Below are positions 1 to 64,000 of a stretch of DNA of 64,000 nt, in pieces (within the stretch, counting starts at the first letter, position 1; every line of letters begins with the position of its first letter). The position numbers and the translations under genes are program-made. The notes below the pieces were generated by a model. It saw only the letters and a program-made list of their open reading frames with translations, had not been told where the DNA came from and did not search any database. The DNA is from Diphasiastrum complanatum (Eukaryota; Streptophyta; Lycopodiopsida; Lycopodiales; Lycopodiaceae), in contig CM055097.1 of the NCBI GenBank assembly GCA_029204225.1, forward strand, positions 28,755,192 to 28,819,191, read 5' to 3'.

Positions 1-192
1 TTAGAAATGATTTTGAGTCACTAGTGATATAACAAGAACGATGTGGTGCTATACCACAAAGGCCTTGCCATGTCATAAGTCGTACTTTTATTTTACGAGA
101 ATCCTACAAGTTTAGCAAATATGGAAAGGCATTTATGACATAATATGAGAATATTAAGCTGAAAATAAAACTAAAAAATGTGTGAAAAAATA

Positions 193-300
193 ACAAGGTA
201 GGCTGCAGACTCGTCCATATACTTCATAGGTGGTCTGCTAGCTCTTGATGATCTTCTGAAAAATAGAGGAAGTTGATCATCATCTTTTGATTCACTGTCA
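193..300 (-). repeat. Partial duplicate of the pol linker
   Basis: This stretch matches 559-703 (the Ser/Arg-rich linker between integrase and RT) in the same orientation, but lacks about 30 bases in the middle. It abuts the truncated RT. The element therefore carries linker, RT start and a second linker, and everything after the RT start is missing. Copies B and D show the same arrangement, so it predates the segmental duplications. Confidence 0.8.
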
Positions 301-2928
301 GTGTAATCGACATTGTATACCTAAGAAAATCCTCTAGCAACAAGTCAGGCTTTTCTTCTGTCGATGCTTCCGTTTGCTTTGTACTTGACTTTGAAAATCC
401 ATTTGCAATCAACTACGTTTCTGCAAACAGGTAATTCGACAACCGTCCACAATCGTCCATGCCTGGTTCTTGATAAGAGACGAATCCTCTTTATCCATAG
501 CTTTTTTCCAGAGATTTGAATCTGGCTGACTGAGTGCCTCCTTACAGTTGTCAGCTCGTGAACAAGGTAGGCTACAGACTCATCGATATACATGATAGGT
601 GGTCTGCTAGCTCTTGATGATCTTCTGGAAAATAGAGGAAGTTGATCATTTTCATCATACTGTAGTTGCTGAATTGCAACATCATCATCTTTTGATTCAC
701 CATTGATTTGTTGTTCATCAAGAGTAGATGAGCTTGGTCCTTCAAGGGGAATAGTCGAGTGAGGAACTGGAAAGTTCAATATGTCAGGAGAATCTAACAG
801 GTCGGCTGGATGGGCTCTGCCTTTTCCCTTGAGGTCTTGAAACTGATCTTCGATGAAGATGACATCCCGTCTAGTGCTCTATGGGATCCAAAAACTTGTA
901 GACTTGATCTGAAGTATTGTAGCTCATGAAAATACATTTGATACTGTAGAAGTCGAGCTTCTTCCTGAGATCATGAGGAATCTGTGCATAAGTAGTACAT
1001 CCAAAAACTCGTAAGTTTGATAAAGAAGGTTTGGTACCTGTCCAAACTTCAAATGGTGTTTTGTTCGAGAGACCTTTAGTAGGACATCTGTTCTAAATAT
1101 AAGTTGTTGTTGAAATAGCTTCAGCCCATAAGGACCTCGGAAGTGTCGCATGTGATAACATGCACTTTGCCGATTCGACTAATGTTATGTTCTTTCTCTC
1201 AGCAAGACCATTTGACTGATGCGAATAGGAGGTAATGTATTGTTGATCAATGTCCTTGTTAAAGCAATACTTCTTGAATTCAGTGGAGATATATTCTCCC
1301 CCATTACCTGACCTCAATGCTTTGATTCGTTTACAAGTCTAATTTTTTGCATGCTTTGTGAATTGTCTAAACTTGATGAGAGCCTCTAATTTTTGTTTAA
1401 TGAAATAAATAGCTGTTCTTCTGGAGAATTTGTAAATAAAGGTAATGAAATACTTTGCATCTAGCAATGAAGGAGTTTTCATAGGTCCACATCTATCTGT
1501 ATGAACAACATCTCAAAGACCTTTTGCTGCATGTCTATGACTTGACCTAAAAGGAATCCTAGTATGCTTTCCAAGGATGCAACAAGGATGCAACTATGGC
1601 AGACAAGGAGATCGACCTTACCAGAAGGATAGTCAAGATCAAGAGCCATGGATTGTTTTAACATATTCACAACAGATGCATAATTCAAGCGTCCAAAGCG
1701 ATGATGCCATAGTAATGCTTTATTGACAAGAAGAGAGGTTTTCAAGGCTTGACTATAATCAGAATAACAATGTGCCAATCTATATAAGTATCCATGCCTC
1801 TTGCCGAGTGCAAGGATCTTATTACTCCTATCGATAATTCTGCATTGATCAGACTCAAACTCCACCTTATGACCTAAATTTGTAATTCTACTTATTGATA
1901 ATAGATTTGTAGAGAGTTTAGGAACATACCAGACTTTTGACAATAGTTTCAATTGATAATGCTGGAATCTCAATCTTATAGTACCTACACCTTCGATAGT
2001 GTGAGTACTATCGTCACCAAGATGAACATACATCTTTGTGTTGTAAGGCGTATAGGATTGGAAAATCTCACGATGATTGGTCATATGTTGAGTATCTCCC
2101 AAATCCAGAAATCACGAATCATCTGAATTCGCATATTTGTCTTTGACCATAAAAGCGCCTTCTTCCATTTCGACTTGAGGAGATGCTGTAATGTATTTGC
2201 TTGTTAATCAGGTTGCTTGGATGCATTCTTCGATTTGAGCATTTGGCAATCTTGGATCTCATGGTTATTGCATTTGCAATAACTGCAAAACATCTTCTTC
2301 TTTGACAAATGTGGATTTGATGATTGTTGTTGACTTTGAGTCTATTTTTGATTCGATGCTCGAAGCTTTTCTACATCTGTCATTTCAAACCCTTGTTGAC
2401 ATATAGAGCATGAGACAAAGAGGTAGATGAAGTGTCTTAACTTCTTTGATTATCTTCTTGCAGCAACATAGCGATAACTCTGGTAAGAGTTAAATCTGAG
2501 TGTATTGTGATGACCATCACCCAGTTCTCATATGTAGAGGGCATGCTTGAAAGCAATGTCATTATTGTGTCTTGAGCGTCTAATACTGATCTGACAGTGG
2601 CCATCTATTGTAAGAGATTCTTAAACTGGTTAATATGATTCTGAAGAGAAACACCATTTGACATCGTGAGTGTGAAGAATCTCCTTCGAAGATGTAACTT
2701 AGTTACGTCTCTCACATCATATAGTGAGCTCTGGATGTCCCAAACTTCTATTGAAGTTTTAGCTTCACCTATGTGGCCAATTTGAGTATATGATATATTG
2801 AGTATAAAAAGCGCGAAAGCTTTACCATCCTTCAATTTTAATTTTGAGTCTTCTATTTCATCTTCAGGTTTCACTTCGATACTTGTAACAACATCCCATA
2901 ACTCGTTGGTGATTAGCAAGGTCTTCAT
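193..2928 (-). pseudogene. Ty1/copia gag-pol remnant (family 1), copy A
   Basis: Minus-strand copia polyprotein remnant, truncated early in reverse transcriptase. Read 5' to 3' on the minus strand: gag of the UBN2 type (2605-2928); a CCHC zinc knuckle with C-X2-C-X4-H-X4-C spacing near 2240-2300; a protease site near 2100-2130 that reads DLGD instead of DSGA after a TGG-to-TGA stop; GAG-pre-integrase (about 1600-2050, 'LLSKVWYVPKLSTNLLSI'), where the zinc-binding GH is GR; integrase core (about 1093-1317) with the second catalytic Asp changed (SGNGGEY); a Ser/Arg-rich linker; and the start of RT ('VDCKWIFKVKYKANGSI', about 370-430). RT is cut off soon after and joined to a second linker copy. 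Several frameshifts and stops make it non-functional. Copy D keeps the integrase Asp and the protease DSG, so the copies decayed separately. Confidence 0.9.
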
Positions 2929-3222
2929 CTTAAATTTTCACAAATGATAATTGGATCCATTCAGCTTGTGTCTGCGATAAGACCAGCTTTACTTTGAGAA
3001 TCCATCTGGAACGTAGTCTGTTGATTGTATCAATGACGCTAAGATGTAGTGATGGCAAAAACATGAAATCAATTCTCTGATACTTAAAGGATGAAAGGAA
3101 CTGAAGAATATGATATCAAGGAACTGAAGAATATGATATCAATTTGATATCGCGAAAGATATTAGTATTAAGGCTTTTTGCTCTGATATCGATATAGTAT
3201 TAGGCCTTGAAGAAGAATCAAT

Positions 3223-3234
3223 GCTTTGATACCA
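3223..3234 (-). other. Primer-binding site of copia family 1, copy A
   Basis: On the minus strand this reads TGGTATCAAAGC, the usual plant copia primer site complementary to the initiator-Met tRNA 3' end with one change from TGGTATCAGAGC. It directly abuts the LTR starting at 3235. About 295 bases of leader separate it from the gag start at 2928. In A the leader holds a tandem 23-bp duplication (about 3099-3145) that C has once and D lacks. Confidence 0.88.
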
Positions 3235-4293
3235 TGTCGAAAATATGTGAGTGATGGAATGCGAACACTTCCTACTTCCAATGCATGACTACGCCTATAA
3301 AAAATTGAACAAAGCAGTAGTGATGTAAATCACGTTCAATATTTAGCAGCTAACTTTCGCTAGATACTAAGTGATTATGTAGCCAAACATAAAGTATTCA
3401 ATTCTCCGACAATTTCTATCACTTACAAAAGCAATACAGAGATGCATGCATTCTGACACACGCAATAAGAAAATAGTATTGATTTTGAAAAAAAAGATCA
3501 GATGCTAATGAGTGCAAGACAATAGCAGATAGAAACCATGCACTCTAAAGCTGTCTCTGAGTAACTGAGAATAAGTCTGAAATAAACAACTCTGCTGATA
3601 AGCAGTAGCACAATAGCAATTCTAAAATAAATCTCTAAAAAACTGAACTAGAATGCTCAAGAGAGTTCAAGCTTGAAAGCTTGATAGAGAGCTAACAACA
3701 ATACTTTCTGATTATGAATGATCTGCTTGATGAGAGCGCAAGAAGCATCGTGTAATAACGCTCAACTCCTTCACAATTCACAATAACATTGATCTTGACT
3801 TGATCATTGATAATGAGATGTATGAACAACTAATTTATACTAGGTCATCAAATGCAATTGCCAGTTGGCTGGAGTCCACTGACATTCATCTAGGTCTTCT
3901 CAGAAGTTGCTTGCTGACAAGTGGTGACAATTGGCCGTAAATAGTGTGTCTGCATAAATGAACATAAACTGTCATTATGCATAAATGAATGTAAACTGCC
4001 CCAAGTGAAAAATACAACACTACATTTTTACTCGTAATTTCTGCAGTTGAAAAGTGTGAAACAGATGACACTGCATTTTTGCACGTAATTCCTGACAGAC
4101 AAAAAATGCAAAAAAGACAACACTGCATTTTTACACATAATTTCTGATAGGCGAAAAATGCGAAAAAGGTGACACTACATTCTTACATGCAATTTCTGAC
4201 AGGCAGAAGATGCGAGGAAGGTGAAACTGCATTTTTATACGAGAATTCCTAACAGGCGCCATTGTCGGGTTTGCAGAGAGAGAAAATACGACA
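3235..4293 (-). repeat. 5' LTR of copia family 1, copy A
   Basis: The LTR lies on the minus strand next to the primer site. In plus orientation it begins TGTCGAAAATATG and ends AAATACGACA, giving TGTCG/CGACA ends and a length near 1,059 bp. The outer end rests only on this 5-bp inverted end, because no partner LTR is in the window to confirm it. Copies are at 38988-40052 and 57357-58414; copy B lacks it entirely. Confidence 0.7.
4021..4258. repeat. 52-bp tandem repeats inside the LTR
   Basis: Five diverged units start near 4021, 4072, 4124, 4176 and 4228, each built around TGCATTTTTACACGTAATTT followed by CTGACAGGC. For a minus-strand element this is the upstream (U3) side of the LTR, where tandem enhancer-like repeats are often found. 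The role is inferred; the periodicity is read directly. The copies in C (39781-40017) and D (58143-58379) keep the same five units. Confidence 0.8.
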
Positions 4294-5532
4294 CTGTTGT
4301 CAAACTCCATATATTTCTACAGCCTATGTAAAACACTTGTAAATCTGTAGACTGTATAAAAACATGGGAAAATCCGCAGAATTGGACAAATAGTTGGATG
4401 AAGATTAAAAACCGATTAGTCGATTAGTAGGAAGGAGAATAATCCATCATCTCAATTTGAGAAATATCGAGACTAGTTTTTTGGAGTGCTGAAAAGGGGT
4501 GGAACAATTTGATTTTGCAATTCGGTCCATTCTGCATCCCATCTTTAGCTACATTAGCTAGCAGTTTCAACCGTGAACTTTTGTGTAGGGTAGACTGTCT
4601 ACCATAAGAGTTGTCAGCCATTTCGAGTGAATTCGGATTCTCAAAAGTCTTGCTATCATACTCATAGGTTTTGCTATCACTAGTTTTTTAGTTGAGAGAG
4701 GAAACTGATTTGGATGAAGTGTAAAACCCAATCCTTCTAAGTTGCATAGTATATGGATTGTCAGTAAATCCTTTATTTAGGAGATTCTTTCATTTGGATC
4801 ACTTCAGCAAAAGTCGCTAATAACATGTCTGCAATGAGAGCTAGGAGGGAAGTTGTCTTCTTTAGAGGAGCTTAATAACGAGCTTGTGCTTCTAGATTTT
4901 CCTAGAGTAGGAATGCCAAAACCAGAGGGAGATTTGATCACCGCCAATGAAGAGGATCTAGGGGATCTTTTCTTATTAACCACCAATTGGTACTGATCAA
5001 TAGTAGATGGAGAGCAGGAGCACTCCGCACACAAGTAGCTTGAAAGACTAAGGCAAGTCTTGCAAAAGGCAAGAAAAGAGACAAAATAAACAGGTTATTC
5101 GAAATAACCAGCTCCATCAAATATGTGAAGACAAGAGGGGATAGCATCAGCCAACTTTCAAAGAATGCAAGCCTTAACGTGAGGTGAGAATTTGGAGTTA
5201 AAGTCAGATCCACAATGTCTATAACCTCTCCAAGGTTGGAAAGGAGACCGAAGAGGAGACATTTAAACTTGACAAGAAAAAAAGGAAGAGAGATATGAAT
5301 CAGAAGATGAGATAGACTCAACGTTCAAAACACTGAGAGTCTTTCTGAACTTGAAGATCGAAACCCCAGAGTGTTAGATATGTATGGTGAAGCTAGTAAC
5401 ATCAGTTTATTGTTGGCTATTTTCTTTCCTCCTTAGCCACCTCATACCTAGAAAATAAGGTTCACGAATTTCGTGCTGAATCAGCGTTAGCTGTCTACAA
5501 ACTGGCACCAGCCAAATCATCCCACCAGGCAT
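4294..5532. other. No recognisable gene; decayed coding-like debris
   Basis: Present in all four copies (B only from 4524). On the plus strand a short open stretch at about 4855-4990 encodes an acidic peptide containing 'EELNNELVLLDFPRVGMPK', but frames are broken on both sides. Minus-strand ORFs of 65, 76 and 127 codons also occur. I recognise no family in any of them, and they persist because the copies are young, not demonstrably through selection. Confidence 0.5.
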
Positions 5533-5943
5533 CTACTTCACATAGTCGTAGGCGAGTATGCAGCGAGATAGTTTCACCCCAATCACCTCCCACATCTCGT
5601 CGACGGACTTAGCCACCATCATCAACTGTGCTGCTAGCCACTCTAAACTTCCCATCCCCCCATCCTCTACAACCACCTTCGCCATTGATTCCTCGCAAGT
5701 GCCTTCTGTGACTATTGGCTCCATCGTCCAAGTCATAGAAGCATGATCCACCTCTCCATCACATTCTACTGTGATGTCTCCATCAACATAGAGGCTGAAG
5801 AACAGTTTGTTATGTCTTAGAGCCCTGAGCCTTTTGATCCCAACTCTTTTGGAATGGAATTCAATTTGTTCCAACACGCCTCTCAAACCTTGGATTCTAC
5901 ACACAGTCAGATCAAGTACCGGATCCAGCACCAAAAATTCCAA
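5533..5943 (-). CDS. Unrecognised 136-codon ORF, copy A
   Basis: An open minus-strand frame ending in 'LAYDYVK'. The C-terminal two-thirds is acidic and Val/Met/Glu-rich, while the plus strand here is full of stops, so the minus strand looks the more likely coding strand. I recognise no domain. Copy C has a slightly longer version (144 codons), B has the same length, and D carries the C-terminal part inside an inversion (61027-61245, plus). Its N-terminal end overlaps the opposite-strand remnant at 5854-6426. There is no visible promoter or polyadenylation signal tied to it. It may be a captured host fragment or chance. Confidence 0.3.
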   Translation of the reverse strand: MEFLVLDPVLDLTVCRIQGLRGVLEQIEFHSKRVGIKRLRALRHNKLFFSLYVDGDITVECDGEVDHASMTWTMEPIVTEGTCEESMAKVVVEDGGMGSLEWLAAQLMMVAKSVDEMWEVIGVKLSRCILAYDYVK

Positions 5944-6426
5944 GCACTAGACACCATCGCAATCCAATCTGTGGCCAAATCACTAAAGACATTTGATGCG
6001 CAAGTCCCAGACGAGTTTGAAGGTGATGACACATTTGAAGAGGAAAATCCACAAGCAAAACTTCAAGACAAGTCACAGTCACCTGTGGGATCAGTTCCTG
6101 TTGTTGCAACAACCACAGTACCGCCAGTCTATCTTGATTATGGTGACATCTTAAAAATTCATACACACCTAGGATGGATGATCCAAAATATGATAGAGGG
6201 GAAATCTACCATGGAAAAGTAGATTTTGAATCTCGGCTCGAAGAACACTTTGATCAGTCAAAAGCTGATCCAGATCAACCGGGAGCTGTAGATCATGAAG
6301 CAGCACGAAGCCAAGTCTGAGAGTCTCAAAAAGACCAAGAAGCAAGAGAATTACGTTGCCAAGCTCCATAATGCTCTGATCAACGCTCAAGATCAAGTAG
6401 ACAAAGCTGTCCAAAATGCCAAGTAG
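5854..6426 (+). pseudogene. Hydrophilic coiled-coil (gag-like?) remnant, copy A
   Basis: A plus-strand frame opens at 5854 and codes for a polar, Gln/Glu/Lys-rich protein; the C-terminal part ('QHEAKSESLKKTKKQENYV') looks coiled-coil. It is interrupted by TAG at 6220-6222 and by another TAG near 6290, then stays open to TAG at 6424-6426, just before the GA microsatellite. Copy C has CAG at the first stop, so the ancestral frame was longer. Charge and coiled-coil composition fit an LTR-element gag or a plant structural protein, but no motif settles it. D carries it inverted and frameshifted. Confidence 0.45.
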
Positions 6427-6464
6427 CAGGTTCTCCTATTGTAGGGTCAATTACATGTGTTTTC

Positions 6465-6465
<1 letters not shown>

Positions 6466-6541
<76 letters not shown>
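6466..6541. repeat. GA microsatellite, copy A
   Basis: About 76 bp of perfect (GA)n. The same locus is 59 bp in B, 81 bp in C and 174 bp in D (as CT, because D is inverted here). Confidence 0.98.
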
Positions 6542-6543
<2 letters not shown>

Positions 6544-7736
6544 TATCTCAAAAGTTAGAATAGAGAAATATTGAAAGTAGTGAAATTAGAATTTCGAAGT
6601 CAAAACATAGAAATATTGAGATGGCTATCAAATGTTGCATGTATGTACCATCCACACTCTACATGTAGAGGACGAAGATTATGCTAAATATCAAGAAAAG
6701 GAAAGTAGGGGAGTGTAAGGATTTTTGCCTGCTATGAACCTCAATTGAGCCTTGAGGTCATGAGGCCTATCTTCAAAAAGTAGAGGTTAGAGGAGAAATT
6801 CATATTCTTTCCAAATCCTTAAAACATCGAAGATCAAATGTAAACGGGAGGACAAATGTTGATTTGTGGATAGACTTGAAAACTTTCCATTATGAGGATT
6901 TATGGTTTTGAAAGATTGGATCACTAGGCATGTGGTAGTGGTAGTAGTGCTATGTTGATTTGATGAAGATGAGCCAACCAAGAATTTTAGTGATGGTTTG
7001 CTATTCTATATTCAATGTTGAAGGATGAGATGTGTGAATGAAAGAGAGAGGGCTAAGAAATGGTATCTACTTACAAGAATGGTTTGGATAATGGATCGAA
7101 ATTTGTTAACACCTCAAAAATTTTGTCTAGATTGTCCATCCTTGTGGTGCATGAGTTGTTTATATGAGGATATTATTTTGTCTCTTTGAGTTTCAAATGG
7201 TCCATTATACTTGTTATCCTGAATTCATTTTGCTTGTGACATTTGGGAATAATCTTGCCATTTCTATGCAAGAAAAGTGAAATCCAACATGTACATAGAC
7301 TACTTCCACCTCAGCATGATTATGTTTGCACTGCCATAGCAAAAGTTGGAGCTTAGAAAGTATATTGAGGACAAGATTTTGATATTGCAAGACCAACTTG
7401 AAAGCCTGGTACTCCATTACTATTAACCTTATTTCATGTACTTGTACTTACTAGTTTTCCTTCAAAGCCAATCATATTTAAGATCTATTTTATAATCATT
7501 TGGTATTTTTTGAGAGAACATAGCAATCATGCTCGTTGTTTCAAAGATGTAATTTATAACCATGCACGTGAATATTGTAATGCCTTTTGTAAGAAATAGA
7601 TGGTGAGCAGATTGCTTTGGTGATGAGCATAGTTCTCGTTAGGCATGCACCGAGCTATTTGGTAGTGTGTAGTAGCAAATCCGTTAAAGAATGAAAGTCC
7701 ACAACCATCCTGGCATGGTGATGCCCTCGGATAATA
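6542..7736. other. No gene seen
   Basis: AT-rich sequence shared by all four copies. It holds only short ORFs on the minus strand with low-complexity Ser/Thr content and no recognisable domain. Confidence 0.6.
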
Positions 7737-8012
7737 GGCTAAACACATGGTTTGGTGGTACAACATGGATTGTCAAATACAATACCTTTCTTGGGTAGAA
7801 ATACACTACCTTTTTATTGGAGGAGCTACTCCCACTACTTACCCCCCAATACTCCAAGAGGGTAGGCCCATCATTACTAGGGATATCTTCATTGCATTAA
7901 CTCGTGGGTATCATCAAGCTCCATCCCAAATCCCCAAAAGGTGAAATGTACTACCAAAAAGTACAATGAAAAATGAGTTTTTCTTTTGTACCACCAAACC
8001 ATGCTTTTAGCC
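7737..8012. mobile_element. MITE, 276 bp, copy A
   Basis: Terminal inverted repeats of 27 bp with two mismatches: the left one starts GGCTAAAC and contains ATGGTTTGGTGGTACAA, and the right one ends with the complement TTGTACCACCAAACCAT then GCTTTTAGCC. The element is flanked on both sides by AATA (7733-7736 and 8013-8016), a plausible 4-bp target duplication. It is too short to encode a transposase, so it is a non-autonomous DNA transposon. The GGC ends recall PIF/Harbinger or hAT families, but the 4-bp duplication fits neither well, so I leave the superfamily open. Confidence 0.85.
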
Positions 8013-9459
8013 AATATCACTATTTCAATTTTCTGATGTAACTAGAGTATCAGTTAAAAGTGTATTGTAGCCATCTGAATAAAGAAAGCTTGTGTTTGTT
8101 TGAAAAGGGAAGTTTTTTGTATTTGATAACATAGCATATGCCGCATACCTAGATATCTTTAATAGTTGCTATTGCTTTCCCAATTTCATCCATGTACTCA
8201 AAACTCAAACGACATGTCAAATTTCTTGCTAGGGCAACCCTCAAATCTAGTTTACTTGGCTGGAGAAGATTACTACCTTGACTTATTGGCTTTTTCTTGC
8301 ACCCTTATGCGCATGAGGGAAAGGAAACCAAAGTGCGGTCAATATGCTTACAATCAGGAGATGCCCTACTGTTGTTTTAAATAACAAAGGAAACCTTGGA
8401 TCAAACCACTGGCTGCGGCCACAATTGTCTTCGAGCCTATTGTATTCATGGTAAATATTTGACACCCTCCAATTGTATGTACATTTATGTTGTGGCTCTA
8501 TGTATTCATGTATGTACATTTATGTTGTGGCTCTTTGTGTACCTTTAACTGCTTGATGCAACTCGCTTATTTATATCAAGGAAAATTCTCCGTGTCGTAT
8601 GATGCTTGCTGTGTTTTGAACTACCTTTATATCAAATTTATCTGGTCAAAGTTTTTTTTTTCAAGTATAAGCCCTCCGCAAGTTTGTTCCTAGGAACTAA
8701 ATTTGCGACATAGACTGGTACTTGTGTTTGTTGCTAGTGCATAATAAGTTATTGTATGTAAGGTAAACAATCTAAAAATTCTTCATTCTTTTGTAATAAC
8801 TAACTACTAAGACAAGTGACTCAACATATATCCTTGTATAAAGAGGGCAAAAAAAGTTTTCATATCATGAATTTCTTAAAATAAAGTCAACTTAATAGCA
8901 TTATGATTTCAATGCATGCTAATATATTATTAACAAAATCTTTCACTATGAGGTTTATAATAGAAAAAGATAAGATGTAATAGCTACAATTTTGTGAATT
9001 TGCTATATGCTAAAGGCTTGGAGCTTGACTTCCACCATAAAAGTGACTCTTCTCAGGTGAAAGAGTTTGATGCCCAACATGACCCTATTCAGGATGCAAC
9101 TCTTCCCTTCTTGAACACTTCTATTCTTGCATAGGTGAACAACCACATTTGTTTGTTCTTGCCTTTCCTCTTGACATGCTTGAAGATGAGATGAATGTGT
9201 CAACTTTCCATGCAATTTGTCATATATTGTTGGCTGCTTTTATTAATTTGTAGTTTATGCAAAAGTGGTGCTACTTTGTTGCTTATTATTTTAACTTAAG
9301 AATCAGAGCTTTTGAACTTTTTCTAGGTTGGATGAGGAATTGATGGATTGCGATCTGAACACTGAAACGTGAATATCGTGAATATTGAAATGCGAATATT
9401 GAAACATATCTCATAAATACTAAAACATGAATATCATGAATACTGAAACGTGAATACTC
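8013..9459. other. No gene seen; short 35-bp-period duplication
   Basis: Shared by all four copies. A 26-bp sequence beginning TGTATGTACATTTATG is repeated at 8474-8499 and 8509-8534. Small ORFs on both strands (about 70 codons) have no recognisable domain. Stretches near 9358-9459 already resemble the minisatellite that follows. Confidence 0.6.
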
Positions 9460-9669
9460 TGAATGCTGATTGTGAAACTCTGAATAATGATTGTGAAACT
9501 CTGAATACTAATCATGATAATCTAAATACTAATCGTGGAACTCTGAATACTGATCATGAAACTTTGAATATTGATCGTTAAACTTTAAATATTGATCGTG
9601 AAATTCTGAATATTGATCGTTATACTCTGAATATAGATTGCGATACTCGGAATACTTTGATCGTGATAT
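9460..9669. repeat. 21-bp minisatellite, copy A
   Basis: Ten diverged tandem units of exactly 21 bp, consensus close to TGAATACTGATCGTGAAACT plus C. B and C have the same ten units; D has seven, missing units 7 to 9. The units have no spacers, so this is not a CRISPR array. Confidence 0.9.
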
Positions 9670-10826
9670 ATTTTTAATGATGCAATTGTGAGTAAAAAAT
9701 AGCAATCTTTCTAAATGCTAAAATTGTGAATTTTTTTAATATCGAATTTGAATTTCAATAATTATATCAAACTATGAAATTAGTGAATACTCAATCTTGA
9801 TATTCGTGGTTACTCTCATGAATATCTATGATGAAAATTTTGTGAGTTTAATCGTGAAATTAACGATAAGATTTATCACTACTTTCTTCAATACATAGAC
9901 AATAAATTATGATATTCATTTTTTACAATTGTGAATGTGCATCATAAAATTGTAAATATTACATCGTGGAATTTACTACTACTTTTGTGAATATTAATTT
10001 TGAAATTTTTATATTAAGTACAAAACTACAAATACTTAATTTTTTCCTTTTGTCGTTATTTCTAAAAAATGATTGCAATATTGTAAACCTACTATTTTAG
10101 AGCTTATGCATAATCTTGTGACTATTGATACTGAGTTTGTGACATGATAAATACTCAAATATAAAAATAATTAAGATTATTTGTTAAGTTAGAAAATGAC
10201 CAAACAATTTTCATCCTACAAAATGATCATTTCTCTTATCAAAGATTTACAAGTCTCAAAACACCACAATAATGGCAAGGCCTTGCCATAATGGTGAAAT
10301 TATTGAATTGAAAAGACAAAATTCTTTTATTTGAGATTCAAACAAATCCATTTATTAGCTTTTTCACTAAAAAGATAATAATCGGTAACTTAAGTCATAA
10401 TGAAATTCATTTGTTTCTTTTTAACATTTTTGCAAAAGCTTGTTGTGGGTATTTTGCGTGTATAGATAAAATAGCCAGAAGTAGTGGAAATAAGTTGCGA
10501 GGGCTTGTAAATAATTTATTTTTGGATAAACTAGACGTCGGGCCATGTAATTAAGATAATATTAGAAGACCAAAGTTTAAGTTCTCTAAGTTTTGTAATT
10601 AGCAAAAGTCAAAGTGGTGGTAGGTGGGGTGTGCTTCCTTGTGCACCATAGATTAGTTTGTGTTTCTTTTGAAGGGTTAGGATTTCAATCCTACCTTCTT
10701 GCAAGTAGCCAATAGGAAGCAAGGGCCAGGGCCACTCTAAAGATAAAAAGGCAATTCTTGTAGACCAGTTTACATTGTAATTGAGAGGAGGAAATTCTAC
10801 CACTTTGGAGAGCCAAACATCCTCAC
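9670..10826. other. AT-rich, no gene; 18-bp palindrome
   Basis: Very AT-rich sequence with no coding frame. It contains a perfect 18-bp palindrome, ATGGCAAGGCCTTGCCAT, at 10272-10289, preserved in B (34921-34938) and C (46036-46053). The function, if any, is unknown. Confidence 0.65.
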
Positions 10827-11036
10827 GTGCTAATCATGTTCAGACAGATCATTTTGAAGGAGGGATTGTCCATTGATCCTTCAAAGATTGAAGTCATAAA
10901 AAACATGAGATTTTCAAAATTTGTGAAAGGAATGTAGACGTTTTTGGGCATGACGGGCTTTCACCGCCACTATATCTATGCGTATGCAGACAAAACTCAT
11001 ATCTTGTATGAGGTTCTTAGGAAGGGGGCCGTTTAC
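10827..11036 (+). pseudogene. Ty3/gypsy RT end / RNase H connection, copy A
   Basis: The translation contains 'EGLSIDPSKIEVIKN' and 'FLGMTGFHRHYI', the hallmark region between reverse transcriptase and RNase H in Ty3/gypsy elements. A CAG codon kept in copy C (46705) is TAG in A and B. The frame stops at the copia LTR inserted at 11042 and resumes on the far side at 11738, so this and the RNase H piece were one element before the insertion. Confidence 0.85.
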
Positions 11037-11041
11037 AAAGT

Positions 11042-11732
11042 TGTGAAAAATTGCCTACATTGGCAAATCTAGCCATGTAGAATATTGTACATTTTGTCAA
11101 TATTGTTTGTTGGTTACTTGAATGGCCAAAGTGCCACTTGTACATACACACCTAAAGTAGGTTACCACGAGTCAAGAGGAGTGGTCGTGTCTATTTGGTA
11201 GTGATTCCTACTTTGTAGGATCTAGACCATGATTTATGATGAGATTTGTACCTACCATGCACCTACCAAGCATGACTCTTGGATCTAGGCTAGGGTTTTC
11301 ACATTAGGGCAAGAAAGTGGAGTCTACTTCCTTATTACATGCTGGATTTTCACCTAACTTTGCAAAGGAAGTGTGTTTTACTATGTATTTCCATTCTCCA
11401 TAGTGAGAAGATAGAAACTTTTTGGAGCCTCAAGGAGAAACTCGAGTTTCCTCTCATTGTATGGTGATTACTCTATTTTTCCAATAAAACCCAGCTTTGG
11501 CACTTTGTAAACACTGTCTACAGGCCGTACTACAGCCTTATTTCCACACGTGTGGAGTTGGATTAGACTATTTGATCAATGCTTTGATTGTCTATACTTG
11601 TTTCCTATCAAGCTGTTAAACTAGATCTTGTTTTATGATGACTAGTTTCTGATAGATTGTTTAACAAGCATACAATCACCTTGTGGATCATTCAAAGATC
11701 CATTTATGGTCCTTAGTACTGTACTTTTCACA
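11042..11732 (+). repeat. Solo LTR of copia family 2, copy A
   Basis: A 691-bp LTR with ends TGTGAAAA and TTTTCACA (8-bp perfect inverted ends). It is flanked by AAAGT at 11037-11041 and AAACT at 11733-11737, a 5-bp target duplication with one change; copy B keeps AAAGT on both sides. The same LTR at the same site in copy C (46814-47504) is followed by a primer site and a gag-pol region, so here the internal part has been lost by LTR-LTR recombination. Confidence 0.93.
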
Positions 11733-11737
11733 AAACT

Positions 11738-11876
11738 GACCATTAAGCGGTATAAGGTGTTCTGTGATCTAATACATGCCTTAATTAATGCACCCATTTT
11801 GTGACCGTCGGATTGGAGCAAACCATTTTATATACATTACGATGCATCTCAAGTAGCTGTTGGGTGCATGGTTTAG
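11738..11876 (+). pseudogene. Ty3/gypsy RNase H fragment, copy A
   Basis: After the solo LTR the gypsy frame resumes with 'CDLIHALINAPIL', a TGA stop, and then 'DWSKPFYIHYDASQVAVG', the start of the RNase H domain with its catalytic Asp. It ends in a stop at 11874-11876. The rest of RNase H and integrase is missing. Confidence 0.85.
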
Positions 11877-12192
11877 TACTCCGTATTATCCTAGGGGTAC
11901 ATAATTCATGATCCCTTTATATATCATATATAAATATATATATGATACAATGAGATTATAGTTAAAATAAAACTTAAACAACAAGGGAGAAAAACAACAA
12001 GGCAGTAGCCTGCTATCATCTTTCATCGAAGATAGCCTCACACTTGACCTGGCTACACTCTCCCATCTATCCAACAACTTATTATGTGGAAGACACTGCT
12101 CAACCATGATAGTTCTAGTATATTATTCGTATGATCCTAATGCTCAAGTGATTGATCCAAATGTCCTGATCTACGATCCAAACTAAGATGTG

Positions 12193-13060
12193 TTTGTAAC
12201 ACAACAATTTTTAGCAATACGTGGGTGTTTTGTCTGTGCAGGTAAACATCCTAGCATTCGTTGCCCATAACAACTTCATTTTCCACCAACTTGTGAAAAT
12301 TGTGGCATTGAACACCATGTTAAGGATTGCCCTTCACGATCTAAACCTGCCACTCTTGACTGCTTCATGCAAGTAGAAACTCTGCCAGCATGGGTCATGA
12401 TTCGAACACAACAACACCAAGCCACTACCATTGCACCCATCAGAACCCAGAAGCACTTCATACCCCTGAGTGAATGTTCTATGTCCATTGTATACCCTCA
12501 ACCATCCGAAGAAATTAGCCTGAATCACAAATACCATCAGCAGATTCAAAATCTAGACCAACACTCTTCCACCTGCCATAGAGTGCCCCACACATCTCTC
12601 GAGAATAAAACTCTAGGGAGATCTGTTACAAGCCAACGTCACACTTTCCTTCCACGTTTTATGGAAGCATGCAGGTCAATGAAAACAACAATTCCAATCC
12701 ACTGAAACCACCACCCTTGACGAGCTTCCTGAAATGCCATTACACCTAACCAATCCACTCAGTGAAAGGGGCAATATCAAGATTCCAGCAACTGATCGCC
12801 AATCCTGAGAAGTATTAGTTGTGTTAGATGGTGGCTCAGGTGTCAATATCATCTCCACGTCTCTCATGCTGGAATGGAACTTGAAAGACAAACTCACCAA
12901 ATTCACTTGTCAGCTTAGGATGGCCGATCAAAGTGTCGTCCGAATTACGGATTTTCTTCCACAAATTATGATTAAATTGGGAGGCCTAAAATTCACCATA
13001 GACCTGGTTGTATTTGATATTCCTGGTAACGCCTATTCTTATGAGTTACTGCTTGGTTGA
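12193..13060 (+). pseudogene. Ty3/gypsy gag C-terminus and protease, copy A
   Basis: Two zinc knuckles lie at about 12222-12345: 'CFVCAGKHPSIRC' and 'CENCGIEHHVKDC', both with slightly shortened Cys-His spacing, separated by a stop. A plus-strand aspartic protease follows at 12821-13060: 'LDGGSGVNIIS' holds the catalytic Asp (DGG in place of the usual DTG/DSG), and 'YELLLG' then a stop before PWL matches the C-terminal protease motif. Several stops and frame changes make it non-functional. It lies downstream of an RNase H fragment, an order that does not occur within one element, so either two gypsy copies or a rearranged one is present. Confidence 0.8.
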
Positions 13061-13231
13061 CCATGGCTCACCAATGCAAAGGTCGTTCAAGAATGGAGCA
13101 AAGGGTAGTCACTTTTGGTTATAGAGAGAGCTCCGTTACCATTGCTTCATCTGGAAAACTCAAACCAGCCCGATGTGAAAGATTCAACTAGTTTAGTCAT
13201 ATTTGCTACATTTCTTTATATGGCAAATTGA

Positions 13232-14431
13232 GGCCAACTTTATATTAGACTTAGAGTTTGACTTTTCAAAGTTAATTTGTCTAAATTTCATTTGAATAAA
13301 TACTTTTTGAAAGTGCGGGAAAGTTAGAAGTCGAGTTAGAGTAGATTCAAATTTGAATGTTGGGTACATTGAATCTAGTCCCAACAATAGTAGGGTTTAC
13401 ATTTTGGATGGAAAGCCAAGTGGCCAAATAGGGTTTGGACCTGTTATAAAAGGATGTAACTTGTAGAAAAATAGATCTTCTCTCTTCTCTATCTCATTTC
13501 ATGCTTATACATGGTTCTCTTGGTTTCTACTATCCATTGGTGCACTATACTTGTGATTGCTTGCAATTCTATGTGTGTAATGATCTACATTTGTTATTTC
13601 TGGATCCACGCATGTGAAATACAATAGCTTGTTGGTTTTGTACGGACAACAACATTTGTTTTCTTTCTAAAATTAAGATCAATTTATGGATTTGGATCAT
13701 CATTGATCTAAATTCTTTCACATTCGATACCATGATAATGATTCATCCACTAAAAATTATGTGTTTTGAGCCATACCAGTCCACCCAAGATAAAGGTCAT
13801 TATGTGAAATCTACTGATATCATAAACTGGAGTCACAGTTTGGCAATGATTGATCGTGTGAATGTTGACTATTGTGCTCAAAATTAGGCTGATTGTGCCT
13901 ATATTCCCATGGCCGATAACAAACAACCTCCTGATCTAGACACACCTATCATTAATATCAATTATATCAATATTCAACCACACAAGGATGAGTTGGTAAA
14001 TGTTGCAGACTGCCTATTGATGAATCGAAAGATATTTTCGTAGATAATAAAAATGTCTTGAGAATATAGAATTGCCCAGAAGATTTGGACATTTCTAAGA
14101 TACTCAACTACATGGAGGCATGTCCAATTAAAGCATTTCCCTAACATTCGTCCAAGGTAGAACCAGTCGCCAAGGACATGGTTGAAAAACGTGATACCAG
14201 AGTCTATTGTGTCAATGACCCAATTTCCGATGGGACCTATGTGAGGAGAAAACAATTTATCAAATCGACGATGAGATCCTCCATGACATGCCAGCGATTC
14301 CTCATCTGAACACCTCACGTCCTCAGAAGCCACGACCACGTGGCAATACCATGAAGGAGAAAATGAAAAAATGACTTTTAACCTCCCGAAGACCTGACTA
14401 CCGCTCAGGAAGTTCATGAGATCGCTTTAGC
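13232..14431. other. Single-copy DNA; possible promoter-like stretch, no clear gene
   Basis: The homology to copy B ends at 13231. A TATA-like TATAAAAGG at 13445-13453 followed by a CT-rich stretch resembles an LTR or gene promoter, but no matching LTR end is visible. From about 13770 the plus strand reads 'EPYQSTQDKGHYVKSTDII' and further polar peptides with many stops to about 14350. This may be more gypsy polyprotein between protease and RT, which I cannot confirm. Confidence 0.4.
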
Positions 14432-14985
14432 TCATACACCTATCCCATAATCTCCCAAATCTCCATCAATGCAATTAAAGGGCAAAGCGAGCATTCTCAA
14501 CAATTGATAGGATGTAGGTAGAGACTTCATGAAGTACATTAGCTGTTGTGGTGCTGAGACCTGATGCTCTTGTCCAGATATAGCAAGTTGAGCAAAGATC
14601 GTTTTGATCTTCTCAACATGCTGATCCAACTAGTTGCCATCCCATCGTAGACTTTGCAACTGGTTGTGTAGGTGCATCACTGATGTAGTAGTCCTCACTT
14701 TGTACTTCTACTTTAGTTTTTCCCACACTTCATGGTTGCTCTCATAGTCTTCGACCTGCATGAAGATTTCTTCGTTTATGGATGAAACGATGATTGCCAT
14801 TGCGTGCTCATCCTTTCTGATCCATTCAGCTCTCTTGGGGTCTCCCTCTGGTGGCTATTGTTCTGTGAGATCGGTCACTGACCAGATTCCTTCACCCTTC
14901 AAGAGTGTTTTGATTTTGAACTTCCAAAATCGATAATTTGCGCCATCAAGATTGATTGCAATCCTTGTCTGAATCGTTGTAGTCA
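14432..14985 (-). pseudogene. Ty1/copia gag remnant (family 3)
   Basis: The minus strand from an ATG at 14985 reads 'MTTTIQTRIAINLDGANYR', then '...WEKLK', and after a stop and frame change 'HVEKIKTIFAQLAISGQE' and 'LMYFMKSLPTSYQLLR'. This is the standard copia gag (DUF4219/UBN2 type) that binds element RNA and forms the particle. The primer site lies just upstream at 15008-15019. Stops (for example a TAG in 'TEQ*PP') and frameshifts inactivate it, and everything after mid-gag is missing. It is unrelated in sequence to the two copia families in the repeated units. Confidence 0.87.
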
Positions 14986-15007
14986 TGTTGTGTTGCCTAG
15001 ACAATTC

Positions 15008-15019
15008 GCTCTGATACCA
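15008..15019 (-). other. Primer-binding site of copia family 3
   Basis: The minus strand reads TGGTATCAGAGC, a perfect plant copia primer site for initiator-Met tRNA. It sits 22 bases upstream of the gag ATG and directly abuts the TG start of an LTR at 15020. Confidence 0.93.
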
Positions 15020-15540
15020 TGTAGATTTTCAATTGTTTGGAGACAGGTTTTCTAGCTGCTCTTTCTTGTGCTCCTTTTGCTAGCTTGTGGAATTTTATAG
15101 GATCCTAAACAAATGACTACAGATCACAGACTTCAACGCATCCAATTAGCAAAAATGACACGACAATCAGAGATGGAAGAACTGAGAGCATTCATATTCT
15201 GTACATTCCTTTTGTTTCGAGTGAGTCAATCAGTGTTGGTGGCCTGTTGCTCCCCTTACAAAAGTCGATATGTTCTGCTCATTAGAAGACTTTCATGCAT
15301 AGCTGATAATGCTAATAGTATGCTAACACTGCTCTTGACTTCTTCATGACTTTTTTTTTTTTTTTTTTCGTTCTATGCTTATCCCATCTGAAAAAATTAC
15401 AAGATTACTTAGCAACAATTTACAAGATATGTTTAATGCTAGTTAGCTACCCTTTGATAACGTTGCCTTTGGCAGCTAAGCGTGATAGTACAATACTCCA
15501 CGCTTGTCGAGCTGCTAACTGCTAGCTCAACTTGTCCAAC
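15020..15540 (-). repeat. LTR of copia family 3, outer end unresolved
   Basis: The LTR begins TGTAGATTTTC next to the primer site. I could not find a matching inverted end, so the outer limit is only a guess. The interval includes an 18-base T run (about 15350-15369). Confidence 0.5.
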
Positions 15541-15542
15541 TT

Positions 15543-18186
15543 TTGGTTTCGGCACGAGGTTCATCTTCAGCACTTTGGTACTTCGGCTCTAGTGACTTTG
15601 ACTTTGGACTCTTCGGACATTTGGTTGTAGGGGCAAACGGCGAGCACTTCGGTGTTGAGTACTTCAGCTTTTGCCTACGCCTTCAGCTTTTTTGGCTTCG
15701 GGGAATGCCAGAGAATGGTTGCAAGAGTTCACCGTTTCCAACATATCCTAGCACCAAGAAGCGAACCAATCCACAAATATCTGAAGACCATGCAACACCT
15801 GCACCCCCCACGAAGAAGCAAAAGGGTAAGGAAGTTGTTCAAAGCATCAACGACAATGTGTCCCTTGATATCTTATCAAGCGATATAGGAGCAGAATATG
15901 CTGATTCAGGAGGGAGCCTTAAATCCTCACAAGTCCCAAGAAAAGTTTTGGTACACCAAGAGGCCTTACTCCAACAGGACCGACAAAGACGACAAGCAGT
16001 AGCAGCATCAGGTAGCTCTTTGGGCAATTGCACTTTCGGATCAAGTTCATTGGGAGTGGTCTGGCCAACTACAATAACTTCAGCTGTTTAGGTATCTCCT
16101 CCTAACACTGCTACCATTTCACCACTTACTGCCACATACATCCCTTCTTTCACACCTAACATGGATTTCGATACCACTATTCCGAAAAAGCCCTCCTCTA
16201 TACTCTACTTGACTCTGTGGTCAACGTAGATGATTTTGCATTACAATTACTAACACAAAACACATCCACCACTGTCACAACTAATCCAATCCACTCTTCT
16301 CCTCCAAAACCTCAATCACCTCCACCTTCATCTCCTCCAAAACCTCAATCATCTCCAACCTCATTTTCTCAGAATCCATCTTCTCCACCAATTCCAGATC
16401 TTCTTCCATATAACCCTATGCCTCACCCCAACTATGGCCGCTCCTTCCTTGACATTGGACTTTGGGAGTAATTACCACTAGCAGCCCAAAAATCAGTATG
16501 GTTGGTCAATTAGCTACAATACCACATTTTTAGCACATTTTTAGGACAACAAGCACTAAGGCAGGTGGAAGATGGAGCAATTTCACAACTTTAGCAGGAT
16601 AAGGCAAAGTTGGGGCTGATCTCGATCAACAACAACTGTAGATCCAAAATCTAAATGCACAACTCTTGTAGTAGCAAAAAATGATTAGCCACCTCCAGAA
16701 CTAGCTCCAGTTAGAAGATCAAACCATTTTCGACCTGCAAAATACTATGACAAGCCTTATGGAACGTGATGACGCCTTGGCAGTTGCACGTTCCGCTATG
16801 AAGGATCCGCTGGCATAGGTCAATTTCACATATTTTGCACCTCCAACTATTCTCGAGGGAACTCAGATTCCAATGATGGCATATCAACAATTGGCACAAA
16901 AGAGCAAAGGCCACAACAGAGCAACACATCCAAGTATAACAATCCTATACTGCTTCTGTCGATGCCCTCAATCAACACATTGCCACCTTGGAAGAGAAAT
17001 TAAAGACAACTATCCAATCAACATCCTCTGTCCATGCAAAACATGCCCAGTTTCACCAATCTGGGCCAAAGTACGATGGGTCAGATGGTGGTGATGGGGC
17101 GGGATTTCAGGAGCCTGCATCAACTAATCAGGGGTCATCCTTTAATGGCCTAGCTCAAGTGTCGACAGCTCCACCAACCAACCCGCAAAGCACTGGTGGT
17201 ACTTCCTCCCAACACCCCCTCTTTTTTTTCGCTTCTAATCCCATTGACACAACTAACTTTCCCTTCATCCAACCCCAATTTTCTCCTGAATCCCAATGCA
17301 TTTCTAAATCCAGTCCTTCACCACCTCTCTCTCCTCAACCCGATCCACAACATCAACATACCTTGGCAGCTAAAGCCCCTTCAATAAGACATAGAATCAC
17401 TCCAAATGAGCCTAGCAAGGATCTACAGATCCTTTAAGAGTTTGCAAAGAAGTTTCAGCCCAAGGAGCAAGGTGGATACATTCTTCCGAACCTCGACAAA
17501 TGCCAAACTCATAAAGAAGCAGTCAAACTCCTTGATCCACAACCAACATGGCACCATAAACTGTTTCTACAAAGCAAAACCTCCATGGCATGGTATCTCG
17601 ATGCACCAGTCTATATGTGCATCAATTCCTATTATTATCCAGTAATCATCGAGAGCCGTTTGCTGACACGAATGTTAAAAACAAGATTCATTGGCCCAAG
17701 TTGACAAGTGTGAATACTGACAACTCGACAGACAACATGATCACAAATTGTCGCGTATTCTACCAACAACAGCATGGCAGCCCCGATCATGATGTGCGAT
17801 ATTTTGCAGACAATTATGGCCTGGTGGCATCTTTGGCAGAACTACAAGGTTATTAGAATTGGGGACTCCCATCAATCGCCATCGATATCAATCATCCCTT
17901 AAAGACTGAAGCCGACCACATCAACATAGGACGAATTTATTACAGGGTAGCTCTAACTTCGGCGCTCCATGTTGATATGGTCAAGCTATGGAAAACACAT
18001 GGCTTTCTCCACAGTATGCTATATTACTATACCCCAAGGCCCTTCTTTAAAAAATTATGTTGGCAAATGCTAGAAGGGATCAACAAGAAAATCCACCAAA
18101 CATGGCAACAACAATCCTGCCTCCATGAAGCCCAACAGATTTGGGACAAAAAAACTTCGATTGGTGTGAGACCACCAATCCAATAA
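15543..18186 (+). pseudogene. Broken polyprotein-like gene next to a 3' LTR
   Basis: Several plus-strand frames in series look like one damaged gene. They are a Gln/Ser-rich N-terminal part (15543-16091, with 'TKKQKGKEVV'), a Pro/Ser-rich stretch (16217-16471), a short coiled-coil piece (about 16960-17040, 'ALNQHIATLEEKLKTT'), a second Pro/Ser-rich region to 17437, and a globular-looking C-terminal part (17438-18186). In that last part 'PTWHHKLFLQSKTSMAWYL' and 'WQMLEGINKKIHQTWQQQ' are read across single stops. TAG at 17854-17856 is an isolated in-frame stop. The final stop lies at the polypurine tract of an LTR, which places the gene at the 3' end of an LTR element. I find no RT, integrase or zinc knuckle, so it may be the gag-like or accessory ORF of a non-autonomous element. 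Function unrecognised. Confidence 0.5.
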
Positions 18187-18195
18187 GGAGGGGGA
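18185..18195 (+). other. Polypurine tract
   Basis: AAGGAGGGGGA lies three bases before TGTTAGC at 18199, as expected for plus-strand priming of an LTR retroelement. It overlaps the last stop codon of the polyprotein-like gene. Confidence 0.75.
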
Positions 18196-18198
18196 TAA

Positions 18199-18767
18199 TG
18201 TTAGCAAAAAAATATAAAAAAATAAATAAAACACCGTGACACGTGTATTGTAAGTCCACGTGTGAGTACTTGTTAATAGATTTCTACCATGGCATATGTG
18301 TTATAAGACCATGGGTAGAAGCTTAAATAAATTCTAAACTTCTAAGTTAGAAGCTTAAGTTAGAAACTTAAGCTTAAAAACTTAAAAGATTCTAAGTTAT
18401 CTTAAGTTCTAAGTTTAGAGACTTAAACTTTCTAAGTTAGAAGTTGTGAAGCCTTAGAATGGCAAGTTAGAAGTCTAATCCCATAAGTTAGTGGATACTT
18501 ATGGAAGGCCCTTCTTGCTATAAAAGAGAGGCATTTTTCTTGTAAATAAGACTTTGAGATTATGACAAATTGCCACCTTGTGATTATCTTGTTATTTCAT
18601 TGTGTTCTCATTGGAAGGTGAATAGCTTGAGGGAAGGTGCTCGGACCTCCTCTTGCCTCTTCATAGGTTTTTCATTGTGGCATGCTTTTATTGCTTATTG
18701 CTTAATTAGCCGCAATCATTATTATCATTCCCTTTGGGTGTGTTGGCTTGGATGTTGATGCCAACTA
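18199..18767 (+). repeat. Probable 3' LTR of an unclassified element
   Basis: It starts TGTTAGC directly after the polypurine tract and contains a TATA box, TATAAAAG, at 18519-18526. The end near 18767 (GCCAACTA) is only loosely inverted to the start, so the right limit is uncertain. No 5' partner was found in the window. Confidence 0.55.
18319..18475. repeat. Cluster of TTCTAAGTTAGAAGCTTAAG-type motifs
   Basis: Within the LTR, upstream of its TATA box, short inverted and direct motifs such as CTTAAGTT and TCTAAGTTAGAAG recur about eight times. This is an LTR U3-like arrangement and a possible enhancer region. Confidence 0.6.
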
Positions 18768-19903
18768 TAAAATGAATTCCTATTAAAGGATCTTAGATTA
18801 CTTGGAGAACGGATATTAAAGAGCTGCTTCTGATGAGAGTATCAGCGTAGGTGTCTTAGACAATCGTTCAGATTAATTGCGAAAACTATTAGGTGTCTAA
18901 GACAGCCATGCAATTCACTGATTTTTTGATATAAAGGAATGTAATTACAATTAGGCGTCAAACACAACCATACATTTTCTTGTCTGTGACATTATTAGCC
19001 GATATTTTCGCACAAAAAATCATCTAATATTGAAGTTTGAATTTGCAAAACTAGAGAAAACCGGCATGTAGGGATTCTTGCCTCTTGCAGCTTTTTGGTG
19101 GATCTCACTTCTTTTTGCTTCCAGGTGGTTGAATTGACCTCCAAGTAGGTGGAATCTTAGATCTTGATGTACTTTCAACCTATTGATCATGATTATGGAC
19201 TTTCTCCATAGAAATTGATGGGAATCAATGGATTTTTCAGGAGTCTTTTGTGATTTTTCACCTAGAATTCAGAATTTTTGCTTGAAATTTATCAAAGCAC
19301 TGATATAGTACATTTTTCCAGATTGTAATTGCTGTTTTATAGTCATTGATTGGATCTAATGATTGCATGCTAGTTGAAAAGTCAGATAGTGACTTTTAGC
19401 CAAAAATTGGAGTTTTTGGACTAGAAATGGGCCATAAAACGACAATTGACTGAAATCAGAACTTTTAGTGCTTGCATGTAATTTATTTACAGGGATTTGG
19501 ATCTGATTGCACTTAATTGTGGATTTGATCTACAAAAATGGTCAAAAAACACGGTTTTTTGATGGCTTTTGCACTAATTTTGGGAATTTTCACAAAATTC
19601 TTTGCCAATAATTTGCATGAACATTTTTAGAGGTGTAATTATACTTTAATAAGGCTTTCATTAAGTTTTGTTTAGGATTGGACACAATTAAGGGTCTCAA
19701 AAAGTCAAAAAATAGTGTATTTTTTTAGCTTGAATAGCTTTTAATTGGTGGTCTGAACCTGCTAGCTTAAACTCCCAAAAAATAAGCAAGCCCAGAGGGG
19801 ATGAGCCTAAAAATTATTTAGGCAAGGCCACACAACTAGCCTAAACTTTTTTGGCATTCTTTAGGGTCACCTTCCATAATACCTAAAGAAAGTAAACAAT
19901 GGT
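18768..19903. other. No gene seen
   Basis: AT-rich sequence without a coding frame. The stretch at 19790-19880 resembles, in reverse, part of 27990-28090 (shared core close to TAGGCTCAWCCCCTCTGGGC and CACCTTCCATAATAC), so both probably descend from one unnamed repeat family. Confidence 0.5.
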
Positions 19904-19923
19904 GTGAGTGAGTGTAAACAATG

Positions 19924-20005
19924 CTTCTTGGTTTCCAAGGGGGGCCTCGAGCCTGGGACCAAAGAAACTTTGGATGCCAAGGTAACGCTGAGCCAACCCC
20001 ATTGG
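19924..20005 (-). mobile_element. tRNA-derived retroposon (SINE-like) of about 82 bp
   Basis: On the minus strand an A-box-like TGGCTCAGCGT (19985-19995) is followed about 31 bases later by a B-box-like GGCTCGAGGCC (19943-19953). These are the two RNA polymerase III promoter elements at tRNA-like spacing. The segment is flanked by a perfect 16-bp direct repeat, GTGAGTGTAAACAATG (19908-19923 and 20006-20021), which looks like a target-site duplication from retroposition. It is too degenerate to fold as a functional tRNA by eye. A SINE or a tRNA retro-pseudogene are both possible. Confidence 0.6.
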
Positions 20006-20035
20006 GTGAGTGTAAACAATGATGTGAGTGAGTGC

Positions 20036-20998
20036 AATATCCTTGCACAAGGATATATCCTTGCAGATCACTAAAAGGGAAAACGCCCGATCCAAAACTA
20101 AAAATTCCAAAAGCTCATGTGACCAGTCTTAGAGCTCCTTTCCATGTTCACCCCCTCCCCCGGCAGAGACAACATGGGTTGCTGAAGCACTTGAGAGAGT
20201 TTGCAAGTTTTCAAGAAATCAGTTCTTGGACCAGTTCTCTGAAGTGGAAAGATGAGGTAGGGTGACTCACACACACACAAGGGGGTGAGCATGGAAAGGG
20301 CATCTTAGAGGAATGGCTAGTGACTTCCTCCATGTGCCTTAGGTGTGAACATTATCTATTTCTTAAACAGCAAATGATCATAGAACAAAACACAGCAGCA
20401 TAAAAGAGCTAGTAAGATGGTGCAAGGAGGGAAAATGAAACTACAAAAGATAGCTTGAGTTGCTGACATCAATCTGATCAATGCATGTTTCCAGTGCAGG
20501 CATGAGACTTGTTCATACACATATGTTGCTATTTCAAAGATCGGACGTCACAAATTTAAGACTATAATACACCCGGCTACAAGCACTCTGTCACAAAGGA
20601 GAACTGCATATTGCCCTACCATGCACTTTTGAATAATATCATGTTATAAATGTAGCAGTGATTCAGAAATTTTGTTGATATGGCTGTCTGTCCAATAATT
20701 GCTCAGAAAACCGATTCCAACAACCAGGTTCTGCCTCTTCCACAAACACGATGTGCTAGTAGCTACACGGTCGTATGAAGGTTGAGAATACACTACCATA
20801 CGGTTCTTTAATTCCTCTGAAATTCTGAATGATAGGCAGAAAAACTTATTGACAAAGGGAAACATCAAGGTCACAGGTGAGTAAAGCGACTCAATTCTTC
20901 ATAATTTTTCGCGATTCCTGACGGATCCACAGATTCGAAGGACTAACAATATAGCTTACCGATCAGTTGTTGTGTTAGGACACAGAATGCCTCAAGTT
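20036..20998. other. Downstream region of the NPH3 gene; no other gene seen
   Basis: A 20-bp near-palindrome built on ATATCCTTGCACAAGGATAT lies at about 20036-20055. Small ORFs occur on both strands without recognisable domains. The end of the NPH3 transcript presumably falls here, but I cannot pick a polyadenylation site with confidence. Confidence 0.5.
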
Positions 20999-23684
20999 TC
21001 AGTGGTCCTTGTGATGTTCTGCACGATTAGGAGACGTGATGTCTTCCTTTGCAGAAGCTCTGTGATCATCTTCGTGATGCGAATGATGAAGATGAGCGAG
21101 CTTGCTTAATTTTTTAAATCCAGTTATCCAAGTTGAAAAAGTCTTATGCTTGGCAAAGTGGTGCATTTCTTCATGAAAGCGACTATATTGACTTCGAACC
21201 TCAGAAACTTCTTGCTTTAGATTGTCCATTTCCAATCGCATTAGTTTCATCTCTTCATTTACCTTGGCCAAGCCCTCCGAATTAGGGCTAGGATGAAGAG
21301 AGGTTTGAAACAGGCCGACTTCCTTCAAATTGTCATCTGATTTAAGAAACTCTTCAGGCTTCCTTCGTGCCAATGCATTCCTCACCTTGATATAATCGCA
21401 GAATAGAACTTGAACCACTGTTCGTAGTGGAAGGCGTTCATTTTGAAAAGCATGCACGCATGCCTGAAGTGAGAGCTTTTGACAGTCCATAATTCTGCAT
21501 ACCTTTTTTCTTTCATGTTCTGTTAACCTTGGATGGGTCTGAAATCACAAAGCCACTAGAAGTCGTTAGTCGATACTCTAATCGGAATATTATGCTAGAG
21601 GTTAGTACAAAACTCTGTAGAGAAGTAGCCCAATCCACATGTCTGTTTACAATTAAAGTCTAGGCTTGCATCAGAATATGTTCTACATGAAGAAATGCTG
21701 CCTAATAAGCTGAGGAATATACCTTCAGGAAGATGTCTATAGCGCGGTAGAGACCATCGTGAGAAAGGCGGGAACCATCTGGTATTAGTTCTGCAAAACT
21801 TTCAAATTTTGTTAAGGATAGATTTCTGTCCCTTGCTATTTCTGATAGGTAGCTATCTAAGAGTTTGGCCACTTTTAACTTGGCTGCCTGCCTTGGTTTG
21901 AAGGTCCTTGGCGATTCATCCAAGCCTAGCGATGGTGAAGAGTTCGAATGATAACTTTGTTCTGTGATTAAAAAATACTCTACGAGCCGCTGAACAAGCT
22001 CCACGTCAAACAAAGTTTCATACTCACTACAGAATGAAGGTATGAGCAGGTCATCGAGTGTTGCATGATCAAGTTGCGATCCAACTCTTTTTTCTAGGTC
22101 CGCTTTACAACCTGCATCAGCATCCAGCATATTCGCAATTTTTATCAAGCGAATTAGGAACTTGCTAGGAATTGCACTGTCCTCGCGAGGAAGTATTCTT
22201 ACAATGTGCTCAAACAGCGCTAAGTCTTGACGATGTAAAGTAGAGAAACCTTTTACAACTGAATCACTTATTTCTGAGCCAGATACAGATCTTTCCCCTT
22301 CAACTTCTTCAGGGTCATGCATAACAATTTCATACTCTCTTGCCACCGCAGGCAACCATTTTAGAGAATAATGTACGATGACGGATCCAATTGAATCAGG
22401 TCTCATTCCCTTCGCCGCGAGGGCAGCTATTACTTTGGTAAAGTGACCTATCTCGAGGGACACCACATCGTCAAACCACCAGTCTTGCGCGATGTCGCTT
22501 GCAACACTGAAACCTATTGTATCATTGGCAAAGGAAGGATGATTCTTGGTCTCTAAGGTTATTTTGGTACCGGGAGATCTTACACCTCGGGGATCTGTAC
22601 AAGCTTTCCAAGCGATTGATTCACAACATCTCTGAACAATCTTCAGATCTTCAGCCCAAGGAGAAAGGCGTTCACAGGTTTTTAGTACTGATATGGATCT
22701 TTTCCAAGACTGAAGAACAACGTTGTTTATGAACGTTTCTGCTTTTGAGATCAGGTTTCCTTCTTCAAGATCATCAGACATTTCAAGGTAATCTGCCATG
22801 CATCTCACTGCAGCGACGTTTGAAGCACTCAGATCTACAGGCATTCCATAACAAAATCGAGCAGCCAACTCAAAAGCTTCTGCGCCGCCAGACATATGAG
22901 CAAGTACAATTTGAGTCTTCTCCGCATCACGTGACTCGAACACAAGCCGATTGATACGGCCACTTCTGGAGAGCAATGGAAACTGCACAATCTCAAAAGT
23001 TTGTCAGACATTACAAGTCCAGTAGATATAATTTCATCCTTGACCAGAAAGTAGCAGCTACTTTTGATAACTGATCGACGTACGCAGAATCCCCAACTAT
23101 TTGAGCAGTGTTAAGTGAAATATTCACTACTTTTTCTTTTCTTGCACATATCACCATAAAGCGTACTCAACAACGAACCTTGTGGAGATGAAAATTTAAG
23201 CCGCCAACCTCCACAGTCAGGTCACTTTGTAGCTCGGTGGCAACAAACCTACAAGAAGGGTATGCTAAATAATTATCAATACAATGCTAAACCTCACCAA
23301 ACTGTTATATCATGCCAAAAGCTCATATAATGATGAAGCGAAATGGTTCAGTTTACTTGTATGTAACACAGATGAAGTACAAAGGACGAAAAATTATCCA
23401 GAAAATCAGGCTATTTCATGGAAGACGTGCGAATAAAATTAAAAAGCTTTTGCATCTCGCATACATTCTTGAATCCTGATCAGAACGCTCACCATAAACT
23501 TGAATTAATCTTCAGGCTTAATAAGAGTTACTGGAATTTGTACAGTCCGTATAAGTACTTACCAAGCCTCTCCTTTCCTTTGGAAGCCGTCGATTTTCGT
23601 ACCCGTCTTGACAGGACTCATAATGAACGTAGCATTGTCATTGACGTGGACATCTACGTATATGGGTTCCTTCAAGCCATCCAT
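20999..23684 (-). CDS. BTB/POZ and NPH3 domain-containing protein
   Basis: The only intact host gene. I infer four coding exons on the minus strand: 23563-23684, 23179-23248, 21723-22982 and 20999-21538. All introns are GT-AG (314, 196 and 184 bp), and the product is 663 residues, normal for the family. The start at 23684 follows an in-frame upstream stop. Residues 41-150 form the BTB fold ('VEVGGLNFHLHK' then 'FPLLSRSGRINRLVFESRD'). Residues about 230-525 form the NPH3 domain ('WWFDDVVSLEIGHF', 'KGMRPDSIGSVIVHYSLKWL', 'MDCQKLSLQACVHAFQNERL'). Residues about 571-612 are coiled coil, and the tail is His-rich. Members act as substrate adaptors of CUL3 ubiquitin ligases and in phototropin signalling (NPH3, RPT2) or auxin-transporter trafficking. 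Which subgroup this belongs to is not decided here. It stands in single-copy DNA between transposon blocks. Confidence 0.95.
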
Positions 23685-25855
23685 CGCTCGCAAGTAGAAC
23701 TCTGTCGCAATGGCTAGTCAGGATTAAGGATCTATAATTTCATTGCTCTACAAGCTCAGCAATCGTATGCAGCAGATTGAAGGAAAATTTTCTGTGTAAT
23801 CGGGAAACAACAACACAAAATGAAATCCTTCCGAAGCTTAAATATTATAAGTTATAACTCTACGCTTAAATAAACTTATGCATCTAGACAAACGGAGCTT
23901 CATCATCATCAAGATATGTTGAGGAATCTGACTTCAGACTGCCACAAAGTAAAGGATCACTGCGATGAGATGTAGAGCGTCTAGACTATCAAAACCGCAG
24001 CATGCACTCCATTGTAGAACGTCTTCGGTACTGAGGTATCAATACACGCATCCATCTGGGGAGCTCTATTCTCACCTGCATTGGAAATTAGGTCATGTGG
24101 GTGACGCCTCTTTGGCATCTAGGGTGGATTGGTTGGTCCCTCCAATCCAATTTTTGCTTGAATTTAAAAAAAAAAAACGTATTTCTTTTAGTTAAGGGTA
24201 GTTTCAAGATTTAATGCCCCACAAATGCACTTTATTGCAAGGTTACATGGCTAGCAAATCCCTTGACTTGCCCCTAAGCGGCATGCCAAAGTTGCCACCG
24301 CGCATGCTATGTAGGGCCATGTTTGGTGTTGTGTGATCCTTACAAACCAAAATAAGAAGCTTACGCGTGCTTATTGAATTTTTTGTCGACCAACAAGTGT
24401 ATCCACCTAAATATTTTAGATTTATAGGTTTTTTATATGGCTCAAAATCAACTGGTTTTAGTTATTAATCTTAGGTCTTAAGGTTTTATTTAAACCTTTT
24501 ACCGATTCCGTAATAGTTTTTTGGATTTTTTATAAGGTTAGTTTGAAAACTTTTTACGAGCGCTGGTTGCTTTATCCTCAACCATTTGAGCCAGAGGAAC
24601 GATGTCTTAAAAATATATTCTTGATATTAAGATACTAAAAACATGGAGATCTAGAATACGATAAAATCTATTATCTAAGCCAAGGTGCATAAAGCCCCCA
24701 TCCTAAACCATAAATATGAGACAAATAGCCACATCCTAGCCTTGTAAAACCATAAAGATAAGACAAATACTTTGACGTCAATAATCATTTTAAAATATAA
24801 CAAAATGCACAAATTAAAAGATTGTTGCATCACCTAAAGTGGAACTTCACTTGATAAGGAATATAACAATTTAAATGTATCAATATAATGTTTTGTATCA
24901 AAATTTGAGCCTTTTGAAATAAAACAAATATTCTATTTTTCATAAGTTTTAAATTTTGTGTAAACATAAAAGAGCTTTGGCCAATGAATTTTTTAAATGA
25001 CTACCTCTTAGCTTAATTAATTTTGTGATAGGCTTAATTGGTTTTGTGATTTAAAAAAAAATTGGCCCATGAATTGTTTAAAAGATGAGTTTTTGCTTAA
25101 TAGATTCTGCTATGTATTATTTGAGTTATGGCTCTTAAAACCACATCTTATTTTTTAAAAAAGATCACATTCTTGTTGTTTATAGCCATTTATGTAGCAT
25201 TTAAACACCTAGGGATGTTGCCTAAGCAAGACATTGTGCCCATAAACACAAGGGGAAGGCTTTAGAGTGTCACTTGACGGCCCCTAAAGTCACGCTTCGT
25301 CGAATACATTCTTTTGAAACAAGAAGTGTGAGATTCTCATTCACATGCTTCATCCTACCATTTGGATGATCTCAAGTCTTGAACTGTGGAGTAGGCCCTA
25401 TTGGAGTTTTGGGGCCATGACGACTTGCTCTTATATGTTTGCGTTGGCTAAAGTTACAGGGGCGCCTTGGCCTTTTACATATGCATAATGGATTATACAT
25501 GAAAAATTATGCTCATTTTCATATCTCTTATTGAGGGATGAGCTACACCACTATAGTGACAATGGTGGTGTAGCAACCATCTAATGGAGATAGGAGATGG
25601 TACCACCACCTCTTCACAATGGTGGAACCAGACCCCATCCTTAGATCTGTGGAACACCACCATTGCCACAACATTCATGGTGTGGAATACGTGTTCTCCT
25701 TATTGAGCTTATAGTGTGCTATCTTTATACAACCACTTGGTCAAAAAGTTCAAGTGCCAAAATACATAGCAAAAGTTCACTCCAAAAAAATGAAGCTCTG
25801 ATTTTGTTTTCTAATCTAAATTTAACTAATGCAAAGGCCTACTATGTTTCTAATC
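23685..25855. other. NPH3 upstream region and single-copy DNA; no gene seen
   Basis: The NPH3 promoter should lie just above 23684; a TATA-like AT-rich stretch occurs near 23845-23875, but I cannot assign it. Farther out the DNA is AT-rich with only short ORFs. The 43 bases at 24813-24855 reappear exactly at the B/C junction (37893-37935). Confidence 0.55.
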
Positions 25856-25989
25856 TTCATGTAAAGATAAGCCATTGGAACCTTGCAACCTATTACACAA
25901 TAGAAACCACCGAGCACACAAGTGGTGGTGTGCCCTCCCAAGGTGGAAGGCCAGCCCCTCCATGTCCACCCTAGAGGGAGACATCGGCC

Positions 25990-25991
<2 letters not shown>

Positions 25992-26045
<54 letters not shown>

Positions 26046-26107
26046 TTGAAAATTCTTAGGACTCTTAACCCCGCACCCTCCCCCCCCCCCCCCCCCCCTC
26101 CCCCCCC
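25992..26107. repeat. CA microsatellite and C run, copy B
   Basis: About 51 bp of (CA)n (25992-26042) followed by an almost pure C run (26080-26107). Copy D has shorter versions at 51797-51836 and 51866-51888. A second short C run lies at 26255-26267. Proteins predicted across these are repeat artefacts. Confidence 0.95.
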
Positions 26108-26734
26108 AAGCTCGGAGAAATTTTTTGATATGTCATGGCAAGAGCACTTCATAATACTTCAGCAGACCGAGTGAGATTGATGTTTTTAGCATTATTAGCA
26201 AGGCTGGCCTGATTATGTTATAAAAACAAGCCTCGTAATAAGCCATAATGAGCACCCCCCCCCCCCAAGTGTATAAAAATAGAACATGAAATTTCTATAC
26301 GATGATTGTACGACACATCTTATACAGTACAAAAATACAGTAGATTTTAAAAATTATAGAACCCACATATTTAACATATGACAATGCAAATAGATCAGAA
26401 AAAGACTGCCAACAAAAACGACGCTGCCAACGAGAAAGATGCTCCAACGAGAGAGACGAACAAACCACGTTTACAAAACTCGTTGAACAATTAACACCTC
26501 GTTGAACTTTGCAAAGACGTACATATGGTAGTTAAATTGTAAAGCTAAACATTAAAAACACATCGAACTTCACAAAAACATAAAACGTGAATTAGACCTT
26601 ATAAAAAATCTGAATTCGAAACAACACTAAAAACACATAAATACGGTAGTGAAACCATATACATATTATGGCAATAGCATAGTTTAATAGCATAATTAAA
26701 CTGTATAAATACTTTGATAGCCCTGGTATTAACG

Positions 26735-27412
26735 TCAGTTAACGGGCAAGACATGCTCATTATCTATTCTCGTTATCGCATAATGAAAGAAAGAAAATGA
26801 AGCGTGCTCAGTTCTTATCCGTGAACACCATTTACGCCCGAGAGGAATTAGGGCACCCTTATTAATGATTCCTCCAGGCTCCAGGTCCTCCAGAAGAATG
26901 CGAATTGCCCTGACGCTTCCTTTCTGACGCCGTAGTGGACCTGGCCACTGGTCCCACGCCCTGGCTGCGGGGTCTTGGCTCTCCACCTTACAATCTAACT
27001 GTTGGGTCTCGGCCCCCCTGTCATTACAAATGGCCCTGGCCCCAGTTACCGGATGAATGGGGAATCCCGATGTAGGAGTCAGATGGTGGCAGTCAGCACG
27101 ACGTAAAGCCCATGTAAGTTGGCCTTTAAGCACGTGGAGTATTAGTGACCCATAAAATAAACTCGCTAATGCCCACAACATAAACCATAAAAAGGTGAGC
27201 GAGTTTCTAGCCCCCTTTGGAAAGCAAGATGCATAAACAAGTAAGTCGTTATAGGCACATGGCTTTGCGCCTATTTTATGGTCATGGTCCATGGATATAG
27301 GCAAGCTGCCAACTCCTTGTTTACACAAATATGCTTTGTGGGTCTTCCCTAGTGATGAACCCCATTGGTCTTGTGACACTTCACACAATGGAGAACAAAA
27401 AGATACCTTCAT
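26735..27412 (-). CDS. Unrecognised 225-codon ORF, copy B
   Basis: An open minus-strand frame in a GC-richer island (about 26820-27130) than its surroundings. The protein has a Cys-containing N-terminus, a hydrophobic segment at about residues 72-95 ('LTFLWFMLWALASLFYGSLI') that could span a membrane, and a basic C-terminal half. I recognise no family. The copy at 52512-53189 is the same length. The two differ at nine sites, all transitions, of which six are synonymous and three change a residue (C6R, S36N and one L-to-P). That leans towards constraint but is few sites. A captured host-gene fragment, an unknown transposon ORF or chance are all open. Confidence 0.4.
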   Translation of the reverse strand: MKVSFCSPLCEVSQDQWGSSLGKTHKAYLCKQGVGSLPISMDHDHKIGAKPCAYNDLLVYASCFPKGARNSLTFLWFMLWALASLFYGSLILHVLKGQLTWALRRADCHHLTPTSGFPIHPVTGARAICNDRGAETQQLDCKVESQDPAARAWDQWPGPLRRQKGSVRAIRILLEDLEPGGIINKGALIPLGRKWCSRIRTEHASFSFFHYAITRIDNEHVLPVN

Positions 27413-27967
27413 TCATTTTTTTCTCTCAAAGATGCTTTAATTTGAAAGAACATAAGCATGCACTCATGCAATCAACTATCAAGTGTAATATTGCATGGAC
27501 CAATGCATGACAACCATGTAAGCAAGACACTTTCCCTTGTTCTTAGATGAGCTTATTCCCCTATTCCACTTTTACTGAGGGTAGAGGCAAGGCCCCTCCT
27601 CATCCAACCATTGAGAAAGCTTTTTTTTGTGTTTCTCTCAAAGCAGATTGACCATACATTAAAGAGTTTTTACAAAAATACATGCAACAAAATAAAACTC
27701 AAAGAAGTAGCACTTTAGTAGTAGTAAGTTTTCATCAAGTAAGGGATACCTTGTGACTATTATGCCCCTTTTTTAACATATTAAAAAGTAGAATATATAT
27801 GTAGTTTTTTCCAGACATAGGTGCTGCTCTTTCCACCCTTCGTGTCCATATGGCTGCCATGTGACACTTCTAGACTGGTCAATCAGAGTCAAACTGCTTA
27901 TTATGCTTCGTAAGGTACATGTGAAAAAAGTCAAGGTATCCATTACGCAATGGAATCCGTCGCACAG

Positions 27968-28067
27968 AGGACATTTTGCCCAGTTCGGCTTTCCAAAATT
28001 TATTAGGCTCAACCCCTCTGGGCCTCGCCTAAAAAATTCTAGAAATCCTTACCGGGCAAAATGTCCT
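27968..28067. repeat. 14-bp inverted repeat with 72-bp loop, copy B
   Basis: AGGACATTTTGCCC (27968-27981) is perfectly inverted at 28054-28067, and pairing continues imperfectly beyond. It is conserved in copy D (53745-53758 and 53831-53844). It could be the core of a small foldback element. No target duplication is evident. Confidence 0.75.
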
Positions 28068-28462
28068 AGGCCCGACACCTTCCATAATACGTTATTTTGT
28101 TTCAAATACTTGAGTATTTGTAATTATTTGTGATTCAAAATTACTTAATTCATAAGTGGTTAATAAATCTCAATTTGCATTGTAGATCAATGAATGATGG
28201 GTCTTGTTAGAAAAGTATGTCAAAATTCAAACTTGAAAGTAAGAAATCTAATAATAAGAACCTTGTAAAGAATACTTGTAAGAGGTTGCAGGTACACTAG
28301 CAAGCATTGCATCCCATACACTATCATTGAATTAAATTGATTGAAGGCATAATAAGGAATCACCCTTCAAAACGTGGCCCCAATGAATTTATGTATTTGC
28401 ATCTCATCGTTAAGGGAAAAAAAAAAGACGTCTTATAACTTGCATCTCGAAAAAAAAGGAAC

Positions 28463-29188
28463 TTAGAAATGATTTTGAGTCACTAGTGATATAACAAGAA
28501 CGATGTGGTGCTATACCACAAAGGCCTTGCCATGTCATAAGTCGTACTTTTATTTTACGAGAATCCTACAAGTTTAGCAAATATGGAAAGGCATTTATGA
28601 CATAATATGAGAATATTAAGCTGAAAATAAAACTAAAAAATGTGTGAAAAAATAACAAGGTAGGCTGCAGACTCGTCCATATACTTCATAGGTGGTCTGC
28701 TAGCTCTTGATGATCTTCTGAAAAATAGAGGAAGTTGATCATCATCTTTTGATTCACTGTCAATGTAATCGACATTGTATACCTAAGAAAATCCCTCTAG
28801 CAACAAGTCAGGCTTTTCTTCTGTCGATGCTTCCGTTTGCTTTGTACTTGACTTTGAAAATCCATTTGCAATCAACTACGTTTCTGCAAACAGGTAATTC
28901 GACAACCGTCCACAATCGTCCATGCCTGGTTCTTGATAAGAGGACGAATCCTCTTTATCCATAGCTTTTTTCCAGAGATTTGAATCTGGCTGACCTGAGT
29001 GCCTCCTTACAGTTGTCAGCTCGTGAAACAAGTAGGCTACATACACATCGATATACATGATAAGGTGGTCTGAGCTCTTGCGATGAACTTCTGAAAAGAG
29101 GGTTTAGAATCATTTTTATCATCTACTTTTTTGCATCAACATTTTGGCTGAATTGGGCAACAACAAGGGAATCATCAATCGTTTTTTC
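28463..29188 (-). pseudogene. Copia family 1 fragment, copy B, with indel-rich end
   Basis: Matches copy A 1 to about 650 (linker, start of RT, second linker). To about 28780 it is nearly identical to A. From there to 29188 it gains single-base indels (for example an extra C in CCCTC, an extra G in AGGAC, an extra C in GACCTG) and finally becomes scrambled. It then jumps to the equivalent of A 4524, losing protease, integrase, gag and the LTR. The pattern looks like raw, unpolished long-read sequence at an assembly join rather than natural decay. Confidence 0.8.
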
Positions 29189-30197
29189 GGTCCATTCTGC
29201 ATCCCATCTTTAGCTACATTAGCTAGCAGTTTCAACCGTGAACTTTTGTGTAGGGTAGACTGTCTACCATAAGAGTTGTCAGCCATTTCGAGTGAATTCG
29301 GATTCTCAAAAGTCTTGCTATCATACTCATAGGTTTTGCTATCACTAGTTTTTTAGTTGAGAGAGGAAACTGATTTGGATGAAGTGTAAAACCCAATCCT
29401 TCTAAGTTGCATAGTATATGGATTGTCAGTAAATCCTTTATTTAGGAGATTCTTTCATTTGGATCACTTCAGCAAAAGTCGCTAATAACATGTCTGCAAT
29501 GAGAGCTAGGAGGGAAGTTGTCTTCTTTAGAGGAGCTTAATAACGAGCTTGTGCTTCTAGATTTTCCTAGAGTAGGAATGCCAAAACCAGAGGGAGATTT
29601 GATCACCGCCAATGAAGAGGATCTAGGGGATCTTTTCTTATTAACCACCAATTGGTACTGATCAATAGTAGATGGAGAGCAGGAGCACTCCGCACACAAG
29701 TAGCTTGAAAGACTAAGGCAAGTCTTGCAAAAGGCAAGAAAAGAGACAAAATAAACAGGTTATTCGAAATAACCAGCTCCATCAAATATGTGAAGACAAG
29801 AGGGGATAGCATCAGCCAACTTTCAAAGAATGCAAGCCTTAACGTGAGGTGAGAATTTGGAGTTAAAGTCAGATCCACAATGTCTATAACCTCTCCAAGG
29901 TTGGAAAGGAGACCGAAGAGGAGACATTTAAACTTGACAAGAAAAAAAGGAAGAGAGATATGAATCAGAAGATGAGATAGACTCAACGTTCAAAACACTG
30001 AGAGTCTTTCTGAACTTGAAGATCGAAACCCCAGAGTGTTAGATATGTATGGTGAAGCTAGTAACATCAGTTTATTGTTGGCTATTTTCTTTCCTCCTTA
30101 GCCACCTCATACCTAGAAAATAAGGTTCACGAATTTCGTGCTGAATCAGCGTTAGCTGTCTACAAACTGGCACCAGCCAAATCATCCCACCAGGCAT

Positions 30198-30608
30198 CTA
30201 CTTCACATAGTCGTAGGCGAGTATGCAGCGAGATAGTTTCACCCCAATCACCTCCCACATCTCGTCGACGGACTTAGCCACCATCATCAACTGTGCTGCT
30301 AGCCACTCTAAACTTCCCATCCCCCCATCCTCTACAACCACCTTCGCCATTGATTCCTCGCAAGTGCCTTCTGTGACTATTGGCTCCATCGTCCAAGTCA
30401 TAGAAGCATGATCCACCTCTCCATCACATTCTACTGTGATGTCTCCATCAACATAGAGGCTGAAGAACAGTTTGTTATGTCTTAGAGCCCTGAGCCTTTT
30501 GATCCCAACTCTTTTGGAATGGAATTCAATTTGTTCCAACACGCCTCTCAAACCTTGGATTCTACACACAGTCAGATCAAGTACCGGATCCAGCACCAAA
30601 AATTCCAA
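30198..30608 (-). CDS. Unrecognised 136-codon ORF, copy B
   Basis: Identical in protein sequence to the copy A ORF at 5533-5943. No domain is recognised, and its overlap with the opposite-strand remnant at 30519 is the same as in A. Conservation reflects the very recent A/B duplication. Confidence 0.3.
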   Translation of the reverse strand: MEFLVLDPVLDLTVCRIQGLRGVLEQIEFHSKRVGIKRLRALRHNKLFFSLYVDGDITVECDGEVDHASMTWTMEPIVTEGTCEESMAKVVVEDGGMGSLEWLAAQLMMVAKSVDEMWEVIGVKLSRCILAYDYVK

Positions 30609-31091
30609 GCACTAGACACCATCGCAATCCAATCTGTGGCCAAATCACTAAAGACATTTGATGCGCAAGTCCCAGACGAGTTTGAAGGTGATGACACATT
30701 TGAAGAGGAAAATCCACAAGCAAAACTTCAAGACAAGTCACAGTCACCTGTGGGATCAGTTCCTGTTGTTGCAACAACCACAGTACCGCCAGTCTATCTT
30801 GATTATGGTGACATCTTAAAAATTCATACACACCTAGGATGGATGATCCAAAATATGATAGAGGGGAAATCTACCATGGAAAAGTAGATTTTGAATCTCG
30901 GCTCGAAGAACACTTTGATCAGTCAAAAGCTGATCCAGATCAACCGGGAGCTGTAGATCATGAAGCAGCACGAAGCCAAGTCTGAGAGTCTCAAAAAGAC
31001 CAAGAAGCAAGAGAATTACGTTGCCAAGCTCCATAATGCTCTGATCAACGCTCAAGATCAAGTAGACAAAGCTATCCAAAATGCCAAGTAG
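30519..31091 (+). pseudogene. Hydrophilic coiled-coil (gag-like?) remnant, copy B
   Basis: Same as copy A 5854-6426, including the premature TAG after 'GKSTMEK'. One change near the end (GTC to ATC) distinguishes it. It ends just before the GA microsatellite. Confidence 0.45.
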
Positions 31092-31129
31092 CAGGTTCTC
31101 CTATTGTAGGGTCAATTACATGTGTTTTC

Positions 31130-31130
<1 letters not shown>

Positions 31131-31189
<59 letters not shown>
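31131..31189. repeat. GA microsatellite, copy B
   Basis: 59 bp of (GA)n, the shortest of the four copies. Confidence 0.98.
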
Positions 31190-31192
<3 letters not shown>

Positions 31193-32385
31193 TATCTCAA
31201 AAGTTAGAATAGAGAAATATTGAAAGTAGTGAAATTAGAATTTCGAAGTCAAAACATAGAAATATTGAGATGGCTATCAAATGTTGCATGTATGTACCAT
31301 CCACACTCTACATGTAGAGGACGAAGATTATGCTAAATATCAAGAAAAGGAAAGTAGGGGAGTGTAAGGATTTTTGCCTGCTATGAACCTCAATTGAGCC
31401 TTGAGGTCATGAGGCCTATCTTCAAAAAGTAGAGGTTAGAGGAGAAATTCATATTCTTTCCAAATCCTTAAAACATCGAAGATCAAATGTAAACGGGAGG
31501 ACAAATGTTGATTTGTGGATAGACTTGAAAACTTTCCATTATGAGGATTTATGGTTTTGAAAGATTGGATCACTAGGCATGTGGTAGTGGTAGTAGTGCT
31601 ATGTTGATTTGATGAAGATGAGCCAACCAAGAATTTTAGTGATGGTTTGCTATTCTATATTCAATGTTGAAGGATGAGATGTGTGAATGAAAGAGAGAGG
31701 GCTAAGAAATGGTATCTACTTACAAGAATGGTTTGGATAATGGATCGAAATTTGTTAACACCTCAAAAATTTTGTCTAGATTGTCCATCCTTGTGGTGCA
31801 TGAGTTGTTTATATGAGGATATTATTTTGTCTCTTTGAGTTTCAAATGGTCCATTATACTTGTTATCCTGAATTCATTTTGCTTGTGACATTTGGGAATA
31901 ATCTTGCCATTTCTATGCAAGAAAAGTGAAATCCAACATGTACATAGACTACTTCCACCTCAGCATGATTATGTTTGCACTGCCATAGCAAAAGTTGGAG
32001 CTTAGAAAGTATATTGAGGACAAGATTTTGATATTGCAAGACCAACTTGAAAGCCTGGTACTCCATTACTATTAACCTTATTTCATGTACTTGTACTTAC
32101 TAGTTTTCCTTCAAAGCCAATCATATTTAAGATCTATTTTATAATCATTTGGTATTTTTTGAGAGAACATAGCAATCATGCTCGTTGTTTCAAAGATGTC
32201 ATTTATAACCATGCACGTGAATATTGTAATGCCTTTTGTAAGAAATAGATGGTGAGCAGATTGCTTTGGTGATGAGCATAGTTCTCGTTAGGCATGCACC
32301 GAGCTATTTGGTAGTGTGTAGTAGCAAATCCGTTAAAGAATGAAAGTCCACAACCATCCTGGCATGGTGATGCCCTCGGATAATA

Positions 32386-32661
32386 GGCTAAACACATGGT
32401 TTGGTGGTACAACATGGATTGTCAAATACAATACCTTTCTTGGGTAGAAATACACTACCTTTTTATTGGAGGAGCTACTCCCACTACTTACCCCCCAATA
32501 CTCCAAGAGGGTAGGCCCATCATTACTAGGGAATTCTTCATTGCATTAACTCGTGGGTATCATCAAGCTCCATCCCAAATCCCCAAAAGGTGAAATGTAC
32601 TACCAAAAAGTACAATGAAAAATGAGTTTTTCTTTTGTACCACCAAACCATGCTTTTAGCC
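32386..32661. mobile_element. MITE, 276 bp, copy B
   Basis: Same ends and AATA flanks as the copy A element. Internally GGAATTC replaces GGATATC. It was carried along in the segmental duplication, not inserted separately. Confidence 0.85.
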
Positions 32662-34108
32662 AATATCACTATTTCAATTTTCTGATGTAACTAGAGTATC
32701 AGTTAAAAGTGTATTGTAGCCATCTGAATAAAGAAAGCTTGTGTTTGTTTGAAAAGGGAAGTTTTTTGTATTTGATAACATAGCATATGCCGCATACCTA
32801 GATATCTTTAATAGTTGCTATTGCTTTCCCAATTTCATCCATGTACTCAAAACTCAAACGACATGTCAAATTTCTTGCTAGGGCAACCCTCAAATCTAGT
32901 TTACTTGGCTGGAGAAGATTACTACCTTGACTTATTGGCTTTTTCTTGCACCCTTATGCGCATGAGGGAAAGGAAACCAAAGTGCGGTCAATATGCTTAC
33001 AATCAGGAGATGCCCTACTGTTGTTTTAAATAACAAAGGAAACCTTGGATCAAACCACTGGCTGCGGCCACAATTGTCTTCGAGCCTATTGTATTCATGG
33101 TAAATATTTGACACCCTCCAATTGTATGTACATTTATGTTGTGGCTCTATGTATTCATGTATGTACATTTATGTTGTGGCTCTTTGTGTACCTTTAACTG
33201 CTTGATGCAACTCGCTTATTTATATCAAGGAAAATTCTCCGTGTCGTATGATGCTTGCTGTGTTTTGAACTACCTTTATATCAAATTTATCTGGTCAAAG
33301 TTTTTTTTTTCAAGTATAAGCCCTCCGCAAGTTTGTTCCTAGGAACTAAATTTGCGACATAGACTGGTACTTGTGTTTGTTGCTAGTGCATAATAAGTTA
33401 TTGTATGTAAGGTAAACAATCTAAAAATTCTTCATTCTTTTGTAATAACTAACTACTAAGACAAGTGACTCAACATATATCCTTGTATAAAGAGGGCAAA
33501 AAAAGTTTTCATATCATGAATTTCTTAAAATAAAGTCAACTTAATAGCATTATGATTTCAATGCATGCTAATATATTATTAACAAAATCTTTCACTATGA
33601 GGTTTATAATAGAAAAAGATAAGATGTAATAGCTACAATTTTGTGAATTTGCTATATGCTAAAGGCTTGGAGCTTGACTTCCACCATAAAAGTGACTCTT
33701 CTCAGGTGAAAGAGTTTGATGCCCAACATGACCCTATTCAGGATGCAACTCTTCCCTTCTTGAACACTTCTATTCTTGCATAGGTGAACAACCACATTTG
33801 TTTGTTCTTGCCTTTCCTCTTGACATGCTTGAAGATGAGATGAATGTGTCAACTTTCCATGCAATTTGTCATATATTGTTGGCTGCTTTTATTAATTTGT
33901 AGTTTATGCAAAAGTGGTGCTACTTTGTTGCTTATTATTTTAACTTAAGAATCAGAGCTTTTGAACTTTTTCTAGGTTGGATGAGGAATTGATGGATTGC
34001 GATCTGAACACTGAAACGTGAATATCGTGAATATTGAAATGCGAATATTGAAACATATCTCATAAATACTAAAACATGAATATCATGAATACTGAAACGT
34101 GAATACTC

Positions 34109-34318
34109 TGAATGCTGATTGTGAAACTCTGAATAATGATTGTGAAACTCTGAATACTAATCATGATAATCTAAATACTAATCGTGGAACTCTGAATACT
34201 GATCATGAAACTTTGAATATTGATCGTTAAACTTTAAATATTGATCGTGAAATTCTGAATATTGATCGTTATACTCTGAATATAGATTGCGATACTCGGA
34301 ATACTTTGATCGTGATAT
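34109..34318. repeat. 21-bp minisatellite, copy B
   Basis: Ten units, as in copy A. Confidence 0.9.
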
Positions 34319-35475
34319 ATTTTTAATGATGCAATTGTGAGTAAAAAATAGCAATCTTTCTAAATGCTAAAATTGTGAATTTTTTTAATATCGAATTTGA
34401 ATTTCAATAATTATATCAAACTATGAAATTAGTGAATACTCAATCTTGATATTCGTGGTTACTCTCATGAATATCTATGATGAAAATTTTGTGAGTTTAA
34501 TCGTGAAATTAACGATAAGATTTATCACTACTTTCTTCAATACATAGACAATAAATTATGATATTCATTTTTTACAATTGTGAATGTGCATCATAAAATT
34601 GTAAATATTACATCGTGGAATTTACTACTACTTTTGTGAATATTAATTTTGAAATTTTTATATTAAGTACAAAACTACAAATACTTAATTTTTTCCTTTT
34701 GTCGTTATTTCTAAAAAATGATTGCAATATTGTAAACCTACTATTTTAGAGCTTATGCATAATCTTGTGACTATTGATACTGAGTTTGTGACATGATAAA
34801 TACTCAAATATAAAAATAATTAAGATTATTTGTTAAGTTAGAAAATGACCAAACAATTTTCATCCTACAAAATGATCATTTCTCTTATCAAAGATTTACA
34901 AGTCTCAAAACACCACAATAATGGCAAGGCCTTGCCATAATGGTGAAATTATTGAATTGAAAAGACAAAATTCTTTTATTTGAGATTCAAACAAATCCAT
35001 TTATTAGCTTTTTCACTAAAAAGATAATAATCGGTAACTTAAGTCATAATGAAATTCATTTGTTTCTTTTTAACATTTTTGCAAAAGCTTGTTGTGGGTA
35101 TTTTGCGTGTATAGATAAAATAGCCAGAAGTAGTGGAAATAAGTTGCGAGGGCTTGTAAATAATTTATTTTTGGATAAACTAGACGTCGGGCCATGTAAT
35201 TAAGATAATATTAGAAGACCAAAGTTTAAGTTCTCTAAGTTTTGTAATTAGCAAAAGTCAAAGTGGTGGTAGGTGGGGTGTGCTTCCTTGTGCACCATAG
35301 ATTAGTTTGTGTTTCTTTTGAAGGGTTAGGATTTCAATCCTACCTTCTTGCAAGTAGCCAATAGGAAGCAAGGGCCAGGGCCACTCTAAAGATAAAAAGG
35401 CAATTCTTGTAGACCAGTTTACATTGTAATTGAGAGGAGGAAATTCTACCACTTTGGAGAGCCAAACATCCTCAC

Positions 35476-35685
35476 GTGCTAATCATGTTCAGACAGATCA
35501 TTTTGAAGGAGGGATTGTCCATTGATCCTTCAAAGATTGAAGTCATAAAAAACATGAGATTTTCAAAATTTGTGAAAGGAATGTAGACGTTTTTGGGCAT
35601 GACGGGCTTTCACCGCCACTATATCTATGCGTATGCAGACAAAACTCATATCTTGTATGAGGTTCTTAGGAAGGGGGCCGTTTAC
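35476..35685 (+). pseudogene. Ty3/gypsy RT end / RNase H connection, copy B
   Basis: Same fragment as in copy A, including the TAG stop within 'GM*TFLG' that copy C lacks. It is interrupted by the copia solo LTR that follows. Confidence 0.85.
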
Positions 35686-35690
35686 AAAGT

Positions 35691-36381
35691 TGTGAAAAAT
35701 TGCCTACATTGGCAAATCTAGCCATGTAGAATATTGTACATTTTGTCAATATTGTTTGTTGGTTACTTGAATGGCCAAAGTGCCACTTGTACATACACAC
35801 CTAAAGTAGGTTACCACGAGTCAAGAGGAGTGGTCGTGTCTATTTGGTAGTGATTCCTACTTTGTAGGATCTAGACCATGATTTATGATGAGATTTGTAC
35901 CTACCATGCACCTACCAAGCATGACTCTTGGATCTAGGCTAGGGTTTTCACATTAGGGCAAGAAAGTGGAGTCTACTTCCTTATTACATGCTGGATTTTC
36001 ACCTAACTTTGCAAAGGAAGTGTGTTTTACTATGTATTTCCATTCTCCATAGTGAGAAGATAGAAACTTTTTGGAGCCTCAAGGAGAAACTCGAGTTTCC
36101 TCTCATTGTATGGTGATTACTCTATTTTTCCAATAAAACCCAGCTTTGGCACTTTGTAAACACTGTCTACAGGCCGTACTACAGCCTTATTTCCACACGT
36201 GTGGAGTTGGATTAGACTATTTGATCAATGCTTTGATTGTCTATACTTGTTTCCTATCAAGCTGTTAAACTAGATCTTGTTTTATGATGACTAGTTTCTG
36301 ATAGATTGTTTAACAAGCATACAATCACCTTGTGGATCATTCAAAGATCCATTTATGGTCCTTAGTACTGTACTTTTCACA
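35691..36381 (+). repeat. Solo LTR of copia family 2, copy B, with intact target duplication
   Basis: 691 bp, TGTGAAAA to TTTTCACA, flanked by AAAGT on both sides (35686-35690 and 36382-36386). Here the 5-bp duplication is perfect, which fixes the LTR ends in all copies. Removing the LTR and one AAAGT puts the gypsy frame back in register. Confidence 0.95.
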
Positions 36382-36386
36382 AAAGT

Positions 36387-36525
36387 GACCATTAAGCGGT
36401 ATAAGGTGTTCTGTGATCTAATACATGCCTTAATTAATGCACCCATTTTGTGACCGTCGGATTGGAGCAAACCATTTTATATACATTACGATGCATCTCA
36501 AGTAGCTGTTGGGTGCATGGTTTAG
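36387..36525 (+). pseudogene. Ty3/gypsy RNase H fragment, copy B
   Basis: Same as copy A 11738-11876, with the RNase H start ('YIHYDASQVAVG') and the same stops. Confidence 0.85.
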
Positions 36526-36841
36526 TACTCCGTATTATCCTAGGGGTACATAATTCATGATCCCTTTATATATCATATATAAATATATATATGATACAAT
36601 GAGATTATAGTTAAAATAAAACTTAAACAACAAGGGAGAAAAACAACAAGGCAGTAGCCTGCTATCATCTTTCATCGAAGATAGCCTCACACTTGACCTG
36701 GCTACACTCTCCCATCTATCCAACAACTTATTATGTGGAAGACATTGCTCAACCATGATAGTTCTAGTATATTATTCGTATGATCCTAATGCTCAAGTGA
36801 TTGATCCAAATGTCCTGATCTACGATCCAAACTAAGATGTG

Positions 36842-37709
36842 TTTGTAACACAACAATTTTTAGCAATACGTGGGTGTTTTGTCTGTGCAGGTAAACATCC
36901 TAGCATTCGTTGCCCATAACAACTTCATTTTCCACCAACTTGTGAAAATTGTGGCATTGAACACCATGTTAAGGATTGCCCTTCACGATCTAAACCTGCC
37001 ACTCTTGACTGCTTCATGCAAGTAGAAACTCTGCCAGCATGGGTCATGATTCGAGCACAACAACACCAAGCCACTACCATTGCACCCATCAGAACCCAGA
37101 AGCACTTCATACCCCTGAGTGCATGTTCTATGTCCATTGTATACCCTCAACCATCCGAAGAAATTAGCCTGAATCACAAATACCATCAGCAGATTCAAAA
37201 TCTAGACCAACACTCTTCCACCTGCCATAGAGTGCCCCACACATCTCTCGAGAATAAAACTCTAGGGAGATCTGTTACAAGCCAACGTCACACTTTCCTT
37301 CCACGTTTTATGGAAGCATGCAGGTCAATGAAAACAACAATTCCAATCCACTGAAACCACCACCCTTGACGAGCTTCCTGAAATGCCATTACACCTAACC
37401 AATCCACTCAGTGAAAGGGGCAATATCAAGATTCCAGCAACTGATCGCCAATCCTGAGAAGTATTAGTTGTGTTAGATGGTGGCTCAGGTGTCAATATCA
37501 TCTCCACGTCTCTCATGCTGGAATGGAACTTGAAAGACAAACTCACCAAATTCACTTGTCAGCTTAGGATGGCCGATCAAAGTGTCGTCCGAATTACGGA
37601 TTTTCTTCCACAAATTATGATTAAATTGGGAGGCCTAAAATTCACCATAGACCTGGTTGTATTTGATATTCCTGGTAACGCCTATTCTTATGAGTTACTG
37701 CTTGGTTGA
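36842..37709 (+). pseudogene. Ty3/gypsy gag C-terminus and protease, copy B
   Basis: Same zinc knuckles and aspartic protease remnant as copy A (protease at 37470-37709, 'LDGGSGVNIIS'). There are two single-base changes in the gag part relative to A (near 37054 and 37122). The homology to A ends shortly after, at 37896. Confidence 0.8.
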
Positions 37710-37892
37710 CCATGGCTCACCAATGCAAAGGTCGTTCAAGAATGGAGCAAAGGGTAGTCACTTTTGGTTATAGAGAGAGCTCCGTTACCATTGCTTCATC
37801 TGGAAAACTCAAACCAGCCCGATGTGAAAGATTCAACTAGTTTAGTCATATTTGCTACATTTCTTTATATGGCAAATTGAGGCCAACTTTAT

Positions 37893-37935
37893 ATTAAAAG
37901 ATTGTTGCATCACCTAAAGTGGAACTTCACTTGAT
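37893..37935. other. Templated filler at the B/C junction
   Basis: These 43 bases are identical to 24813-24855, single-copy DNA 13 kb to the left and in the same orientation. On the left it overlaps copy B by a 4-base microhomology (ATTA); on the right it passes straight into copy C at the equivalent of A 2160. Such copied filler is typical of template-switching or end-joining repair. Confidence 0.9.
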
Positions 37936-38704
37936 TTCTTCCATTTCGACTTGAGGAGATGCTGTAATGTATTTGCTTGTTAATCAGGTTGCTTGGCTGC
38001 ATTCTTCGATTTGAGAATTTGGCAATCTTGGATCTCATGGTTATTGAGTTTGCAATAACTGCAAAACATCTTCTTCTTTGACGAATGTGGATTTGATGAT
38101 TGTTGATGACTTTGAATCTATTTTTGATTCGATGCTCGAAGCTTTTCTACATCTGTCATTTCAAACCCTTGTTGACATATAGAGCATGAGACAAAGAGGT
38201 AGATGAAGTGTCTTAACTTCTTTGATTATCTTCTTGCAGCAACATAGCGATAACTCTGGTAAGAGTTAAATCTGAGTGTATTGTGATGACCATCACCCAG
38301 TTCTAATATGTAGAGGGCATGCTTGAAAGCAATGTCATTATTGTGTCTTGAGCGTCTAATACTGATCTGACAGTGGCCATCTATTGTAAGAGATTCTTAA
38401 ACTGGTTAATATGATTCTGAAGAGAAACACCATTTGACATCGTGAGTGTGAAGAATCTCCTTCGAACATGTAACTTAGTTACGTCTCTCACATCATATAG
38501 TGAGCTCTGGATGTCCCAAACTTCTATTGAAGTTTTAGCTTCACCTATGTGGCCAATTTGAGTATATGATATATTGAGTATAAAAAGCGCGAAAGCTTTA
38601 CCATCCTTCAATTTTAATTTTGAGTCTTCTATTTCATCTTCAGGTTTCACTTCGATACTTGTAACAACATCCCATAACTCGTTGGTGATTAGCAAGGTCT
38701 TCAT
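37936..38704 (-). pseudogene. Copia family 1 gag and zinc knuckle, copy C
   Basis: Only the 5' part of the family 1 element remains: gag of the UBN2 type (38381-38704) and the region of the zinc knuckle. The protease, integrase and RT lie beyond the filler junction and are absent. One Leu-to-Val change separates its gag from copy A. Confidence 0.87.
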
Positions 38705-38975
38705 CTTAAATTTTCACAAATGATAATTGGATCCATTCAGCTTGTGTCTGCGATAAGACCAGCTTTACTTTGAGAATCCATCTGGAACGTAGTCTGTTGA
38801 TTGTATCAATGACGCTAAGATGTAGTGATGGCAAAAACATGAAATCAATTCTCTGATACTTAAAGGATGAAAGGATTTGAAGAATATGATATCAATTTGA
38901 TATCGCGAAAGATATTAGTATTAAGGCTTTTTGCTCTGATATCGATATAGTATCAGGCCTTGAAGAAGAATCAAT

Positions 38976-38987
38976 GCTTTGATACCA
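38976..38987 (-). other. Primer-binding site of copia family 1, copy C
   Basis: The minus strand reads TGGTATCAAAGC and abuts the LTR at 38988. The leader here has a single copy of the sequence that is tandemly doubled in copy A. Confidence 0.88.
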
Positions 38988-40052
38988 TGTCGAAAATATG
39001 TGAGTGATGGAATGCGAACACTTCCTACTTCCAATGCATGACTACGCCTATAAAAAATTGAACAAAGCAGTAGTGATGTAAATCACGTTCAATATTTAGC
39101 AGCTAACTTTCGCTAGATACTAAGTGATTATGTAGCCAAACATAAAGTATTCAATTCTCCGACAATTTCTATCAGTTACAAAAGCAATACAGAAATGCAT
39201 GCATTCTGACACAAACTAAACGCAATAAGAAAATAGTATTGATTTTAAAAAAAAAGATCAGATGCTAATGAGTGCAAGACAATAGCAGATAGAAACCATG
39301 CACTCTAAAGCTGTCTCTGAGTAACTGAGAATAAGTCTGAAATAAACAACTCTGCTGATAAGCAGTAGCACAATAGCAATTCTAAAATAAATCTCTAAAA
39401 AACTGAACTAGAATGCTCAAGAGAGTTCAAGCTTGAAAGCTTGATAGAGAGCTAACAACAATACTTTCTGATTATGAATGATCTGCTTGATGAGAGCGCA
39501 AGAAGCATCGTGTAATAACGCTCAACTCCTTCACAATTCACAATAACATTGATCTTGACTTGATCATTGATAATGAGATGTATGAACAACTAATTTATAC
39601 TAGGTCATCAAATGCAATTGCCAGATGGCTGGAGTCCACTGACATTCATCTAGGTCTTCTCAGAAGTTGCTTGCTGACAAGTGGTGACAATTGGCCGTAA
39701 ATAGTGTGTCTGCATAAATGAACATAAACTGTCATTATGCATAAATGAATGTAAACTGCCCCAAGTGAAAAATGCAACACTACATTTTTACTCGTAATTT
39801 CTGCAGGTGAAAAGTGTGAAACAGATGACACTGCATTTTTGCACGTAATTCCTGACAGACAAAAAATGCAAAAAAGACAACACTGCATTTTTACACATAA
39901 TTTCTGATAGGCGAAAAATGCGAAAAAGGTGACACTACATTCTTACATGCAATTTCTGACAGGCAGAAGATGCGAGGAAGGTGAAACTGCATTTTTATAC
40001 GAGATTCCTAACAGGCGCCATTGTCGGGTTTGCAGAGAGAGAAAATACGACA
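38988..40052 (-). repeat. 5' LTR of copia family 1, copy C
   Basis: Ends TGTCG and CGACA as in copy A, with the 52-bp tandem repeats at 39781-40017. Confidence 0.7.
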
Positions 40053-41291
40053 CTGTTGTCAAACTCCATATATTTCTACAGCCTATGTAAAACACTTGTA
40101 AATCTGTAGACTGTATAAAAACATGGGAAAATCTGCAGAATTGGACAAATAGTTGGATGAAGATTAAAAACCGATTAGTCGATTAGTAGGAAGGAGAATA
40201 ATCCATCATCTCAATTTGAGAAATATCGAGACTAGTTTTTTGGAGTGCTGAAAAGGGGTGGAACAATTTGATTTTGCAATTCGGTCCATTCTGCATCCCA
40301 TCTTTAGCTACATTAGCTAGCAGTTTCAACCGTGAACTTTTGTGTAGGGTAGACTGTCTACCATAAGAGTTGTCAGCCATTTCGAGTGAATTCGGATTCT
40401 CAAAAGTCTTGCTATCATACTCATAGGTTTTGCTATCACTAGTTTTTTAGTTGAGAGAGGAAACTGATTTGGATGAAGTGTAAAACCCAATCCTTCTAAG
40501 TTGCATAGTATATGGATTGTCAGTAAATCCTTTATTTAGGAGATTCTTTCATTTGGATCACTTCAGCAAAAGTCGCTAATAACATGTCTGCAATGAGAGC
40601 TAGGAGGGAAGTTGTCTTCTTTAGAGGAGCTTAATAACGAGCTTGTGCTTCTAGATTTTCCTAGAGTAGGAATGCCAAAACCAGAGGGAGATTTGATCAC
40701 CGCCAATGAAGAGGATCTAGGGGATCTTTTCTTATGAACCACCAATTGGTACTGATCAATAGTAGATGGAGAGCAGGAGCACTCCGCACACAAGTAGCTT
40801 GAAAGACTAAAGCAAGTCTTGCAAAAGGCAAAAAAAGAGACAAAATAAACAGGTTATTCGAAATAACCAGCTCCATCAAATATGTGAAGACAAGAGGGGA
40901 TAGCATCAGCCAACTTCCAAAGAATGCAAGCCTTAACGTGAGGTGAGAATTTGGAGTTAAAGTCAGATCCACAATGTCTATAACCTCTCCAAGGTTGGAA
41001 AGGAGACTGAAGAGGAGACATTTAAACTTGACAAGAAAAAAAGGAAGAGAGATATGAATCAGAAGATGAGATAGACTCAACGTTCAAAACGCTGAAAGTC
41101 TTTCTGAACTTGAAGATCGAAACCCCAGAGTGTTAGATATGTATGGTGAAGCTAGTAACATCAGTTTATTGTTGGCTATTTTCTTTCCTCCTTAGCCACC
41201 TCATACCTAGAAAATAAGGTTCACGAATTTCGTGCTGAATCAGCGTTAGCTGTCTACAAACTGGCACCAGCCAAATCATCCCACCAGGCAT

Positions 41292-41726
41292 CTACTTCAC
41301 ATAGTCGTAGGCGAGTATGCAGCGAGATAGTTTCACCCCAATCACCTCCCACATCTCGTCAACGGACTTAGCCACCATCATCAACTGTGCTGCTAGCCAC
41401 TCTAAACTTCCCATCCCCCCATCCTCTACAACCACCTTCGCCATTGATTCCTCGCAAGTGCCTTCTGTGACTATTGGCTCCATCGTCCAAGTCATAGAAG
41501 CATGATCCACCTCTCCATCACATTCTACTGTGATGTCTCCATCAACATAGAGGCTGAAGAACAGTTTGTTATGTCTTAGAGCCCTGAGCCTTTTGATCCC
41601 AACTCTTTTGGAATGGAATTCAATTTGTTCCAACACGCCTCTCAAACCTTGGATTCTACACACAGTCAGATCAAGTACCGGATCCAGCACCAAAAATTCC
41701 AAGCACCAGACACCATCGCAATCCAA
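41292..41726 (-). CDS. Unrecognised 144-codon ORF, copy C
   Basis: Same frame as the copy A ORF at 5533-5943 but with a longer N-terminus, because a single C-for-T difference at 41707 removes a stop. No domain is recognised. Confidence 0.3.
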   Translation of the reverse strand: MDCDGVWCLEFLVLDPVLDLTVCRIQGLRGVLEQIEFHSKRVGIKRLRALRHNKLFFSLYVDGDITVECDGEVDHASMTWTMEPIVTEGTCEESMAKVVVEDGGMGSLEWLAAQLMMVAKSVDEMWEVIGVKLSRCILAYDYVK

Positions 41727-42185
41727 TCTGTGGCCAAATCACTAAAGACATTTGATGCGCAAGTCCCAAACGAGTTTGAAGGTGATGACACATTTGAAGA
41801 GGAAAATCCACAAGCAAAACTTCAAGACAAGTCACAGTCACCTGTGGGATCAGTTCCTGTTGTTGCAACAACCACAGTACCGCCAGTCTATCTTGATTAT
41901 GGTGACATCTTAAAAATTCATACACACCTAGGATGGATGATCCAAAATATGATAGAGGGGAAATCTACCATGGAAAAGCAGATTTTGAATCTTGGCTCGA
42001 AGAACACTTTGATCAGTCAAAAGCTGATCCAGATCAACCGGGAGCTGTAGATCATGAAGCAGCACGAAGCCAAGTCTGAGAGTCTCAAAAAGACCAAGAA
42101 GCAAGAGAATTACGTTGCCAAGCTCCATAATGCTCTGATCAACGCTCAAGATCAAGTAGACAAAGCTGTCCAAAATGCCAAGTAG
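41613..42185 (+). pseudogene. Hydrophilic coiled-coil (gag-like?) remnant, copy C
   Basis: The least damaged version. CAG (Gln) stands where A and B have TAG, so the first open part runs 145 codons to TAG at 42048-42050, and the frame is then open again to 42183. This indicates a longer ancestral protein that was already broken at the second stop. Confidence 0.48.
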
Positions 42186-42223
42186 CAGGTTCTCCTATTG
42201 TAGGGTCAATTACATGTGTTTTC

Positions 42224-42224
<1 letters not shown>

Positions 42225-42305
<81 letters not shown>
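42225..42305. repeat. GA microsatellite, copy C
   Basis: 81 bp of (GA)n. Confidence 0.98.
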
Positions 42306-42308
<3 letters not shown>

Positions 42309-43501
42309 TATCTCAAAAGTTAGAATAGAGAAATATTGAAAGTAGTGAAATTAGAATTTCGAAGTCAAAACATAGAAATATTGAGATGGCTATCAAATGT
42401 TGCATGTATGTACCATCCACACGCTACATGTAGAGGACGAAGATTATGCTAAATATCAAGAAAAGAAAAGTAGGGGAGTGTAAGGATTTTTGCCTTCTAT
42501 GAACCTCAATTGAGCCTTGAGGTCATGAGGCCTATCTTCAAAAAGTAGAGGTTAGAGGAGAAATTCATATTCTTTCCAAATCCTTAAAACATCGAAGATC
42601 AAATGTAAACGGGAGGACAAATGTTGATTTGTGGATAGACTTGAAAACTTTCCATTATGAGGATTTATGGTTTTGAAAGATTGGATCACTAGGCATGTGG
42701 TAGTGGTAGTAGTGCTATGTTGATTTGATGAAGATGAGCCAACCAAGAATTTTAGTGATGGTTTGCTATTCTATATTCAATGTTGAAGGATGAGATGTGT
42801 GAATGAAAGAGAGAGGGCTAAGAAATGGTATCTACTTACAAGAATGGTTTGGATAATGGATCGAAATTTGTTAACACCTCAAAAATTTTGTCTAGATTGT
42901 CCATCCTTGTGGTGCATGAGTTGTTTATATGAGGATATTATTTTGTCTCTTTGAGTTTCAAATGGTCCATTATACTTGTTATCCTGAATTCATTTTGCTT
43001 GTGACATTTGGGAATAATCTTGCCATTTCTATGCAAGAAAAGTGAAATCCAACATGTACATAGACTACTTCCACCTCAGCATGATTATGTTCGCACTGCC
43101 ATAGCAAAAGTTGGAGCTTAGAAAGTATATTGAGGACAAGATTTTGATATTGCAAGACCAACTTGAAAGCCTGGTACTCCATTACTATTAACCTTATTTC
43201 ATGTACTTGTACTTACTAGTTTTCCTTCAAAGCCAATCATATTTAAGATCTATTTTATAATCATGTTGTAATTTTTGAGAGAACATAGCAATCATGCTCG
43301 TTGTTTCAAAGATGTCATTTATAACCATGCACGTGAATATTGTAATGCCTTTTGTAAGAAACAGATGGTGAGCAGATTGCTTTGGTGATGAGCATAGTTC
43401 TCGTTAGGCATGCACCGAGCTATTTGGTAGTGTGTAGTAGCAAATCCGTTAAAGAATGAAAGTCCACAACCATCCTGGCATGGTGATGCCCTCGGATAAT
43501 A

Positions 43502-43777
43502 GGCTAAACACATGGTTTGGTGGTACAACATGGATTGTCAAATACAATACCTTTCTTGGGTAGAAATACACTACCTTTTTATTGGAGGAGCTACTCCCAC
43601 TACTTACCCCCCAATACTCCAAGAGGGTAGGCCCATCATTACTAGGGATATCTTCATTGCATTAACTCGTGGGTATCATCAAGCTCCATCCCAAATCCCC
43701 AAAAGGTGAAATGTACTACCAAAAAGTACAATGAAAAATGAGTTTTTCTTTTGTACCACCAAACCATGCTTTTAGCC
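43502..43777. mobile_element. MITE, 276 bp, copy C
   Basis: Same inverted ends and flanking AATA as the other copies. Confidence 0.85.
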
Positions 43778-45223
43778 AATATCACTATTTCAATTTTCTG
43801 ATGTAACTAGAGTATCAGTTAAAAGAGTATTGTAGCCATCTGAATAAAGAAAGCTTGTGTTTGTTTGAAAAGGGAAGTTTTTTGTATTTGATAACATAGC
43901 ATATGCCGCATACCTAGATATCTTTAATAGTTGCTATTTCTTTCCCAATTTCATCCATGTACTCAAAACTCAAACGACATGTCAAATTTCTTGCTAGGGC
44001 AACCTCAAATCTAGTTTACTTGGCTGGAGAAGATTACTACCTTGACTTATTGGCTTTTTCTTGCACCCTTATGCGCATGAGGGAAAGGAAACCAAAGTGC
44101 GGTCAATATGCTTACAATCAGGAGATGCCCTACTGTTGTTTTAAATAACAAAGGAAACCTTGGATCAAACCACTGGCTGCGGCCACAATTGTCTTCGAGC
44201 CTATTGTATTCATGGTAAATATTTGACACCCTCCAATTGTATGTACATTTATGTTGTGGCTCTATGTATTCATGTATGTACATTTATGTTGTGGCTCTTT
44301 GTGTACCTTTAACTGCTTGATGCAACTCGCTTATTTATATAAAGGAAAATTCTCCGTGTCGTATGATGCTTGCTGTGTTTTGAACTACCTTTATATCAAA
44401 TTTATCTGGTCAAAGTTTTTTTTTTCAAGTATAAGCCCTCCGCAAGTTTGTTCCTAGGAACTAAATTTGCGACATAGACTGGTACTTGTGTTTGTTGCTA
44501 GTGCATAATAAGTTATTGTATGTAAGGTAAACAATCTAAAAATTCTTCATTCTTTTGTAATAACTAACTACTAAGACAAGTGACTCAACATATATCCTTG
44601 TATAAAGAGGGCAAAAAAAGTTTTCATATCATGAATTTCTTAAAATAAAGTCAACTTAATAGCATTATGATTTCAATGCATGCTAATATATTATTAACAA
44701 AATCTTTCACTATGAGGTTTATAATAGAAAAAGATAAGATGTAATAGCTACAATTTTGTGAATTTGCTATATGCTAAAGGCTTGGAGCTTGACTTCCACC
44801 ATAAAAGTGACTCTTCTCAGGTGAAAGAGTTTGATGCCCAACATGACCCTATTCAGGATGCAACTCTTCCCTTCTTGAACACTTCTATTCTTGCATAGGT
44901 GAACAACCACATTTGTTTGTTCTTGCCTTTCCTCTTGACATGCTTGAAGATGAGATGAATGTGTCAACTTTCCATGCAATTTGTCATATATTGTTGGCTG
45001 CTTTTATTAATTTGTAGTTTATGCAAAAGTGGTGCTACTTTGTTGCTTATTATTTTAACTTAAGAATCAGAGCTTTTGAACTTTTTCTAGGTTGGATGAG
45101 AAATTGATGGATTGCGATCTGAACACTGAAACGTGAATATCGTGAATATTGAAATGCGAATATTGAAACATATCTCATAAATACTAAAACATGAATATCA
45201 TGAATACTGAAACGTGAATACTC

Positions 45224-45433
45224 TGAATGCTGATTGTGAAACTCTGAATAATGATTGTGAAACTCTGAATACTAATTATGATAATCTAAATACTAATCGT
45301 GGAACTCTGAATACTGATCATGAAACTTTGAATATTGATCGTTAAACTTTAAATATTGATCGTGAAATTCTGAATATTGATCGCTATACTCTGAATATAG
45401 ATTGCGATACTCGGAATACTTTGATCGTGATAT
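45224..45433. repeat. 21-bp minisatellite, copy C
   Basis: Ten units, with a few substitutions relative to A and B. Confidence 0.9.
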
Positions 45434-46598
45434 ATTTTTAATGATGCAATTGTGAGTAAAAAATAGCAATCTTTCTAAATGCTAAAATTGTGAATTTTTT
45501 TAATATCGAATTTGAATTTCAATAATTATATCAAACTATGAAATTAGTGAATACTCAATCTTGATATTCGTGGTTACTCTCATGAATATCTATGATGAAA
45601 ATTTTGTGAGTTTAATCGTGAAATTAACGATAAGATTTATCACTTCTTTCTTCAATACATAGACAATAAATTATGATATTCATTTTTTACAATTGTGAAT
45701 GTGCATCATAAAATTGTAAATATTACATCGTGGAATTTACTACTACTTTTGTGAATATTAATTTTGAAATTTTTATATTAAGTACAAAACTACAAATACT
45801 TAATTTTTTCCTTTTGTCGTTATTTCTAAAAAATGATTGCAATATTGTAAACCTACTATTTTAGAACTTATGCATAATCTTGTGACTATTGATACTGAGT
45901 TTGTGACATGATAAATACTCAAATATAAAAATAATTAAGATTATTTGTTAAGTTAGAAAATGACCAAACAATTTTCATCCTACAAAATGATCATTTCTCA
46001 TATCAAAGATTTACAAGTCTCAAAACACCACAATAATGGCAAGGCCTTGCCATAATGGTGAAATTATTGAATTGAAAAGACAAAATAATTATATCTTTTA
46101 TTTGAGATTCAAACAAATCCATTTATTAGCTTTTTCACTAAAAAGATAATAATCGGTAACTTAAGTCATAATGAAATTCATTTGTTTCTTTTTAACATTT
46201 TTGCAAAAGCTTGTTGTGGGTATTTTGCATGTATAGATTAAATAGCCGGAAGTAGTGGAAATAAGTTGCGAGGGCTTGTAAATAATTTATTTTTGGATAA
46301 ACTAGACGTCGGGCCATGTAATTAAGATAATATTAGAAGACCAAAGTTTAAGTTCTCTAAGTTTTGTAATTAGTCAAAAGTCAAAGTGGTGGTAGGTGGG
46401 GTGTGCTTCCTTGTGCACCATAGATTAGTTTGTGTTTCTTTTGAAGGGTTAGGATTTCAATCCTACCTTCTTGCAAATAGCCAATAGGAAGCAAGGGCCA
46501 GGGCCACTCCAAAGATAAAAAGGCAACTCTTGTAGACCAGTTTACATTGTAATTGAGAGGAGGAAATTCTACCACTTTGGAGAGCCAAACATCCTCAC

Positions 46599-46808
46599 GT
46601 GCTAATCATGTTCAGACAGATCATTTTGAAGGAGGGATTGTCCATTGATCCTTCAAAGATTGAAGTCATAAAAAACATGAGATTTCCAAAATTTGTGAAA
46701 GGAATGCAGACGTTTTTGGGCATGACGGGCTTTCACCGCCACTATATCTATGCGTATGCTGACAAAACTCATATCTTGTATGAGGTTCTTAGGAAGGGGG
46801 CCGTTTAC
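46599..46808 (+). pseudogene. Ty3/gypsy RT end / RNase H connection, copy C
   Basis: The best kept version: 'EGLSIDPSKIEVIKN' through 'FLGMTGFHRHYI' is open, with CAG where A and B have TAG. It is cut by the family 2 LTR, and the RNase H part is absent from this copy. Confidence 0.87.
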
Positions 46809-46813
46809 AAAGT

Positions 46814-47504
46814 TGTGAAAAATTGCCTACATTGGCAAATCTAGCCATGTAGAATATTGTACATTTTGTCAATATTGTTTGTTGGTTACTTGAATGGCCA
46901 AAGTGCCACTTGTACATACACACCTAAAGTAGGTTACCACGAGTCAAGAGGAGTGGTTGTGTCTATTTGGTAGTGATTCCTACTTTGTAGGATCTAGACC
47001 ATGATTTATGATGAGATTTGTACCTACCATGCACCTACCAAGCATGACTCTTGGATCTAGACTAGGGTTTTCACATTAGGGCAAGAAAGTGGAGTCTACT
47101 TCCTTATTACATGCTGGATTTTCACCTAACTTTGCAAAGGAAGTGTGTTTTACTATGTATTTCCATTCTCCATAGTGAGAAGATAGAAACTTTTTGGAGC
47201 CTCAAGGAGAAACTCGAGTTTCCTCTCATTGTATGGTGATTACTCTATTTTTCCAATAAAACCCAGCTTTGGCACTTTGTAAACACTGTCTACAGGCCGT
47301 ACTACAGCCTTATTTCCACATGTGTGGAGTTGGATTAGACTATTTGATCAATGCTTTGATTGTCTCTACTTGTTTCCTATCAAGCTGCTAAACTAGATCT
47401 TGTTTTCTGATGACTAGTTTCTGATAGATTGTTTAACAAGCATACAATCACCTTGTGGATCATTCAAAGATCCATTTATTGTCCTTAGTACTGTACTTTT
47501 TACA
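46814..47504 (+). repeat. 5' LTR of copia family 2
   Basis: 691 bp, beginning TGTGAAAA and ending TTTTTACA, preceded by the target sequence AAAGT (46809-46813) and followed at once by the primer site. It occupies exactly the insertion site of the solo LTRs in copies A and B. Confidence 0.94.
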
Positions 47505-47516
47505 TGGTATCAAAGC
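47505..47516 (+). other. Primer-binding site of copia family 2
   Basis: TGGTATCAAAGC directly abuts the LTR, for initiator-Met tRNA priming. About 620 bases of leader follow before the gag ATG. Confidence 0.93.
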
Positions 47517-48135
47517 CAAGTACAAGGCCATTGATCTGTGTTTGAATCTAATCCAGTTTTAGCAGGTTTTGGTGCAAAAAGCTAGTATTGGAAGGGCGAG
47601 CTGGTATCCAGGTTTTGGTGAGGGGATTTGATCCCAAACTTTTTCAGGATCAAAATCCGTACTGTTCACACGTGTGGGCATCTCTGAACCAGCATTTAAT
47701 AACTCATATTCATTGGATCATAGAAAATTCATATGGTGTCAGTTTGATGTAATTTTTGGTGCAAATCCTAGGATAAGCTACCAAGATCACTTGCCATTGA
47801 TTAGTTTTGAATTTGTTTCATGAAAACTAATTAATCTAGGCTGATTTCAGAACTTCTTAAAGTGGAAACCAGGTCTTGAAAGTACATCAAAGTGAATGAG
47901 AGAGATAGAGTCAGTTTTTGTCCAAGAATAGCCAAGATTGGCAAGATTTGCTTGAGTGTAGTTTTCATCTCATCTTATCTTCATTCCAGCTTGTGAGGGA
48001 GTGATAGAACTCTGATTACAAATCCATCTGTTGGATTAGAAGTCAACATTTGAGTGAAACACTGCAAGTTAGAAACCTTTGTGAGGTTTAGGTCCAAACA
48101 AATCTATATCTTGTGTGTAGAATCTTGCTAGTAAG

Positions 48136-51100
48136 ATGGGATCAGTGGGAGCCTACCTTCTAGAAGCTAGTGAGAGGTTAAATTCTACCAATTATGCTAT
48201 TTGAAAAGTGAGGATGGAGTCACTAATGGTGCTCTAGGATCTTTATGAGTTTCTAATAGATGATGAAGATGAACCTCTAGGTGCACAGGAATTAGTGAGA
48301 TACAAGAAGAGGTCTAGGCTTGCACTTCACTGTATTAAGATGAATGTAAGCAATGATCTTTTAAGGGAAGTATCATCATGTACGAGTGCTAAAAAGGCTT
48401 GGGAATTTTTAAAATCTACCTATGAGTCTAGTAACACTTCGAGGGTTCTCATGCTTAGGAATCAGATTCTACAGAGCATGAAGAGGAGTGATGAGAATGC
48501 ACAAGATTATGTGCTAAGAATCAAGTCTCTTAATAGGGAGTTAGCTTCCATTGGAGAGAAGATTCAAGATAGTGAGCTTGTTCAGATTGTCCTAAATGGT
48601 CTAGGGAGTAGCTTTACAAATTTGGTCCAAAGCTTTGCAATCCAAGACACTTTGCCTACTATAGAAAAGCTACACAGTGTATTAGTAGCTGAAGAGTGTA
48701 GGATGTTGCATACCAATGCAAGAATGAATGCTATTTCTCTGCAGGATGGTGATGAGAAAGCTAATTTCTCATTCAAAAGCAAGAAGAAGACCAATGGCAA
48801 GAAGAAGCACTTCAAGGAGACCAAGGAGGAGGATGAGGCTTCAAGCTCAAAGGGCAAGATCAAAGACAAGTCCAAGTACAAATGTTTTTTCTGTGGAAAG
48901 AAAGGACATTTTGCATCAGAATGTCTCAAGAAGAAGAAGGCACAAGAGAGCAAACAAAGCAACATTGCACATCAGGAGGAAGAGGAGGATGAAGAGTCAT
49001 CCTTGATGGTTTCCAACAAACCACCATCATCCAAGAGCAACACCAATGATTCTTGGTGGATTGATAGTGAGGCAAGTTCCCACATGACATATCAAAAGGA
49101 CATATTCTCCACCTTACTTTCTTACAATGACTTAAATAGATCAATCTATACTGCAAGTAGTCAAGAATGTAAGATAAGTGGAATAGGAACAATTCCCTTG
49201 TATGTGGGATCATCCAAAAGGATGAATCTAGATAATGTTCTTCATGTTCCTAAGTTAACCAAGAATTTGCTTAGTATTGGCCAGTTAATGGATAATGGCC
49301 TATATGTACAATTTAAGCATGGAGTTTGTTCCATCCTTAGAAATGATGAATGTATAGCCAAAGGCTTTAAGCAAGGTAGATTATTTAAGCTTGATGCTAA
49401 TATTGCAGTGGAGAGTGCTAACTTGGCAAAGGTGGAGCTATCAAAGGTGGAACTGTGGCACAAAAGGTTGGGCCACCCCAACTACAAAGCCATGGAATCT
49501 ATGGCTACAAACGAGCTTGTAGTTGGACTCCCCAAGCATTTGTCAAAGTGTGGGAAGAGATGTGAAGCATGCAGCCTCTCAAAGGCTCACAAGCTACCCT
49601 TCTCAAGATCTACATCAAGATCAAACTCTCCTCTTGAACTCATCCATTCAGATGTTCATAGTTTTTCACATGAGTCTAATGGTGGTGCCAAGTACTATGT
49701 AATCTTCATTGATGACTATTCTAGATTTTGTTGGATGTACCTCTTGTCTAGCAAATCAATGGTGTTTGATTCTTTTGTAAAGTTCAAGACTCTGGTAGAA
49801 AATCAACTTAGTACCAAGATTAAGGTATTAACGAGTGATAATGGAGGTGAATATGTCTCCAATAAGTTGATTGACTTTTGTATTTCTAATGGCATAAAGA
49901 GGGAGTTGTCATGTCCATACACCCCTCAATAAAATGGAGTGAGTGAGAGAAGAAATAGATCTCTTTGTGAGTGTGCTAAGGCCTTAAGGCTAGATGCTTC
50001 TCTATCCAAACCATTTTGGGGTGAAGCAATAACTTGTGCTAACTATTTGTGCAATAGATTGCCAAACCAAGCCATTGGAGGAATCACACCATTTGAAGCT
50101 CATCACTAGCAAGGTGATAGTGAGTAGGGATGTTATTTTTTATGAAGGACATGCTTGTGATTTGGATGATAATGCTACTAATCATCTTGATGCCAAGGAT
50201 CATGCTAGGATGGAGGAGGAGCTTCCAAGTGAAGAAGAACTTGAGGATCCACCTCAAGATGCAAGAACTCCAAGAACTCCAAGAACTCCAAGAAGATCTA
50301 CAAGGGCAAGATCTAAGCCATTGAGGCTCACCTATGATGGTCAAGGTGATCAAAGGAAATAAACCTCTTGATTGCAAGTGGGTGTTTAGATTGAAGTATA
50401 ATCAAGATGGATCAATAAGCAAGCATAAAGCTAGGCTTGTTGCCAAAGGTTTTTTACAAACCAAAGGCATTGATTATGATGAGACTTTTGCTCCTGTGGC
50501 TAAGCTTGTTACTATCAGGTTGATCATTAGTCTTGCTACAACCTTCAATTGGGAGCTATTCCAACTTGACTTCACAAATGCATTCCTCAATGGTTATTTG
50601 GAGGAAGAGATCTACATGAGGCAACCCGAGGGCTTCATCAAGGCAAAGCATGAAGGAAAGGTGTGTTTTTTGAAGAAGAGCCTTTATGGGCTCAAGCAAG
50701 CACCTAGAGCATGGTACTCTTGGCTAAACTCTTTTCTCATTTCCATCAATTTGTAATGAGTGCCTATGATCCATCATTGTATATAGGTTTTCATGATGGC
50801 ATGATCATATTTCTTGTTTTGTATGTAGATGACATTATCTTGAGTGGTAATTATCTAGATGGAATTAGAGATGTAAAAATTGCTTTAGCAAAAGAGTTTA
50901 AGATGGTAGATCTCGGCCTATTGAGCTTCATTCTTGGAATAGAGGTTATTAGAGGATGTGATTTTAGCTTCATTTGTCAATCTAAATATGCTACATCCAT
51001 CCTAGATAGATTTGGAATGAAGAATTGTAAAGGCATTGAGACACCAATGGAGCAACATGTAAAAGCATCTATTGGTTGTGATGAAGCATCCTTTGAGGAC

Positions 51101-51660
51101 ATCACATTATATAGAAGGCTTATTGGCTCCTTGATCTATTTAACTATAACTAGACCTGATCTTAGTTATAGTGTTGAAAAGTTAAGCCAATTCATGCAAA
51201 GTCCTCTAGTTTCACATTGGAAGATGGCCAAAAGAGTTCTTAGATACATTTCATTCACTAAGAATTCTGGTATTTTGTATAGAGGAACTAATCTTGGCTT
51301 AAGAGCCTATAGTGACTCGGATTTTGTAGGTGACAAAGTGGATAGAAGATCAACAAGTGCCTTTGCCACCTTTCTATGTGATGGAGTAGTATCATGGCTT
51401 TCCAAAAAGCAAGATACCATCTCCCTATCTTCCACAGAATCCGAATACAAGGCCTTGACATCAACATGCAAGGAGGTCTTGTGGCTCAAAAGGCTATTGG
51501 TGGAGCTTCATGTCATGGAGGAGGAGATCCCTATCATCTATTGTGACAACCAATCAACCCAATCACTTGCAACTAATCCTACATTCCATGCAAGGAGTAA
51601 ACACATCGAAATTGCTCATCATTTCGTGAGGGAAAAAGTGCAAGCTAAAGAGATCAAGCT
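48136..51660 (+). pseudogene. Ty1/copia gag-pol (family 2), damaged and 3'-truncated
   Basis: Near-complete copia polyprotein from the ATG at 48136. In order it has gag; a zinc knuckle 'CFFCGKKGHFASEC'; protease whose active site reads DSEASSH instead of DSGASSH; GAG-pre-integrase with 'WHKRLGHPN' and 'CEACSLSKAH'; an integrase core with Asp in 'IHSDVHS', 'TSDNGGEY' and Glu in 'SERRN'; RT with 'LYVDDII'; and RNase H with 'SDSDFVGD' and 'STESEYKAL'. Lesions are stops at 48202 (TGA), 48235 (TAG) and 49930 (TAA), a deletion with frameshift near 50100 removing the integrase C-terminal region, a second deletion near 50360 between the linker and RT, and a frameshift near 50745. After 'KEIKLS' the element is cut, and the copy D unit begins at 51661. 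The polypurine tract and 3' LTR are missing. Confidence 0.95.
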
Positions 51661-51794
51661 TTCATGTAAAGATAAGCCATTGGAACCTTGCAACCTGTTA
51701 CACAATAGAAACCACCGAGCACACAAGTGGTGGTGTGCCCTCCCAAGGTGGTAGGCCAGCCCCTCCATGTCCACCCTAGAGGGAGACATCGCCC

Positions 51795-51796
<2 letters not shown>

Positions 51797-51839
<43 letters not shown>

Positions 51840-51888
51840 CTTGAAAATTCTTAGGACTCTTAACCCCGCCCCCCTCCCCCCCCCCCCT
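51797..51888. repeat. CA microsatellite and C run, copy D
   Basis: (CA)n of about 40 bp (51797-51836) and a C run at 51866-51888 broken by one T. Confidence 0.95.
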
Positions 51889-52511
51889 GAGCTCGGAGAA
51901 ATTTTTTGATATGTCATGGCAAGAGCACTTCATAATACTTCAGCAGACCGAGTGAGATTGATGTTTTCAGCATTATTAGCAAGGCTGGCTGATTATGTTA
52001 TAAAAACAGGCCTCGTAATAAGCCATAAGGAGCACCCCCCCCCAAGCGTGTAAAAATAGAACATCAAATTTATGTACGATGATTGTACGGCACATCTTAT
52101 ACAGTACAAAAATACAGTAGATTTTAAAAATTATATGACCCACATACTTAACATATGACAATGCAAATAGATCAGAAAATGATTGCCAACAAAAACGACG
52201 CTGCCAACGAGAAAGATGCTCCAACGAGAGAGATGAACAAACCATGTTTACAAAACTTGTTGAACAATTAACACCTCGTTGTACTTTGCAAAGACGTACA
52301 TATGGTAGTTAAATTGTAAAGCTAAACATTAAAAACACATCGAACTTCGCAAAAACATAAAACGTGAATTAAACCTTATAAAAAATCTGAATTCGAAACA
52401 ACACTAAAAACACATAAATACGGTAGTGAAACCATATACATATTATGGCAATAGCATAGTTTAATAGCATAATTAAACTGTATAAATACTTTGATAGCCC
52501 TGGTATTAACG

Positions 52512-53189
52512 TCAGTTAACGGGCAAGACATGCTCGTTATCTATTCTCGTTATCGCATAATGAAAGAAAGAAAATGAAGCGTGCTCGGTTCTTATCCGTG
52601 AACACCATTTACGCCCGGGAGGAATTAGGGCACCCTTATTAATGATTCCTCCAGGCTCCAGGTCCTCCAAAAGAATGCGAATTGCCCTGACGCTTCCTTT
52701 CTGACGCCGTAGTGGACCTGGCCACTGGTCCCACGCCCTGGCTGCGGGGTCTTGGCTCTCCACCTTACAATCTAACTGTTGGGTCTCGGCCCCCCTGTCA
52801 TTACAAATGGCCCTAGCCCCAGTTACTGGATGAATGGGGAATCCCGATGTAGGAGTCAGATGGTGGCAGTCAGCACGACGTAAAGCCCATGTAAGTTGGC
52901 CTTTAAGCACGTGGAGTATTAGTGACCCATAAAATAAACTCGCTAATGCCCACAACATAAACCATAAAAAGGTGAGTGAGTTTCTAGCCCCCTTTGGAAA
53001 GCAAGATGCATAAACAAGTAAGTCGTTATAGGCACATGGCTTTGCGCCTATTTTATGGTCATGGTCCATGGATATAGGCAAGTTGCCAACTCCTTGTTTA
53101 CACAAATATGCTTTGTGGGTCTTCCCTAGTGATGAACCCCATTGGTCTTGTGACACTTCACACAATGGAGAACGAAAAGATACCTTCAT
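52512..53189 (-). CDS. Unrecognised 225-codon ORF, copy D
   Basis: Full-length partner of 26735-27412. Relative to that copy it has Arg for Cys at residue 6, Asn for Ser at 36 and Pro for Leu in 'ALIPPGRKW', and six silent differences. The hydrophobic segment at residues 72-95 is unchanged. The local GC content is higher than in the flanks. No family is recognised. It lies 850 bases to the right of the unit's left edge and 1 kb to the left of the copia remnant, with no visible link to either. Confidence 0.4.
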   Translation of the reverse strand: MKVSFRSPLCEVSQDQWGSSLGKTHKAYLCKQGVGNLPISMDHDHKIGAKPCAYNDLLVYASCFPKGARNSLTFLWFMLWALASLFYGSLILHVLKGQLTWALRRADCHHLTPTSGFPIHPVTGARAICNDRGAETQQLDCKVESQDPAARAWDQWPGPLRRQKGSVRAIRILLEDLEPGGIINKGALIPPGRKWCSRIRTEHASFSFFHYAITRIDNEHVLPVN

Positions 53190-53744
53190 TCATTTTTTTC
53201 TCTCAAAGATGCTTTAATTTGAAAGAACATAAGCATGCACTCATGCAATCAACTATCAAGTGTAATATTGCATGGACCAATGCATGACAACCATGTAAGC
53301 AAGACACTTTCCCTTGTTCTTAGATGAGCTTATTCCCCTATTCCACTTTTACTGAGGGTAGAGGCAAGGGCCCTCCTCATCCAACCATTGAGAAAGCTTT
53401 TTTTTGTGTTTCTCTCAAAGCAGATTGACCATACATTAAAGAGTTTTTACAAAAATACATGCAACAAAATAAAACTCAAAGAAGTAGCACTTTAGTAGTA
53501 GTAAGTTTTCATCAAGTAAGGGATACCTTGTGACTATTATGCCCCTTTTTTAACATATTAAAAAGTAGAATATATATGTAGTTTTTTCCAGACATAGGTG
53601 CTGCTCTTTCCACCCTTCGTGTCCATATGGCTGCCATGTGACACTTCTAGACTGGTCAATCAGAGTCAAACTACTTATTATGCTTCGTAAGGTACATGTG
53701 AAAAAAGTCAAGGTATCCATTACGCAATGGAATCCGTCACACAA

Positions 53745-53844
53745 AGGACATTTTGCCCAGTTCGGCTTACCAAAATTTATTAGGCTCAACCCCTCTGGGC
53801 CTCGCCTAAAAAATTCTAGAAAGCCTTACCGGGCAAAATGTCCT
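53745..53844. repeat. 14-bp inverted repeat with 72-bp loop, copy D
   Basis: Same arms as in copy B (27968-28067), both perfectly preserved. Confidence 0.75.
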
Positions 53845-54434
53845 AGGCCCGACACCTTCCATAATACGTTATTTTGTTTCAAATACTTGAGTATTGTAAT
53901 TATTTGTGATTCAAAATTACTTAATTCATAAGTGGTTAATAAATCTCAATTTGCATTGTAGATCAATGAATGATGGGTCTTGTTAGAAAAGCATGTCAAA
54001 ACTCAAACTTGAAAGTAAGAAATCTAATAATAAGAACCTTGTAAAGAATACTTGTAAGAGGTTGCAGGTACACTAGCAAGCATTGCATCCCATACACTAT
54101 CATTGAATTAAATTGATTGAAGGCATAATAAGGAATCACCCTTCAAAACGTGGCCCCAATGAATTTATGTATTTGCATCTCATCGTTAAGGAAAAAAAAA
54201 AAAGACGTCTTATAATTTGCATCTCGAAAAAAAAGGAACTCATTTAGAAATGATTTTGAGTCACTAGTGATATAACAAGAACGATGTGGTGCTATACCAC
54301 AAAGGCCTTGCCATGTCATAAGTCGTACTTTTATTTTACGAGAATCCTACAAGTTTAGCAAATATGGAAAGGCATTTATGACATAATATGAGAATATTAA
54401 GCTGAAAATAAAATCAAAAAATGTGTGAAAAAAT

Positions 54435-57119
54435 AACAAGGTAGGCTGCAGACTCGTCTATATACTTCATAGGTGGTCTGCTAGCTCTTGATGATCTTTT
54501 GAAAAATGGAGGAAGTTGATCATCATCTTTTGATTCACTGTCAGTGTAATCGACATTGTATACCTAAGAAAATCCTCTAGCAACAAGTCAGGCTTTTCTT
54601 CTGTCGATGCTTCCATTTGCTTTGTACTTGACTTTGAAAATCCATTTGCAATCAACTACGTTTCTGCAAACAGGTAATTCGACAATCGTCCACAATCGTC
54701 CATGCCTGGTTCTTGATAAGAAATGAATCCTCTTTATCCATAGTTTTTTTCCAGAGATTTGAATCTGGCTAACTGAGTGCCTCCTTACAGTTGTCAGCTC
54801 GTGAACAAGGTAGGCTACAGACTCGTCGATATACAAGATAGGTGGTCTGCTAGCTCTTGATGATCTTCTGGAAAATAGAGGAAGTTGATCATTTTCATCA
54901 TACTGTAGTTGCTGAATTGCAACATCATCATCTTTTGATTCACCATTGATTTGTTGTTCATCAAGAGTAGATGAGCTTGGTCCTTCAAGGGGAATAGTCG
55001 AGTGAGGAACTAAAAAGTTCAATATGTCAGGAGAATCTAACAAGTCGGCTGGATGGGCTCTGCCTTTTCCCTTGAGGTCTTGAAACTGATCTTCGATGAA
55101 GATGACATCCCATCTAGTGCTCTATGGGATCCAAAAACTTGTAGACTTGATCTGAAGTATTGTAGCTCATGAAAATACATTTGATACTGTAGAAGTCGAG
55201 CTTCTTCCTGAGATCATGAGGAATCTGTGCATAAGTAGTACATCCAAAAACTCGTAAGTTTGATAAAGAAGGTTTGGTACCTGTCCAAACTTCAAATGGT
55301 GTTTTGTTCGAGAGACCTTTAGTAGGACATCTGTTCTAAATATAAGTTGTTGTTGAAATAGCTTCAGCCCATAAGGACCTCGGAAGTGTCGCATGTGATA
55401 ACATGCACTTTGCCGATTCGACTAATGTTATGTTCTTTCTCTCAGCAAGACCATTTGATTGATGCGAATAGGAGGTAATGTATTATTGATCAATGTCCTT
55501 GTTAAAGCAATACTTCTTGAATTCAGTGGAGATATATTCTCCCCCATTATCTGACCTCAATGCTTTGATTCGTTTACAAGTCTAATTTTTTGCATGCTTT
55601 GTGAATTGTCTAAACTTGATGAGAGCCTCTAATTTTTGTTTAATGAAATAAATAGCTGTTCTTCTGGAGAATTTGTCAATAAAGGTAATGAAATACTTTG
55701 CATCTAGCAATGGAGGAGTTTGCATAGGTCCACATCTATCTGTATGAACAACATCTAACAGACCTTTTGCTGCATGTCTATGACTTGACCTAAAAGGAAT
55801 CCTAGTATGCTTTCCAAGGATGCAACAAGGATGAAACTATGGCAGACAAGGAGATCGACCTTACCAGAAGGATAGTCAAGATCAAGAGCCATGGATTGTT
55901 TTAACATGTTCGCAACAGATGCATAATTCAAGCGTCCAAAGCGATGATGCCATAGTAATGCTTTATTGACAAGAACAGAGGTTTTCAAGGCTTGACTATA
56001 ATCAGAATAACAATGTGCCAATCTATATAAGTATCCATTCCTCTTGCCGAGTGCAAGGATCTTATTACTCCTATCGATACTTCTGCATTGATCAGACTCA
56101 AACTCCACCTTATGACCTAAATTTGTAATTCTACTTATTGATAATAGATTTGTAGAGAGTTTAGGAACATACCAGACTTTTGACAATAGTTTCAATTGAT
56201 TATGCTGGAATCTCAATCTTACAGTACCTACACCTTCGATAGTGTGAGTACTATCGTCACCAAGATGAACATACATCTTTGTGTTGTAAGGCGTATAGGA
56301 TTGGAAAATCTCACGATGATTGGTCGTTGAGTATCTCCCGAATCCAGAAACCACGAATCATCTGAATTCGCATATTTGTCTTTGACCATAAAAGCGCCTT
56401 CTTCCATTTCGACTTGAGGAGATGCTGTAATGTATTTGCTTGTTAATCAGGTTGCTTGGCTGCATTCTTCGAATTGAGAATTTGGCAATCTTGGATCTCA
56501 TGGTTATTGCGTTTGCAATAACTGCAAATTGTTGTTGACTTTGAGTCTATTTTTGATTCGATGCTCGAAGCTTTTCTACATCTGTCATTTCAAACCCTGC
56601 ATGAGACGAAGAGGTAGATGAAGTGTCTTAACTTCTTTGATTATCTTCTTGCAGCAACATAGCGATAACTCTGGTAAGAGTTAAATCTGAGTATATTGTG
56701 ATGATCATCACCCAGTTCTCATATGTAGAGGGCATGCTTGAAAGCAATGTCATTATTGTGTCTTGAGCATCTAATACTGATCTGACAGTGGCCATCTATT
56801 GTAAGAGATTCTTAAACTGGTTAATATGATTCTGAAGAGAAACACCATTTGACATCGTGAGTGTGAAGAATCTCCTTCGAAGATGTAACTTAGTTACGTC
56901 TCTCACATCATATAGTGAGCTCTGGATGTCCCAAACTTCTATTGAAGTTTTAGCTTCACCTATGTGGCCAATTTGAGTATATGATATATTGAGTATAAAA
57001 AGCGCGAAAGCTTTACCATCCTTCAATTTTAATTTTGAGTCTTCTATTTCATCTTCAGGTTTCACTTCGATACTTGTAACAACATCCCATAACTCGTTGG
57101 TGATTAGCAAGGTATTCAT
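54435..57119 (-). pseudogene. Ty1/copia gag-pol remnant (family 1), copy D
   Basis: Same domain order as copy A (193-2928): gag at 56796-57119, GAG-pre-integrase at about 55870-56300, integrase at about 55340-55560, linker and RT start at 54588-55043. Some sites are better kept than in A: the protease reads WFLDSG where A has a stop and DLG, and the integrase Asp is present (SDNGGEY). Other lesions are private: a deletion after the protease motif, a TAA within 'DIDQ*YI', and a deletion of about 60 bases in the zinc-knuckle region. The partial linker duplicate is at its left end. Confidence 0.9.
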
Positions 57120-57344
57120 CTTAAATTTTCACAAATGATAATTGGATCCATTCAGCTTGTGTCTGCGATAAGACCAGCTTTACTTTGAGAATCCATCTGG
57201 AACGTAGTCTGTTGATTGTATCAATGACGCTAAGATGTAGTGATGGCAAAAACATGAAATCATGAAAGATATCGCGAAAGATATTAGTATTAGGGCTTTT
57301 TGCTCTGATATCGATATAGTATTAGGCCTTGAAGAAGAATCAAT

Positions 57345-57356
57345 GCTTTGATACCA
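57345..57356 (-). other. Primer-binding site of copia family 1, copy D
   Basis: TGGTATCAAAGC on the minus strand, abutting the LTR at 57357. The leader is shorter than in A, lacking the GAAGAATATGATATC repeats. Confidence 0.88.
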
Positions 57357-58414
57357 TGTCGAAAATATGTGAGTGATGGAATGCGAACACTTCCTACTTC
57401 CAATGCATGACTACGCCTATAAAAAATTGAACAAAGCAGTAGTGATGTAAATCACGTTCAATATTTAGCAGCTAACTTTCGCTAGATACTAAGTGATTAT
57501 GTAGCCAAACATAAAGTATTCAATTCTCCGACAATTTCTATCACTTACAAAAGCAATACAGAGATGCATGCATTCTGACACACGCAATAAGAAAATAGTA
57601 TTGATTTTGAAAAAAAAGATCAGATGCTAATGAGTGCAAGACAATAGCAGATAGAAACCATGCACTCTAAAGCTATCTCAGAGTAACTGAGAAGAAGTAT
57701 GAAATAAACAACTCTGCTGATAAGCAGTAGCACAATAGCAACTCTAAAATAAATCTCTAAAAGACTGAACTAGAATGCTCAAGAGAGTTCAAGCTTGAAA
57801 GCTTGATAGAGAGCTAACAACAATACTTTCTGATTATGAATGATCTGCTTGATGAGAGCGCAAGAAGCATCGTGTAATAACGCTCAACTCCTTCACAATT
57901 CACAATAACATTGATCTTGACTTGATCATTGATAATGAGATGTATGAACAACTCATTTATACTAGGTCATCAAATGCAATTGCCAGTTGGCTGGAGTCCA
58001 CTGACATTCATCTAGTTCTTCTCAGAAGTTGCTTGCTGACAAGTGGTGACAATTGGCCGTAAATAGTGTGTCTGCATAAATGAACATAAACTGTCATTAT
58101 GCATAAATGAATGTAAACTGCCCCAAGTGAAAAATGCAACACTACATTTTTACTCATGATTTCTGCAGGCAAAAAGTGTGAAAAAGATGACACTGCATTT
58201 TTGCACGTAATTTGTGACAGACAAAAAATGCAAAAAAGACAACACTGCATTTTTACACGTAATTTCTGATAGGCGAAAAATGCGAAAAAGGTGACACTGC
58301 ATTTTTACATGCAATTTTTGACAGGCAGAAGATGCGAGGAAGGTGAAACTGCATTTTTATACGAGATTCCTAACAGGCGACATTGTCGGGTTTGCAGAGA
58401 GAGAAAATACGACA
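57357..58414 (-). repeat. 5' LTR of copia family 1, copy D
   Basis: Ends TGTCG and CGACA; the 52-bp repeats lie at 58143-58379. Confidence 0.7.
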
Positions 58415-60096
58415 CTGTTGTCAAACTCCATATATTTCTACAGCCTATGTAAAACACTTGTAAATCTGTAGACTGTATAAAAACATGGGAAAATCCACAG
58501 AATTGGACAAACAGTTGGATGAAGATTAAAAACCGATTAGTCGATTAGTAGGAAGGAGAATAATCCATCATTTCAGTTTGAGAAATATTGAGACTAGTTT
58601 TCTGGAGTGCTGAAAAGGGGTGGAACAATTTGATTTTGCAATTCGGTCCATTCTGCATCCCATCTTTAGCTACATTAGCTAGCAGTTTCAACCGTGAACT
58701 TTTGTGTAGGGTAGATTGTCTACCATAAGAGTTGTCAGCAATTTCGAGTGAATTCGGATCCTCAAAAGTCTTTCTATCATACTCATAGGTTTTGCTATCA
58801 CTAGTTTTTTAGTTGAGAGAGGAAACTGATTTGGATGAAGTGAAAAACCCAAACCTTCTAAGTTGCATAGTAGATGGATTGTCAGTGAATCCTTTATTTA
58901 GGCGATTCTTTCATTTGGATCACTTCAGCAAAAGTCGCTAATAACATGTCTGCAATGAGAGCTAGGAGGGAAGTTGTCTTCTTTAGAGGAGCTTAATAAC
59001 GAGCTTGTGCTTCTAGATTTTCCTAGAGTAGGAATGCCAAAACTAGAGGGAGATTTGATCACCGCCAATGAAGAGGATCTAGGGGATCTTTTCTTATTAA
59101 CCACCAATTGGTACTGATCAATAGTAGATGGAGAGCAGGAGCACTCCACACACAAGTAGCTTGAAAGACTAAGGCAAGTCTTGCAAAAGGCAAGAAAAGA
59201 GACAAAATAAACAGGTTATTCGAAATAACCAGCTCCATCAAATATGTTAAGACAAGAGGGGATAGCATCAGCCAACTTCCAAAGAATGCAAGCCTTAACG
59301 TGAGGTGAGAATTTGGAGTTAAAGTCAGATCCACAATGTCTATAACCTCTCCAAGGTTGGAAAGAAGACCGAAGAGGAGACATTTAAACTTGACAAGAAA
59401 AAAAGGAAGAGAGATATGAATCAGAAGATGAGATAGACTCAACGTTCAAAACGCTGAAAGTCTTTCTGAACTTGAAGATCGCAACTCATGCACCACAAGG
59501 ATGGACAATCTAGACAAAATTTTTGAGGTGTTAACAAATTTCGATCCATTATCCAAACCATTCTTGTAAGTAGACACCATTTCTTAGCCCTCTCTCTTTC
59601 ATTCACACATCTCATCCTTCAACATTGAATATAGAATAGAGAACCATCACTAAAATTCTTGGTTGGCTCATCTTCATCAAATCAACATAGCACTACTGCC
59701 ACTACCACATGCCTAGTGATCCAATCTTTCAAAACCATAAGTCCTCATAATGGAAAGTTTTCAAGTCTATCCACAAATCAACATTTGTCCTCCCGTTTAC
59801 ATTCGATCTTCGATGTTTTAAGGATTTGGAAAGAATATGAATTTCTCCTCTAACCTCTAATTTCTGAAGATAGGCCTCATGACCTCAAGGCTCAATTGAG
59901 CTTCATAGCAGGCAAAAATCCTTACACTCCCCTACTTTCCTTTTCTTGATATTTAGCATAATCTTCGTCCTCTACATGTAGCGTGTGAATGGTACATACA
60001 TGCAACATTTGATAGCCATCTCAATATTTCTATGTTTTGACTTCGAAATTCTAATTTCACTACTTTCAATATTTCTCTATTCTAACTTTTGAACTA

Positions 60097-60274
<178 letters not shown>

Positions 60275-60312
60275 GAAAACACATGTAATTGACCCTACAA
60301 TAGGAGAACCTG

Positions 60313-60887
60313 CTACTTGGCATTTTGGACAGCTTTGTCTACTTGATCTTGAGCGTTGATCAGAGCATTCTGGAGCTTGGAAACGTAATTCTCTTGCTTC
60401 ATGGTCTTTTTGAGGCTCTCAGACTTGGCTTCGTGCTGTTTCATGATCTACAGCTCCCGGTTGATCTGGATCAGCTTTTGACTGATCAAAGTGTTCTTCG
60501 GGCCGAGATTCAAAATCTGCTTTTCCATGGTAGATTTCCCCGCTTATCATATTTTGGATCATCCATCCTAGGTGTGTATGAATTTTTAAGATGTCACCAT
60601 AATCAAGATAGACTGGCAGTACTGTGGTTGTTGCAACAACAGGAACTGATCCCACAGGTGACTGTGACTTGTCTTGAAGTTTTGCTTGTGGATTTTCCTC
60701 CTCAAATGTGTCATCACCTTCAAACTCGTATGGGACTTGCGCATCAAATGTCTTTAGTGATTTGGCCACAGATTGGATTGCGATGGTGTCTAGTGCTTGG
60801 AATTTTTGGCGCTGGATCCGGTACTTGATCTGACTGTTGTGTAGAATCCAAGGTTTGAGAGGCGTGTTGGAACAAATTGAATTCCAT
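60313..60887 (-). pseudogene. Hydrophilic coiled-coil (gag-like?) remnant, copy D, inverted
   Basis: Counterpart of copy A 5854-6426 on the opposite strand because of the inversion. It has frameshifts near its start (before 'SQIKYRIQRQKFQALD') and after 'HLGWMIQNMI', so it is more damaged than copy C. Confidence 0.45.
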
Positions 60888-60951
60888 TCCAAAAGAGTTG
60901 GGATCAAAAGGCTCAGGGCTCTAAGACATAACAAACTGTTCTTCAGCCTCT

Positions 60952-60988
60952 TAAGGGATTAGAATCATAAAAATTTCCATAAAACTCT
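60952..60988. other. 37-bp insertion specific to copy D
   Basis: Compared with A, B and C, 37 bases starting TAAGGGATTAG and ending AACTCT are inserted in the unrecognised ORF. CTCT occurs on both sides and could be a 4-bp target duplication. The insertion truncates the ORF. Confidence 0.8.
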
Positions 60989-61026
60989 ATGTTGATGGAG
61001 ACATCACAGTAGAATGTGATGGAGAG

Positions 61027-61245
61027 GTGGATCATGCTTCTATGACTTGGACGATGGAGCCAATAGTCACAGAAGGCACTTGCGAGGAATCAATGGCGAA
61101 GGTGGTTGTAGAGGATGGGGGGATGGGAAGTTTAGAGTGGCTAGCAGCACAGTTGATGATGGTGGCTAAGACCGTCGACGAGATGTGGGAGGTGATTGAG
61201 GTGAAACTATCTCGCTGCATACTCGCCTACGACTATGTGAAGTAG
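61027..61245 (+). CDS. C-terminal part of the unrecognised ORF, copy D
   Basis: Matches the last 70 or so residues of the 136-codon ORF of the other copies, on the plus strand because of the inversion. There are three residue differences, for example VAKT for VAKS. The N-terminal part is broken by the 37-bp insertion. Confidence 0.25.
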   Translation: MDHASMTWTMEPIVTEGTCEESMAKVVVEDGGMGSLEWLAAQLMMVAKTVDEMWEVIEVKLSRCILAYDYVK

Positions 61246-61973
61246 ATGCCTGGTGGGATGATTTGGCTGGTGCCAGTTTGTAGATAGCTAACACTGATTC
61301 AGCACGAAATTTGTGAACCTTATTTTCTAGGTATGAGGTGGCTAAGGAGGAAAGAAAATACCCAACAATAAACTGATGTTACTAGCTTCACCATATATAT
61401 CTAACACCCTGGGGTTGTCTCTTTGAGTTTCAAATGGTCCATTATACTTGTTATCCTGAATTCATTTTGCTTGTGACATTTGGGAATAATCTTGCCATTT
61501 CTATGCAAGAAAAGTGAAATCCAACATGTACATAGACTACTTCCACCTCGGCATGATTATGTTCGCACTGCCATAGCAAAAGTTGGAGCTTAGAAAGTAT
61601 ATTGAGGACAAGATTTTGATATTGCAAGACCAACTTGAAAGCTTGGTACTCCATTACTATTAACCTTATGTCATGTACTTGTACTTACTAGTTTTCCTTC
61701 AAAGCCAATCATATTTAAGATCTATTTTGTAATCATATTGTAATTTTTGAGAGAACATAGCAATCATGCTCGTTGTTTCAAAGATGTCATTTATAACCAT
61801 GCACGCGAATATTGTAATGCCTTTTGTAAGAAATAGATGGTGAGCAGATTGCTTTGGTGATGAGCATAGTTCTCGTTAAGCATGCACCGAGCTATTTGGT
61901 AGTGTGTAGTAGCAAATCTGTTAAAGAATGAAAGTCCACAACCATCCTGGCATGGTGATGCCCTTGGATAATA

Positions 61974-62249
61974 GGCTAAACACATGGTTTGGTGGTACAA
62001 CATGGATTGTCAAATACAATACCTTTCTTGGGTAGAAATACACTACCTTTTTATTGGAGGAGCTACTCCCACTACTTACCCCCCAATACTCCAAGAGGGT
62101 AGGCCCATCATTACTAGGGATATCTTCATTGCATTAACTCGTGGGTATCATCAAGCTCCATCCCAAATCCCCAAAAGGTGAAATGTACTACCAAAAAGTA
62201 CAATGAAAAATGAGTTTTTCTTTTGTACCACCAAACCATGCTTTTAGCC
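61974..62249. mobile_element. MITE, 276 bp, copy D
   Basis: Same ends and AATA flanks as in the other copies. Confidence 0.85.
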
Positions 62250-63694
62250 AATATCACTATTTCAATTTTCTGATGTAACTAGAGTATCAGTTAAAAGAGT
62301 GTTGTAGCCATCTAAATAAAGAAAGCTTGTGTTTGTTTGAAAAGAGAAGTTTTTTGTATTTGATAACATAGCATATGCCGCATACCTAGATATCTTTAAT
62401 AGTTGCTATTGCTTTCCCAATGTCATCCATGTACTCAAAACTCAAACGACATGTCAAATTTCTTGCTAGGGCAACCCTCAAATCTGGTTTACTTGGCTAG
62501 AGAAGATTACTACCTTGACTTATTGGCTTTTTCTTGCACCCTTATGCACATGAGGGAAAGGAAACCAAAGTGCGGTCAATATGCTTACAATTAGGAGATG
62601 CCCTACTGTTGTTTTAAATAACAAAGGAAACCTTGGATCAAACCACTGGCTACGGCCACAATTGTCTTTGAGCCTATTGTATTCATGGTAAATATTTGAC
62701 ACCCTCCAATTGTATGTACATTTATGCTGTGGCTCTCTGTATTCATGTATGTACATTTATGTTGTGGCTCTTTGTGTACCTTTAACTGCTTGATGCAACT
62801 CGCTTATTTATATCAAGGAAAATTCTCCGTGTCGTATGATGCTTGCTGTGTTTTGAACTACCTTTATATCAAATTTATCTGGTCAAAGTTTTTTTTCAAG
62901 TATAAGCCCTCCGCAAGTTTGTTCCTAGGAACTAAATTTGCGACATAGACTGGTACTTGTGTTTGTTGCTAGTGCATAATAAGTTATTGTATGTAAGGTA
63001 AACAATCTAAAAATTCTTCATTCTTTTGTAATAACTAACTACTAAGACAAGTGACTCAACATATATCCTTGTATAAAGAGGGCAAAAAAAGTTTTCATAT
63101 CATGAATTTCTTAAAATAAAGTCAACTTAATAGCATTATGATTTCAATGCATGTTAATATATTATTAACAAAATCTTTCACTATGAGGTTTATAATAGAA
63201 AAAGATAAGATGTAATGGCTACAATTTCGTGAATTTGCTATATGCTAAAGGCTTGGAGCTTGACTTCCACAATAAAAGTGACTCTTCTAAGGTGAAAGAG
63301 TTTGATGCCCAACATGACCCTATTCAGGATGCAACTCTTCCCTTCTTGAACACTTCTATTCTTGCATAGGTGAACAACCACATTTGTTTCTTCTTGCCTT
63401 TCCTCTTGACATGCTTGAAGATGAGATGAATGTGTCAACTTTCCATGCAATTTGTCATATATTGTTGGCTGCTTTTATTAATTTGTAGTTTATGCAAAAG
63501 TGGTGCTACTCTGTTGCTTATTATTTTAACTTAAGAATCAGAGCTTTTGAACTTTTTCTAGGTTGGATGAGAAATTGATGGATTGCGATCTGAACACTGA
63601 AACATGAATATCGTGAATATTGAAATGCGAATATTGAAACATATCTCATAAATACTAAAACATGAATATCATGAATACTGAAACGTGAATACTC

Positions 63695-63841
63695 TGAATG
63701 CTGATTGTGAAACTCTGAATAATGATTGTGAAACTCTGAATACTAATCATGATAATCTAAATACTAATCGTGGAACTCTGAATACTGATCATGAAACTTT
63801 GAATATTGATCGTTAAACTCTGAATACTTTAATCGTGATAT
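63695..63841. repeat. 21-bp minisatellite, copy D
   Basis: Seven units; units 7 to 9 of the other copies are missing (63 bp), a clean contraction by whole units. Confidence 0.9.
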
Positions 63842-64000
63842 ATTTTTAATGATGCAATTGTGAATAAAAAATAGCAATCTTTCTAAATGCTAAAATTTTG
63901 TGAATTTTTTTAATATCGAATTTGAATTTCAATAATTATATCAAACTATGAAATTAGTGAATACTCAATCTTGATATTCGTGGTTACTCTCATGAATATC

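Follow-up and report, generated by a model that had tools for sequence, protein, structure and literature searches.

The window analysed here is a stretch of 64,000 nucleotides (positions 28755192-28819191 of C6, in a 1.74-Gb assembly of 5,176 contigs) that contains a two-piece NPH3-family gene and fragments of copia polyproteins, a combination that marks the genome as that of a plant. Comparison of the window with itself delimits four copies:

1-13247: copy A
25856-37896: copy B
37936-47504: copy C
51661-63838: copy D

Copies A and B belong to consecutive units of a tandem array whose period is approximately 28.47 kb; comparison with the sequence upstream of the window (negative positions) matches -17261 to 658 with 11207-29122 at 99.3% identity. 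A third unit after B consists of a 2-kb start only (35856-37896), from which the sequence jumps from 13247 to 24816 (24816-24855) at a shared ATTA and then enters copy C. The segments 24813-24855 and 37893-37935 are direct repeats flanking 13 kb, and these 13 kb are missing from a second version of the locus on C3 (described below). In copy D, about 1.9 kb (59482-61416) is inverted with respect to copies A, B and C.

Alignment of copy B and its surroundings to the neighbouring unit divides the sequence as follows:

23500-28762, no strand: clean left flank in copy B, with no substitutions and four indel events relative to its tandem partner
28781-29019, no strand: sparse ramp with three one-base insertions (28793, 28942 and 28994), each doubling the adjacent base, and no substitutions
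29020-29122, no strand: dense error patch with four substitutions and ten indels, aligning to A 556-658 at about 82% identity
29123-29185, no strand: orphan segment of 63 bases with no significant match in the window and none found elsewhere in the assembly
29186-37896, no strand: clean right flank, equivalent to A 4521-13247, with eight substitutions and one microsatellite gap
659-4520, minus strand: 3,862 bp of copy A without a counterpart in copy B, carrying decayed remnants of copia gag, pre-integrase and SH3

The left-flank indel events fall in an A run (24166), an AC microsatellite (25992), a single C (26208) and a C run (26255), and the 318 bases from 28463 to 28780 differ from copy A by one substitution; on the right, the gap is a 16-bp AG microsatellite, and no difference of any kind precedes 31074. 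The first-pass annotation had put both flanks at about 99.9% identity to copy A, which on the left is correct for the near flank only and not for 11-23 kb, where divergence between the units is about 0.1-1.1% per kb (maximum 11 substitutions per kb at 14-15 kb). It had also described many one-base indels spread across 400 bases, then scrambled sequence, then resumption at A 4524: the region is indeed rich in indels, but up to 29019 they are few and crowding begins only beyond that point; and homology to copy A restarts cleanly at 29186, which corresponds to A 4521 instead. Errors increase toward the join and cease at once at 29186.

The count of four substitutions and ten indels in the dense patch was made with the piece boundary moved one base later; across four scoring schemes the patch has 80-82% identity, 4-6 substitutions and 9-11 indel events, of which one is an effect of the piece boundary. 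A one-base "deletion" that piecewise scoring placed in the ramp is also a product of a piece boundary and is absent from a separate alignment. Taking the rate of the right flank (9 events in 8,711 bases) as the expectation, the 14 events within the 103 bases of the dense patch have a Poisson probability of 2.5e-25 and the three within the 239 bases of the ramp a probability of 0.002, and the 18 events between 28463 and 29122 cluster near the junction (Kolmogorov-Smirnov p = 1.2e-7). Each of the first five one-base insertions doubles the adjacent base. CLR errors look like this: one-base insertions that double the adjacent base.

The spectrum of these differences was compared with that of other copies and repeats. 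Over the same bases, 15 other copies differ from A by 69 substitutions and 2 indels, versus 4 and 10 for copy B (Fisher p = 1.9e-8); the 15 (the comparison took in 13 at ranks 3 to 15 among the 39 other scored candidates of the patch search, together with A, D and D's counterpart on C3) include five near-duplicate pairs and are therefore not independent, and counting near-duplicates once, as 10 distinct copies, gives p = 6.8e-8. Old repeat pairs in the window (76-93% identity) have 117 substitutions to 7 indels (p = 3.2e-8 against the patch), and the near-identical copies of C6 and C3 together with two pairs involving unplaced contigs have 92 substitutions to 13 gaps (p = 6.8e-6). Under the least indel-friendly scoring, which reduces the patch to 6 substitutions and 8 indels, the contrast is weaker but persists, with p = 5.5e-6 with the 10 distinct copies and p = 4.0e-4 against the differences of C6/C3 and the unplaced-contig pairs. 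None of copy B's ten indels recurs in the 15 other copies, and two of its four substitutions do; the near-duplicate partner of each copy was left out of this sharing test. In a density scan of 3,404 windows from 29 near-identical alignments (those shorter than 800 bp or below 96% identity having been dropped), at least 7 indels per 100 bases occur in three windows, all of them views of this patch from one side or the other; a single window reaches 6 indels, where an alignment over-runs the end of homology at 47504, and all others have 3 or fewer. No second patch of this kind appeared among those windows, which speaks against an assembly fault insofar as the assembly is not seen to make such errors elsewhere.

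The orphan has no convincing match among the sequences with which it was compared. An assembly-wide search at E up to 10, of a type that skips very common words, returned one candidate, the orphan itself, and local alignment to the copies on both strands gave a best score of 34, against 29, 32 and 42 for three shuffles. When the alignment was anchored and run forward from A 655, 161 of 200 shuffles did as well, and run backward from A 4520, 58 of 200 did, so that the orphan is assignable neither to a continuation of the left side nor to a lead-in of the right. An alignment with cheap gaps can stretch the left homology to about A 682-697; it was not relied on.

Judged from the assembled sequence, 28781-29185 is very probably an assembly seam made of uncorrected, error-prone long-read sequence. 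The differences from a near-identical copy are predominantly indels, they are private to one copy, and they are confined to one spot, a structural join with clean sequence on either side. The stretch is probably raw or barely corrected long-read sequence of the copia segment that extends from A 319 to at least A 658. Such a noisy stretch, presumably from a single low-quality read or contig end, would have lain where a contig or read path broke off inside a repeat too long or too similar for reads to resolve; as read quality dropped toward the join, its noisy end would then have been attached to the clean unit at position 4521, 3.8 kb further along. Polishing was probably starved at this point, leaving the seam uncorrected, because the reads needed for polishing would map preferentially to the cleaner copy. 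No N run occurs in the 154 kb of C6 that was examined. The join thus coincides with no declared gap, which counts against the seam reading and indicates that the assembler or a gap filler made it. The earlier proposal of an assembly fault is supported indirectly by the private indels, the uniqueness of the patch among near-identical alignments, five clean junctions elsewhere, the failure to find an orphan donor and an assembly context in which bad joins are to be expected.

The five other junctions (within the array, or between C6 and C3) are clean by eye, with a few unassigned bases at most and no ramp. Clean, real-looking deletions do occur in the array: at 37896 the sequence jumps from 13247 to 24816, and at 50101 there is a difference of 161 bp. 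The 161 bp at 50101 lies within a copia coding region and is present in C3 and absent from C6. The matching C3 sequence (C3:17157168-17210642) is a contig of 53.5 kb, bounded on each side by a 10-kb N run, that shares 38.7 kb with the window at 99.7-99.9% identity; it matches 8588-24855 and 37893-60224, joins 24855 directly to 37936, and stops at a (TC)n microsatellite near 60224. This version is without the whole seam-bearing stretch and consequently offers no evidence on the seam. Two origins are open to it, misplacement of the other haplotype on a wrong chromosome or a recent segmental duplication: a heterotype false duplication would leave a second near-identical contig of this sort, but a true recent duplication would look the same. 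At C3 17210642, the single other contig end compared, the sequence stays clean right up to the N run, a result that counts against the seam reading.

Two pairs of an unplaced contig and a chromosomal locus were compared, picked for equal or near-equal bit scores in a search with 659-2159, and in both the contig mirrors the locus: over 8-kb stretches one pair is 99.65% identical (16 substitutions, 2 gaps) and the other 98.8% (36 substitutions, 4 gaps). Together with the C3 match, these pairs show that the assembly keeps near-identical duplicates that differ mostly by substitutions, and in combination with the tandem units they lead us to expect bad joins and starved polishing. The unplaced contigs compared are C3845 and C673, their counterparts lie on C12 and C13, and several further contig pairs have equal or near-equal scores in the searches with the patch and with 659-2159. 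Contig pairs with matching scores suggest that alternate haplotypes are retained in the assembly.

Two known kinds of assembly error resemble the seam. According to passages of PMC8081667 on false duplication in long-read assemblies, duplicated sequence attracts mapped reads, the quality of one haplotype may in consequence stay lower than that of the other, and short indels are the commonest consensus error of CLR assemblies; the likeness lies in near-identical duplicates, short indels and one copy of low quality whose reads align to the other. The cases treated in those passages are from vertebrates, whereas the present seam is known from assembled sequence alone. Gap filling with error-prone reads, as described in part of PMC7476103 (TGS-GapCloser and similar tools), is comparable in that it leaves noisy bases without N and may create local misassemblies; a filled gap would, however, be expected to be noisy throughout, whereas the errors of the seam grow denser as the join is approached and vanish immediately on its right side. 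The patch with its join is very probably an ordinary assembly artefact.

Whether copy B truly lost the 3.9 kb that had been reported missing beside the patch is a separate matter. The gap itself is as described, since A 659-4520 (3,862 bp) is absent from copy B, and the following matches lie inside it:

2440-2937: Gag
1479-2111: Pol_BBD, along with a gag_pre-integrs match that falls below its curated cut-off
874-1092: SH3-like domain

Of the copia gag, integrase and LTR that copy B was said to have lost, gag is thus accounted for, but the other two are not: there is no integrase-core match in the pieces and comparisons made, and no LTR pair around the missing stretch within -6000 to 7200 with the low-complexity filter on. 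Because the stretch consists of short, decayed copia frames already in copy A, its loss would change no working element. We consider the 3.86-kb loss probably false, at least in part, because the position of the noise coincides exactly with the join and because the clean junctions suggest that well-covered joins get a good consensus. The opposite case, a true 3.86-kb deletion in copy B with wrong base calls only at a poorly covered junction, is distinctly less likely, although clean, real-looking deletions such as those at 37896 and 50101 suggest that the array does undergo such changes; where a junction in the array is genuine and well covered the consensus seems to be good, and here it is not. 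This case shares its error component with the seam reading, and its probability is contained in the one assigned to the seam. Besides copy A, no spare copy of 659-2159 at 99% identity or better was found among the 40 candidates scored of 9,865, as a true deletion would predict; a collapsed copy would also leave no spare, however, so this result fits a real deletion and collapse into A alike.

Explanations that make the patch itself genuine fare much worse. A diverged copia relative might have supplied it by gene conversion or recombination, given that the family is large (40 scored matches among 2,608 candidates), that other loci match the 105-base patch nearly as well as A does (88.7 versus 90.6 bits), and that half of B's substitutions are present in other copies. 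Near-equal scores are, however, what random error on any of the copies would produce, since this segment is conserved in the family, A being 92-98% identical to the compared copies over it, and the near-tie of A and other loci as a sign of a donor was removed by the alignment and the sharing test. Among the 40 of 49 candidates that were scored, none outside the window exceeds 83% identity to the patch, the best non-self match being 81% over the whole query (A itself) and 83% over part of it. With none of the indels shared by the 15 copies, no donor found that shares the states of the patch and none found for the orphan, such an origin is very improbable.

Equally slight is the chance that polymerase theta end joining produced a true deletion with filler and scattered errors adjacent to it. 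The 63 bases without a source at the junction recall this pathway, of which deletions with templated filler are typical in Arabidopsis according to the portion of PMC10923293 drawn on here; deletion and junction bases of no known source are the points of likeness. The difference from the events in that account is that the orphan has no templating nearby beyond chance: compared with the flanks and with the edges of the missing stretch, it shares no exact match longer than 11 bases, a length reached by 60 of 300 shuffles, and its 9-mer coverage was reached by 87 of 300. Nor does the pathway account for one-base insertions scattered as far as about 390 bases from the junction, and nothing similar is seen at the five other junctions. 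More generally, for the patch to be real DNA, about ten small indels per 100 bases would have to have arisen in one error-prone break repair along with an untemplated 63-base filler, which is hardly to be expected. Ordinary decay of copy B can be dismissed: both copia pieces are dead and nothing would restrain it, but changes in the family are mostly substitutions, and decay would neither halt at 29186 nor spare 23500-28762, in agreement with the earlier argument that natural decay would not be confined to one patch.

Given a probable seam, the missing copia parts of copy B, and the copy number and order of the array, should not be read as biology unchecked. Clusters of private, indel-dominated differences between near-identical copies might also reveal bad joins in published plant assemblies without recourse to reads. 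At 26208 in the left flank, a lone C is doubled to CC amid more than 5 kb free of substitutions; like the insertions of the ramp, it may be a consensus error that was never corrected.
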